NCBI GenBank assembly: GCA_001940825.1
Contig: MSGT01000011.1
Location: 1 to 43,950 of the forward strand
DNA: 43,950 nt
DNA from: Sphaerochaeta sp. Phil3
GTDB taxonomy: Bacteria; Spirochaetota; Spirochaetia; Sphaerochaetales; Sphaerochaetaceae
Direction: 5' to 3'
The first letter of the stretch is position 1; every line of letters starts with the position of its first letter. The notes under the pieces were generated by a model. The model saw only the letters and a program-made list of their open reading frames with translations. It was not told where the DNA came from and made no database searches. Shown here in pieces: positions 1 through 43,950 of the stretch. Made by a program: the position numbers and the translations under genes.

Positions 1-1
1 G

Positions 2-106
2 TTAGCTAGCGCGGGCGCTAACAAAAGAAACAGTGCAATAAGAAGAACAACCAATAAGAAACAAACAACAGATAACAAATATACATGCTAAAAACACTTT
101 TTTCAT
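2..106 (-). CDS. Short lipoprotein-like ORF (34 aa)
   Basis: The translation begins MKKVFLACIFVICCLFLIGC and then SSY, a textbook lipoprotein signal with lipobox L-I-G-C, but reaches TAA after 34 codons. A GC-rich palindrome (TAGCGC-GG-GCGCTA, 7-20) lies at its 3' end. The start overlaps the end of the next upstream gene in another frame. It may be the broken N-terminus of a lipoprotein whose body lies left of the window, or a tiny lipoprotein in its own right. No function can be assigned. Confidence 0.35.
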   Translation of the reverse strand: MKKVFLACIFVICCLFLIGCSSYCTVSFVSARAS

Positions 107-662
107 ATACAAATTCCCTTTCCCAAAAACTGAGCTTCATGTTCAAACTGTCATTTTGACTCTTTTGTCGAATAAACCTTTCACCTTCAATGTACAAACT
201 GTCACCAATCAAAGTAGCTCTCATGGTCTTACATGTTTGATTATACGAGAATTGAATACTTCCATTTGAAATAGTATACGTCCCTATATACGTTGTACTT
301 TCAGTGGAGGAATTCTGTATTGTGATAGACATATCTTTTTTGTTTGGAATCATGACCTTGGCACCGTAAAGTCCAGATCCACTGTTTCTCAAATCAATCG
401 ACCATGTACCAATTAAATTGTTGCTATCCGTTGACTGAGGATTAGAGTACATGCCGTTTATCCTTGGAAGTTCATAAAAATTAAAAACCCGTTCTGTATT
501 ACTGGGACTTGCAATGAAGATGGTAACCTTTTCAGTTGAGCCTGTGCTTGTCGTCAGACTAAGTATATCATCTACAAATGTATAAGTACCCTCTTCGGTT
601 ATTTCAGGAGTACCATTTGCAAAGCAAAACAAAACACCAAAAAAAGAACAAAGAAGAAACAA
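18..662 (-). CDS. Secreted lipocalin-like protein, apparent frameshift at poly-A near the start
   Basis: The open frame begins only at a TTG (660-662) with MFLLCSFFGVLFCFANG, a signal-peptide core lacking its basic N-terminus. The ATG at 675, behind a good GGGAGG ribosome site, is followed by eight A residues (665-672) and is one base out of frame. Removing one A would give MKKILFLLCSFFG..., a perfect signal peptide. The mature part has two 'GTW/GTY' strands (LIGTWSIDLRNSG..., YIGTYTISNGSIQF), typical of small lipocalin-like lipoproteins. The last 30 or so residues are hydrophobic and overlap another ORF, so a second frame change near the end is possible. It could be a pseudogene or a phase-variable gene. 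Function unknown. Confidence 0.5.
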   Translation of the reverse strand: MFLLCSFFGVLFCFANGTPEITEEGTYTFVDDILSLTTSTGSTEKVTIFIASPSNTERVFNFYELPRINGMYSNPQSTDSNNLIGTWSIDLRNSGSGLYGAKVMIPNKKDMSITIQNSSTESTTYIGTYTISNGSIQFSYNQTCKTMRATLIGDSLYIEGERFIRQKSQNDSLNMKLSFWEREFVYEKSVFSMYICYLLFVSYWLFFLLHCFFC

Positions 663-687
663 TATTTTTTTTCATAAAACCTCCCAT

Positions 688-864
688 TTACTCTGTGGTG
701 TATGTGAGAACAAAATGTCCTTTCTGATCAAAGGAGTATTTATCAGTCGTGTTGTTTTCTGAAATCCAAGTCCCAATAATTGTCTTTTCTTCTTTTGCGA
801 ATATGTCCAAAGAACATGACAAAACTGTAAAACACAATAAAACAATCAAAGCAAATTTCTTCAT
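688..864 (-). CDS. Small lipoprotein, 58 aa
   Basis: Starts at an ATG preceded by AAGGAGGAAAA and overlaps the last codons of the upstream lipoprotein gene by four bases (ATGA), so the two are translationally coupled. The N-terminus MKKFALIVLLCFTVLSC is a lipoprotein signal with lipobox V-L-S-C. The short mature part contains IIGTWISENNTTDKYSF, the same 'GTW' lipocalin-like strand seen in both neighbours, and then stops. It looks like the first strands of a larger beta-barrel, so it may be a minimal or truncated paralogue. Function unknown. Confidence 0.55.
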   Translation of the reverse strand: MKKFALIVLLCFTVLSCSLDIFAKEEKTIIGTWISENNTTDKYSFDQKGHFVLTYTTE

Positions 865-1304
865 TTTTCCTCCTTACTGTAATACTTTACATAGGTTTCA
901 TCGTCATTGAAGACGTATTTCTCAGAAATAGAAGAATTCATGGACTCCCAAACACCAATCAAAAGTGTACTCATATCAATTCTCCCCCATAAAGCAAAAA
1001 GCTTCATATCTGAATTTACCGTTGTTCTATACAGATTTGAATTCTTACCGTCAGACCAACCGCAGAAGACCCATCCATTCTTCGAAAGGACTGGCAACTC
1101 TAAAACATCACCTTTCTTTACTTTCTTTATAATCGAGTCACCGCAGTTTCCATACACATCAATGCCTCCTTCATAATTGAGGCTGACTGTAAGAATCTGA
1201 CTAGGGTCTTTTTGTGACAACTGAAATTCATTTGAATCATTAGGATTCAAACCGCAGGACACGAGCAACAATAAACAAATGAACCCCAACCCTTTTTTTC
1301 TCAT
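861..1304 (-). CDS. Lipoprotein with InlB-type B-repeat and lipocalin-like strand
   Basis: ATG 1304 has GGAGAAG just upstream; a GTG at 1316 is an in-frame alternative. The signal MRKKGLGFICLLLLVSC gives lipobox L-V-S-C. Mature residues about 35-100 read like a Listeria/Bacteroides-type InlB B-repeat, with CGWSDG followed by a TVNSDMKLFALW ending. The last 30 residues (LIGVWESMNSSISEKYVF) match the GTW lipocalin-like strand of the two downstream genes. It is first gene of a three-gene minus-strand cluster divergent from an XRE regulator. It is probably surface-exposed; ligand unknown. Confidence 0.6.
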   Translation of the reverse strand: MRKKGLGFICLLLLVSCGLNPNDSNEFQLSQKDPSQILTVSLNYEGGIDVYGNCGDSIIKKVKKGDVLELPVLSKNGWVFCGWSDGKNSNLYRTTVNSDMKLFALWGRIDMSTLLIGVWESMNSSISEKYVFNDDETYVKYYSKEEK

Positions 1305-1406
1305 TCTTCTCCACACTTCAATTTTATATCAATATTAGTATACATTTAATATCTCGAAATGCAATATAAAAAGAGAGTTTTTTATACTAGATTTAGTAAG
1401 AAACTT

Positions 1407-1709
1407 ATGAATCTTGAGCAGATAGTCGTTGCAAACATTCGCAGAATCAGGAAAGAACGGGGAATGACACAGGAAAAGCTTGCGGAGCTTTGCAACACCT
1501 CTGTCAGTTATATAGGACTTCTTGAGATAGGTAGAAACGTACCAAAACTTTCAACGATAGAGAAAATAGCAGATGCCTTGGGTGTTGACTATGTTGAGTT
1601 GTTCATCTCTCCTGAAAGCCAAACCAATCCTTCAAATAGGGATTACACAAAACTGAAGAAGAGAATTCTTGCCGATATAGAAAAGGACTTGGACAAGTAT
1701 CTAGTCTAG
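1407..1709 (+). CDS. XRE-family helix-turn-helix regulator, 100 aa
   Basis: The protein (MNLEQIVVANIRRIRKERG...) holds a complete Cro/C1-type helix-turn-helix at residues 5-65: MTQEKLAELCNTSVSYIGLLE followed by VPKLSTIEKIADALGV. The C-terminal tail is charged and helical. I chose the ATG before NLEQ; an upstream ATG at 1359 would add 16 residues that do not fit the family. It is divergent from the lipoprotein cluster across an AT-rich spacer, so it may control that cluster. DNA binding is known for the family; the target is inference. Confidence 0.8.
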   Translation: MNLEQIVVANIRRIRKERGMTQEKLAELCNTSVSYIGLLEIGRNVPKLSTIEKIADALGVDYVELFISPESQTNPSNRDYTKLKKRILADIEKDLDKYLV

Positions 1710-2272
1710 AACAACGAAATTAGAAGGCTAATACAGTACTCCGAGATTCCTCATTAACCAATAAAATACATGTTTATGAAGAAAAATTCTAAAAATATCT
1801 ATTTGTGTGACAATGAGTTGTTGGAAGTTCTTCAAAAAAAACTTTCCAAAACCGTGAATGGAAAACGCAGGTTTCTTGGAATCAGTAATATGAAAGGCTC
1901 TTGGAGTCTTCAACGTTACTTTCCAGGAGGTGTTTCCATGACGAAGAAGCACAACGGTTCACAAAGGGTTTTCGGAAGAACGAACAGAAGGGACATACCG
2001 CTTGAGAACGATGCGATGTTCGCGGAGGTCATGCGTCGAAAGGACCTATGCATTGGTCTGCTTGAGACCATATTCGAAGGCAGGCGCATAAGGGACATCG
2101 TCTACGAGGACGGCCTCTCCCCGGAGACCCAGAAGCACATCGCCTTCAATCCTGGCAACAAGAACATGTTGGAGTTCGCTGATTTCAACCAAGAACGACC
2201 ATTGAATTCAACCAAAGTACGGGTCAAGCAAAACAACCGAACACAACCAATCGATCGATTGTCAGTTCTCCG

Positions 2273-2446
2273 TCACTTCACCATTGGAAGTATCGGAGTG
2301 CTTGCGAAGTTCACCTGAGTGGCGACCTTGTGTTTTCCTCTGAACGAAGGCCCCTTGAAGTCGAAGCAGTAGGATCTGTCGAAGAGTCTGTCCAGGATGC
2401 ATTCCGCAAGGTTCCCGTCCTTGAACACCCCCGTCCACGCAGAGGG
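2273..2446 (-). pseudogene. istB: IstB C-terminal remnant
   Basis: In the minus-strand frame ending at TGA 2273-2275 the translation includes W-T-G-V-F-K-D-G-N-L-A-E-C-I-L-D-R-L-F-D-R, then FKGPSFRGKH and VNFASTPILPMVK. This is the C-terminal end of IS21-family helper ATPases (W..VF.D..LA..ILDRL...G.S.R). The Walker A and B parts are missing. It is in a different frame from the IstA fragment just upstream, consistent with an internal deletion joining the two genes. Confidence 0.65.
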
Positions 2447-2447
2447 C

Positions 2448-2633
2448 TGCCTTTCCTTCAGTGTCCAGAACGTTTATGAAACCCCAGTCCATCTGGTACA
2501 TATGTCCAGAAGCGGTCTCGTAGCGTCTTGACCTAGACCCCTGCTTCGCAACGGAGAACCTCGGCGAAGGTATCAGATCCCTATGTGCGGCCCTGAACCT
2601 CTTTATCGTCGAGACACTGCCTGCGTACCCATC
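2448..2633 (-). pseudogene. istA: IstA transposase remnant
   Basis: Minus-strand translation from about 2633 reads DGYAGSVSTIKRFRAAHRDL, IPSPR, KQGSRSRRYETASGH and MYQMDWGFINVLDTEGK. This covers the end of the IstA helix-turn-helix region, the RYET.PG linker and the first catalytic Asp of the rve (DDE) integrase core (Q-M-D-W-G). The rest of the core, including the second D and the E, is gone. Confidence 0.7.
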
Positions 2634-3396
2634 GGGTCTTGTTTAATGGCGGCCTTTGTTTTGTTCTCTGGTTGGTTTCAATGAGCCTGTCACTGGTTGA
2701 ATCCTATGAGCGCTTTCCGGTTGAAATCAGCGAACTCCAACAAACATAAGGCTGGATGTATACTTCGAGGACGGCGACACCGTCTACGACATAGAGATAC
2801 AGAAGGCGGACAAGGGGAACCTTCCCAAAAGGACGAGGATGTACTCGTCCATGATGGACGCCAACATGCTGGACAAGGGCCTTGAGTACGAAGAGCTCAA
2901 GGACAGCTACGTCATATTCATATGCATGTTCGATCCATTCGAGAAAGGTCTGGCAAGATACACGTTCCGCTCGATATGCGAGGAGGCGGAGGGCTTGCCG
3001 CTTGGCGACGGCCGCTGTATCATGTTCCTGAACACCAAGGGATCGATTGGAGAACTTGGTTCAGACATGGATGCGTTCTTCGGCTACATCAACGGAGGGA
3101 TCGAATCCATAGGCACAGGAAAGGACAGCGGCAACGAGTTCGTCGAGAGGCTGGACGAATGCGTGCTTGACATAAACGGTGACGAGGACTGGAGGCAGGG
3201 CTATATGAAATACGAACTGAACCTCATTGAGAAGTACAAGGACGGAGAGGCGAAGGGAATCTCCATTGGCGAAGCCAACGAACGAACCCGTATGGTCAAA
3301 AGCTTCAAGGAACAAGGATTTCCAGTTGAAGCCATAGCCAAGGCTGCGAACCTGAGCGTTGAGGAAGTTAACAAGATTCAGTAACGAATACAGAAC

Positions 3397-3445
3397 GGGC
3401 GGATAGTTAACCCTATTCCGCCCATTCTATCGAACTTTTCTTCTC
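3397..3445 (+). terminator. Rho-independent terminator after the nuclease gene
   Basis: GGGCGGATAG pairs with CTATTCCGCCC (one bulge, 6-nt loop), followed shortly by a CTTTTCTTCTC tract. It lies 13 bp after the nuclease stop codon. Confidence 0.65.
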
Positions 3446-3492
3446 AAGACCCGTAAAAACAGAAGAACGAAGAAAACCTTCAGTCGAATCAA

Positions 3493-4026
3493 TCAGAACT
3501 CAATTCCCTTTCTGGCATAGACTCCGTTGTCGAAGGGGTGCTTCTCCTTCTTGAGGTATGTGATGTAGTCTGCGGCATCTCTTAAGGCATCTATTGGGAT
3601 GCCTTTGTATTCGTGACCGGTCAGGATGAGCTCAGTTCCTTCGTTCTTGGTTTTCATGAGCTCTGGAAGGTTTGGGAATATGCCAAGATTGTAGGCATCA
3701 ACAGCCTCATCCAATACGACCATGTCATAGCTGCCATCAGTGGTCTTTTGCACGATTTCATCAATTATGGGCGAATACATGTCCCTGTATGCATTCGCTT
3801 TCTCCGCATCGCCGGAGAAAACGAAGGTGTTCGAGATTGGATTGTCAAGAAAGTCAATTCCCGGAATGCTTTTCAGGACGGACACTTCACCGCTGTCTCC
3901 ATTCTTAAGAAACTGGAAGAACAGAACCTTGAATCCGCTTCCCACTGCACGTATTGAACTTCCTACAGCAAGGGACGTCTTCCCTTTCCCGTCTCCAATG
4001 AATAGTTGAACAAGACCTTTTTTCAT
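3493..4026 (-). CDS. cobO: ATP:corrinoid adenosyltransferase, CobO/BtuR family
   Basis: This 177-aa protein transfers the adenosyl group of ATP to cob(I)alamin, making adenosylcobalamin. Visible landmarks are the N-terminal P-loop GDGKGKTS (residues 11-18), the Walker B-like YDMVVLDEAVDAY, the LTGH motif and the C-terminal ARKGIEF close, all in family order and near the usual length. It is last in the long minus-strand block and overlaps the preceding 85-aa gene by four bases. Its likely customer in this window is the B12-dependent glutamate mutase encoded at 17.1-20.5 kb; that link is inference from proximity. Confidence 0.92.
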   Translation of the reverse strand: MKKGLVQLFIGDGKGKTSLAVGSSIRAVGSGFKVLFFQFLKNGDSGEVSVLKSIPGIDFLDNPISNTFVFSGDAEKANAYRDMYSPIIDEIVQKTTDGSYDMVVLDEAVDAYNLGIFPNLPELMKTKNEGTELILTGHEYKGIPIDALRDAADYITYLKKEKHPFDNGVYARKGIEF

Positions 4027-4280
4027 AGACTTTCCAAAAACTCCTTAATTCGAACGATTGCAGTATTTGGCAGAACAGTCCTCTCCCCTTCAAAGTCCTC
4101 TTGGCATGTCTCCACGGCTTTGTGAAGGATGTCAGTGGAAAAGCCAGACAATGAAGCCATCTTTGAAAAGGCATCTTTTCCGTAGAGGACGAAGAAAGCA
4201 TTGTAAAGACAAAGCAGCCTTTGGGATTCAGTCTGTGCTTGTAGATATCTTCTATAGAACTGCTCTGCCTTTGGATTCAT
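4023..4280 (-). CDS. Unknown 85-aa protein coupled to cobO
   Basis: ATG 4280 sits behind AGGTAGGTC, and the ribosome site overlaps the stop codon of the upstream hydrolase gene. The protein (MNPKAEQFYRRYLQAQTESQ...) appears all-helical, without signal peptide or membrane segment. The motif LCLYNAFFVLYGKDAFSKM gives it an amphipathic look. It overlaps cobO by four bases (ATGA), suggesting coupled translation. No family recognised. A role in corrinoid handling is possible only from position. Confidence 0.6.
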   Translation of the reverse strand: MNPKAEQFYRRYLQAQTESQRLLCLYNAFFVLYGKDAFSKMASLSGFSTDILHKAVETCQEDFEGERTVLPNTAIVRIKEFLESL

Positions 4281-4283
4281 GAC

Positions 4284-5270
4284 CTACCTCATTTCATAGT
4301 ATTCAAGTATGAACTGGATTGTGTCAAGCTGGTCGTAGACACGCCTGTAGATATCGAAGCCTCTGAACGTCTCAACGGTAATCACTGGGATTCCCAGCAC
4401 ATTTGAGACTGTGCTGTTAAGACTTCCTGCCGGACCCGGCCCCGTTGCAGAGAAAGCATTGTGGCATATATCTCCATCCTCAGTTGCTGCAAGAAGATCG
4501 AACATGAGCATGTCTATGTCTTCAAGGGTTGTGAAGATGTAGGTGCTGCCTAGAAACTCCCTGCTCTTGGATACGACTATAGCTTCATGAAGGTCAAGCA
4601 CAAGGTCAGGGTTCTTGTCCTGTATGTCAGAGAATATGGCATAGTCAAGGACCTGTGTAAGCGTACCGTTTGGATCTCCAGGGAAGAATCTGTTGGGGTC
4701 GTCCGTTCCGGAAACCCTACGGCTTACCTTGTTGGCACCAATGATGTTCGCTTGGGAGAGCACATACAGATCTCCACAGGAAATCGTGCAGTCCTTCATG
4801 AGGACACCTGCATACCATGCGGCCCTTTCATCTCCATGGATTCCACCTGATATGTAGATGGTAGGACCTTCGTTCTCGCTATGGATATGCCAAACAGTCG
4901 TTTCTGCCGCAGAACCTTGGGCTATGGTGTAGCTGGAGACCTCTACGGAGTACTCTTCTTCAAAGAAGTCTCCAAAGTCAGAGAACTTCATGTCAAAGAT
5001 ATCAAGCTTGCTGTCCGGTTCGATTGCAACGTTCCATTCTTCGTTCCATGCAACCTTCTCCCCTGCAACCACAACGTATGTGGAAGGGTCGTTTGGGTCG
5101 TATAGAAGGCTCTGTTCCTCTTCTACAAAGGAATCATCCACGCTCTGATCGTCCAAGGATTCCTCCATGGAAGCGACTTCAACGGCAGGCTGTGCCTCCA
5201 CTCGAGGAAGCACAGCGCATGAACAAAGCAAAAGCGAAACAAGAAATAAAACTATGGTCTTGTACTTCAT
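4284..5270 (-). CDS. Lipoprotein AstE/aspartoacylase-like zinc amidohydrolase
   Basis: MKYKTIVLFLVSLLLCSC is a lipoprotein signal (lipobox L-C-S-C) followed by an acidic linker of about 60 residues, so the enzyme should sit outside the cytoplasmic membrane. The catalytic domain (about residues 110-328) has the H-x-x-E zinc motif in GGIHGDERAAWYAG, the third ligand in LDLHEA, and a V-E-T-F motif that fits the catalytic glutamate. These are hallmarks of the succinylglutamate desuccinylase/aspartoacylase (M14-like) family, which cleaves N-acyl amino acids or related amides. It overlaps the upstream paralogue by four bases. The substrate is unknown; an acyl- or gamma-linked glutamate is suggested by the neighbourhood. 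Confidence 0.75.
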   Translation of the reverse strand: MKYKTIVLFLVSLLLCSCAVLPRVEAQPAVEVASMEESLDDQSVDDSFVEEEQSLLYDPNDPSTYVVVAGEKVAWNEEWNVAIEPDSKLDIFDMKFSDFGDFFEEEYSVEVSSYTIAQGSAAETTVWHIHSENEGPTIYISGGIHGDERAAWYAGVLMKDCTISCGDLYVLSQANIIGANKVSRRVSGTDDPNRFFPGDPNGTLTQVLDYAIFSDIQDKNPDLVLDLHEAIVVSKSREFLGSTYIFTTLEDIDMLMFDLLAATEDGDICHNAFSATGPGPAGSLNSTVSNVLGIPVITVETFRGFDIYRRVYDQLDTIQFILEYYEMR

Positions 5271-6394
5271 TCTGGACTATGGAGATAGGCTCCAATTCCG
5301 TTTTCGACCATCTCATCGAATGATGGCATGTCACCCAAGGAGATGTATAGGTCGTCCTCTGGAAGGTATTCATCGCAGAAGGCCACAAGACAGCTTATGT
5401 GTCTTGCACAGCGTTCCGTTATTCCAATTCCATCCTCTCCAAACGGTACCGTGACGGCTCCGTACTGTGCCGCACGTGCGTAGAACTTGTCAACGCCGTC
5501 TACGACAAGTGAGCTATGGATGGCTCCGTGGAGCCTTCCTTGCGATGCATTCGCAGTCTCCATGAGAAGAGCAAGGGTATCGGTGTAGTCCCCCAATTCC
5601 CTATGGGTGAGGCCGTGCAGGTTGGTTGGAGATTTCTCGATCGAAATGGAGAAATAGTCCTCGACATCCCACAGCGCCATGTTTGCAAGCTCAATAGCGT
5701 TCTCATGTGCAACGATTGCATTGACTGTCGTGTATTCAGGGGATGCCTCGTGGAGGTCAACCGTTATGTCTATGTTCTCTTCGTTTATGAGGGTCGTGAT
5801 TCCATAGGCTATCATCTCAGTCAGGTTGCCGTTGGCTTTGCCGGGGTAGGCTCTGTTGAGGTTTCTGGTTTCGCTGCCGCTGAGGGTCTGTCCGCTGGAT
5901 GCGTGTACATAGACCTCGCTGTCAGGCCATTGGTCCGTTGGGTTGGTGGCTCTGCTTCCAAAACGGAACCATCGTTCGCCACCATCGGTCTCGATGAAGT
6001 ACTTCATTGGTGCGGCTTCCTGGGGGTCTGTGCATGTGAAGGCGCTGTTGTTGGCCCTTGGGATGACATAGAGTATGCCCTCCTCCGGCTGGCAGTATTC
6101 GACGAGCATGACTGCAGAGACGACGCCGCTTGGTTCGTTTGGATGCGTTCCTCCAAGGACGAGCATCGAGGCCCCTTCAACACCGCTGTCAAGGATGTAG
6201 ACCTCAGTGTCGCCGTTCGTTCCCTTAAGTCCAGGGAACCAGTCGGAGAGCATCTTCATGTCTGTAACGCCTTCGCCTGCATAGATTGGTTCAGGGTTCC
6301 TCATTGAGGAGAACGTGATGCCAAGATATACGACAAGGGCTATTACGACCAATGTGAGGATTACTGCGCTTATTATGTGTTTTGGTATCTTCAT
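5267..6394 (-). CDS. Membrane-anchored AstE/aspartoacylase-like zinc hydrolase (cassette 1)
   Basis: An N-terminal hydrophobic segment (IISAVILTLVVIALVVYLGI) should anchor this 375-aa protein with its catalytic domain outside. Zinc ligands are visible in GGTHPNEPSG (H, E) and ITVDLHEASPE (H), and a LLMETANAS motif carries the probable catalytic Glu. Residues about 150-190 (ATNPTDQWPDSEVYVHASSG) are closely shared with the paralogue at 8523-9674. It follows its 49-aa membrane-protein neighbour by 7 bp and is start/stop-overlapped with the lipoprotein hydrolase downstream. A role in releasing an amino acid from a conjugate for the adjacent permease is inference. Confidence 0.75.
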   Translation of the reverse strand: MKIPKHIISAVILTLVVIALVVYLGITFSSMRNPEPIYAGEGVTDMKMLSDWFPGLKGTNGDTEVYILDSGVEGASMLVLGGTHPNEPSGVVSAVMLVEYCQPEEGILYVIPRANNSAFTCTDPQEAAPMKYFIETDGGERWFRFGSRATNPTDQWPDSEVYVHASSGQTLSGSETRNLNRAYPGKANGNLTEMIAYGITTLINEENIDITVDLHEASPEYTTVNAIVAHENAIELANMALWDVEDYFSISIEKSPTNLHGLTHRELGDYTDTLALLMETANASQGRLHGAIHSSLVVDGVDKFYARAAQYGAVTVPFGEDGIGITERCARHISCLVAFCDEYLPEDDLYISLGDMPSFDEMVENGIGAYLHSPE

Positions 6395-6401
6395 ACGGAC
6401 C

Positions 6402-6551
6402 TCACTTTAGAAGAAGCAGACGCAGAAGCAATGTGACCATTACAAGTGCAGCATCGATCTGGAAGAACAGACTGTCCTTCTTGCGGTACATATTGTAGGC
6501 AATAAGGGAAAGAATGAAGGCCACGATGGCTAGATAGATGTATTTGAGCAT
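6402..6551 (-). CDS. 49-aa two-helix membrane protein (cassette 1)
   Basis: ATG 6551 has a strong AAGGAGGTCCCC site. The product is almost entirely two hydrophobic helices (YIYLAIVAFILSLIAYNMY and LFFQIDAALVMVTLLLRLLLL) joined by a basic RKKDS loop. By the positive-inside rule the loop faces the cytoplasm. It sits exactly between permease and hydrolase, 13 bp after the first and 7 bp before the second. A 48-aa protein of the same design holds the same place in cassette 2. It may be a small accessory subunit of the permease, far shorter than the four-helix DctQ of TRAP systems. Confidence 0.7.
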   Translation of the reverse strand: MLKYIYLAIVAFILSLIAYNMYRKKDSLFFQIDAALVMVTLLLRLLLLK

Positions 6552-6564
6552 ATCGGGGACCTCC

Positions 6565-7842
6565 TTATACAGTCAGGAACGACAAAGCGTTCGTGTTGAG
6601 TATACATACCACAGCAACTGCTATGCAGAACAAAAACGGTATGATGCAGTTCTTGAGTACAGGCTTGTACTTGAGCTCAACGATCTGTGCAGCATAGTTT
6701 CCAGCAAGCGCCGTAGGAGGCATGAGGTCTCCCAAACAGCATGTGAAAGCCAACACCGCAGCTACGACTATGTCGTTGCAGCTTGTGTTCTGGATCATGA
6801 CCAACAGGAAAGGTACGCCAATTACCGATGCCGCACCGTAGGAGCTGACAGCACCAAATGCAGGCATGATGGTGAACGTTGCTATATAGACGAATACCAT
6901 TCCAAGTCCAAGGCAGCTTACGACAATCCAACCTCTTGCACCAACAAGGGTCAGGACCTGTATGAACATTCCAACTCCCATGAGCTTTGCAAGGACAGGG
7001 ATGGTCGTCTCCATTGCATCTGCGCTTTCCTTGAGGAAGTTGAACTTCCTACCTGTGAATAGACCAACGAAGGACGAAATTAGGAATATGAGGCATGTCC
7101 CAAGCTGAGGGAACGAAGGGAGAGCCTTCGAGACCACAAGCAGCACTATGAGTACAATGATTGGAAGATACAGCTTGAAGCCGTACTCCTTCCCTATCTC
7201 CGTATTCAGCTGACTCTTGAGCTTTTCTATGTCAAGGTTCTTGCAGTACTTGAGTCCAAGGAAAAGGACTGTGAATACAGCACATGGAATCGTGAGAAGG
7301 AACAATGGTCCATCGAACCCAATGTAAGGCATATCGACACCACCGCCAATGAGCATTGCCGGAATGTTGATTGGAGGGGCCGCCATTCCCATGATTGCGC
7401 CAATGGCTATGATTGCACCGGCCTTTTCCCTTGGGATTCCAATCATAAGGAGAACCGGGGCGACAAGTGCACCGGCTGACAGAACTGCAGCAGTCGATGA
7501 ACCAGTGATCATTCCAGGGAACATGATGACGAACATGAGAAGTACGAGCATCAGAGCCGGTATCTTGTAGAATCTTGTCACGATTGCGGCATTCAGGGCC
7601 TCAAGGGCACCTGATTTCTGCACAACAGTCATGAACAGCATTGCAGTGGATATGATGAGCATCGTATCCACGTATGTGAATGTTCCCTCGAAAAGATGTC
7701 TGAGGGGAATACCCTGCCCGCCGACAAGAGCTCCGGCTATTGCACCAAACATCATCGAAAGGCTTACAGGGAGCTTGATTACCATGTTGGAGACCAGAAA
7801 GACCCCCAGCATGGCAAGAAGACATATCAATTCTAGATCCAT
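6565..7842 (-). CDS. DctM/IT-superfamily permease (cassette 1)
   Basis: A 425-aa polytopic protein with roughly eleven to twelve hydrophobic segments. Two halves each carry a glycine/proline-rich re-entrant motif: GMITGSSTAAVLSAG followed by MAAPPINIPAMLIGGG, and PAFGAVSSYGAASVIG followed by LGDLMPPTALAGNYA. This pattern fits ion-transporter superfamily carriers such as TRAP DctM for organic anions. No DctP binding protein or normal DctQ is encoded nearby. It starts at ATG 7842 behind GAGAGGATAAG. The likely cargo is an acidic amino acid or dicarboxylate-like product of the adjacent hydrolase; this is inference. Confidence 0.7.
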   Translation of the reverse strand: MDLELICLLAMLGVFLVSNMVIKLPVSLSMMFGAIAGALVGGQGIPLRHLFEGTFTYVDTMLIISTAMLFMTVVQKSGALEALNAAIVTRFYKIPALMLVLLMFVIMFPGMITGSSTAAVLSAGALVAPVLLMIGIPREKAGAIIAIGAIMGMAAPPINIPAMLIGGGVDMPYIGFDGPLFLLTIPCAVFTVLFLGLKYCKNLDIEKLKSQLNTEIGKEYGFKLYLPIIVLIVLLVVSKALPSFPQLGTCLIFLISSFVGLFTGRKFNFLKESADAMETTIPVLAKLMGVGMFIQVLTLVGARGWIVVSCLGLGMVFVYIATFTIMPAFGAVSSYGAASVIGVPFLLVMIQNTSCNDIVVAAVLAFTCCLGDLMPPTALAGNYAAQIVELKYKPVLKNCIIPFLFCIAVAVVCILNTNALSFLTV

Positions 7843-7851
7843 CTTATCCTC

Positions 7852-8508
7852 TCAATTGTAGAGGCTCTTGAACACATCGATGCAATCCTTGGTTCCATAG
7901 ATGAGTGAGACTGGAAGGTTGTGCTCAGAGGCGTACTTTGTGAACTTGTAGTCGAAGTTGGCGTCTTCCTTGAGAACGAGGTAGCTGCTCTCTTCAAGGA
8001 CCATGTCGGTGAGGACATCGGAGATCTGGCCTCTTCTTGCAGAACCACCAATATGTACGCATATTACGGTTATGTTCTCTTTCTTGACGACATCCATTAT
8101 GGCCTTGGCCCTTGCAAGCTCGTCATCGATTGAGATTCCCGCCGCTCCGAGACCCTTTGTAGATGCACCGACCGCTATTACTAGGGTCTTGACCCCAGAG
8201 ATCTTGTCTGCTGTAGCCGTAGGTGAATACGTGTAGTTGAGCTTGCACCTCTTCATGACGGTCTCAAGCATGGCACCTTCTGTGCTCTGTCCAAAGGACG
8301 TGATGAAGATGGGCTGTGAGTACAATGACTTGTCAACAGTACCCTTTGTTACGATTCTGTTCTTCGATGTCGTCTCCTGGACGAACTCAACTGTCTTGTT
8401 TGGATCGAACTCGGAATCGTTCGTTCCCTTTGACGATGTGTAGTCGTCTGCAAAGAGACCTGTACACACAAGTGCAAGTACGATAAGTGCAAGAGCAATC
8501 TTTTTCAT
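7852..8508 (-). CDS. Exported DUF6305-like protein
   Basis: The signal peptide MKKIALALIVLALVCTGLFA, with no lipobox cysteine, directs this 218-aa protein to the periplasm. The core has an alternating strand/helix pattern with glycine-rich loops: FITSFGQSTEGAMLE, then KTLVIAVGASTKGLGAAG, then VCVHIGGSARRGQISD. I recall this layout as DUF6305, a family of unknown function; that label is from memory. It lies between the two permease/hydrolase cassettes, 9 bp upstream of permease 1. A small periplasmic ligand-binding role for the transporters is plausible but unproven. Confidence 0.6.
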   Translation of the reverse strand: MKKIALALIVLALVCTGLFADDYTSSKGTNDSEFDPNKTVEFVQETTSKNRIVTKGTVDKSLYSQPIFITSFGQSTEGAMLETVMKRCKLNYTYSPTATADKISGVKTLVIAVGASTKGLGAAGISIDDELARAKAIMDVVKKENITVICVHIGGSARRGQISDVLTDMVLEESSYLVLKEDANFDYKFTKYASEHNLPVSLIYGTKDCIDVFKSLYN

Positions 8509-8522
8509 TATACTAACTCCTT

Positions 8523-9674
8523 TTAATTTATAGATTTAAGTATTCCGCCGAGGCCCATTTCCACCATGTCCTCGTATGTTCCAAGATTTGTGTCGAACGA
8601 TATGCATCTTTCAGGGACGTACTCAGAGAACCCTTCTGCAAGATATGCAATGGTAAGGATGTGACGGGCCACTCTATTCACAAGTGGATAACCATCCTCT
8701 GGAACATCGAAATAGACATAGCCGTCCAGGTGAGCCTGATAGTAGTTTGGCTCGTTTCCGTTGATGATGAGGTCGTCGTCCATCTTTCCATGAAGCGGTC
8801 CCATGGATGGGTTGTACGTCTCCATCAATGTCATCATGGACTCAGTGTTGTCTCCAAGGCTTCTATGTGAAAGGCCATAGCTGTTGACGCCGGAATACTC
8901 CGCCCTCATTGTGAGGTCGTCGAACTCCATTGACAGGCACATGTAGCTTGCAATGCTCATTGCAAGGCTGTTGTCCGAATGCTTGTTGACCATAGTGCAG
9001 TCAAGATAGAGGAATTCAGGGGAGCCTTCGTGCATATCCATCGTTATGTCTACGTTCTCTGTCTTTATGAGATTGTAGATTCCATAGCAGGCACGCTCGG
9101 TCAGCACTCCCTTTTCGTTTCCAAAGTACATCCTGTTTATGTTCCTTATCTCGGCGCTTTCGGTTCCAACGAGCTTTCTTCCAGAAGATCCTTCGTAGTA
9201 TGTCCTGTCTGGCCACTGGTCAACAGGATTTGAAAGCCTGTTGCCTACTCTGAATGTACGAGTGGAACCATCGTCCAACTCTATGGAGAAGAAGTCCTGC
9301 ATTCCATCAAGTGGAGAGGTATGCGAGAAGCCGCTTCTATTGGTCCAAGGGATTATCATCACACGTCCCTCTGTGACCTCTATGTTCTCAATGAGAGCAA
9401 TGGCTGCAACAGGTCCTGCGCTTTCGTTTGGATGAGTGCCTCCAAGGACAAGGAACGTTCCACCTGGAACTCCGCTGTCAAAGACATATATTGGGGTATC
9501 CAAGTCCGTACCGGCAAGGCCTTCGCTGTAGTCTGAAAGCCATCTAATCTCCGTGAGGTTTGGATTGTCCGCAATTGGTTCGTCGTGGTGCATTGCAAGG
9601 AAATCAATGGATGCAAAGACAGCGAAGACAGCAGCGACAAGCAGTATGATGACATGCCAAATATATTTCTTCAT
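8523..9674 (-). CDS. Membrane-anchored AstE/aspartoacylase-like zinc hydrolase (cassette 2)
   Basis: ATG 9674 lies 8 bp after AGGAGG; a GTG one codon upstream is less likely. The N-terminal helix (IWHVIILLVAAVFAVFASI) anchors a 383-aa protein. It parallels the cassette 1 enzyme throughout, with zinc ligands in GGTHPNESAG and DITMDMHEGSPE, a TLMETYNPS motif, and the shared LSNPVDQWPDRTYYEGSSG stretch. The two differ at many positions, so they are diverged paralogues and not a recent duplication. It is preceded by a 48-aa membrane protein and a permease. The exact substrate cannot be read from the sequence. Confidence 0.75.
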   Translation of the reverse strand: MKKYIWHVIILLVAAVFAVFASIDFLAMHHDEPIADNPNLTEIRWLSDYSEGLAGTDLDTPIYVFDSGVPGGTFLVLGGTHPNESAGPVAAIALIENIEVTEGRVMIIPWTNRSGFSHTSPLDGMQDFFSIELDDGSTRTFRVGNRLSNPVDQWPDRTYYEGSSGRKLVGTESAEIRNINRMYFGNEKGVLTERACYGIYNLIKTENVDITMDMHEGSPEFLYLDCTMVNKHSDNSLAMSIASYMCLSMEFDDLTMRAEYSGVNSYGLSHRSLGDNTESMMTLMETYNPSMGPLHGKMDDDLIINGNEPNYYQAHLDGYVYFDVPEDGYPLVNRVARHILTIAYLAEGFSEYVPERCISFDTNLGTYEDMVEMGLGGILKSIN

Positions 9675-9684
9675 CACATGCCTC

Positions 9685-9831
9685 CTACTTTATGTGCAGT
9701 GCCCTGAGCACGAACGTGACGATGATTATTGCGAAGCATACAAGCTCCTGAGGTTTCCTCTTTCTGAAGAATCCGTATACAAGAAGAATGGATGCAACGG
9801 TTATGATTGAATAGTAAACAGCCTGAAGCAT
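9685..9831 (-). CDS. 48-aa two-helix membrane protein (cassette 2)
   Basis: ATG 9831 follows AAGGAGGACAGA. The protein has two hydrophobic helices (VYYSIITVASILLVYGFF and LVCFAIIIVTFVLRAL) separated by the basic loop RKRKPQ and ends HIK. The design, size and position match the 49-aa protein of cassette 1, though the residues differ. It lies 10 bp after the permease, and its stop codon lies directly beside the ribosome site of the hydrolase gene. Conservation of place and topology argues that it is real and works with the permease. Confidence 0.7.
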   Translation of the reverse strand: MLQAVYYSIITVASILLVYGFFRKRKPQELVCFAIIIVTFVLRALHIK

Positions 9832-9841
9832 TCTGTCCTCC

Positions 9842-11116
9842 TTATAGAATCAGCATGGAGAGGTTGTCTCCAAAATAGACCCAAACCAAACCCATGCAAA
9901 GAGTTGCAACAAGTATTGGAATTATTTGCTTGATTATGTCGCCATACTTGCAATCAGTGCCAAGAGCCTTGGAAACCCTTGGAATGAGCCCGCCTCTGAA
10001 ATCAAGAACGCTTACACATGCAAGTCCGGCTGCGCATCCTGTAACGACTACTGTATTTGCAAGCCAACCTATTGGGAACACTGCATATGTTATTAGGAAG
10101 GCAGGGATAGGTTCTCCAAGGAATGTACCAATGACAAGTGAAGCCAGAATGAGAACAAGCATTACGTTTGGAACCTCGTAGGGAAGGATCCAAAGGCTGT
10201 ACAGTCCACGGACTCCGGTCATTGAAGAAACCTCTACGAACGATCCAAGAGCGAATATGAATGCAACCGGCCACACGGCGTTCTCCATTCCATCGCAAAT
10301 GGTGTCAAGGCATTTTCTTGCAGAACCAAATCCTTTGTTTGCAACAATAAGCAGGATCGATGCAATGGTGAATATGAGCGTGCCGCCTCCAATGTAGACG
10401 AAGGATGAAAGAAGTCCTTCGACAAGCAAAAGGATGCATACGGCTGCAAAAATGATGATTGAGAAGGTGCTCTTCTCTTCCCTATTCGTTTCCGTTACGG
10501 CTGACAGGGTCTTCATGTTCATGAGTGTGAAGATGATGTATGAAGGAACCGCAGTAAGCAGCAATGGAAGGAAGAATCCAATGTAAGGTGTTGGCAGGAC
10601 GCTTCCAGCGCCATTTGCAGCAATGATTGCCGGGATGCAGTTTGGAGGCATTATCATGCCTATGAACGATCCACCAACAACGACGGTCGTTGCCTTCTTG
10701 CCATCCATTCCGTTGGCTTTGAGATTGTCTCCAACGATCTTTCCAGTAGTAAGTACCGATGCCATTGTGAAACCGGTCAATGCGGCTGGAAGCGCGATGA
10801 ACAGCAGTACGGCAAAGGATTTGACCACTCTGTTCTTTATCTTTGTAATTGGGGCGAAAAGCGAATCGAAACAACCGCCTACGTAAAGAAGCCACACGAA
10901 TACTGACGCGCATACAACATTGAGTGATGAATCAAGGAATCCAAAAGGACCCTCGACTATCTCTCTGAAGCGTATGCCCATGCCAGCGACAAGTGAACCA
11001 GCGACAGCTGCAGCAAGAAGGAATACGACGCTCCATTTCCTGTCGTTTTTCTTCCACCCAGAACCAATCACGCTTATCGCAATCATCACTGCGGCTATAA
11101 GAATTTCCTCTCTCAT
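9842..11116 (-). CDS. DctM/IT-superfamily permease (cassette 2)
   Basis: ATG 11116 is chosen because AGGAG lies just upstream; longer frames run into a palindrome. The 424-aa protein (MREEILIAAVMIAISVIG...) has about eleven membrane segments. Its motifs align in order with cassette 1: LTGFTMASVLTTGKIVGDN, GMIMPPNCIPAIIAANGAG, and in the second half TFLGEPIPAFLITYAVFPIG and LDFRGGLIPRVS. The sequence is clearly diverged from permease 1, so the two may carry different substrates. It lies about 100 bp downstream of the gamma-glutamyltransferase gene, with a 13-bp inverted repeat between them. Confidence 0.68.
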   Translation of the reverse strand: MREEILIAAVMIAISVIGSGWKKNDRKWSVVFLLAAAVAGSLVAGMGIRFREIVEGPFGFLDSSLNVVCASVFVWLLYVGGCFDSLFAPITKIKNRVVKSFAVLLFIALPAALTGFTMASVLTTGKIVGDNLKANGMDGKKATTVVVGGSFIGMIMPPNCIPAIIAANGAGSVLPTPYIGFFLPLLLTAVPSYIIFTLMNMKTLSAVTETNREEKSTFSIIIFAAVCILLLVEGLLSSFVYIGGGTLIFTIASILLIVANKGFGSARKCLDTICDGMENAVWPVAFIFALGSFVEVSSMTGVRGLYSLWILPYEVPNVMLVLILASLVIGTFLGEPIPAFLITYAVFPIGWLANTVVVTGCAAGLACVSVLDFRGGLIPRVSKALGTDCKYGDIIKQIIPILVATLCMGLVWVYFGDNLSMLIL

Positions 11117-11167
11117 GGGAACTCCTGTAGTAATACGGGGATGCCAGGATGAATCCCGACACCCATG

Positions 11168-11200
11168 AGGGAATTGCAAAGCCTAGTTTTGCAATTCCCT
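11168..11200. repeat. Intercistronic 13-bp perfect inverted repeat
   Basis: AGGGAATTGCAAA (11168-11180) and TTTGCAATTCCCT (11188-11200) are exact complements around a 7-nt loop. It lies between ggt and permease 2, both on the minus strand, with no T-run on either side. It may act as an mRNA processing or stabilising hairpin, or be a mobile-element trace. Confidence 0.7.
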
Positions 11201-11216
11201 TCCATCAACTCAATTA

Positions 11217-13097
11217 TCAATAAGCACTTGCGCCATAGTAGCGTCTATGGTCGCCAACAGCTCTGAAAGTGCCGTCTTCAAGAACCTCGACGGCTGCAAG
11301 TGAACCTACGTGGGAGCTGTAGCCTGCAGAGATGTCAGAGCCTATGACATCAAAGCCCATGTCGAGAAGCCCCTTGTATGTCTCAAGGCTGTAGTTCTCC
11401 ACATAGATGCTCTTGCTTGTCATGTAGTCTCTGTATGTTCTTGGAGCATTGACTATCTGTGCTGCATCAAAGCCAAAGTCAACATAGTTTATTATGGCTT
11501 CGAAAGTTGCAGAGCAGGTGCACCAGTTTCCAGGGGAACCAAGGGCAAGAACAGGCTTGCCGTTTGCATCGGCCACGATGGTTGGGCAGATCGTCGATGA
11601 TGTCTTCGCACCTGGAAGGAGTGCATCGACCTTGCGGAAGCCCTGGTTGTCGAACAGCATGAGATGTGCGGAGAATACGAATCCCGTTCCTGGAACAGCA
11701 AGTGCAGAACCAAAGTTCTGACCGTTCGTATTGGTCGTAGACACAACGTTTCCGTACTTGTCCATGCAGACAAGATGAGTCGTTCCACCTGGATCGAAGA
11801 CATCTCCGTTCTTGACCTTCTCGCCTGTCTCCGTCAATGAAACCTGAAGTTTGCCTGCGGAAGCCGTCCTCATCTTCTGGTTTGGTGTGATGAGCTTTGC
11901 TCTCTCCGCTGCATATTCCTTGCTTGTGATGGTATCGATTGGCATGTCATAGTAGGCAGGGTCGCTTACGAACGAAACGCCGTCCTTGCATCCAAGAAGG
12001 AAGGATTCGGCCTTGAGCTGCACTGTTGTTGGGTTGTCGAAACCAAGAGATGCAAGGTCGAAGTTCTCAGCTATGTTGAGGGCCTCCACGAGAGCCACTC
12101 CTCCCTTCGTTGGAGCGGATACCGTTATGACCTTGTGGTCTCTGTATGTAGTCACAAGAGGCTCTCTGATGACTGTCTTGTAGTTCGCAAAGTCCTCGTG
12201 AGTGAGGATTCCACCAAGGCTCTGGATGTAATCGACCATCATATCCGTGAAGTCGCTGTCGTAGAAGCCTTCGATTCCTTCGTTTGCAATGAGCTCCAGA
12301 GTGTCCGCCAGGTCATCGTTCGTGATGATGTCACCTTCCTCATAGAAGAAGCCTTCGTCAGTGTAGAGGTTGAGGGTGTATTCGTATGCAGAGATGTTCG
12401 CATACCTGCCGTCAAGGTTGGAGTTCCATCTTGCAGGGAGCTCAAAGCCTTCGCGGGCAAGTTCGATGACAGGAGCAAGGACCTGTGCAGGTGTCATTGT
12501 TCCGTACATCTCAAGTGCTGTGAGCGTTCCGTGGACGACGCCAGGGATTGCAATGGACTGAACCGATGGCGGATTTGAACTGCCGTCAGTGTCGGTCTCC
12601 CCTATCCTGGCATTGGAAGGCACCTGTGTAAGGTACTCGATGTTGATATACTTGTCCTGGTCTGCAAGGTAGACGAGCATTTGTCCAGCTCCTCCAATAC
12701 CTGAGGCTGCAGGCTCAAGAAGGCCAACTGCATAGATCATTGCAACGGCTGCATCGACTGCATTTCCACCCTGTTCAAGGATTTGGGTGCCAATCTGGGC
12801 GGCAATTGGGTTCGAACAGGCCGTTGCTCCGTTCGTACCAACGGCGGCACTGTTCCAGACATCGCTCGTCCAACCGGAATCCACTGGCTCCGGAGTGCTC
12901 ATGAAGTCCACAGGTTCATACCATGAGTAGTCTTCCTCTACGACAGGTTCCGGTTCCGAAACCGCTGCTACTATGGTTGCAGGATCCTGGGTGGAGACCT
13001 GCGAAAGTTCGTCTGTCACATGTCCTGATGCCGCGCAGGAAACCGCAACGGCGAAGACAACTAGGGCAACAGCGAAAAGTGAAAGGTTTCTTTTCAT
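11217..13097 (-). CDS. ggt: Gamma-glutamyltransferase, lipoprotein form
   Basis: This 626-aa enzyme hydrolyses or transfers the gamma-glutamyl group of glutathione and similar compounds, releasing glutamate. A lipoprotein signal (AVALVVFAVAVSC) replaces the usual periplasmic signal peptide, so it should be membrane-tethered outside the cell. The autoprocessing site is visible in DPGGTTHLVCMDKYGN. The first Thr (about residue 439) is the expected nucleophile, leaving a small chain of about 188 residues, normal for the family. LALGSPGNW replaces the usual G-S-P-G-G loop. ATG 13097 or GTG 13103 may start it. An upstream terminator hairpin would lower its expression relative to the preceding lipoprotein gene. 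It fits a supply role for glutamate fermentation. Confidence 0.9.
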   Translation of the reverse strand: MKRNLSLFAVALVVFAVAVSCAASGHVTDELSQVSTQDPATIVAAVSEPEPVVEEDYSWYEPVDFMSTPEPVDSGWTSDVWNSAAVGTNGATACSNPIAAQIGTQILEQGGNAVDAAVAMIYAVGLLEPAASGIGGAGQMLVYLADQDKYINIEYLTQVPSNARIGETDTDGSSNPPSVQSIAIPGVVHGTLTALEMYGTMTPAQVLAPVIELAREGFELPARWNSNLDGRYANISAYEYTLNLYTDEGFFYEEGDIITNDDLADTLELIANEGIEGFYDSDFTDMMVDYIQSLGGILTHEDFANYKTVIREPLVTTYRDHKVITVSAPTKGGVALVEALNIAENFDLASLGFDNPTTVQLKAESFLLGCKDGVSFVSDPAYYDMPIDTITSKEYAAERAKLITPNQKMRTASAGKLQVSLTETGEKVKNGDVFDPGGTTHLVCMDKYGNVVSTTNTNGQNFGSALAVPGTGFVFSAHLMLFDNQGFRKVDALLPGAKTSSTICPTIVADANGKPVLALGSPGNWCTCSATFEAIINYVDFGFDAAQIVNAPRTYRDYMTSKSIYVENYSLETYKGLLDMGFDVIGSDISAGYSSHVGSLAAVEVLEDGTFRAVGDHRRYYGASAY

Positions 13098-13104
13098 CTT
13101 CACA

Positions 13105-13140
13105 TCCTAAAAAACGCCCTCATTGCTGAGGGCTTTTTAC
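13105..13140 (-). terminator. Terminator/attenuator between lipoprotein gene and ggt
   Basis: On the minus strand GCCCTCA-GCAA-TGAGGGC is followed by GTTTTTT; the plus strand also has a CTTTTT tail. Since both flanking genes point the same way, with only 70 bp between them, it probably attenuates read-through into ggt. Confidence 0.75.
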
Positions 13141-13167
13141 TAGTCTAAAAGCGTCTAAGTCTTTAGA

Positions 13168-14388
13168 TTAGAAGAATTTGACTGCAGCAATTCCGCAACC
13201 TGCAACAAGTTCCGTTGCAAGAGCGTCTGCGACAGGGACATCAACGACGGAGCCATCGAGGTACTCGATCTGTGCAACCTTTGCATCAGCCACGGCTGCA
13301 TTGAGGGACTCGACCGTTGAAGCTGCATCTGTAAGGAATACGATGGCGGCGCTGTCGAACGTGATCGATGCAACATTGACTGCATCGTCGGTGTTGGCCT
13401 TGAGCTGGTATGGACGAAGAGCCATGAAACCATTGGACTTGTGATGGATGAGTCTGTCCTCAAGGACCCTTGCAACCTCGTAGTCGGTTCCATTGTACTG
13501 TGCGCTGACAGGTGCCTTTGCTCCGTACTGGGCAAGAAGCGTTCCAATCTGGATTGCGTTGTAGTATGAACCCTTCACGTTGCCTACTGCGTTTGGCTGC
13601 TTGCCGTATACGGACTTGGCGCAGAGAGCGAATACTGCCCTCATGATCTTGCCATCTACAGGTGTGGACTCTGGAGTGACTCCTTCTGGAACGACGGAGT
13701 ATGCGTTCTGGATGAGTCCTGCTGGTGTCTGGATGTTGACCGTGTTGAGGTCGAACAGGACTGTGGACTCAGAGACATCGGCCTTGGACAGGACGTAAGT
13801 CTTGCCTTCGACGTCGGTTACGATGTAGTTCTCTGCATCGAGCATCTGCTTTTCGTTGGAGATTGGCTCAAGGGCGATCTTCGAAAGTGGGTAGTCGTAT
13901 GGGACGTAGACCAAAAGCTCGCTGCCTATGGATGAGAAGCACTGGTAGTAGCACTGGCTTGAAGCTGCCTGGCCCTCGCCTACGCAGATATCGTATTCAT
14001 ATTTTCCATTGGTGTCCTTTCTGAAAGCTATGTACTTCTCGGTGAAGAGCTTGGACTTTGCGTTTTCCTTTTCAGAGTAGTTGGCCATGTCAAGGTATGT
14101 GTCGTCGAAAGTACCGGTTGCACACAGGGCTGTTGGCTCAGGCTGGAACCAGAAGTCCTCTTCGACGATCGTCTTGATGCTGTAGCCACCCCACCACTCA
14201 ACAGCGTTGAATGCCTGACGGATGATGTCTGACGATGCAAGCTGTGGAACGGTTGCGATATCGCCTGCCGTCTCAGGTGCATCGAGTGCTATGACTGTAA
14301 ACTTTGCCTCTTTCTGTCCAAGTGATGCACATGAAACTGAAAGAAGAAGAACAACTATGACCAGTAGAGCATTACTGATTCTCTTCAT
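13168..14388 (-). CDS. Unknown lipoprotein, 406 aa
   Basis: The signal ISNALLVIVVLLLSVSC gives lipobox S-V-S-C. The mature protein has no membrane segment and no family I recognise. An aromatic patch (VEWWGGYSIKTIVEEDFWF), a cysteine-containing SSQCYYQCFSS and a C-terminal LVAGCGIAAVKFF stand out. It is first gene of the acquisition block, behind a strong AGGAGG site and a promoter region holding a TTGACA box and a CACAAAATTTGTG palindrome. A terminator follows, so it is likely the most highly transcribed gene of the block, as expected for a surface binding protein. That role is inference. Confidence 0.7.
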   Translation of the reverse strand: MKRISNALLVIVVLLLSVSCASLGQKEAKFTVIALDAPETAGDIATVPQLASSDIIRQAFNAVEWWGGYSIKTIVEEDFWFQPEPTALCATGTFDDTYLDMANYSEKENAKSKLFTEKYIAFRKDTNGKYEYDICVGEGQAASSQCYYQCFSSIGSELLVYVPYDYPLSKIALEPISNEKQMLDAENYIVTDVEGKTYVLSKADVSESTVLFDLNTVNIQTPAGLIQNAYSVVPEGVTPESTPVDGKIMRAVFALCAKSVYGKQPNAVGNVKGSYYNAIQIGTLLAQYGAKAPVSAQYNGTDYEVARVLEDRLIHHKSNGFMALRPYQLKANTDDAVNVASITFDSAAIVFLTDAASTVESLNAAVADAKVAQIEYLDGSVVDVPVADALATELVAGCGIAAVKFF

Positions 14389-14429
14389 TTTTTCCTCCTA
14401 GTTTTTTTCACTGTTTTTTCAGTCAAACA

Positions 14430-14449
14430 CACAAAATTTGTGTTGTCAA
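14430..14449 (-). promoter_or_regulatory. TTGACA box and CACAAAATTTGTG palindrome before the acquisition block
   Basis: The palindrome CACAAA-A-TTTGTG is at 14430-14442, and reading the minus strand a TTGACA hexamer (14449-14444) directly precedes it. The -10 at 17 bp is poor, suggesting an activator- or repressor-dependent promoter. The half-site resembles those in the lysR-fumarase spacer. Confidence 0.5.
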
Positions 14450-14566
14450 CAGGAAAACAGAACAGTTTAGTAAAAAATGTGATAGCTGCAACAACAGTTT
14501 CATGATGATGGAAAAATGCGTTGTATTAATGAACGGACCCAACGAGTGGGCGGAAAACATGTTGCT

Positions 14567-15541
14567 TTACTGCTCTGGATCCTTTAACTCATCCTCAACG
14601 TGGAACATCTCAAGGGCCATGTGAATGAAGTCCTTGGCGAAGCCGCAAAGGTATCGGTCTTTGTTGTACCCAATGGCTATGGTGTCCGATATGCCTACTT
14701 TTCTGAAATGGAAGCAGCGTACCTTCCTTTTGAGTTCCCTGTCGTGGTTGGCGGAGAACACGTATGGGCTGTCCAGATAGATATCCGGGCTTATGGTCAT
14801 GCCCATGCCCTCCCCTGCAAGCGCCAAGGCCGTTTGGATGTTGCTCGTTTCAAGCCTCACCGTTGGACGAACACCGGCAAAGCGGAACACGTTGTCCGCC
14901 ATGGTTCGTATGCGGTCGCCTTTGCTTAGAAGTATGAACGGGACGTTGCGGAACAGGCGTATGTCGTTTGTCTTCTCATATTGGGCTACCACTTCGTCAG
15001 CATGTCCGGGGAAGCATTTTTCAAGCAGAGAATCCGATACGACGATGGAAAGGTTCTCCTTCATGAGTTCATGGTACACGGCGCCTTCAACGAAGAAAGG
15101 TCCAAAGCCTATGAGTATGTCTATTCTACCTTTGAGCAGGTAGTCCTCAAGAACACGGGAGGTGTCTTCGATGACTTCTATTTCGACGTTTGGGTACATG
15201 GAGCTGAACTTTGGAAGAATAAGCGGCAGAATGGCCTGGCCTCGTGTATGACCTATTCCTATCCTAAGCTCGCCTCTGGAACTTCCATTGATGTCGTCTA
15301 TTGCAAGAAGGGTCTGGCGCTTGAGGTCAAGGATCTGGTTGCAGCTTTCAAGGAACCATTTGCCGCTATAGGTGAGGTTCATGTTCTGCTTTCTGTCGAA
15401 CAGTGCGCAACCAAGTTCCTGTTCCAACCTGGCTATGCTGTTGCTCAATGCCTGCTGAGAGAGGTTGAGCACTTCAGCAGCTTTCGATACGCTGCCCTCG
15501 GATACAACGGTGATGAAGTATTCCATGTTTTTGAAGTTCAT
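14567..15541 (-). CDS. LysR-family transcriptional regulator
   Basis: Starting at ATG 15541 (GGGGAGCAAAG upstream), the 324-aa protein opens with the classic winged helix: MEYFITVVSEGSVSKAAEVL, then LSQQALSNSIARLEQELG and LFDRKQN. The effector domain follows (RGELRIGIGHTRGQAILPLI..., then FSSMYPNVEIEVIEDTS). The frame is open for 58 codons upstream, but those residues do not belong to the family. It is divergent from the fumarase/glutamate mutase operon, the usual arrangement for a LysR regulator and its target. Its effector may be glutamate, mesaconate or a related acid; this is inference. Confidence 0.88.
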   Translation of the reverse strand: MNFKNMEYFITVVSEGSVSKAAEVLNLSQQALSNSIARLEQELGCALFDRKQNMNLTYSGKWFLESCNQILDLKRQTLLAIDDINGSSRGELRIGIGHTRGQAILPLILPKFSSMYPNVEIEVIEDTSRVLEDYLLKGRIDILIGFGPFFVEGAVYHELMKENLSIVVSDSLLEKCFPGHADEVVAQYEKTNDIRLFRNVPFILLSKGDRIRTMADNVFRFAGVRPTVRLETSNIQTALALAGEGMGMTISPDIYLDSPYVFSANHDRELKRKVRCFHFRKVGISDTIAIGYNKDRYLCGFAKDFIHMALEMFHVEDELKDPEQ

Positions 15542-15582
15542 CTTTGCTCCCCTTCTTTCTTCCCCGCCTCCTGCGCATACTA

Positions 15583-15600
15583 CACAATTTTTTTGTTGTG
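15583..15600. promoter_or_regulatory. Candidate LysR operator near lysR
   Basis: CACAATTTTTTTGTTGTG has CACAA/TTGTG arms around a T-rich centre. It lies about 40 bp upstream of the lysR start codon, a place suited to autoregulation. Confidence 0.5.
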
Positions 15601-15653
15601 GTAAATCTTGTTCTGCAACTATTTTTTGTTTTACAGCAAAGTTGTCGCAAGGT

Positions 15654-15669
15654 ACAACTTTTTTGTTGT
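15654..15669. promoter_or_regulatory. Candidate LysR activation site of the fermentation operon
   Basis: ACAAC-TTTTTT-GTTGT is a perfect 5-bp-arm palindrome. Its centre lies about 67 bp before the predicted transcription start of the operon, the typical position of a LysR recognition site. Confidence 0.55.
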
Positions 15670-15692
15670 TTTTTCCATCAGAAAACAAGTGT

Positions 15693-15722
15693 TTGCCATT
15701 TCCAGACGGTATCAACTAGAAT
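15693..15722 (+). promoter_or_regulatory. Predicted promoter of the methylaspartate operon
   Basis: TTGCCA (15693-15698) and TAGAAT (15717-15722) are separated by 18 bp, giving a start near 15729. The ribosome site AGAGGAAG and ATG 15744 follow. Confidence 0.55.
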
Positions 15723-15743
15723 GCCACAGAAAGAGGAAGCCCA

Positions 15744-16586
15744 ATGAGAGAAATAAGATGCGAAGACATTACGAAAACGGTCAGAGACCTATGCATCAAA
15801 GCCAACAGTTTCCTTCCACAAGATGTCAGAAGCAGGATATGCCAAGCCTGTGAAACGGAGAGCTGGCCACTTGCGAACAGCATTCTTAGGACGATTAGGG
15901 AAAACTTCGAGATAGCGGAGCACGACGAAGTCCCAATATGCCAGGACACCGGCGCCGCATGTGTATTCGTCACCATGGGCCAGGATGTATATGCCGATGG
16001 TTCGATTGCCGCCGCAATCGACGAGGGCGTCCGACAGGGATACGCAGGCGGCTATCTTAGGAAATCCATTGTATCCGACCCACTTGACGGAAGGGTCAAC
16101 ACAGGAGACAACACCCCTGCCATGATCTACTGGGATGTGGTTCCAGGAGATGCATTCAGAATCACCGTAGCTCCAAAAGGCTTTGGGTCTGAGAACATGA
16201 GCAGAATCAAGATGCTTCGTCCTGCAGATGGTGTGGAAGGTGTGAAGGAGTTCGTCGTCAAGACCGTCGAAGAGGCAGGGCCCAATCCATGCCCACCAAT
16301 AATCGTTGGCGTTGGCATAGGCGGAACGTTCGACAAGGCGGCCCTTCTTGCAAAGAAGGCTCTTATGAGAAGCACTGACGTGCGTAATCCAAAGAAGTAC
16401 TACGCAGACCTAGAGAAGGAGCTCCTTGACAGGATAAACGACCTTGGAATTGGACCGCAGGGCATTGGAGGAAGAACGACATGCCTTGCAGTGAACATTG
16501 AGGAGATGCCAACCCACATTGCAGGACTTCCCGTGGCTGTGAACATCAACTGCCATGTGACGAGACACATTACGGAGGAACTGTGA
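15744..16586 (+). CDS. Class I fumarase/mesaconate hydratase, alpha subunit
   Basis: This 280-aa protein is the N-terminal half of an iron-sulfur hydro-lyase of the class I fumarase/L-tartrate dehydratase type. Three cysteines expected to bind the 4Fe-4S cluster are visible in VPICQDTGAA, GPNPCPP and VNINCHVTRH, along with GVGIGGTFDKAA. Class I fumarases also hydrate mesaconate. In this operon, with glutamate mutase, methylaspartase and a citrate-lyase-type enzyme, the likely reaction is mesaconate to (S)-citramalate. It is first gene of the operon, divergent from lysR, and overlaps the beta gene by one base. Confidence 0.88.
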   Translation: MREIRCEDITKTVRDLCIKANSFLPQDVRSRICQACETESWPLANSILRTIRENFEIAEHDEVPICQDTGAACVFVTMGQDVYADGSIAAAIDEGVRQGYAGGYLRKSIVSDPLDGRVNTGDNTPAMIYWDVVPGDAFRITVAPKGFGSENMSRIKMLRPADGVEGVKEFVVKTVEEAGPNPCPPIIVGVGIGGTFDKAALLAKKALMRSTDVRNPKKYYADLEKELLDRINDLGIGPQGIGGRTTCLAVNIEEMPTHIAGLPVAVNINCHVTRHITEEL

Positions 16587-17149
16587 TGGAGAAGAGAATC
16601 AGCTCTCCAATGACGGAGAAACAGGCAAGAAGCCTCAGAAGCGGAGACTCCGTCCTGATTTCAGGAACCATATACACGGCAAGGGACGCCGCCCACAAAA
16701 GACTGTGTGCACTGCTTGCGGAGGGAAAGGACCTGCCGTTCGATGTAGAAGGCAGCATCATATACTTCGTTGGCCCAACCCCTGCAAAGCCAGGCCAGGC
16801 CTTGGGGTCTGCCGGTCCAACTACAAGCTACAGGATGGACCCCTACTCCCCTGCCCTCATAAAAGCAGGGCTCAAGGGTATGATAGGCAAAGGGAAAAGG
16901 GATTCCAACGTCATAGCGGCGATGAAGGAGAACGGTGCTGTGTACTTTGGGGCCATTGGAGGGGCTGGAGCGCTCCTATCCAAATGCATAAAGAAGTCCG
17001 AGCTCATTGCATACGAAGACCTTGGCTCGGAAGCCATAAGAAAACTTGAAGTCGAGGATTTCCCGGCTTTCGTGATAATCGATTCACAGGGCAACAACCT
17101 CTACGAAACCGGAAGACAGGAATACCTGGACGCTACAAAGGAAAAATGA
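16586..17149 (+). CDS. Class I fumarase/mesaconate hydratase, beta subunit
   Basis: The start is ATG 16586, sharing its A with the TGA of the alpha gene; a GTG one codon earlier is also in frame. The 187-aa product is the small subunit (C-terminal half) of class I fumarase. It has the swivelling domain with [21 protein letters not shown], the [22 protein letters not shown] substrate loop, GMIGKGKR and [13 protein letters not shown]. Together with alpha it makes the complete enzyme used between methylaspartase and citramalate lyase. Its stop overlaps the next start (ATGA), indicating coupled translation. Confidence 0.88.
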
Positions 17150-17616
17150 ACATGGAAGAGAAGAACAACGAAAAGAACGTTGAAAAGACCACTGAAATGA
17201 AGCCAAAGAAGAAAATCGTCATTGGAGTCATTGGTGCAGACGTCCACGCTGTTGGAAACGCAATTCTGAACAGAGCGTTCCTTGATGCAGGTTTTGATGT
17301 GACGAACCTTGGTGTCCTCGTACCTCAGGAGGAGTTCATACAGGCCGCAGTGGAGGTTGGAGCCGATGCAATCCTTGTCTCCTCCCTCTATGGTCAGGGA
17401 GAGATAGACTGCACGGGAATGCGTGAGAAATGCGATGAGGCAGGTCTCAAGGGAATACTCCTCTATGCAGGTGGCAACCTGGTAGTTGGAAAGGTACCAG
17501 AGGAAGAGATCGTGGCACGCTACCGTGCACTTGGATTCGACAGGGCATTTGGTCCTGGTACGGACCCTTCCGTTGACATCGCATGCCTTAGAAAAGACCT
17601 CCACATGGACGACTGA
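17146..17616 (+). CDS. glmS: Glutamate mutase S (sigma) subunit, B12-binding
   Basis: The small component of adenosylcobalamin-dependent glutamate mutase (methylaspartate mutase). The B12-binding fold is explicit: DVHAVG is the D-x-H-x-x-G motif whose His ligates cobalt, followed by [10 protein letters not shown] (S-x-L) and [10 protein letters not shown] (GG). A lysine/glutamate-rich N-terminal tail of about 23 residues precedes the domain and is longer than usual; a start at the second Met (17152) is possible. It works with the E subunit and MutL encoded just downstream. It converts L-glutamate to (2S,3S)-3-methylaspartate, the committing step of this fermentation. Confidence 0.93.
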
Positions 17617-17623
17617 TGGCCAG

Positions 17624-18994
17624 ATGAGCAACATTCTTCTCATTGATTTTGGAAGCACATATACAAAACTCACTGCTGTAGACACGGAGACTGAAAGCAT
17701 ACTTGGAACCAGCCAAAGCTATACCACAGTCGAAAGCGATATCATCAACGGCTACGAAAACGCACTTTCAGAGCTCAGAAAGCAGACAGGAGGCATTGTG
17801 TTCGACAAGCGAATAGCATGTTCGAGCGCTGCAGGCGGGCTCAAGATGGTGGCCGTTGGGCTTGTACCGGAGCTGACATCCAAGGCCGCACGACTTGCAT
17901 CCCTTGGAGCCGGGGCAAAGGTCATCAAGACATATTCATACGAGTTGACCAAGTCCGATCTTGAAGAGATAGACTCCTCAAGGCCCGATATTTGCCTTCT
18001 ATGCGGTGGAACGGATGGAGGAAACAAGGAAGTTATAATCCATAATGCAGGCATGCTTGCAAAGAGTACTGGACACTTCCCTATCGTATACGCAGGAAAC
18101 AGAAATGCAGCGGATGAATGCGCAGAGATTCTTGCATCCAAACAATGCATAGTATGCTCCAACGTCATGCCCCGCTTGGGAATCACCGACTCCGCCCCAG
18201 TCCAAAAGGTCATACGTGAGATATTCCTCACCCAAATCGTAAAGGCCAAAGGGCTATCCAAGGCCCAGGATCTGGTAGGAGGCATACTCATGCCTACACC
18301 ATCTGCCGTCCTAGCTGCAATGAAGCTTCTTTCAAAGGGAACCGAACGTGAGGATGGGATTGGAGATCTGGTTGCAGTGGACCTTGGAGGAGCAACGACT
18401 GATGTATACTCCATGTGCAACGGCCATCCAACGAATCCAATGACCACTTTGCGAGGCCTCAAGGAAGAATATGCAAAAAGGACGGTCGAAGGCGACATTG
18501 GAATGCGCTACAGCATAAAAGGGATTCTGGAAGCCAGCTCTCCATATGAAATCTCAACCATTTCAGGACTTCCTGAGGACATCTGCCTTGAAAAGATAAA
18601 CCACCTTGCAGAGAACACGGATGAGCTTCCCTCTACAGAGGAAGACCAGAACCTGGACGTTGCACTGGCCTGCATTGCAGTCAGAACCGCAGTTGCCCGC
18701 CATGCAGGGAGAATTGAGGAGTACTACACCCCAATGGGCGTTTCGTATGTACAGACTGGAAAGGACCTTGGCTCAGTAGAGACTATTATAGAGACAGGTG
18801 GCGCATTGGTGCGCACAGGCTACGCCGAGAAGATTGGACAATACGCCCTCTACTCCCCCAATGATCCAATGTCCCTACGTCCAAAGAAAGCAAAAATACT
18901 GACTGACAGAAAATACATTCTTGCAGCCATGGGGCTTCTATCCACGGAATACCCAGATGTTGCACTTCACATAATGAAAAAGGAGCTTGTCTGA
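17624..18994 (+). CDS. glmL: MutL/GlmL, glutamate mutase reactivase
   Basis: The real start is ATG 17624 ([16 protein letters not shown]...); the frame is open further upstream but overlaps glmS. The 456-aa protein is an ASKHA-fold ATPase of the MutL family, thought to reactivate B12-damaged glutamate mutase. The phosphate loops are [15 protein letters not shown] at the N-terminus and [15 protein letters not shown] in the middle, with the adenosine-binding [11 protein letters not shown] near the C-terminus. It lies between glmS and glmE, the classical clostridial order, 7 bp after glmS. Confidence 0.92.
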
Positions 18995-18995
18995 T

Positions 18996-20477
18996 ATGGC
19001 GACAGATATAAGGAACAAGAAACTGAGCGACGACGAATTCTTCCGCACCCAAAAGGAGATCCTCCAGACTTGGGAGACAGGAAAGGATGTGAACTTCAAG
19101 GAAGCTGTGGATTTCCATAAGAGCCTTCCAAAGCACAAGATATTCTCTGAAAAGCTTACAAAGGCAAAGAAGGATGGCAGAACTCTCATACAACCAAGAG
19201 CCGGCGTTGGACTGCTTGAGAACCACATAAAGCTGCTCAAGCACCTTCAGGACTTTGGAGGAGCGGACCTGCTTCCAACCACAATAGACTCCTATACAAG
19301 GCAGAACCAGTACCAGAACTGCGAAGAAGGCATAAGAAGGGAGAAGGAAGGCATGTCGAACGGGAACTTCCACCCCTACCTCAACGGCTTCCCTGCAGTG
19401 AACCATGGAGTTGCTGGATGCCGTGAGCTCATCGAGGCCTTGGATACGCCAATACAGGTCAGACATGGAACCCCTGATGCAAGACTCCTTACTGAGATAG
19501 CGTACGCCGGTGGCTTCACAAGCTACGAAGGCGGTGGAATCTCATACAACATCCCCTACGCAAAGAACATCCCAATCGAGAAGACCATGAAGGATTGGCA
19601 GTATGTGGACCGTCTTACAGGAATGTACGAAGAAGCGGGAGTCCAGATAAACAGAGAACCGTATGGACCTCTTACGGGAACCCTTGTACCACCTTGCATC
19701 TCGCACGCAGTAGCCATCATAGAGGCTCTTGTCGCTGCGGAACAGGGAGTCAAGAACATAACCGTAGGATATGGTCAGCTTGGAAACCTCTTCCAGGACG
19801 TTGCAGCTATAAGATCCCTTGAAGAGCTCACGAACGAGTATCTTGCAACGTTTGGCTACAGGGATGTGAACGTCACGACCGTCCTTCACCAATGGATGGG
19901 AGGATTCCCTGCAGACGAAGCGAATGCCTTTGGCGTCATAGCCTGGGGAGCCGCTACGGCTGTTCTTGCAAACGCAACCAAGGTAATCGTCAAATCCCCT
20001 CATGAGGCTGCAGGTGTACCAACGGCAGAGGCCAATGCTCAGGGATGCCGAACGACAAAGCAGCTTGTATCCATGCTTGCAGACCAGCATGTTGGAGGCT
20101 CAAGGGTCGCAACCGAGATAGCCATAATAAAGGAAGAGACAAGATGCATCCTGAACAAGACGTTGGAGCTTGGAAACGGAGACTGGATACAAGGCACGGT
20201 TGCAGCCATAAACGCTGGAGTCATAGACATTCCATTTGGACCTGCGAAGTGCAACAAGGGACTTATGCTCCCTGCCCGTGACAACATGGGTGCAGTGAGG
20301 ATCCTTGAACTTGGAAACCTTCCATTTACAAAGGCCCTCAGGGACTTCCATGCCGACAAGTTCCAGGAACGTGCAGCGCATGAACACAGAAGCGTCTCTT
20401 TCCAGATGGTCGTAGACGATGTATACGCCGTTGGAAAAGGCCATCTTGTGGGAAGACCCGCAGGATGCGAGGACTGA
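18996..20477 (+). CDS. glmE: Glutamate mutase E (epsilon) subunit
   Basis: The large catalytic TIM-barrel subunit of glutamate mutase; 493 aa, close to the family length of about 480. ATG 18996 lies 1 bp after the mutL stop; an upstream TTG in the same frame is not needed. Recognisable segments are [57 protein letters not shown] and [18 protein letters not shown], the substrate and cofactor contact regions. It associates with GlmS through the cobalamin. A spacer of 68 bp separates it from the methylaspartase gene. Confidence 0.94.
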
Positions 20478-20545
20478 AGATATCCGAAAAGAAGATTGGG
20501 ACAGGAAAACCAATCTATATAATATAGAAATAGGAGACATATGAT

Positions 20546-21790
20546 ATGAAGATAGTCAATGTTGTCTGCTCTGCAGGTAGAACAGGATTCTTTTTCGATG
20601 ACCAGAAAGCAATCAAGGCCGGTGCCGTTCATAATGGAGAGACATACGTAGGCCAGCCTGCGACGGAAGGTTTCAAGTCCATAAGAATGCCAGGTGAATC
20701 CATATCCGTGATGCTGGTGCTTGAAGATGGTCAGATCGCCTACGGAGACTGCGCTGCAGTCCAGTACTCAGGTGCAGGTGGAAGGGATCCCCTATTCCTT
20801 GCAAAGGACTTCATTCCAGTAATAGAGAAGTACATCAAGCCTGTCCTGGTTGGGAGAGAAGCGGACAACTTCAGAAACCTCACGAAGGAAATGGAAAGCA
20901 TTCAGGTCGAAGGAAAGAGACTTCACACAGCCATAAGATATGGTGTAAGCCAGGCAATCCTTGATGCAGTTGCAAAGTCGTCCAAACGCCTTATGGCAGA
21001 GGTCGTTGCAGACGAATACGGCCTTACCGTGTCCGACAAGATGATTCCAGTCTTCACCCAAAGCGGAGACAACAGATACGACAACTCGGACAAGATGATA
21101 ATCAAGGGTGCCCAGATTCTCCCCCATGCCCTTATCAACAACGTTGAGACAAAGCTTGGAAAAGACGGATCCCTCCTTCTTGAGTATGTGAAGTGGCTCA
21201 GAAACAGAATAATTGAGCTAAGGACCGACGAAAGCTACAGCCCAATCCTTCATATTGATGTATATGGAACCATTGGACAGGCATTTGGAGACGAGAACTA
21301 CAAGGCAATGGCCGATTATCTTGCAACGCTTGAAGAAGCAGCCGCCCCATTCCACCTTAGGATAGAAGGCCCAATGGATGCAGGCGCGAGAGAGAAGCAG
21401 ATGATCTGCCTCAGGGAGCTTAGAAAGGAGCTTGATTCAAGGAACATCAACGTGGAGCTTGTTGCAGACGAATGGTGCAACACCCTTGAGGATGTCATAT
21501 ACTTCTGCGACAACAAGGCCGGCCACATGGCACAGATCAAGACTCCGGACCTTGGCGGAATCAACAACACGATAGAAGCTGTCATCTATTGCAAGAAGCA
21601 TGGTTTTGGTGCCTACCAGGGCGGAACATGCAACGAAACGGACCGCAGCGCCCAGGTGTGCGTGAACTGTGCAATGGCAACGCAGCCGGATCAGATCCTT
21701 GCAAAACCAGGCATGGGTGTAGACGAAGGCTACATGATAGCATACAACGAAATGAACAGAATCATTGCCCTTAGAAAGGCAGGACTTTGA
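20546..21790 (+). CDS. mal: Methylaspartate ammonia-lyase
   Basis: An enolase-superfamily enzyme of 414 aa that removes ammonia from 3-methylaspartate to give mesaconate. The catalytic lysine is in HMAQIKTPDLGG and the catalytic histidine in QILPHALINN. Magnesium ligands are seen in LHIDVYGTIG, LRIEGPMDAG and LVADEWCN. The start is ATG 20546 behind AGGAG; an ATG five bases earlier hits a stop at once. It directly follows the glutamate mutase genes and is followed after 8 bp by citD, so the pathway order is preserved in gene order. Confidence 0.95.
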   Translation: MKIVNVVCSAGRTGFFFDDQKAIKAGAVHNGETYVGQPATEGFKSIRMPGESISVMLVLEDGQIAYGDCAAVQYSGAGGRDPLFLAKDFIPVIEKYIKPVLVGREADNFRNLTKEMESIQVEGKRLHTAIRYGVSQAILDAVAKSSKRLMAEVVADEYGLTVSDKMIPVFTQSGDNRYDNSDKMIIKGAQILPHALINNVETKLGKDGSLLLEYVKWLRNRIIELRTDESYSPILHIDVYGTIGQAFGDENYKAMADYLATLEEAAAPFHLRIEGPMDAGAREKQMICLRELRKELDSRNINVELVADEWCNTLEDVIYFCDNKAGHMAQIKTPDLGGINNTIEAVIYCKKHGFGAYQGGTCNETDRSAQVCVNCAMATQPDQILAKPGMGVDEGYMIAYNEMNRIIALRKAGL

Positions 21791-21798
21791 GGCTAACC

Positions 21799-22068
21799 AT
21801 GGAAATCATTAGAAAGGCATGGGCGGGAACAGGCGAATCAAGCGATGCATACGTATTGGTGTCACCTGCAAATACATTGGAGATAGAGATTTCCTCTGTA
21901 GTATACAACCAGTATGCAAAAGCAATCGACAAGGCCGTAAGGGAGACCCTTGCAGACTTGGGGGTTGAAAAAGGAACCATAACCATCAATGACAAGGGGG
22001 CTCTTGACTGTGTCATTCAGGCAAGGGTCGAAACCGCAATCAAAAGGGCATCGGAGGCTGGAGTATGA
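21799..22068 (+). CDS. citD: Citrate/citramalate lyase acyl carrier protein (gamma subunit)
   Basis: The 89-aa carrier protein of citrate-lyase-type enzymes. The prosthetic-group serine is visible in AGTGESSDAYVLVSP near the N-terminus, where 2'-(5''-triphosphoribosyl)-3'-dephospho-CoA is attached and then acetylated. ATG 21799 is preferred to an in-frame TTG overlapping mal. It overlaps citE by four bases. No citC, citX or citG gene for making, attaching or acetylating the cofactor is seen in this window, so those must be elsewhere. Confidence 0.9.
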   Translation: MEIIRKAWAGTGESSDAYVLVSPANTLEIEISSVVYNQYAKAIDKAVRETLADLGVEKGTITINDKGALDCVIQARVETAIKRASEAGV

Positions 22069-22931
22069 GACGGTCAATGCTTTTCATACCCGGCAACAGC
22101 CCTAGCCTTCTAATGAATGCCGATGTCCTTGGCGCTGACAGCATAATCTTTGACCTTGAAGATGCCGTTTCGCCAGCGGAGAAGGACTCGGCACGCATCC
22201 TCGTCCGCAACCTTCTGAGAAGGTTCGACTATGACAGCTGCGAAGTCATAGTAAGGATAAACTCTGTTGACACTGAATTCTGGACAAAGGACCTGGACGA
22301 GATAATCCCCTTCCATCCTGACATGATAATGCCTCCAAAGACCAATTCGGAGGATGATGTAAGGCTTGTATCTCAATACATTGGCACGCTTGAGGAAAAA
22401 TGCGGAATGAAGAAAAACTCCGTGAAGCTCATTCCATTGATCGAGACTGCCATGGGTGTCGAAAACGCCTATAGGATAGCTTCTGCCGACGAAAGGGTTG
22501 CAGCCATCTTCCTGGGGGCCGAGGACCTTTCAGCAGACCTCAGGTGCAAGAGGACCAAGGAAGGTACGGAGATTCTGTATTCAAGGCAGCGTCTTGTAGT
22601 AGCCGCACGGGCAGCGTGTGTGGATGTCTACGACACACCGTTCACAGACGTGAACGACGACGAAGGAATCCGCAAAGACGCGTCCTTTGCAAAAGCCCTT
22701 GGCTTTACAGGCAAGGCATCAATATCACCAAGGCATATCGATGCCATAAACGAAGCGTTCAGTCCAACGCAGGCCGATATAAAGTATGCACATGAGGTCA
22801 TGAACGCCATAGAACAGGCTGCTCTGGAAGGCAAAGGCGTCGTTGCACTTAGAGGAAAGATGATTGATGCGCCTGTCGTTGCAAGGGCGAGACAAGTCAT
22901 TGAAATGGAAAAGGCCATTTACGGAGCTTGA
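22065..22931 (+). CDS. citE: Citrate/citramalate lyase beta subunit
   Basis: A 288-aa CitE-family TIM-barrel lyase: MRRSMLFIPGNSPSLLMNA, DSIIFDLEDAVSPAEKD, VIVRINSVDTEFWTKDL, PLIETAMGVENAY and FLGAEDLSADL are the classical substrate and magnesium motifs. The subunit cleaves the carrier-bound citryl or citramalyl thioester. In this operon it should cleave (S)-citramalyl-carrier to acetyl-carrier and pyruvate; the sequence alone does not separate citramalate from citrate. It begins at the ATGA overlap with citD. Confidence 0.92.
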   Translation: MRRSMLFIPGNSPSLLMNADVLGADSIIFDLEDAVSPAEKDSARILVRNLLRRFDYDSCEVIVRINSVDTEFWTKDLDEIIPFHPDMIMPPKTNSEDDVRLVSQYIGTLEEKCGMKKNSVKLIPLIETAMGVENAYRIASADERVAAIFLGAEDLSADLRCKRTKEGTEILYSRQRLVVAARAACVDVYDTPFTDVNDDEGIRKDASFAKALGFTGKASISPRHIDAINEAFSPTQADIKYAHEVMNAIEQAALEGKGVVALRGKMIDAPVVARARQVIEMEKAIYGA

Positions 22932-22932
22932 G

Positions 22933-24357
22933 ATGGAGTTTCAAATGAATAAAGTCGTAGATTCTATTCAACAAGCCATAAAGGCTTCAGGACTGAAGGA
23001 TGGAATGACCATATCGTTCCACCATCACATGAGAAACGGAGACTATGTCATGAACATGGTCCTTGATGCAATCGCACAGGCTGGAATCAAAGACATAACC
23101 GTCAACGCATCCTCTTTCTTCGATGTCCATGCCCCTATTCTGGACCACATAAGAAACGGCGTTGTGACAGGTCTTGAATGCAACTACATGAGCTCCCTCA
23201 TTGGAAAGGCGGTCTCTGAAGGAATCCTGGAGAAACCTGTCGTGTTCAGAAGCCATGGAGGACGCCCCTCCGACATGGAGAAAGGTACAAGCCACATTGA
23301 CGTAGCGTTCGTTGCCGCTCCCACATGTGATTGGTCCAGCAACTGTACAGGAAGGATTGGAAAGAGCGCATGCGGCCCAATGGGGTATGCAGTATCCGAT
23401 GCAATGTATGCAGACAAGGTTGTTGCAATAACAGACAACCTTGTTGAGAAGCTTGATGATATCTCCATTGATGGCAAGTACATAGATTTTATAGTGAACG
23501 TTGACCAGATTGGAGACCCCAAGGGCATCGTCTCAGGTACGACGCAGATCACAAGGGACCCTGTAGGCCTTAGGATGGCAGAGAACGCTGCAAAGGTCAT
23601 AAAGGCTTCAGGTCTTTTGAAGGATGGATTCTCTTTCCAGACAGGAGCTGGAGGTGCAACGCTTGCAGCTTCCAAGTTCGTGAGGGAGATGATGATCAAG
23701 GAAGGGATCCAAGGCAGCTTCTGTCTTGGTGGAATCACATCCTACATGGTCCAGATGCTACATGAAGGCCTCTTCAAGGAGCTTTTGGATGTCCAGTGCT
23801 TCGACTTGGATGCAGTTCGTTCCTTGAGTGAAGATTCGAACCATAAGGAGATCACCGCAAGCGAATATGCAGGCGTCTGCTGCGACAGCGCAGTGAACCA
23901 TTTGGATGCTGCACTGCTTGGAGCGACCCAAGTTGACTTGGATTTCAACGTGAACGTCCATACGGACTCCAATGGCTATATCATTGGCGGTAGCGGTGGA
24001 CACAGCGATGTAGCGGCCGGTAGCAAGCTTTGCATCATAATTGCGCCTCTGACTAGGGCAAGACTTCCTCTTGTTGTTGACAGGGTCGTTACAATCTCCA
24101 CTCCAGGAAACACGATAGATGTGCTTGTCACACAGCGTGGCATTGCCGTCAACACAAAATACGGCAAGAACAAAGAACTCAAGCAAAGGCTCATAGATGC
24201 ACACCTTCCGATAATGGAGATTGAAGACCTTAAGCGTATAGCCGAGCAGTACAGCGGTGTCCCCTCTCCTCTTGAGACGTCCGACAGAGTCGTTGGAAAC
24301 GTCATCTACAGGGATGGAACCCAAATCGACACCATAAAGATGGTTTTGGGAAACTGA
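22933..24357 (+). CDS. citF: Citrate/citramalate lyase alpha subunit (acyl-carrier transferase)
   Basis: The CoA-transferase-like subunit that swaps the acetyl group on the carrier for the incoming acid, freeing acetate. It is 474 aa from ATG 22933; a start at 22945 behind GGAG is equally possible. The motifs GMTISFHHHMRNGDYVMNMVL, FRSHGGRPSDMEKG, FQTGAGGATLAASKF and IIGGSGGHSDVAAGSKL are typical of CitF. It is last gene of the operon and completes glutamate to acetate plus pyruvate. A hairpin at 24414-24441 may end the transcript. Confidence 0.92.
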   Translation: MEFQMNKVVDSIQQAIKASGLKDGMTISFHHHMRNGDYVMNMVLDAIAQAGIKDITVNASSFFDVHAPILDHIRNGVVTGLECNYMSSLIGKAVSEGILEKPVVFRSHGGRPSDMEKGTSHIDVAFVAAPTCDWSSNCTGRIGKSACGPMGYAVSDAMYADKVVAITDNLVEKLDDISIDGKYIDFIVNVDQIGDPKGIVSGTTQITRDPVGLRMAENAAKVIKASGLLKDGFSFQTGAGGATLAASKFVREMMIKEGIQGSFCLGGITSYMVQMLHEGLFKELLDVQCFDLDAVRSLSEDSNHKEITASEYAGVCCDSAVNHLDAALLGATQVDLDFNVNVHTDSNGYIIGGSGGHSDVAAGSKLCIIIAPLTRARLPLVVDRVVTISTPGNTIDVLVTQRGIAVNTKYGKNKELKQRLIDAHLPIMEIEDLKRIAEQYSGVPSPLETSDRVVGNVIYRDGTQIDTIKMVLGN

Positions 24358-24413
24358 TACCCAATTCCAAAGCAGGCCGGCAAAGAAACGGCTAAGCCTC
24401 CCGTTAAAACATA

Positions 24414-24441
24414 ATGTTCCCTTGCCTTTGCAGGGGAACAT
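24414..24441 (+). terminator. Hairpin after citF
   Basis: ATGTTCCC pairs with GGGGAACAT, and an inner TGC-CTTT-GCA extends the stem. The following GTTTATCC is only a weak T-tract, so this may be a Rho-independent terminator of low strength or an mRNA 3'-end stabiliser. Confidence 0.45.
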
Positions 24442-24460
24442 GTTTATCCATGAAGTGTGA

Positions 24461-24535
24461 CGTTGGTCAATGCAGCTCCAAGCCCGGGGCTTTGGACGGC
24501 GGATTGGATTACGAATCCGGATACATTGACCAATG
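24461..24535 (+). ncRNA. Candidate structured leader (three-way junction) of the ferritin mRNA
   Basis: An outer stem pairs CGTTGGTCAATG (24461-24472) with CATTGACCAATG (24524-24535), 12 bp with one G-U. Inside lie two hairpins: CCAAGCCC...GGGCTTTGG (24478-24495) and CGGATT...AATCCG (24500-24519). The closing strand ends 11 bases before the GGAGG ribosome site of the ferritin gene. It matches no riboswitch class I can recognise, so a cis-regulatory role is inference. Confidence 0.5.
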
Positions 24536-24557
24536 CCACGACAATTGGAGGCTAAAA

Positions 24558-25070
24558 ATGAACGACAACGTCTACAGACTCTTGAACGACCAGATAAACA
24601 TGGAGTTCTATTCCGCTTACCTGTATTTGGATTTTGCCAACTACTTCGCATTCGAAGGACTGGATGGTTTTGCAAACTGGTACAGGGTCCAGGCTCAGGA
24701 GGAACACGACCATGCCATGCTGTTCGTTCAATACCTTGAGAACAACGGCAAGAAGATAGAACTCAAATCCATTGGTAAGCCCGATTGGGCTCCAACAGAC
24801 CGCATGGAACCCCTTAAGAAGGCCCTTGAACATGAAATGCAGGTCACTGCATCAATCGACCGCATCTATACAGCAGCAGTCGAGGCGAAGGACTACAGGA
24901 CAATGCAGGTTCTGGACTGGTTCGTAAGGGAACAGGGCGAGGAGGAGAAGAACGCCAATGACATGATTACAAAGATGAAGCTCTATGGAGCCGATTCAAA
25001 GGCGCTGTACCTCCTGAACAACGAGCTCAAGGAACGAACATACTCCACCCCTTCCCTACAGCTGCTCTAA
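24558..25070 (+). CDS. ftn: Ferritin, non-haem (FtnA type)
   Basis: A 170-aa four-helix iron-storage protein. Ferroxidase ligands are seen as the Glu in INMEFYSAYLYL, the E-x-x-H in AQEEHDHA, the Glu in HEMQVTASIDRIY and the E/Q pair in VREQGEEEKNA. The start MNDNVYRLLNDQIN follows GGAGGCTAAAA. The frame is open well upstream, but that stretch forms the RNA leader and has no ferritin-like residues. It stores iron as ferric mineral in the cytoplasm, useful next to an operon with an oxygen-labile 4Fe-4S fumarase. A strong terminator follows. Confidence 0.93.
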   Translation: MNDNVYRLLNDQINMEFYSAYLYLDFANYFAFEGLDGFANWYRVQAQEEHDHAMLFVQYLENNGKKIELKSIGKPDWAPTDRMEPLKKALEHEMQVTASIDRIYTAAVEAKDYRTMQVLDWFVREQGEEEKNANDMITKMKLYGADSKALYLLNNELKERTYSTPSLQLL

Positions 25071-25240
25071 AGGCATCACAGTAAAGGCATCACTGCCCGC
25101 TAGGGCTTTAGATACATCTTTTCCAACCTTTTTCTATCCAAACCTTTCACCACCATGGGGTCGCTGCTGGTATGTAGCGGCCCCAACCTTTTTACGGCGC
25201 ATCACGGCGGATTAAGGCGTATCAAGGCGCATCATTAAAA
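25071..25240. repeat. Degenerate short direct repeats downstream of ferritin
   Basis: A unit like AAGGC(G)(C/T)ATCA recurs five times (AAGGCATCACAGT, AAGGCATCACTG, GGCGCATCACGG, AAGGCGTATCA, AAGGCGCATCATT). A second unit CCAA(A)CCTTT recurs three times in the same 170 bp. The spacing is irregular, unlike CRISPR. Confidence 0.45.
25157..25193 (+). terminator. Terminator after ferritin
   Basis: GGGGTCGCT...AGCGGCCCC forms a strong GC-rich stem, followed by AACCTTTTT. Confidence 0.8.
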
Positions 25241-25362
25241 AAGCCCTTTCAAGTGTGCCAGCGACATGGTAGAATGGTTTCCACAAGTGAAGACACAGGG
25301 ACATCGGTCTAAAGGAGTATTGTTCCAAGGATGTGTCCAAAAGTCGTTGAAAAGGAGATTTC

Positions 25363-26187
25363 ATGCAGGATTTGATGAAGAAGCTGGATGAGGCCAGCAA
25401 GTACATAGCAAAGCGCACGGGCGGTATGAAGATAGAGATTGGCCTGGTGTTGGGTTCCGGGCTTGGGGACATGGCGGACGAGATAAAGGATCCAATCAGA
25501 ATCGATTACAAGGACATCCCAAATTTCCCAGTGTCCACGGTTCCAGGCCATGCAGGTAGGCTTGTGATCGGCGAGCTTGAGGGACGCAATGTGCTTTGCA
25601 TGCAAGGACGTTTCCACTACTACGAAGGCTATGGAATGGATCAGGTGGTGTTCCCTGTCCAGGTCATGCACATGCTTGGAATAGAGACGCTTGTGCTCAC
25701 AAATGCCGCCGGTTGCGTGAACAAGGACTGGGAGCCTGGAAACCTCATGATAATAGGCGACCACATACGCCTCATTGCAGAGAATCCAATGCGTGGGCAC
25801 AACGAAGACTCGCTTGGCCTTAGGTTCTTTGATATGTCAAAGGCATACGATCCAAAGCTAAGAGCCATTGCGAAGGAAGAGGCTGAAAAACTTGGAATTC
25901 CTGTCAAGGAAGGGGTCTACATGTTCTTCGCAGGCCCTTCGTTCGAAACCCCAGCCGAGGTCAGGGCCGCTCGCATCCTTGGAGCCGATGCCGTTGGAAT
26001 GTCAACTGTGCCTGAGGCAATTGCCGCCGCCCATTGCGGCATGAAGACGTTTGGAATCAGCTGTATGACCAACATGGCTGCCGGCATACTCGACCAGCCA
26101 TTGAACCACGAAGAGGTCCTTGAAACAGGTCTTAGAGTGAAAGGCCAGTTCTCAGCTCTCATAAGGGCCATAGTAAGGGCCTTCTAG
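25363..26187 (+). CDS. punA: Purine nucleoside phosphorylase (trimeric, PNP family)
   Basis: This 274-aa enzyme splits inosine or guanosine with phosphate into base and ribose-1-phosphate for purine salvage. Landmarks are the phosphate-binding LVLGSGLGDMAD, VPGHAGRLVIGEL, CMQGRFHYYEGY, LTNAAGCVN, the base-binding GPSFETPAE and the ribose-binding GMSTVPEAIAAAH. Its length is typical of trimeric PNPs. A 292-bp spacer before it holds the ferritin terminator, repeats and presumably its promoter; AAGGAG precedes ATG 25363. Confidence 0.93.
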   Translation: MQDLMKKLDEASKYIAKRTGGMKIEIGLVLGSGLGDMADEIKDPIRIDYKDIPNFPVSTVPGHAGRLVIGELEGRNVLCMQGRFHYYEGYGMDQVVFPVQVMHMLGIETLVLTNAAGCVNKDWEPGNLMIIGDHIRLIAENPMRGHNEDSLGLRFFDMSKAYDPKLRAIAKEEAEKLGIPVKEGVYMFFAGPSFETPAEVRAARILGADAVGMSTVPEAIAAAHCGMKTFGISCMTNMAAGILDQPLNHEEVLETGLRVKGQFSALIRAIVRAF

Positions 26188-26208
26188 AAAAACGCTGCTT
26201 ATAACAGT

Positions 26209-26754
26209 CTAACAGCTCTGCTCCCTGAGCATTGCAGTGAGGGTCCGGTCCAGGTTGTCGGCAAAGGCCTTGGCACAGGACCCTTTCATTTTGCTTTGCT
26301 GCTCGGCAAAGACACCCATTTCACGAAGCTTTTGGTTGACAAGCCTGTTGCCAAGGCGTGCGTTTATGGTTTGGATCGTGTAGCTCTCACCCCTGTCGTC
26401 TATTGCATGTGCACCCTTCTCCAGCATACGAGATGCCAGGGGAATGTCATGTGTTATGCAAAGGGAATTGGGTTTGGAGTGCTCCACAATGTAGTTGTCT
26501 GCACTGTCGGCACCGTTTTCAACCACGACCATGCGGATTCTTGAACGGCATGCTCTTATTGCAGCTTTGTCAGTCTCCCCTGCTTCACGCAATGCCTGCC
26601 TTAGGCGGAATGTATCCTCCTGAATGAAAAGCTCTACATCTGGAAGCGTCCTGTCCGCGACGAAGAACGCTGGCAGGCCGGTTCTCACTGCAGCTCTAAG
26701 TATGATGTCCCTTAGATTCTTTGGAACAGAGTCCGCATCTATCCACAATTCCAT
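26209..26754 (-). CDS. YaiI/YqxD family protein (UPF0178, DUF188)
   Basis: The protein MELWIDADSVPKNLRDIIL... (181 aa) matches the YaiI/YqxD family. Features are the acidic WIDADSVP start, FFVADRTL, ENGADSADNYIVEHS, CITHDIPLASRML and TYTIQTINARLG. The fold is related to PIN/NYN nucleases, but the activity is not established. ATG 26754 is chosen because family members begin with the strand containing DADACP; longer in-frame starts (26778, 26805) lack a ribosome site too. It is convergent with punA. Confidence 0.85.
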   Translation of the reverse strand: MELWIDADSVPKNLRDIILRAAVRTGLPAFFVADRTLPDVELFIQEDTFRLRQALREAGETDKAAIRACRSRIRMVVVENGADSADNYIVEHSKPNSLCITHDIPLASRMLEKGAHAIDDRGESYTIQTINARLGNRLVNQKLREMGVFAEQQSKMKGSCAKAFADNLDRTLTAMLREQSC

Positions 26755-26851
26755 ACCGCTAGACACATCCTTGCACATGCAATCACTATAAAGCAAAACG
26801 GCCATTGTTTTGAAGACATAGCCATGACTTAGTTATGGCATTGCTTGGATA

Positions 26852-26881
26852 TTGAACAATGTGAGTACAAAAAAGTAAAAT
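26852..26881 (+). promoter_or_regulatory. Predicted promoter of PPi-PFK gene
   Basis: TTGAAC and TAAAAT separated by 18 bp, followed by GGAGGG and ATG 26928. A GCCAT...ATGGC palindrome (26821-26839) lies just upstream. Confidence 0.5.
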
Positions 26882-26927
26882 AAGGACATCAATTGAAATA
26901 ATATTGAAACACTATGGAGGGATGCAA

Positions 26928-28583
26928 ATGAAAATCTCCGCATTGCAAAAGGCAAGATATGAGTACAGTCCAAAGCTTCCAACCGTCCTCAGAGGCGAGA
27001 TTGGTACAGTAGTTCCAACATACGGACAGCCAACAAATGCAGCAAGCGACCAGGAGGCCCTAAAGGCTCTGTTTCCAAACACATACGGACTTCCAAAGGT
27101 GAGCTTTGGCAAGGGAACCAACAAGGACGTTGCAAAGAAGGTCAACGTTGGTGTGATTCTCTCAGGAGGACAGGCTCCTGGCGGACACAACGTGATATGC
27201 GGTCTCTATGATGCCCTAAAGAAGGCGAACCCTGAGAACCAGCTCTATGGTTTCCTTGGCGGTCCTAGCGGAATCCTTGAAGACAAATACATGGTCATGA
27301 CAGACGAGCTCATAGACCAGTACAGGAACACTGGTGGATTCGACATAATTGGATCTGGAAGGACGAAGCTTGAAACCAAGGAGCAGTTCGCTGTGTGCAC
27401 AAAGGTATGCCGTGAGCATTCCATCAATGCAATCGTGATCATTGGCGGTGACGACTCCAATACGAATGCAGCGGTCCTTGCAGAGTACTTCAGGGCCAAC
27501 AACGAACCTGTGTGCGTCGTAGGCTGTCCAAAGACCATAGACGGAGACCTCAAGAACGAGAGCATAGAGACCTCGTTTGGTTTCGATACCGCAACGAAGA
27601 CCTACTCCGAGCTCATTGGAAACATAGAGCGTGATGCGAACTCGGCCCGCAAGTACTGGCACTTCATCAGGCTCATGGGAAGAAGCGCAAGCCACATCGC
27701 CCTTGAGTGCGCAATGCAGACACAGCCAAACATCTGTCTCGTAGGCGAAGAGGTTGAAGCCAAGAACCAGTCCGTAGAGGACATCACCAACTACATTGCA
27801 GACATCGTGGCAAAGCGTGCGGAAAAAGGCCTCAACTTTGGCGTTTGCCTTGTACCTGAAGGACTTATAGAGTTCATTCCATCCCTTAAGGTCCTCATTG
27901 CAGAGATAAACGACCTCCTTGCAAAGACAGAAGCACAGTTCAATGCACTTGAGACTTCAGCCGACAAGATCTCGTTCGTGGAGCAAAGGCTTTCAACTTC
28001 CTCCAAGAGCGTATTCGACAGCCTTCCAGTTGAGATCAAGGCCCAGCTTCTTGCGGACAGAGACCCACACGGAAACGTCCAGGTCAGCAAGATAGAGACT
28101 GAGAAGCTCCTAATCCAGACTGTTGGCGCACGCCTTGCCCAGATGAAGAAGGAAGGCAAGTACAACGGCAAGTTCAATTCCCAGAACCATTTCTTTGGCT
28201 ACGAAGGACGCTGTGCCTTCCCATCCAACTTTGATTCCGATTACTGCTACAGCCTTGGCTACAACGCTTTCTTCCTTGTGAATGCAAACCTCACGGGCTA
28301 CCTCTCAAGCGTGACGAACCTTGAGAAGCCAGCCGATCAGTGGCAGGCAGGTGGAATCCCAATCACGATGATGATGAACATGGAGCAGCGCCACGGCGAG
28401 AAGAAGCCTGTCATCAAGAAGGCCCTCGTCGAGCTTGACGGAAAGCCATTCAAGTACTTCGAATCCAACCGCGAACAGTGGGCTTTGGAGACTTGCTTCA
28501 CCTTCCCTGGTGCAATCCAGTACTTTGGTCCAGGCGAAGTCTGCGACCAGACGACAATGACATTGGCACTTGAGAAAAACTAA
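26928..28583 (+). CDS. pfp: Pyrophosphate-dependent phosphofructokinase, long form
   Basis: The 551-aa enzyme uses pyrophosphate to phosphorylate fructose 6-phosphate reversibly. The active-site segments are [26 protein letters not shown], the GGDDS signature (Asp replacing the Gly of ATP enzymes) and [10 protein letters not shown] (Lys typical of PPi use). [19 protein letters not shown] and [21 protein letters not shown] follow. The length and insertions fit the long type found in spirochaetes and plants. ATG 26928 follows GGAGG by 7 bp. A terminator follows. Confidence 0.93.
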
Positions 28584-28626
28584 GACCGATACCTTTGTGG
28601 TCTCGTTTTAGAAAGAACAGCTAAAG

Positions 28627-28664
28627 AAAGGCTGCGTTTGTGATGTTTCACACCGCAGCCTTTT
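28627..28664 (+). terminator. Terminator after PPi-PFK
   Basis: AAAGGCTGCG pairs with CGCAGCCTTTT, with an inner GTGATGTTTCAC hairpin and a TTTTCTTTG tail. Confidence 0.8.
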
Positions 28665-28782
28665 CTTTGTTATCACATACCATGTTTTATCGTTTGCTGT
28701 AACACTTCTCTTACAGCATCTGCGATTTTTGGACTTTGTGATAACACCATTGGCAAATGTCACTAAAAAAAGGGATTTGATA

Positions 28783-28810
28783 GAAAAAGTGACAGTCTTG
28801 TCACTTTTTC
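28783..28810 (-). terminator. Terminator after the decarboxylase gene
   Basis: GAAAAAGTGACA and TGTCACTTTTTC are perfect 12-bp arms around a 4-nt loop, with a T-run on both strands. It lies about 60 bp past the stop codon of the minus-strand decarboxylase gene. Confidence 0.7.
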
Positions 28811-28872
28811 ACAAGAAATCGCATTTTAGGACAATACAATATTAGACCGCAATGAGAGCAAGAGCACCAAGG

Positions 28873-30042
28873 CTATTTGAAGACGTATGTCTTTATTGGT
28901 GGGAATCCATTGAAGTTCACGCTGGCATAGCTTCCAGTATATGCCCCTGCAGCAAGGAAATACACTCTATCCCCAGCCTTGAGGTCCACAGGCATTGGAT
29001 ACTTCTGCTTTTCATACATGATGTCCATGCTGTCGCAGGTAGGACCTGCAAGGACCACTGGAGAAGTCTCATGTGTACAGTCCATATCGCATGAACACAC
29101 GCTGCTGTATCGTATGCTCTCGTCTATGGTCTCTATCATGCCGTTGAACTTGCCGGTATCAAGGAACACCCAACGATAGTCCTCGTCCCCTCCTTTGCGT
29201 GCAACTTCAACGACGGTTGAAGCAAGAACACCGCTGTCTGCAACAAGGCTGCGCCCAGGCTCCATGACGAATCGGGGGCGAGTCGAGGCATTGGGGAAAT
29301 GCTTTTTAATATAGCCTCTTATGATTGCAGCATACTCTTCAAGGGCCATTGTCTCGTAGACGTATCTTGCAGGAAGGCCTCCTCCCATATCAATCAAACT
29401 AAGCCTGCAGGGGGACTTCTCAAAGATATCGGCACACATGCCAAGAGCAACGTCCCAGACGGTGACGTCACGCTGCTGTGACCCTACGTGGAATGACAGT
29501 CCAATTGGATTGAGGCCGTTCTCTTTGGCAAGAGCAATGAGGTGGAGCACCATGTCGCTGTGGCAGCCGAACTTGCGGGAAAGGGGCCAGTCTGCGCTGT
29601 CGCTTGCAGGAAGAAGGACCCTGAAGTATACGTTGGCCCCTTGTGCCACGCGTGCTATCTTGAGGACGTCGTTCTCGCAGTCGCTGGCAAAGGTCGTGAC
29701 GCCTTTGGACCAGAAATACTCTACATCCTCCTCCTTCTTTATTGGGTTGCCGTAGAATATCTTTGAAGGGTCTACGCCAAGGGCCAGGACCTGGTCAAGT
29801 TCGTAGCGGCTTGCAATGTCGAAATGAGATCCCATTTCATTGAGCATTGTAGCTATCTCGTTGAGAGGACAGGCTTTGAGCGCAAAGTATATGTCTGCAT
29901 AGTCGCAGGCTTTGGACATCCTTTCGTAGTATGAACGAACAAGTTCAAGGTCAACTATGACGTGGGGTGTCGGTAGGGTCTTGGAATACTCCACTATCTT
30001 TCCAAAGTTGGCGCGGCTGGCCAATGGGTTCTCGCAAGGCAT
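28873..30042 (-). CDS. Ornithine/lysine-type PLP decarboxylase (alanine-racemase fold)
   Basis: ATG 30042 follows AGGAGGAGAGC; the frame is open further but without family residues. The 389-aa enzyme has the PLP lysine in YFALKACP (K56), DIASRYELDQVL, FHVGSQQ, the phosphate loop IDMGGGLPA, MEPGRSLVADSG, and the catalytic cysteine in AGPTCDSMDIMYE. This is the eukaryotic-type (fold III) ornithine decarboxylase group, which makes putrescine; lysine or diaminopimelate activity is less likely given P-T-C-D-S. It is divergent from the LUD gene. Confidence 0.85.
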   Translation of the reverse strand: MPCENPLASRANFGKIVEYSKTLPTPHVIVDLELVRSYYERMSKACDYADIYFALKACPLNEIATMLNEMGSHFDIASRYELDQVLALGVDPSKIFYGNPIKKEEDVEYFWSKGVTTFASDCENDVLKIARVAQGANVYFRVLLPASDSADWPLSRKFGCHSDMVLHLIALAKENGLNPIGLSFHVGSQQRDVTVWDVALGMCADIFEKSPCRLSLIDMGGGLPARYVYETMALEEYAAIIRGYIKKHFPNASTRPRFVMEPGRSLVADSGVLASTVVEVARKGGDEDYRWVFLDTGKFNGMIETIDESIRYSSVCSCDMDCTHETSPVVLAGPTCDSMDIMYEKQKYPMPVDLKAGDRVYFLAAGAYTGSYASVNFNGFPPIKTYVFK

Positions 30043-30163
30043 GCTCTCCTCCTGTACACAGGACATTATAGCCAAAAAGATATGCAACTCAACATAAAAG
30101 ATGATAAAATCAGCTTTAAGCGGTCGTGTAATTTGAAACAAACTGACAGCCAATGGAGTGAAT

Positions 30164-30841
30164 ATGGAACCCAATCTTGGTAAAATAGTTAATATGAGGA
30201 TTTCAAGGACGATAGAGAACCTTGGAAAGAACGGAATCAAAGGAGTCTACGTCCCTACTGGAAAAGAAGCTCTTGCACTGCTTGAGACGCTGCTGGTTCC
30301 TGGAGAGACCATTGGAGTTGGAGGGTCCGTGACTTTGGACCAGATTGGGGCATTGGAGCTCATTCGCAATCCAAAGTACAGGTTCATTGACCGCTATGAA
30401 AAAGGCCTTGATGCAGAGGCCCTGCATATAAGACGCCAGCAATGCGTAATGACGGACACCTTCGTTACAGGAACCAACACCATAACGGAGGAAGGTGCCC
30501 TCTACAACATTGACGGCACGGGAAACAGGCTATGCGCCCTTGTGTTTGGGCCCAAACGTGTAATAGTGATTGCAGGTTACAACAAGATAGTCCCAACCAT
30601 GGAGAACGCCATGCTTAGGATAAAGAACGTATGCGCCCCGGCAAATGCAATAAGGCTTGGTATGGATACATACTGCGCAAAGCATGGACACTGCATATCA
30701 AGGGACCTGAACGGTCGCAACATGATGTTCCCTCCTGCAGGGTCCTGTACCTCCAGGCTGTGCCAAAATGCAGTAATCACCGGCCGACAACCGGAAGGCC
30801 GCATGATTGTGGTGATCGTTGGAGAGGAGCTGGGGTATTAA
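30164..30841 (+). CDS. LUD-domain protein (DUF162/LutC-like)
   Basis: A 225-aa protein (MEPNLGKIVNMRISRTIENL...) with the LUD fold: GETIGVGGSVTLDQIGALE, then FVTGTNTITEEGALYNIDGTGNR, then GPKRVIVIAGYNKIV. The C-terminal part has several cysteines (NVCAPAN, YCAKHGHC, GSCTSRLC), which might bind metal. LUD proteins related to LutC take part in lactate oxidation, but no lutA or lutB is adjacent, so the function stays open. GGAG precedes ATG 30164 by 5 bp; a GTG two codons earlier is possible. A terminator follows. Confidence 0.8.
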   Translation: MEPNLGKIVNMRISRTIENLGKNGIKGVYVPTGKEALALLETLLVPGETIGVGGSVTLDQIGALELIRNPKYRFIDRYEKGLDAEALHIRRQQCVMTDTFVTGTNTITEEGALYNIDGTGNRLCALVFGPKRVIVIAGYNKIVPTMENAMLRIKNVCAPANAIRLGMDTYCAKHGHCISRDLNGRNMMFPPAGSCTSRLCQNAVITGRQPEGRMIVVIVGEELGY

Positions 30842-30858
30842 AATGTGGAATTAAAACA

Positions 30859-30882
30859 GAAGGCTGCGAAACCGCAGCCTTC
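30859..30882 (+). terminator. Terminator after LUD gene
   Basis: GAAGGCTGCG-AAAC-CGCAGCCTTC, a perfect 10-bp stem, with ACTTTTG a few bases on. The stem repeats the GGCTGCG/CGCAGCC arms of the PPi-PFK terminator. It could also serve the convergent groES transcript. Confidence 0.7.
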
Positions 30883-30911
30883 GAACACTTTTGAAAGTCC
30901 CTTTATGAAAC

Positions 30912-31172
30912 TTATGCAATCACAGCAAGGACATCCTTGATGTCAAGGATGAGATACTCGTCGCCGTCTATCTTGACGCTTGTACCGCTGTACTTGTCAT
31001 GGAGGATCTTCTCCCCTACCTTGACTGTCTTGACATCATCGCCAACAGCCTCGACTACTGCAATCTGGGTCTTCTCCTGTGATGTCTGAGGAATGAAGAT
31101 ACCACCAGCGGTCTTCTCCTCTACCTTCTCCATCTTAACCAGAACTCTTTCACCAAGTGGTCTTACCTTCAT
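30912..31172 (-). CDS. groES: Co-chaperonin GroES
   Basis: The 86-aa ring cap of the GroEL chaperonin: MKVRPLGERVLVKMEKVEEK, the mobile loop TAGGIFIPQTSQEKTQIA, VGEKILHDKYSGTSVKIDG and EYLILDIKDVLAVIA. ATG 31172 follows AAGGAG by 8 bp; the GTG three codons before is not needed. No groEL lies beside it: the downstream neighbour is a convergent LUD gene. GroES is thus monocistronic here. Confidence 0.95.
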   Translation of the reverse strand: MKVRPLGERVLVKMEKVEEKTAGGIFIPQTSQEKTQIAVVEAVGDDVKTVKVGEKILHDKYSGTSVKIDGDEYLILDIKDVLAVIA

Positions 31173-31248
31173 ATAATGCACTCCTTGTTATTCATAGTCG
31201 GCCGCGCCGCATTTCTGGAAATCCAAAAGCTGTACGCGAACACCACCA

Positions 31249-31277
31249 ATAATAATCAAAAAAAAGCGAACTGGCAA
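31249..31277 (-). promoter_or_regulatory. Predicted groES promoter
   Basis: On the minus strand TTGCCA (31277-31272) and TATTAT (31254-31249) are spaced 17 bp apart. No CIRCE heat-shock inverted repeat is present around it. Confidence 0.6.
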
Positions 31278-31327
31278 CTTCAATAGCGATACTTCAATTG
31301 CAATTTATGGCAGCAATCTATAGACAT

Positions 31328-32053
31328 TCACAGAACAGTTGCAAAAGCCTTTATGAAGTCCTTGTTGTAGTTGAGAAGAAAATCCAGTTCCTGAGAGACG
31401 TGTCTGTCCTTTGTTGCACGCTTGAACCGGTATGGATTTGAGTCGAACAAACCCAAAATACGAGGAAGTTCTCCAACCGGAATTGGATATTCAAGCCTTG
31501 TTGCAGCATAGTACAGGTCTACGAACGCCTTTTCGATGAATGCAAATCCACCTTTCTGGAGCGTGAAATCATTGGATCCAAGTATGACGTACTGGATTCT
31601 TCTCTTGAGGTTCTCGTCCGTCAGCATTGAGATGTCGCTTTCAGTCAAGGCAAGGTCCAGATGGCGCATGACCTCCATTTGGACATCCTTCACATCATGG
31701 GTCCTGCAGCAGAAAAGCACAGGATAGCCGCTTGCAACCTCAAGACCAAGGCCGTTCATGCAGTCAAGGCCCGTCATGTAGAAATCGAAACCGCTTTTGT
31801 CCATGAAATCGTATAGGAGACAGCTTTTCATAGGTATATGCGAAAGACGCTCCTCAACCTCTGGAATCGACTGCGACAAGGAATAGCTTCCATGGGAGGT
31901 ACGCACGACCAAACCCTCTCCAAGGCAATTGTGGAGATGCCAGGAAACGGTCTTTGGGTTCATGTCGCAGAAGAAGGAGTATATCTCCTGGGTGGACATG
32001 CTTCCCTTCTCCCTAAGAGCACCTAGAAGACGTCTCTGAAATTCCTTGGCCAT
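31328..32053 (-). CDS. Winged-helix protein, possibly AbiEi/DUF6577-like
   Basis: The N-terminal 65 residues form a winged helix (LLGALREKGSMSTQEIYSFF, then NPKTVSWHLHNCLGEGLVVR and SHGSYSLS). The remaining 175 residues are a mixed alpha/beta domain with YPVLFCCRTHDVKDVQMEV and GGFAFIEKAFVDLYYAATR. The arrangement recalls AbiEi-type antitoxin/regulator proteins with a nucleotidyltransferase-like partner, but no partner gene is adjacent. It ends the minus-strand operon behind dinG, 31 bp later, with an AGGAG site. The assignment is tentative. Confidence 0.6.
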   Translation of the reverse strand: MAKEFQRRLLGALREKGSMSTQEIYSFFCDMNPKTVSWHLHNCLGEGLVVRTSHGSYSLSQSIPEVEERLSHIPMKSCLLYDFMDKSGFDFYMTGLDCMNGLGLEVASGYPVLFCCRTHDVKDVQMEVMRHLDLALTESDISMLTDENLKRRIQYVILGSNDFTLQKGGFAFIEKAFVDLYYAATRLEYPIPVGELPRILGLFDSNPYRFKRATKDRHVSQELDFLLNYNKDFIKAFATVL

Positions 32054-32084
32054 CAGACTCCTCCAAAATCACATCCAACACCAA

Positions 32085-34202
32085 TCAATAGAGAAAACTC
32101 TCTATCTTCTCCCCTATTGTGGAGGTTTCGGTTGCAGGATGGTAGCTTTCTGGAAGGGAATGCAGCATGAGCTGTCCGTATCCCTTCGTCACGATACGGG
32201 AATCAAGGATAAGGACAATGCCCCTGTCACTTGTATGTCTCATAAGCCTGCCGTATCCCTGCTTGAGACGCATGGTGGCGTCTGGGAGCAGCAGTCCAAA
32301 GAAACCGCTTTTGCCATCGGCCTCCATCTTGTCTATGCGAGCCCTGTAGATTGGGTCGTCAGGCATTCTGAAAGGAAGCTTGGTGATTATGACAAGCCTG
32401 AGTGTGTCGCCAGGAGCGTCAACGCCTTCCCAGAAGCTATCGGTTGCAAAAAGAGTGCTGTCGGTGTCCGTCTTGAACTGTTCAAGAAGGCTGTATCGAT
32501 CGCCGTCACCCTGTTTGAAGCTTGAAATGCCCAAAGCGGCGAAACGAGGAGCCAACGAAGCATACGCATACTCCATGAGCTTGAAGCTCGTGAAAAGCAC
32601 TAGAGCGCCACCGCCTGAGCTTGCCACCGCCTGGTATACGGTTTCGCATATATAGTCTGCATACTGCTGCTCAGTCTCCCTCGTGAACACCGGTGGATCT
32701 GATGGGGTGAGCAGCATTAGGCGGTTTCTGTAGTCGAATGGAGACGAATACACCTTACGAAGGTATCCCTTGCCTTCCAATGGCAGTCCAACCCCTGAAT
32801 TCCAATAGCCAAAGCCATCGTTCAGGTCAAGGGTTGCACTTGTGCATACGACAGAGTCCAGTTTGCCGAACAAAGCTTTTGCCAATATATCCGACACCTC
32901 AAGAGGTGCATTGTTGAACGTGACGTACCTGACCTTTGCATGCTTCTCTATGTCAAGGTAATATATGCCTTTGCTCCAATCACGGCATTCGATGAAGGAC
33001 CTGAGCAGCTCTATCATGTCCGCTATGCGTGAGACATGGACGACCATGTCGTCACATTTGGTACGTACAATCTCGTCGTTCGATTTTATGGAACCAGCGA
33101 AGTCGCCGAGCTTTGAGACGAACTCCTGGCCTTTTGATACGACGTTCCTTGCAACCTCACCTATCTGACCAAGAACCTTTTGGGCGTTTGCAGTCGTAAA
33201 GAGAAGGTGCGCCATCTTGTTCAAGTCAAGGATTCCAATGGTCATGAGGTTCAATGTGTCCGCCTGCATCCTAAGGTTGTCGTACAGGGAAAGGATATCT
33301 TCGTACAAAGACCTGTTTATGCTGAACTGCAGAAGGTCGTCCAACATACGTCCATAGCCTGCACCCTTCGAGGCCTTGCGGTCGTAGATGTAGCTTATCT
33401 GACGCATGAGCGAGTAGCTTGAGAACGTGGATGTGAACAAATCCGTTGCATGGCGCTCCATGTTGTGCGCTTCGTCCACCACAAGATGTCTGAATGCAGG
33501 AAGCACGGCATCGTCGCTGTAGTCTATGTCCTCTTCATAGCGTGAATGGCTGTCCACGAAAAGAAGGTGATGGTTGCATATTATGATTGATGCATCACCA
33601 AGCTTCTTCTTGGCCTTGAAGAAGAAACAACGGCTGAAGAACGGGCATTTTCCGCCCATGCACAGGTCTGAGTCGGAGCATACGCTGCTCCAGATCAGAG
33701 GATCGAGCCTACCGTTGAAGTCGCTTCTAAGACCGGTTTCAGTTTCGTTTGCAAACCTATGCAGGCGAGAGATGTCTGAAACCCCATCGTCCTTGAAAAG
33801 TGCGTTTCCCTCAACTTCGCCGGCAAGACGCCTAAGGCATACATAGTTTCCCCTTCCAACGGCTATGGCTACGGGACAATCGAATCCAAGCACCTTGAAA
33901 AGGGTTGGAATATCCTTCTCCAAGAGCTGTCTTTGGAGGTTGATGGTGGATGTGGCAACCACAGTACGATCCTTGTCACCTGCCTTTATCGCCTCAGCGG
34001 CATAGAAAAGCGCAGGAACAAGATAAGCAAAGCTCTTGCCAATGCCGGTTCCAGCCTCTATTGCGCCAATGAGGTTGCCTTCGTAGCATTCAAGTACGTC
34101 AAGGGCCATGTCGAGCTGGCCTTCCCTGAATTCGAAGGAATCAAGGCCGTTGCAGAGAAGTCCATCCTGATCGAAAATCTCGTAGACCTGCTCCTTAGTC
34201 AT
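32085..34202 (-). CDS. dinG: DinG-family ATP-dependent DNA helicase
   Basis: A 705-aa XPD/DinG-type superfamily 2 helicase. Walker A is EAGTGIGKS, the DEAH box is VVDEAHNMERHA, and motif VI is YGRLMRHTSDRG. Four cysteines for a 4Fe-4S cluster lie between motifs Ia and II: YVCLRR, the pair around SDSDLCMGGKC, and FFSRC. These enzymes unwind R-loops, D-loops and G4 structures during repair. Its start overlaps the regulator gene by eight bases, so it is co-translated with the two-component genes. Confidence 0.9.
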   Translation of the reverse strand: MTKEQVYEIFDQDGLLCNGLDSFEFREGQLDMALDVLECYEGNLIGAIEAGTGIGKSFAYLVPALFYAAEAIKAGDKDRTVVATSTINLQRQLLEKDIPTLFKVLGFDCPVAIAVGRGNYVCLRRLAGEVEGNALFKDDGVSDISRLHRFANETETGLRSDFNGRLDPLIWSSVCSDSDLCMGGKCPFFSRCFFFKAKKKLGDASIIICNHHLLFVDSHSRYEEDIDYSDDAVLPAFRHLVVDEAHNMERHATDLFTSTFSSYSLMRQISYIYDRKASKGAGYGRMLDDLLQFSINRSLYEDILSLYDNLRMQADTLNLMTIGILDLNKMAHLLFTTANAQKVLGQIGEVARNVVSKGQEFVSKLGDFAGSIKSNDEIVRTKCDDMVVHVSRIADMIELLRSFIECRDWSKGIYYLDIEKHAKVRYVTFNNAPLEVSDILAKALFGKLDSVVCTSATLDLNDGFGYWNSGVGLPLEGKGYLRKVYSSPFDYRNRLMLLTPSDPPVFTRETEQQYADYICETVYQAVASSGGGALVLFTSFKLMEYAYASLAPRFAALGISSFKQGDGDRYSLLEQFKTDTDSTLFATDSFWEGVDAPGDTLRLVIITKLPFRMPDDPIYRARIDKMEADGKSGFFGLLLPDATMRLKQGYGRLMRHTSDRGIVLILDSRIVTKGYGQLMLHSLPESYHPATETSTIGEKIESFLY

Positions 34203-35583
34203 TAGAAAGCCTTGGTTCAGATCCAGTCGTATTCGACTCGTACTCCTGCATCTTACGTATTATCGTCTTGCGCCCTATGCCAAGCATATCGGCGGCTTTG
34301 GACTTGTTTCCCTTGCAGTACCCTACTGTTGCAAGTATGACGGCCTTCTCCGCTTCGTCCATTGTAGAGCCAAGAGGGATCTCTATTGAACTTTCCGTAC
34401 TTGCACGGCTTACGTTTGGAGGAAGGTCGTCCACTTCTATCACCTTTCCACGGCACATGACGACGGCGCTCTCGACGCAGTTCCTAAGCTCCCTTATGTT
34501 GCCGGGCCAATCGTATGCGGCTATCTTGGCCTTGGCCTGGGAGGAGAAGCCCTCCACATCCTTGCCATTCTCTTTGTTGAACTCATTGAGGAACTCGGTC
34601 GCAAGCAGGAAGATGTCCTCCTTGCGCTCTCTTAGAGGCGGCACTTCAAGCCTTACGACGTTGAGCCTATAGTACAGGTCCTCCCTAAAATGGCCTAGTT
34701 TGATCTCTTCCTCAAGATTTCTATTAGTAGCGGCTATCACGCGGACATCGGTCTTGATGGTCTTCTCCCCGCCCACCTTCTCGAATTCGTGTTCCTGGAG
34801 GACCCTAAGGAGCTTGATCTGCGTGTTGGCATCGATCTCTCCAATCTCGTCAAGGAATATCGTGCCGCCGTCTGCAAGCTCAAAACGCCCCTTCTTGTCC
34901 GATACCGCGCCCGTGAAAGCCCCTTTGACGTGCCCAAAGAGCTCGCTCTCAAGCAAATTGGCATTGAGCGCCGCACAATGCACCTTCACGAACGGCTTGT
35001 CACGTCGATCCGAATAGCTCACTATTGCATCGGCCACGAGCTCCTTTCCAACACCGCTCTCACCCGTAATCAAGACCGATGCCTTTGAGCCTGCAATCCT
35101 TTGGATCGTCTCAAGCAGGCGAACGACCTTTTGGCTCTTGCCTATTATCTTGGTGTAGCCGCTTTTCTTCCTAAGGTTCTCAAGCTCTATCTTGAGCTCT
35201 CTGTTGCGGTCAGCCAAATCCTTGTTGGAAAGCGTTTTGCGTATGAGGACTGAAAGATGGTCAAGGTTGACGGGCTTTGTCAGGAAATCCACCGCACCGT
35301 TCTGCATGGCCTCTACGGCGTCTTCTATCGTGCCATGTCCTGTGAGAACTACGACAGGTATGGTTGGATATGTGGAGTATATCTTCTTGAGAAGCTCGCT
35401 GCCTGACATCCCGGGCATCCTTAGGTCCGTTATGACCATGTCTACAGGGGTTGAGTTTATGATCTTCCAGGCTTCGTCTCCGTCAGAGGCCTGAAGTCCA
35501 TCGTATCCGTCCATGGAAAGGGCGGCGACAAGGCCTTCACGTATATGTTTCTCATCATCTACGACAAGAATGGTCCGGCTCAT
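34195..35583 (-). CDS. NtrC-family sigma-54-dependent response regulator
   Basis: A 462-aa protein with receiver domain (residues 1-120, phosphoacceptor D53 in ITDLRMPG), AAA+ sigma-54 activator domain (about 145-375; GESGVGKE Walker A, GAFTGA loop, LFLDEIG-like GTIFLDEIGE Walker B) and a Fis-type helix-turn-helix (NKSKAADMLGIGRKTIIRKM). It activates RNA polymerase carrying sigma-54 when phosphorylated. Its cognate kinase is encoded just upstream with a four-base overlap. The targets are not evident in this window. Confidence 0.93.
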   Translation of the reverse strand: MSRTILVVDDEKHIREGLVAALSMDGYDGLQASDGDEAWKIINSTPVDMVITDLRMPGMSGSELLKKIYSTYPTIPVVVLTGHGTIEDAVEAMQNGAVDFLTKPVNLDHLSVLIRKTLSNKDLADRNRELKIELENLRKKSGYTKIIGKSQKVVRLLETIQRIAGSKASVLITGESGVGKELVADAIVSYSDRRDKPFVKVHCAALNANLLESELFGHVKGAFTGAVSDKKGRFELADGGTIFLDEIGEIDANTQIKLLRVLQEHEFEKVGGEKTIKTDVRVIAATNRNLEEEIKLGHFREDLYYRLNVVRLEVPPLRERKEDIFLLATEFLNEFNKENGKDVEGFSSQAKAKIAAYDWPGNIRELRNCVESAVVMCRGKVIEVDDLPPNVSRASTESSIEIPLGSTMDEAEKAVILATVGYCKGNKSKAADMLGIGRKTIIRKMQEYESNTTGSEPRLSND

Positions 35584-36836
35584 GGCTGCACCTCCTCATT
35601 GCAAGCTTCCACATAGGATTCAGAATAGTCGGAAGAACCTGACGAGTCGCTGCCAAATGAGATTCTGAACCTTTCGTCCTTTGGAATTGGAACCCTTATG
35701 ATGAACTCGGAGCCCACACCCAAGGTCGAATGCACGTTCACATCGCCGGAAAGCTCCTTCATTATCTTGAAAAGAACCGTAAGTCCAAGCCCTGTGCCAT
35801 AGGACTTGGTGGTGAAATACGGCTCGAATATCTTCTCCATTTGCTCTTCCGTCATACCGCAGCCAGTGTCTGAAACGCTCAATGCGGAATATTCACCGTC
35901 TATGTATGAAGTTATGGTTACACGTTTTTCCTTGGCGCAGGAATCGCCGCTCTTTTCCGCGTTTCCTTCCATGGCCTGCATGGCGTTCTTTACAAGGTTG
36001 AGGACGACCTGTTTCATGAGTGCAGGGTCGACCATGACGTTTGGCATGGACGTAGCGAGCCGTAGATCAAGAGAGATGCCTTTTCCGTCAAGTTCTGGAG
36101 CGACTACCTTTGCCACATTGTCCACTATGTCGTTGAGGCTCATCTTTTCAAGGTTCACGCTCATTGGCTTCACTGCAAAAAGGAAATCTACGGCTATTGC
36201 GTTTATCCTATCGACCTCCTCCTTCACTACAGACAGGTATTTATCGGCTGTCGCCTTGTCCACGGAGCCGTTTCTCAACAGCTCCCTATCCAAAAGCTGA
36301 AGGTATATGGATATGGAGGCCAAGGGGTTCTTTATCTCATGGGCGACGCCGGCTGCCATCGTGGTCATGGAGGCAAGGCTCTCGTTCTTTCTGAACTCCT
36401 CCTTGAACCTATGGAAATACGATACATCGCTGAACGTGAACAAAACCCCATCGAAGTCCCCAGGCCTTAGCGTCATGCAGTTTATATATCTTTTACCTGC
36501 ACCTGGATCATCGAACTCGAACACATTGGACTGAGCTGGCTTTGAATCGCCAAGGCAGGCGTCTATGAACGCAAGAAGTCCATCGTCCATTACGACCCTA
36601 TGAACCAAAGTGTTCGTGTATTTCTTTCGCTTGTAGGAAGGTACGAGAAGAACCGCCTGCCTGTTCATGTACATGACGGTACCGTCGTTCTGTACGAGCA
36701 TATAGCCAATATATGAGTTGTCCAAGGCAAGGTTGCGGATCCTTAGCTCTGCAGACTGTGTGTCTATGATTCCAAGGATCTGCTCGTCCGATAGTTTGGA
36801 TATCTTGCTTGAAGCCTTCTTGACGAACTGGTTCAT
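35580..36836 (-). CDS. Soluble PAS histidine kinase (NtrB-like)
   Basis: A 418-aa sensor kinase without membrane segment. A PAS domain (residues about 40-145, YIGMLVQNDGT-like YIGYMLVQNDGTVMYMNRQA) precedes the dimerisation/phosphoacceptor helix with His in AAGVAHEIKNPLAS. The ATPase domain follows with NLVKNAMQAM (N box), VSDTGCGMTEEQM and SYGTGLGL. As an NtrB-like cytosolic kinase it would sense an internal signal and phosphorylate the adjacent sigma-54 activator. It overlaps both neighbours by four bases. Confidence 0.9.
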   Translation of the reverse strand: MNQFVKKASSKISKLSDEQILGIIDTQSAELRIRNLALDNSYIGYMLVQNDGTVMYMNRQAVLLVPSYKRKKYTNTLVHRVVMDDGLLAFIDACLGDSKPAQSNVFEFDDPGAGKRYINCMTLRPGDFDGVLFTFSDVSYFHRFKEEFRKNESLASMTTMAAGVAHEIKNPLASISIYLQLLDRELLRNGSVDKATADKYLSVVKEEVDRINAIAVDFLFAVKPMSVNLEKMSLNDIVDNVAKVVAPELDGKGISLDLRLATSMPNVMVDPALMKQVVLNLVKNAMQAMEGNAEKSGDSCAKEKRVTITSYIDGEYSALSVSDTGCGMTEEQMEKIFEPYFTTKSYGTGLGLTVLFKIMKELSGDVNVHSTLGVGSEFIIRVPIPKDERFRISFGSDSSGSSDYSESYVEACNEEVQP

Positions 36837-37930
36837 CCAAGCACCTCCTTGGTTCTGTATGCCACGTAGTCGAATGTGAGCCGCTTGTTCTGGTTGAAGA
36901 GCCTTCCTTTTGATACCATTTCGTTTATGCCCTCTATGAGATAGTCCGCCTTCCTTGGGTCTATGCTACCGTCAAGCCTTCCCCTGTACAGCTCATCCAC
37001 TACGTGCGAAAAGAAGATGTCCCAACCTTTGCAACTTTCAAGCTCCGCTACGATTGCAGGAATGTCTGCATTGTGCGTTGCAACGAGGCTGTGAGCCATG
37101 GATTTGAGCTTTGCATCGTCTATGCCGCCACCTTCAAGGAAGAACTGCTCAAGGCTTTCGTACTTGTTTGGGTTTATGAAAAGCGAGTTGAATATGTATT
37201 TAGTCCGTTCCTTGTCCAATGCTTGGAAGCGGAACTTCCTCACTCTACTGAGTATGGTTGCAAGTATGCGTCCAGGGTTCGCCGATATGAGTATGAAATA
37301 GGTGTTCGCAGGCGGCTCCTCAAGCGTTTTGAGAAATGCGTTGACCGCAGCCCCCAGTGCGTTTTCAAGGCCCTCCACAACGACGAGCTTCTTCTCTCCA
37401 TCCATGGATGAAGTGGAGCACCAATCCCTTATGGCCCTCACCTGCCCTACGCTTATGGCCTGGGTCCTGTTTGAGTCTGCAAGGGCCAAGACGAACTTCT
37501 CAATGGAGGCAAGAAGCGAGTCAAGCTCGTTGTCCTGAGCCTTGTCCAGTTTTTCCATGAGCTCAGATACCTCCGCGGCATCTGAAAAGCGTTTCTTGGC
37601 TGTCGCCGTCTGCTCGTCCATGAGAGCTCCGTGGTACTGTTGGAGAAGGACGTTTACACTGTCCTTGAGAAAGTCCTTGGCAGCCTTGTTCCTGGATTTT
37701 CTTAGAAGTGCTACGGCGCTCATGATCCTATAGCTGTGGTTCCTGTCCGAGACGATTATCGTGTTCTCCTTGGGAACCCCCATCTCCTTGGCCACTGACA
37801 TGGCGGCGAACATCCTTCCACTGCAGGGCTCTCCATGAAAGAGAGACGACGATGGAAACTCATCCTTTGAGATGAGCTCTGAAAGTTGGGAGGCTATTTC
37901 AGGTTGGGTTGCACTAAGCTTTTCGAACAT
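36833..37930 (-). CDS. holB: DNA polymerase III delta' subunit
   Basis: A 365-aa clamp-loader protein. The nucleotide loop is degenerate (GEPCSGRMF instead of G-x-x-G-x-GKT), as in delta', which does not hydrolyse ATP. QVRAIRDWCSTSS, KKLVVVEGLENALGAAVNAFLKTLEEPP, TYFILISANPGRILATILSRVRKFRF are the typical sensor and arginine-finger segments. An insert of about 100 residues rich in K/E lies between the first loop and the Walker B region. It overlaps the kinase gene, an unusual coupling of replication and signalling genes. Confidence 0.85.
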   Translation of the reverse strand: MFEKLSATQPEIASQLSELISKDEFPSSSLFHGEPCSGRMFAAMSVAKEMGVPKENTIIVSDRNHSYRIMSAVALLRKSRNKAAKDFLKDSVNVLLQQYHGALMDEQTATAKKRFSDAAEVSELMEKLDKAQDNELDSLLASIEKFVLALADSNRTQAISVGQVRAIRDWCSTSSMDGEKKLVVVEGLENALGAAVNAFLKTLEEPPANTYFILISANPGRILATILSRVRKFRFQALDKERTKYIFNSLFINPNKYESLEQFFLEGGGIDDAKLKSMAHSLVATHNADIPAIVAELESCKGWDIFFSHVVDELYRGRLDGSIDPRKADYLIEGINEMVSKGRLFNQNKRLTFDYVAYRTKEVLG

Positions 37931-37969
37931 CTGTCGTCCCCGTTTTCTATTCCTCTCACCATGGAGGGC

Positions 37970-38461
37970 TCAGACGATCCCTTCCACAAGGGTCTTGAAC
38001 CACTCAACAAGGGGAAGGATGAGCCTTGTCGAGAAGAAGCTTTCGCTTAGGGTCGTTCCAAGATCGACAAGGTTCTGGTATTTCATGAGCATCTCAAGAA
38101 TTCCAATTACGAGGATGCTCTCAACAACACCCAGAGCGAACCCAAGAAGATTGTCCACAACAGCTATGTTGGCAGTCTCGCAAATGCCCCCAAGGGCGGA
38201 TCCAAGACCTTTCATGACAGAATAACCTGCCATGAAGATGACAAAATACGCTATGAATGCGGCGAACCATCTTGGAAAGGACATTTGTTCTATGAGAACA
38301 TTCGACAGGGCCTTTGTGAACATTGCAGCCAAAAGGAATCCAAGAACATACCCGAACTTGGACGAAATCTCCTCTATGAAGCCCTTTATGGCACCCCAGA
38401 TCCCTCCAATCATGAGGAGGACGAAGATTATATAGTCGATAGTCTTAAGATACTCGCCCAT
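37970..38461 (-). CDS. cvpA: CvpA family membrane protein
   Basis: A 163-aa protein with four membrane helices. The family start IDYIIFVLLMIGGIWGAIKGFIEEISS and the second-half NLLGFALGVVESILVIGI are characteristic of CvpA (colicin V production) proteins. E. coli CvpA is linked to envelope stress and biofilm traits; the biochemical role is unclear. It is first gene of the minus-strand operon with holB, 39 bp upstream of that gene, and is divergent from secA. The ribosome site is AAAGGAAAAGG. Confidence 0.88.
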   Translation of the reverse strand: MGEYLKTIDYIIFVLLMIGGIWGAIKGFIEEISSKFGYVLGFLLAAMFTKALSNVLIEQMSFPRWFAAFIAYFVIFMAGYSVMKGLGSALGGICETANIAVVDNLLGFALGVVESILVIGILEMLMKYQNLVDLGTTLSESFFSTRLILPLVEWFKTLVEGIV

Positions 38462-38577
38462 CGTTTGCCTTTTCCTTTTTTATGTATGGTCAGTATAAGG
38501 AATCGATGGCAATCTGACAACCAATCCTCCTCCATTGCATTACATTGACTTTGCGTTGGCACATCTTTGCTTTGGCT

Positions 38578-38606
38578 TTGCCAGTTACCGCCATTTTGGG
38601 TATACT
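38578..38606 (+). promoter_or_regulatory. secA promoter predicting a leaderless mRNA
   Basis: TTGCCA (38578-38583), exactly 17 bp, then TATACT (38601-38606), close to consensus. The usual start 6-7 bases downstream falls on or just before the A of ATG 38613, and no ribosome site precedes that ATG. Confidence 0.6.
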
Positions 38607-38612
38607 GTCTAC

Positions 38613-41393
38613 ATGGCGAATTTTTTGGCGAAGATTTTTGGAACGAAGAAGGACAAGGACATAAAGGCCCTTCGTCCTATAGTAGATAAGGTTAATTCAT
38701 TCGATTCATGGGCAAAGGGCCTCAAGGACGAGGACTTCCCTGTTCAGACACAGGCTTTCAAGAAGAGACTTGCAGACGGCGAAACGCTGGACCAGATCCT
38801 TCCTGAAGCATATGCACTTGTAAGGGAGGCCTCATTCAGGGTTCTTGGTGAACGTCACTACGACGTCCAGATAATGGGAGCCATAGTCCTGCACCAAGGC
38901 AAGATCCTTGAAATGAAGACAGGAGAAGGAAAGACGCTCACAAGCGTGCCTGCCGCCTATCTCAATGCATTGGAAGGCAAAGGCGTGCACGTTGTTACAG
39001 TCAACGACTACCTTGCACAGCGTGACGCACAATGGATGAGTCCAATCTACAACTTCCTAGGCCTCACCGTTGGGGTCATAGTCTCCAACATGGACAATGC
39101 AAGACGCCGCGATGCATACAAATGCGATGTCACCTACGGCACGAACAACGAATTTGGATTCGACTACCTGCGCGACAACATGAAGCTGCGCTACCAGGAC
39201 AAGATCCAACCCAAGCACCACTACTGCATCATAGACGAGATAGACTCCATCCTCATAGACGAGGCCCGCACACCACTCATCATATCAGGACCGGCCGACG
39301 ACGATACCCAACAGGCCATCAACGCCGAGAAGATAACACCATACTTCAAGGAATGCGAAAAGGATCCCGATACTGGCGAGTATCCAACGATATCGGCCTT
39401 TGCACGTTTCGAGGACGGTGCCAAGCTGGAACCGGAAGGCGACTACATGCTTGACGAGAAGAGCCGTCGCATAAGCTTCACCAAGCAGGGAATGCTCCAC
39501 ATGGAGGAGCTGCTCCAAAGGATGGGAATCATCACGGGCTCCCTCTATGACGATGAGAACTTCGAATACATCCACTACGTGACGCAGGCCATGGTTGCAA
39601 AGCACCTGTACCACAAGGACACGGACTACGTCGTCCAAGACAACCAAGTCCAGATAGTGGATGATTTTACAGGTCGTATCCTTTACGGAAGGCGCTACAG
39701 CGATGGCCTGCATCAGGCAATAGAGGCCAAGGAACACATAAAGGTCTACGGCAAGAACAAGACCCTTGCCACCATCACGTTCCAGAACTTCTTCAGAATG
39801 TACGATAAGATCTCAGGAATGACCGGTACTGCTGATACAGAGGCCCCTGAGTTCGCATCCATCTACAATTTGGATGTTGTCGTCATTCCAACCCACGTTC
39901 CAGTGCAGCGCGTTGACAAGGACGACCTTGTATATTTGAACGAGCAGTTCAAGTACCAGGCAATCTGCAACGAGATAAAGCGTGTGCATGAAACGGGTCA
40001 GCCTATCCTCGTTGGCACTGTATCCATTGAAAAGTCAGAGCTCATTTCCGCTCTTCTCAAGCGCATGGGAATCCCACACGAGGTCTTGAATGCAAAGAAC
40101 CATGCACGAGAGGCGCTTATCATTGAGAACGCAGGTGCAAAGGGAGCAGTCACGGTAGCCACGAACATGGCAGGTCGTGGAACGGACATAAAGCTTGGCG
40201 GCTCCCCTGATGCCTTGGCACGCAGGCTCTGCGGTACAGAGGCATCTGAAGAGGAGTTCAGGGCTGCAAAGGAGAAGACTCGCGCCCAGTGGCAGGCTGC
40301 ATATGAAGAGGTGAAGGCCCTTGGCGGTCTCTACATTCTTGGAACGGAGCGCCATGAATCAAGACGAATTGATAACCAGCTGAGAGGAAGAAGCGGTCGT
40401 CAGGGAGACCCAGGTGTGTCACGCTTCTATGTAAGCTTTGACGACACCCTACTTCGCCTCTTTGCAAAGGATAACCTCAAGGCAATGGTGGGCCGTCTTG
40501 GCATGAACACAGGTGAGCCAATCGAGCACTCAATGGTAAGCCGTGTCATAGAATCGGCCCAGAAGCGCGTTGAGGAAAGGAACTTTGACATAAGAAAGCG
40601 CCTTTTGGAGTACGATGACGTTCTCAACGAACAAAGGAACTTCATCTACTCACAGCGCGACGAGATACTACTTGATGCCAATATGGTGGAAAGGGCTTTG
40701 AACGCTGCGTTCGAGTTCGTGGATGAAGCTGTCGAAGCATGCCACTCCAAGAACTCCAACAATGTCGTTGAGCTCCATCAGGCCCTTATGGACAAGATTG
40801 GATTCGACTACGAACCGGCCACAGGAGACGAAGGCCTGTCCAAGGATGCCTTGGCTTCCAAGATAAAGGACCTTGTCCGTAGCAACGTAGAGGCAAAGGT
40901 GGCTGTCGTTGGAGAGCAGTCGTTCAATGAGTTCATTAGGCAAATCTACCTTAGGCAGATAGATACAAGATGGCAGAGCCACCTTGAGGAGCTTGAGGAC
41001 CTAAGGGATTCAGTTGCACTGCGCTCGTATGCACAGAAGAACCCTCTTCTTGAGTACAAGCTTGAAGGATTCGACATCTTCGATGCCATGATAGACAAGA
41101 TCAAATCATCAGTTGCAAAGACGATAATTAGGGTTCAGATCCGCTTGGACGCCAATCCCTCACGTCCAATGCAGGCACGAAAGACCGTCGAGTCCCATGG
41201 AGAGAGCACGCAGTTCTCCAACATGGCTGCAAGACAGGCCGTCCAGGCCCGTAGCTCCGCCAATGCAAACGCCCAGTCCTCCATCCAAATCGTGCGCTCA
41301 ACTCCAAAGGTTGGACGCAACGACCCATGCCCATGCGGCAGCGGCAAGAAGTACAAGAACTGCTGTGGCAGAAACCAAGGCTCAGAAAGCTGA
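38613..41393 (+). CDS. secA: Preprotein translocase ATPase SecA
   Basis: The 926-aa motor of the Sec pathway pushes unfolded preproteins through SecYEG. It starts [20 protein letters not shown]. Walker A is EMKTGEGKT, with [11 protein letters not shown], the DEAD motif [18 protein letters not shown], the IGTVS-like [24 protein letters not shown] and the [11 protein letters not shown] arginine-finger region. The C-terminal SEC-C zinc tail [16 protein letters not shown] is intact. An open stretch upstream to 38535 carries no SecA residues. A hairpin overlaps its stop codon. Confidence 0.97.
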
Positions 41394-41399
41394 GCCTTG
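41376..41399 (+). terminator. Hairpin overlapping the secA stop codon
   Basis: CAAGGCTCAG-AAAG-CTGAGCCTTG is a perfect 10-bp stem that includes the TGA. Only a poor T-tract (GGCGTTTGTCC) follows, so termination efficiency is uncertain. Confidence 0.5.
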
Positions 41400-41462
41400 A
41401 GGCGTTTGTCCGTTTGCCTTATTTGCCATTTGACTTGGACGTCTCTTGAATGATTTCAATCG

Positions 41463-41513
41463 TGTCGATCATAATCGACAAATCCCTATGTTTTCTGTCG
41501 AACGTAATCGACA
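41463..41513. promoter_or_regulatory. Paired TGTCGA/TCGACA palindromes between convergent genes
   Basis: TGTCGAT-CATA-ATCGACA (41463-41480) and TGTCGA-ACGTAA-TCGACA (41496-41513) have centres 33 bp apart, about three helical turns. A TATAAT hexamer (41519-41524) lies six bases beyond on the plus strand. They look like tandem operator sites although the flanking genes converge here. Confidence 0.55.
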
Positions 41514-41543
41514 TGCCCTATAATAACCATTCTGTTTTTTGAT

Positions 41544-42845
41544 TTATACAAGTGTGTCATCCAACAGAAAGTCTATGATTCCTACATTTAGGATGCCGTT
41601 GTCGTCATACCAACGCTTTCGTATGTCATGACGAACAATGATTTTGGGGAATGAGTCGCCTGTCAGCAGAAAAGGCTTGTTTTCTGTGATTTCCTTATCT
41701 TCAGAACCCAAAGCATAGGCTGACTGGATATAGGTCTTCCTATCACCTGAATTTGCAATGAAATCAATCTCCCTTGCAACTGGGACAACCCTTCCTTTGG
41801 TATTCTTCTCATTGCTGTAGACGATACCAATGTCAACGGAGCATTCACGAATCATAAGTTCATTGAAAACGATGTTCTCCATGATATGCGTCATTTCCTG
41901 CTGACGGAATCCTATACGTGCATTCCTAAGCCCAATATCCTCACAGTAGTATTTGTTGGGATAGTCGAAATAGCTTTTGCCTTTGACATCCCAGCGCTTG
42001 CATTCAGTGAAGAGGAACGAGTCCGCTAGGTAATCCATATAAGACTTTACAGTATTCAAAGCAACTACGTTTTCACCGCTGCGTTTCTGCATGGTGTTGA
42101 TGGAATCTGCAACCTTCGTTGGGTTTGTAAGAGAACCTACAGACGAACAAAGCAAATCTAAAATGGATGACAGCACATCTTCACGTTTGATTTTCTTTCG
42201 TTCTACAATGTCCTTGAAATAGACCTCTGAGAAAAGTGATTTAAGGTAAGCCATCTTTGAAGCATCAGTAGGTCGGGACAGAATAAACGGCATACCGCCA
42301 TAGAAGGCAAAGTCGTCGAATGCTTCCTGCTTGTCACCGCCAACGACAGAATAATACTCCACAAATGAAAGAGGATGTACTCGAATTTCATCACTTCGAC
42401 CTCTGAACTGGGTAAGGATATCCGACGACAGCATCTTTGAGTTGCTACCAGTCACATAGATGTCCAGATTTGAAAGGGATCTCAAATCGTTGAGTGCGTC
42501 ATAGAAGGTTATTTTCCTTCCATCTGGATTGTATGGATTGGGAACTTCGTCAGACATCTGTATTTCATCCACGAAGAGGTAGTACTGCTCTGTACTGTGT
42601 TCTATGATTCCACGAACATGAGATGCAAGCTCCAAAGGATTGCGATAGCGAATGTCCTTTGCCAAGTCCAATTCAAAGGACAGGATATGGTCTTCTGCAA
42701 CTCCCTCCTCAAGGAGGTAGCTTTTGAACAGTTTGAAAAGCAAATAGGACTTGCCGCATCTGCGGATGCCGGTAATCACCTTCACCTGTCCATCCCACAT
42801 GAAGGAGATGATTTTCTTCAAATAGCGGTCTCTTTTTATTTCCAT
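41544..42845 (-). CDS. AAA ATPase with DUF4143 C-terminal domain
   Basis: A 433-aa protein of the AAA_14/DUF4143 group, common in bacteria and often gained by transfer. Walker A is GIRRCGKSYLLF, Walker B is YYLFVDEIQMSDE, with the sensor TGSNSKMLSSDI and FRGRSDEIRVHPLSFVEY. The C-terminal half contains the restriction-like DUF4143 region, with YYCEDIGLRNARIGF and AREIDFIANSGDRKTYIQSAYAL. That block preserves a plausible D...D/E-x-x nuclease-fold core (EIDFIA...YIQSAY). The function in cells is not settled. It stands alone between secA and the repeat copy, in DNA richer in A+T than the operons to its left. Confidence 0.85.
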   Translation of the reverse strand: MEIKRDRYLKKIISFMWDGQVKVITGIRRCGKSYLLFKLFKSYLLEEGVAEDHILSFELDLAKDIRYRNPLELASHVRGIIEHSTEQYYLFVDEIQMSDEVPNPYNPDGRKITFYDALNDLRSLSNLDIYVTGSNSKMLSSDILTQFRGRSDEIRVHPLSFVEYYSVVGGDKQEAFDDFAFYGGMPFILSRPTDASKMAYLKSLFSEVYFKDIVERKKIKREDVLSSILDLLCSSVGSLTNPTKVADSINTMQKRSGENVVALNTVKSYMDYLADSFLFTECKRWDVKGKSYFDYPNKYYCEDIGLRNARIGFRQQEMTHIMENIVFNELMIRECSVDIGIVYSNEKNTKGRVVPVAREIDFIANSGDRKTYIQSAYALGSEDKEITENKPFLLTGDSFPKIIVRHDIRKRWYDDNGILNVGIIDFLLDDTLV

Positions 42846-43230
42846 GTCGCAGCCTCCATTGAAAACTTGCCTGTAAAACCATGTTACTTTTCAATTAGGG
42901 ATTATACACCAGTGTAGAGGAAAAAGCGATAGTTCCATTGAAATGTTGGCAGGTTTATCTGCAAACATTTCAATGGAATATAAAACCTCAAGCAAGAATG
43001 GGCGGAGAGGTTGCTCTGGAATGTCTCTTGTGTTTCAAGCAGTTGAAGTATGTAGTAAAGAGCTCCTCTTTCGTTATAGCTGCAGGAGGGACAAGTTACA
43101 GTTGCCCGTTTCTATAGTCATCCAAAGTACAGTCCATTGCTCCTCCCCTCCAAGTAAGTCGATTTTACAGTTCCAATGTACCGATATCAATTGTTTACAC
43201 ACTAATAGATTACAAAAAACTTTCAAAATT
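42846..43230. other. Gene-free spacer
   Basis: No convincing gene is seen in this stretch. It holds the long inverted repeat at 42933-42978. A minus-strand stretch near 43010-43110 translates to ITKEELFTTYFNCLKHKRHS before a stop, which might be the tail of a decayed gene; I could not place it in a family. Confidence 0.4.
42933..42978. repeat. 20-bp-arm hairpin
   Basis: TTCCATTGAAATGTT (42933-42947) and AACATTTCAATGGAA (42964-42978) are perfect 15-bp arms. After one G/A mismatch, GCAG and CTGC extend the stem around a GTTTAT loop. No T-run follows on the plus strand, so it is not a typical terminator. Confidence 0.75.
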
Positions 43231-43950
43231 CTTTCCAAAACCGTGAATGGAAAACGCAGGTTTCTTGGAACTGGTAATATGAAAGGCTCTTGGAGTCTTC
43301 AACGTTACTTTCCAGGAGGTGTTTCCATGACGAAGAAGCACAACGGTTCACAGAGGGTTTTCGGAAGAAGGGGCAGAAGGGACATCCCCCTTGAGAACGA
43401 CGCAATGTTCGCGGAGGTCATGCGTCGAAAGGACCTATGCATTGGTCTGCTTGAGACCATATTCGAAGGCAGGCGCATAAGGGACATAGTATATGAGGAC
43501 GGCCTCTCCCCGGAGGCCCAGAAGTACATCGCCTTCAATCCAGGCAACAAGAGCATAAGGCTGGATGTTTTCTTCGAGGACGGAGACACAGTCTACGACA
43601 TAGAGATACAGAAGGCGGACAAGGGGAACCTTCCAAAAAGGACGAGGATGTATTCGTCCATGATGGATGCGAACATGCTGGACAAGGGGCTCGAATACGA
43701 AGAGCTCAAGGACAGCTACGTCATATTCATATGCATGTTCGATCCATTCGAGAAAGGTCTGGCAAGATACACGTTCCGCTCCATATGCGAGGAGGCGGAG
43801 GGCTTGCCGCTTGGCGACGGCCGTTGTATCATGTTCCTGAACACCAAGGGATCCATCGGGGAGCTTGGTGCTGACATGGACGCGTTCTTCGGCTACATCA
43901 ACGGAGGGGTGTCATCCATAGGCACAGGAAAGGACAGCGGCAACGAGTTC
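43231..43950 (+). repeat. Right copy of long direct repeat (runs off window)
   Basis: It matches 1842-2162 and 2747-3140, with scattered base changes, most of them silent in the encoded protein, plus the absence of the insertion. It includes the 96-bp upstream leader with the same AGGAGG site. Confidence 0.85.
43327..43950 (+). CDS. PD-(D/E)XK nuclease family transposase-like protein, partial
   Basis: This is the intact paralogue of the gene split at 1938-3384; 208 codons are visible and the frame is open at the window edge. The catalytic core RLDVFFEDGDTVYDIEIQK and the following LPKRTRMYSSMMDANMLDKG, SYVIFICMFDPFEKGLARYTF and DGRCIMFLNTKG segments belong to the TIGR01784/Rpn-like nuclease family. 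Members are often multicopy and have been tied to recombination in E. coli (RpnA). It starts at ATG 43327 behind CCAGGAGGTGTTTCC. The shared leader suggests the two copies are regulated alike. Confidence 0.85.
   Translation, partial: MTKKHNGSQRVFGRRGRRDIPLENDAMFAEVMRRKDLCIGLLETIFEGRRIRDIVYEDGLSPEAQKYIAFNPGNKSIRLDVFFEDGDTVYDIEIQKADKGNLPKRTRMYSSMMDANMLDKGLEYEELKDSYVIFICMFDPFEKGLARYTFRSICEEAEGLPLGDGRCIMFLNTKGSIGELGADMDAFFGYINGGVSSIGTGKDSGNEF

What the first reader, a model, noticed from the sequence alone, without database searches (positions are those of the whole stretch)
5267..11116. Two tandem permease-miniprotein-zinc hydrolase cassettes: a possible undescribed uptake system
Seen: the order permease, 48/49-aa two-helix protein, anchored AstE/aspartoacylase-like hydrolase occurs twice in a row, with 7-14 bp gaps, and an exported DUF6305-like protein lies between. 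The cassettes are diverged, so the arrangement has been kept by selection. Known: DctM-type carriers normally work with DctQ and a DctP binding protein, neither of which is visible. Inference: conjugated amino acids (N-acyl- or gamma-linked glutamate or aspartate) are cleaved at the outer face of the membrane and the product is handed to a paired permease.
Basis: partly seen in the sequence, partly recalled or inferred. Interest (0 to 1): 0.82.

Follow-up and report, generated by a model that had tools for sequence, protein, structure and literature searches.

The report
Poly-glutamate transport-hydrolase module, in duplicate
A gut spirochaete carries two side-by-side copies of an apparently undescribed gene module (a carrier, a 48-residue membrane protein and a zinc hydrolase, with a gamma-glutamyltransferase) that in hundreds of other bacteria travels with the machinery for the polymer poly-gamma-glutamate, and that here sits next to the genes for fermenting glutamate, which points to a way of cutting up and taking in glutamate chains.

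Summary
In detail: PermA-MiniA-HydA and PermB-MiniB-HydB lie in tandem with DUF6305 between them. The unit is larger than reported. A gamma-glutamyltransferase (GGT), a third AstE-like enzyme (HydC) and a cobalamin adenosyltransferase lie in the same gene array, and a complete methylaspartate pathway of glutamate fermentation starts divergently upstream. The arrangement is conserved: 76 of 80 loci from several phyla keep permease, miniprotein, hydrolase in that order, 65 with DUF6305 directly before, 63 with GGT. The 47-57-aa miniprotein is one family under purifying selection with an invariant arginine. The decisive clue lies next door. Elsewhere the module is joined to poly-gamma-glutamate (PGA) genes PgsB, PgsC and PgsW (40 of 80 loci; 23 of 35 long ones), and it co-occurs with PgsB in 18 of 18 versus 0 of 132 related genomes. 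The window's own genome carries a third module beside PgsB-C-W. Best reading: a PGA-associated module whose exported enzymes cut gamma-glutamyl chains and whose carrier imports the product, here feeding glutamate fermentation. The PGA link is strong; the direction (uptake rather than synthesis or anchoring) is inferred. No description was found in the papers searched.

The parts
13168..14388 (-). LP406: putative lipoprotein of unknown family, at the head of the array; a terminator-like hairpin (13116-13133) separates it from GGT
   Evidence: ORF and N-terminal lipobox-like sequence; no Pfam or NCBIfam match; homologues in front of GGT in 13 loci; hairpin
11217..13103 (-). GGT: exported, probably lipoprotein, gamma-glutamyltransferase with TTH catalytic motif
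   Evidence: Pfam G_glu_transpept E=2e-115; NCBIfam TIGR00066 354.6 bits, cut-off 357.85; small-chain start of solved GGTs aligns at residue 441
11168..11200 (.). perfect 13-bp inverted repeat between GGT and PermA (possible attenuation or processing site; function not tested)
9842..11119 (-). PermA: DctM-like carrier of the A cassette
   Evidence: Pfam DctM E=1e-8; A-type permeases form one clade
9685..9831 (-). MiniA: 48-aa protein with two hydrophobic stretches
   Evidence: RBS and dN/dS; profile match E=3.5e-7 with a model not trained on A-type minis
8523..9677 (-). HydA: N-terminally anchored AstE/aspartoacylase-like zinc hydrolase
   Evidence: Pfam AstE_AspA_cat; invariant HPxE and DxHE residues
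7852..8508 (-). DUF6305 protein: exported single alpha/beta domain with invariant glycine-rich and RRG motifs
   Evidence: PF19823 E=9e-47; model pLDDT 89; alignment
6565..7842 (-). PermB: DctM-like carrier of the B cassette
   Evidence: Pfam DctM E=8e-17; model pLDDT 90, fold of the SLC13/TRAP-M/ArsB superfamily
6402..6551 (-). MiniB: 49-aa protein with two hydrophobic stretches and C-terminal LLRLLLLK
   Evidence: alignment with one invariant Arg; RBS and dN/dS
5267..6394 (-). HydB: N-terminally anchored AstE/aspartoacylase-like zinc hydrolase
   Evidence: Pfam AstE_AspA_cat; alignment A1
4284..5270 (-). HydC: third, lipoprotein-like AstE-type hydrolase, overlapping HydB by 4 bp; fused to HydB in relatives
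   Evidence: Pfam E=2e-12; 678-aa HydB-HydC fusion in L041/L042
4023..4280 (-). ORF85: small conserved protein following HydC, unknown
   Evidence: homologues in the same place in relatives
3493..4026 (-). CobA/BtuR: ATP:corrinoid adenosyltransferase, overlapping ORF85 by 4 bp (makes the cofactor of glutamate mutase)
   Evidence: Pfam E=6e-42; place taken by a GDPD gene in L036
14567..15541 (-). LysR-type regulator between the two divergent gene sets
   Evidence: NCBIfam LysR matches
15744..24357 (+). methylaspartate pathway of glutamate fermentation: mesaconase A/B, glutamate mutase S, GlmL, mutase E, methylaspartate ammonia-lyase, citramalate/citrate lyase-type CitE and CitF
   Evidence: NCBIfam matches over cut-off for GlmS, GlmL, GlmE, Mal and the hydro-lyase pair; CitE matches TIGR01588 below cut-off; CitF by position and sequence

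Best explanation
The region holds two tandem copies of a module that elsewhere belongs to poly-gamma-glutamate (PGA) systems: GGT, DUF6305 protein, an elevator-type organic-anion carrier (Perm), a 48-aa two-helix membrane protein (Mini) and a membrane-anchored AstE-like zinc hydrolase (Hyd). Proposed mechanism: outside the cytoplasm GGT and the Hyd enzymes cut gamma-glutamyl chains from their ends into glutamate or short gamma-oligomers; Perm, with Mini as its small partner, imports the product, and the exported DUF6305 domain assists capture or gating. In this genome the glutamate is fermented by the neighbouring methylaspartate pathway, whose B12 cofactor enzyme is the last gene of the module's array. 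Shown: gene order, conservation, export signals, catalytic motifs, carrier fold, genome-level tie to PgsB. Inferred: substrate, direction of transport, and the roles of Mini and DUF6305.
For: Conserved module: 76 of 80 loci with Perm-Mini-Hyd, 65 with DUF6305 directly before Perm, 63 with GGT. PGA tie: typical order GGT-DUF6305-Perm-Mini-Hyd-(HydC)-PgsB-PgsC-PgsW-kinase-regulator in Clostridium tetanomorphum, with PgsB, PgsC and PgsW over NCBIfam cut-offs, and similar orders in Treponema vincentii and Fusobacterium gastrosuis; PgsB in 40 of 80 loci and 23 of 35 loci of 17 kb or more. Among 150 relatives the 18 genomes with Hyd are exactly the 18 with a strong PgsB, p=1e-23. Phylum sample: 14 of 15 DUF6305 genomes have PgsB against 9 of 378 others, p=6e-19. 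48 of 50 distant module genomes have a strong PgsB. The window's genome has a third module about 6 kb from PgsB-C-W. Catabolic side: complete glutamate mutase pathway divergent from the array; CobA in the array, absent in L036, whose genome lacks the mutase; an independent genome (L117) has the module about 2.5 kb from citDEF-type genes. PermB has the fold of dicarboxylate/sulfate/TRAP-M carriers, Z 22-28 over 385-411 residues. Chemistry (established knowledge): AstE cleaves N-succinyl-glutamate, close in shape to gamma-glutamyl-glutamate; GGTs cleave gamma-glutamyl bonds.
Against: The near-obligate co-occurrence with PgsB could equally mean a role in PGA synthesis, anchoring or secretion. PgsB is not next to the window cassettes, and the genome's own PgsB (186 bits) is below the NCBIfam cut-off of 222.7, although PgsC and PgsW stand beside it. 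Glutamate mutase occurs in only this genome of its family, so that link is one local event plus L117. One DUF6305 genome of the phylum sample (G480) and two of 50 distant genomes lack a strong PgsB. No biochemistry. The 80 loci were chosen by Hyd similarity.
Confidence: 0.58

Rival explanations
1. The module serves PGA production: GGT (CapD-like) releases or anchors the polymer, Hyd enzymes trim its length as PgdS does in Bacillus, and Perm-Mini-DUF6305 supplies glutamate or helps export. The window copies are then spares of a capsule or exopolymer system.
For: In about half the loci the module is joined to PgsB-PgsC-PgsW, often with a two-component pair. CapD is GGT-related and detectable from the window GGT. 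PMC3815933 notes that the F. nucleatum pgs operon lacks a pgdS gene, so another depolymerase is expected there.
Against: In the window and its genus the doubled module stands apart from PgsB, and in the window it faces glutamate fermentation genes with CobA in the array. Bacillus subtilis has PgsB (control) but no DUF6305 (control). An elevator-fold carrier is not suited to moving a polymer (established knowledge).
Confidence: 0.25
2. General scavenging of gamma-glutamyl compounds such as glutathione, gamma-glutamyl peptides or folate polyglutamates, not tied to PGA.
For: GGT is the classical glutathione-degrading enzyme. Two of 50 module genomes lack a strong PgsB.
Against: Exact co-occurrence with PgsB in 150 relatives would not be expected of a general scavenger.
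Confidence: 0.1
3. The hydrolases act on peptidoglycan (gamma-D-Glu bonds, as MpaA or Csd4/M99 enzymes do) and the carrier recycles the cell-wall glutamate.
For: HydC-type domains match Peptidase_M99 weakly (25.5 bits, cut-off 27), and one matches MpaA at E=3e-7.
Against: Peptidoglycan is near universal whereas the module follows PgsB; no other wall-recycling genes were recognised in the neighbourhoods that recur across loci.
Confidence: 0.05

Closest known systems
PGA systems PgsB/PgsC with CapD or PgdS (Bacillus, Fusobacterium nucleatum; PMC3815933)
   Same: PgsB, PgsC and a GGT-related enzyme occur together; a PGA-cleaving enzyme is encoded at the locus
   Different: The DUF6305, DctM-like carrier, 48-aa protein and AstE-like hydrolase are not described for those systems in the papers read; PgsW (TIGR04332) replaces or joins other parts; the window copies stand apart from PgsB
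TRAP transporters (DctPQM, SiaPQM)
   Same: The carrier is DctM-like by Pfam and by predicted fold; an exported protein and a small membrane protein are encoded with it
   Different: No DctQ and no DctP; the small protein has 48 aa and two hydrophobic stretches; the soluble protein is a single alpha/beta domain, not a two-lobed binding protein
AstE/aspartoacylase/DoeB zinc amidohydrolases
   Same: Catalytic domain and metal/catalytic motifs
   Different: Anchored outside the membrane, with an insertion carrying an invariant QWPD motif; far below all equivalog cut-offs
Phage PGA hydrolase PghP (PF05908; PMC4497714)
   Same: Zinc peptidase related to carboxypeptidase A; proposed same bond (gamma-glutamyl amide)
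   Different: Not the same sequence family; PghP is a small endo-hydrolase

Membership tests
TRAP transporter | DctM-type large permease | tested here: met
   Pfam DctM over cut-off for both; predicted fold matches SiaM Z=26 over 405 residues, IseQM Z=24.9; but SLC13 and ArsB chains score alike, and NCBIfam dctM is far below its cut-off
TRAP transporter | DctQ four-helix small subunit | tested here: not met
   No DctQ match among the products of the array scanned with Pfam; the only small membrane proteins have 48-49 aa
TRAP transporter | DctP-type substrate-binding protein | tested here: not met
   No DctP match; the DUF6305 model is one alpha/beta domain of about 150 residues
AstE/aspartoacylase superfamily | Catalytic domain with HxxE...H zinc site | tested here: met
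   PF24827 over cut-off for HydA, HydB and HydC; invariant H84, E87, H215 and also R181, E216, E279
AstE/aspartoacylase superfamily | Activity on N-acyl amino acids | not testable with these tools
   no assay possible
Gamma-glutamyltransferase | Family profile and catalytic Thr at the small-chain start | tested here: met
   PF01019 387 bits; alignment of TTH region with solved GGTs; NCBIfam equivalog 354.6 bits, just below cut-off 357.85
Poly-gamma-glutamate system | PgsB and PgsC encoded at the same locus | tested here: not met
   Absent from the window array; PgsB found in 40 of 80 homologous loci
Poly-gamma-glutamate system | PgsB and PgsC encoded in the same genome | tested here: inconclusive
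   PgsB at G000:C61:145744-146835, 186 bits, below cut-off 222.7, with PgsC and PgsW next to it
PghP-type PGA hydrolase (PF05908) | Family profile | tested here: not met
   No match at E<=0.1 for HydA, HydB or HydC
PgsE/CapE small PGA protein | Sequence similarity of the 48-aa protein | not tested
   Similar size only, from memory; no family model was hit

The most novel reading that the evidence does not exclude
Perm, the 48-aa Mini and the exported DUF6305 domain form a minimal tripartite carrier, unlike TRAP or TTT, dedicated to gamma-glutamyl chains. Together with anchored AstE-like and GGT enzymes it would be a general, so far unnamed route by which anaerobes of several phyla use or recycle poly-gamma-glutamate.
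Probability: 0.33. Interest if true: 0.82.

Novelty: new variant of a known kind. Interest (0 to 1): 0.66.

Why it matters
Poly-gamma-glutamate is known mainly as a capsule or exopolymer of Bacillus, and one reviewed open point is that the Fusobacterium operon has no PgdS-type depolymerase (PMC3815933). The module gives a concrete set of candidate depolymerases and a candidate carrier in several phyla of mostly anaerobic bacteria, assigns a context to DUF6305 (no paper in the library mentions it), and defines a 48-aa membrane protein family that gene finders easily overlook. It makes directly testable whether anaerobes recycle or eat poly-gamma-glutamate.

Tried and rejected
Chance tandem ORFs: rejected by conservation and dN/dS. 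Mini as a spurious ORF: rejected, same calls. Membership in TRAP, PghP or any NCBIfam equivalog: not met. DUF6305 as a classical two-lobed binding protein: the model has one alpha/beta domain, and PDB matches are middling (best Z 7.9, mixed folds), so no relative is claimed. A general link of the module to glutamate mutase: not general (13 of 50 distant genomes; only this genome in its family). Literature: no paper with DUF6305, none with pgsB, pgsC and TRAP transporter together, none found that links PGA with AstE-type hydrolases; only open-access papers were searched. Sequence searches of Perm and DUF6305 against solved structures gave only one weak TRAP hit for Perm and nothing convincing for DUF6305.
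Full report
What is there. On the minus strand the window holds, in order of transcription, LP406 (putative lipoprotein), GGT, PermA, MiniA, HydA, a DUF6305 protein, PermB, MiniB, HydB, HydC, ORF85 and CobA. From PermA on, gaps are 7-14 bp, or 3 bp and 4-bp overlaps at the end, so these genes read as one operon. A hairpin with a T tail (13116-13133) separates LP406 from GGT, and a perfect inverted repeat (11168-11200) lies between GGT and PermA.

Setting. A LysR-type regulator (14567-15541) separates this array from a divergent plus-strand set that encodes a complete methylaspartate pathway of glutamate fermentation: mesaconase-type hydro-lyase pair, glutamate mutase S and E, GlmL, methylaspartate ammonia-lyase and CitE/CitF-type lyase subunits. 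Glutamate mutase needs adenosylcobalamin, and CobA, which makes it, is the last gene of the minus-strand array. In same-genus loci without the mutase no CobA was found at the module; in L036 its place after ORF85 is taken by a GDPD gene. This ties the array to glutamate use in this organism, but it is one lineage. An independent clostridial genome (L117) has the module about 2.5 kb from citDEF-type genes.

Is the order conserved? Of these 80 loci, 76 have Perm-Mini-Hyd in that order with median gaps of 10-11 bp, 65 have DUF6305 directly before Perm, 63 have GGT and 21 have two Perm-Mini-Hyd sets. A-type permeases form one clade (support 0.81), and so do A-type hydrolases (0.997); the B clades also agree between the two trees. 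The doubled module was therefore inherited or transferred as a unit.

The small protein. Across 41 sequences one residue, an arginine near the C terminus, is invariant, within a consensus LRLLxIK-COOH. A profile trained without A-type and C-type members recovers all 22 A-type and all 12 C-type minis among 11,070 ORFs. dN/dS is mostly 0.05-0.3 and both window genes have AGGAGG sites. It has two hydrophobic stretches; membrane topology is inferred.

The carrier. The PermB model (pLDDT 90) matches Na+/sulfate and dicarboxylate carriers of SLC13, ArsB and TRAP M subunits over nearly its whole length (Z 22-28). It is an organic-anion carrier of the elevator superfamily; its substrate cannot be told from the fold. 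DctQ and DctP are absent from the array.

The hydrolases. HydA and HydB have an N-terminal hydrophobic anchor and keep HPxE, DxHE and the RNxNR motif of AstE/aspartoacylase enzymes. HydC is a third, lipoprotein-like member and is fused to HydB in two relatives, which suggests joint action.

DUF6305. The window protein folds as one alpha/beta domain (pLDDT 89) with invariant residues in a glycine-rich GxSxKGxGxAG loop and an HxGGxxRRG motif. No solved structure stands out. Its role is unknown; ligand capture is a guess from conserved motifs and export.

The clue that settles the context. Recurrent neighbours of the module are PgsB, PgsC, PgsW and a sensor kinase/response regulator pair. PgsB lies in 40 of 80 loci and in 23 of 35 loci of at least 17 kb. 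In 150 related genomes the hydrolase (18 genomes) and a strong PgsB occur in exactly the same 18 genomes (Fisher p=1e-23). In 393 genomes of the phylum 14 of 15 with DUF6305 over cut-off have PgsB against 9 of 378 without (p=6e-19; one marginal 25-bit match in a 669-aa frame was left out). 48 of 50 distant module genomes have a strong PgsB. Relatedness inflates such p-values, but the pattern holds across phyla. The window's genome has a third, divergent module (57-aa mini) about 6 kb from its own PgsB-PgsC-PgsW.

How it most likely works. Outside the cytoplasm GGT and Hyd enzymes cut gamma-glutamyl chains; Perm with Mini brings the product in; here it is fermented. The chemistry is reasonable because AstE's substrate N-succinyl-glutamate resembles gamma-glutamyl-glutamate (established knowledge), and zinc enzymes of the carboxypeptidase fold do cleave PGA (PghP, PMC4497714). 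Shown: anatomy, conservation, association with PGA genes. Inferred: substrate, direction, and the parts played by Mini and DUF6305. The main rival is a role in PGA production or anchoring, as CapD has in Bacillus anthracis (PMC3815933).

Novelty. PGA systems are known and F. nucleatum makes PGA (cited in PMC3815933). In the open-access papers searched I found no description of this module, nothing on DUF6305 and nothing that joins PGA genes to a TRAP-like carrier. Subscription papers, including the 2009 F. nucleatum study, could not be read. I rate it a new variant of a known kind.

Noticed in passing
L049 10701-16162 (window genome, contig C61): At least two (probably three) Peptidase_C69 genes, Ntn-type, lie between the third module and PgsB; further candidates for cutting gamma-glutamyl chains.
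   Followed up: partly
L041 9266-11302 and L042 6251-8287: HydB and HydC are fused into one 678-aa protein with two AstE-type domains.
   Followed up: partly
window 1770-2318 and 42943-43950: Two copies, 92% identical over 111 aa, of the same ORF near the two window ends (Rpn/PD-(D/E)XK-like by eye), flanking the region.
   Followed up: partly
window 13116-13133 and 11168-11200: A terminator-like hairpin between LP406 and GGT and a perfect inverted repeat between GGT and PermA; the array may be several transcripts.
   Followed up: no
L031 8334-9062, L036 3714-4436: In same-genus loci a CitC-like (citrate lyase ligase) gene lies just upstream of LP406, although these genomes lack glutamate mutase; name given by eye.
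   Followed up: no
L102, L128: Some loci carry extra GGT or hydrolase genes around one carrier, so enzyme duplication without carrier duplication also occurs.
   Followed up: no
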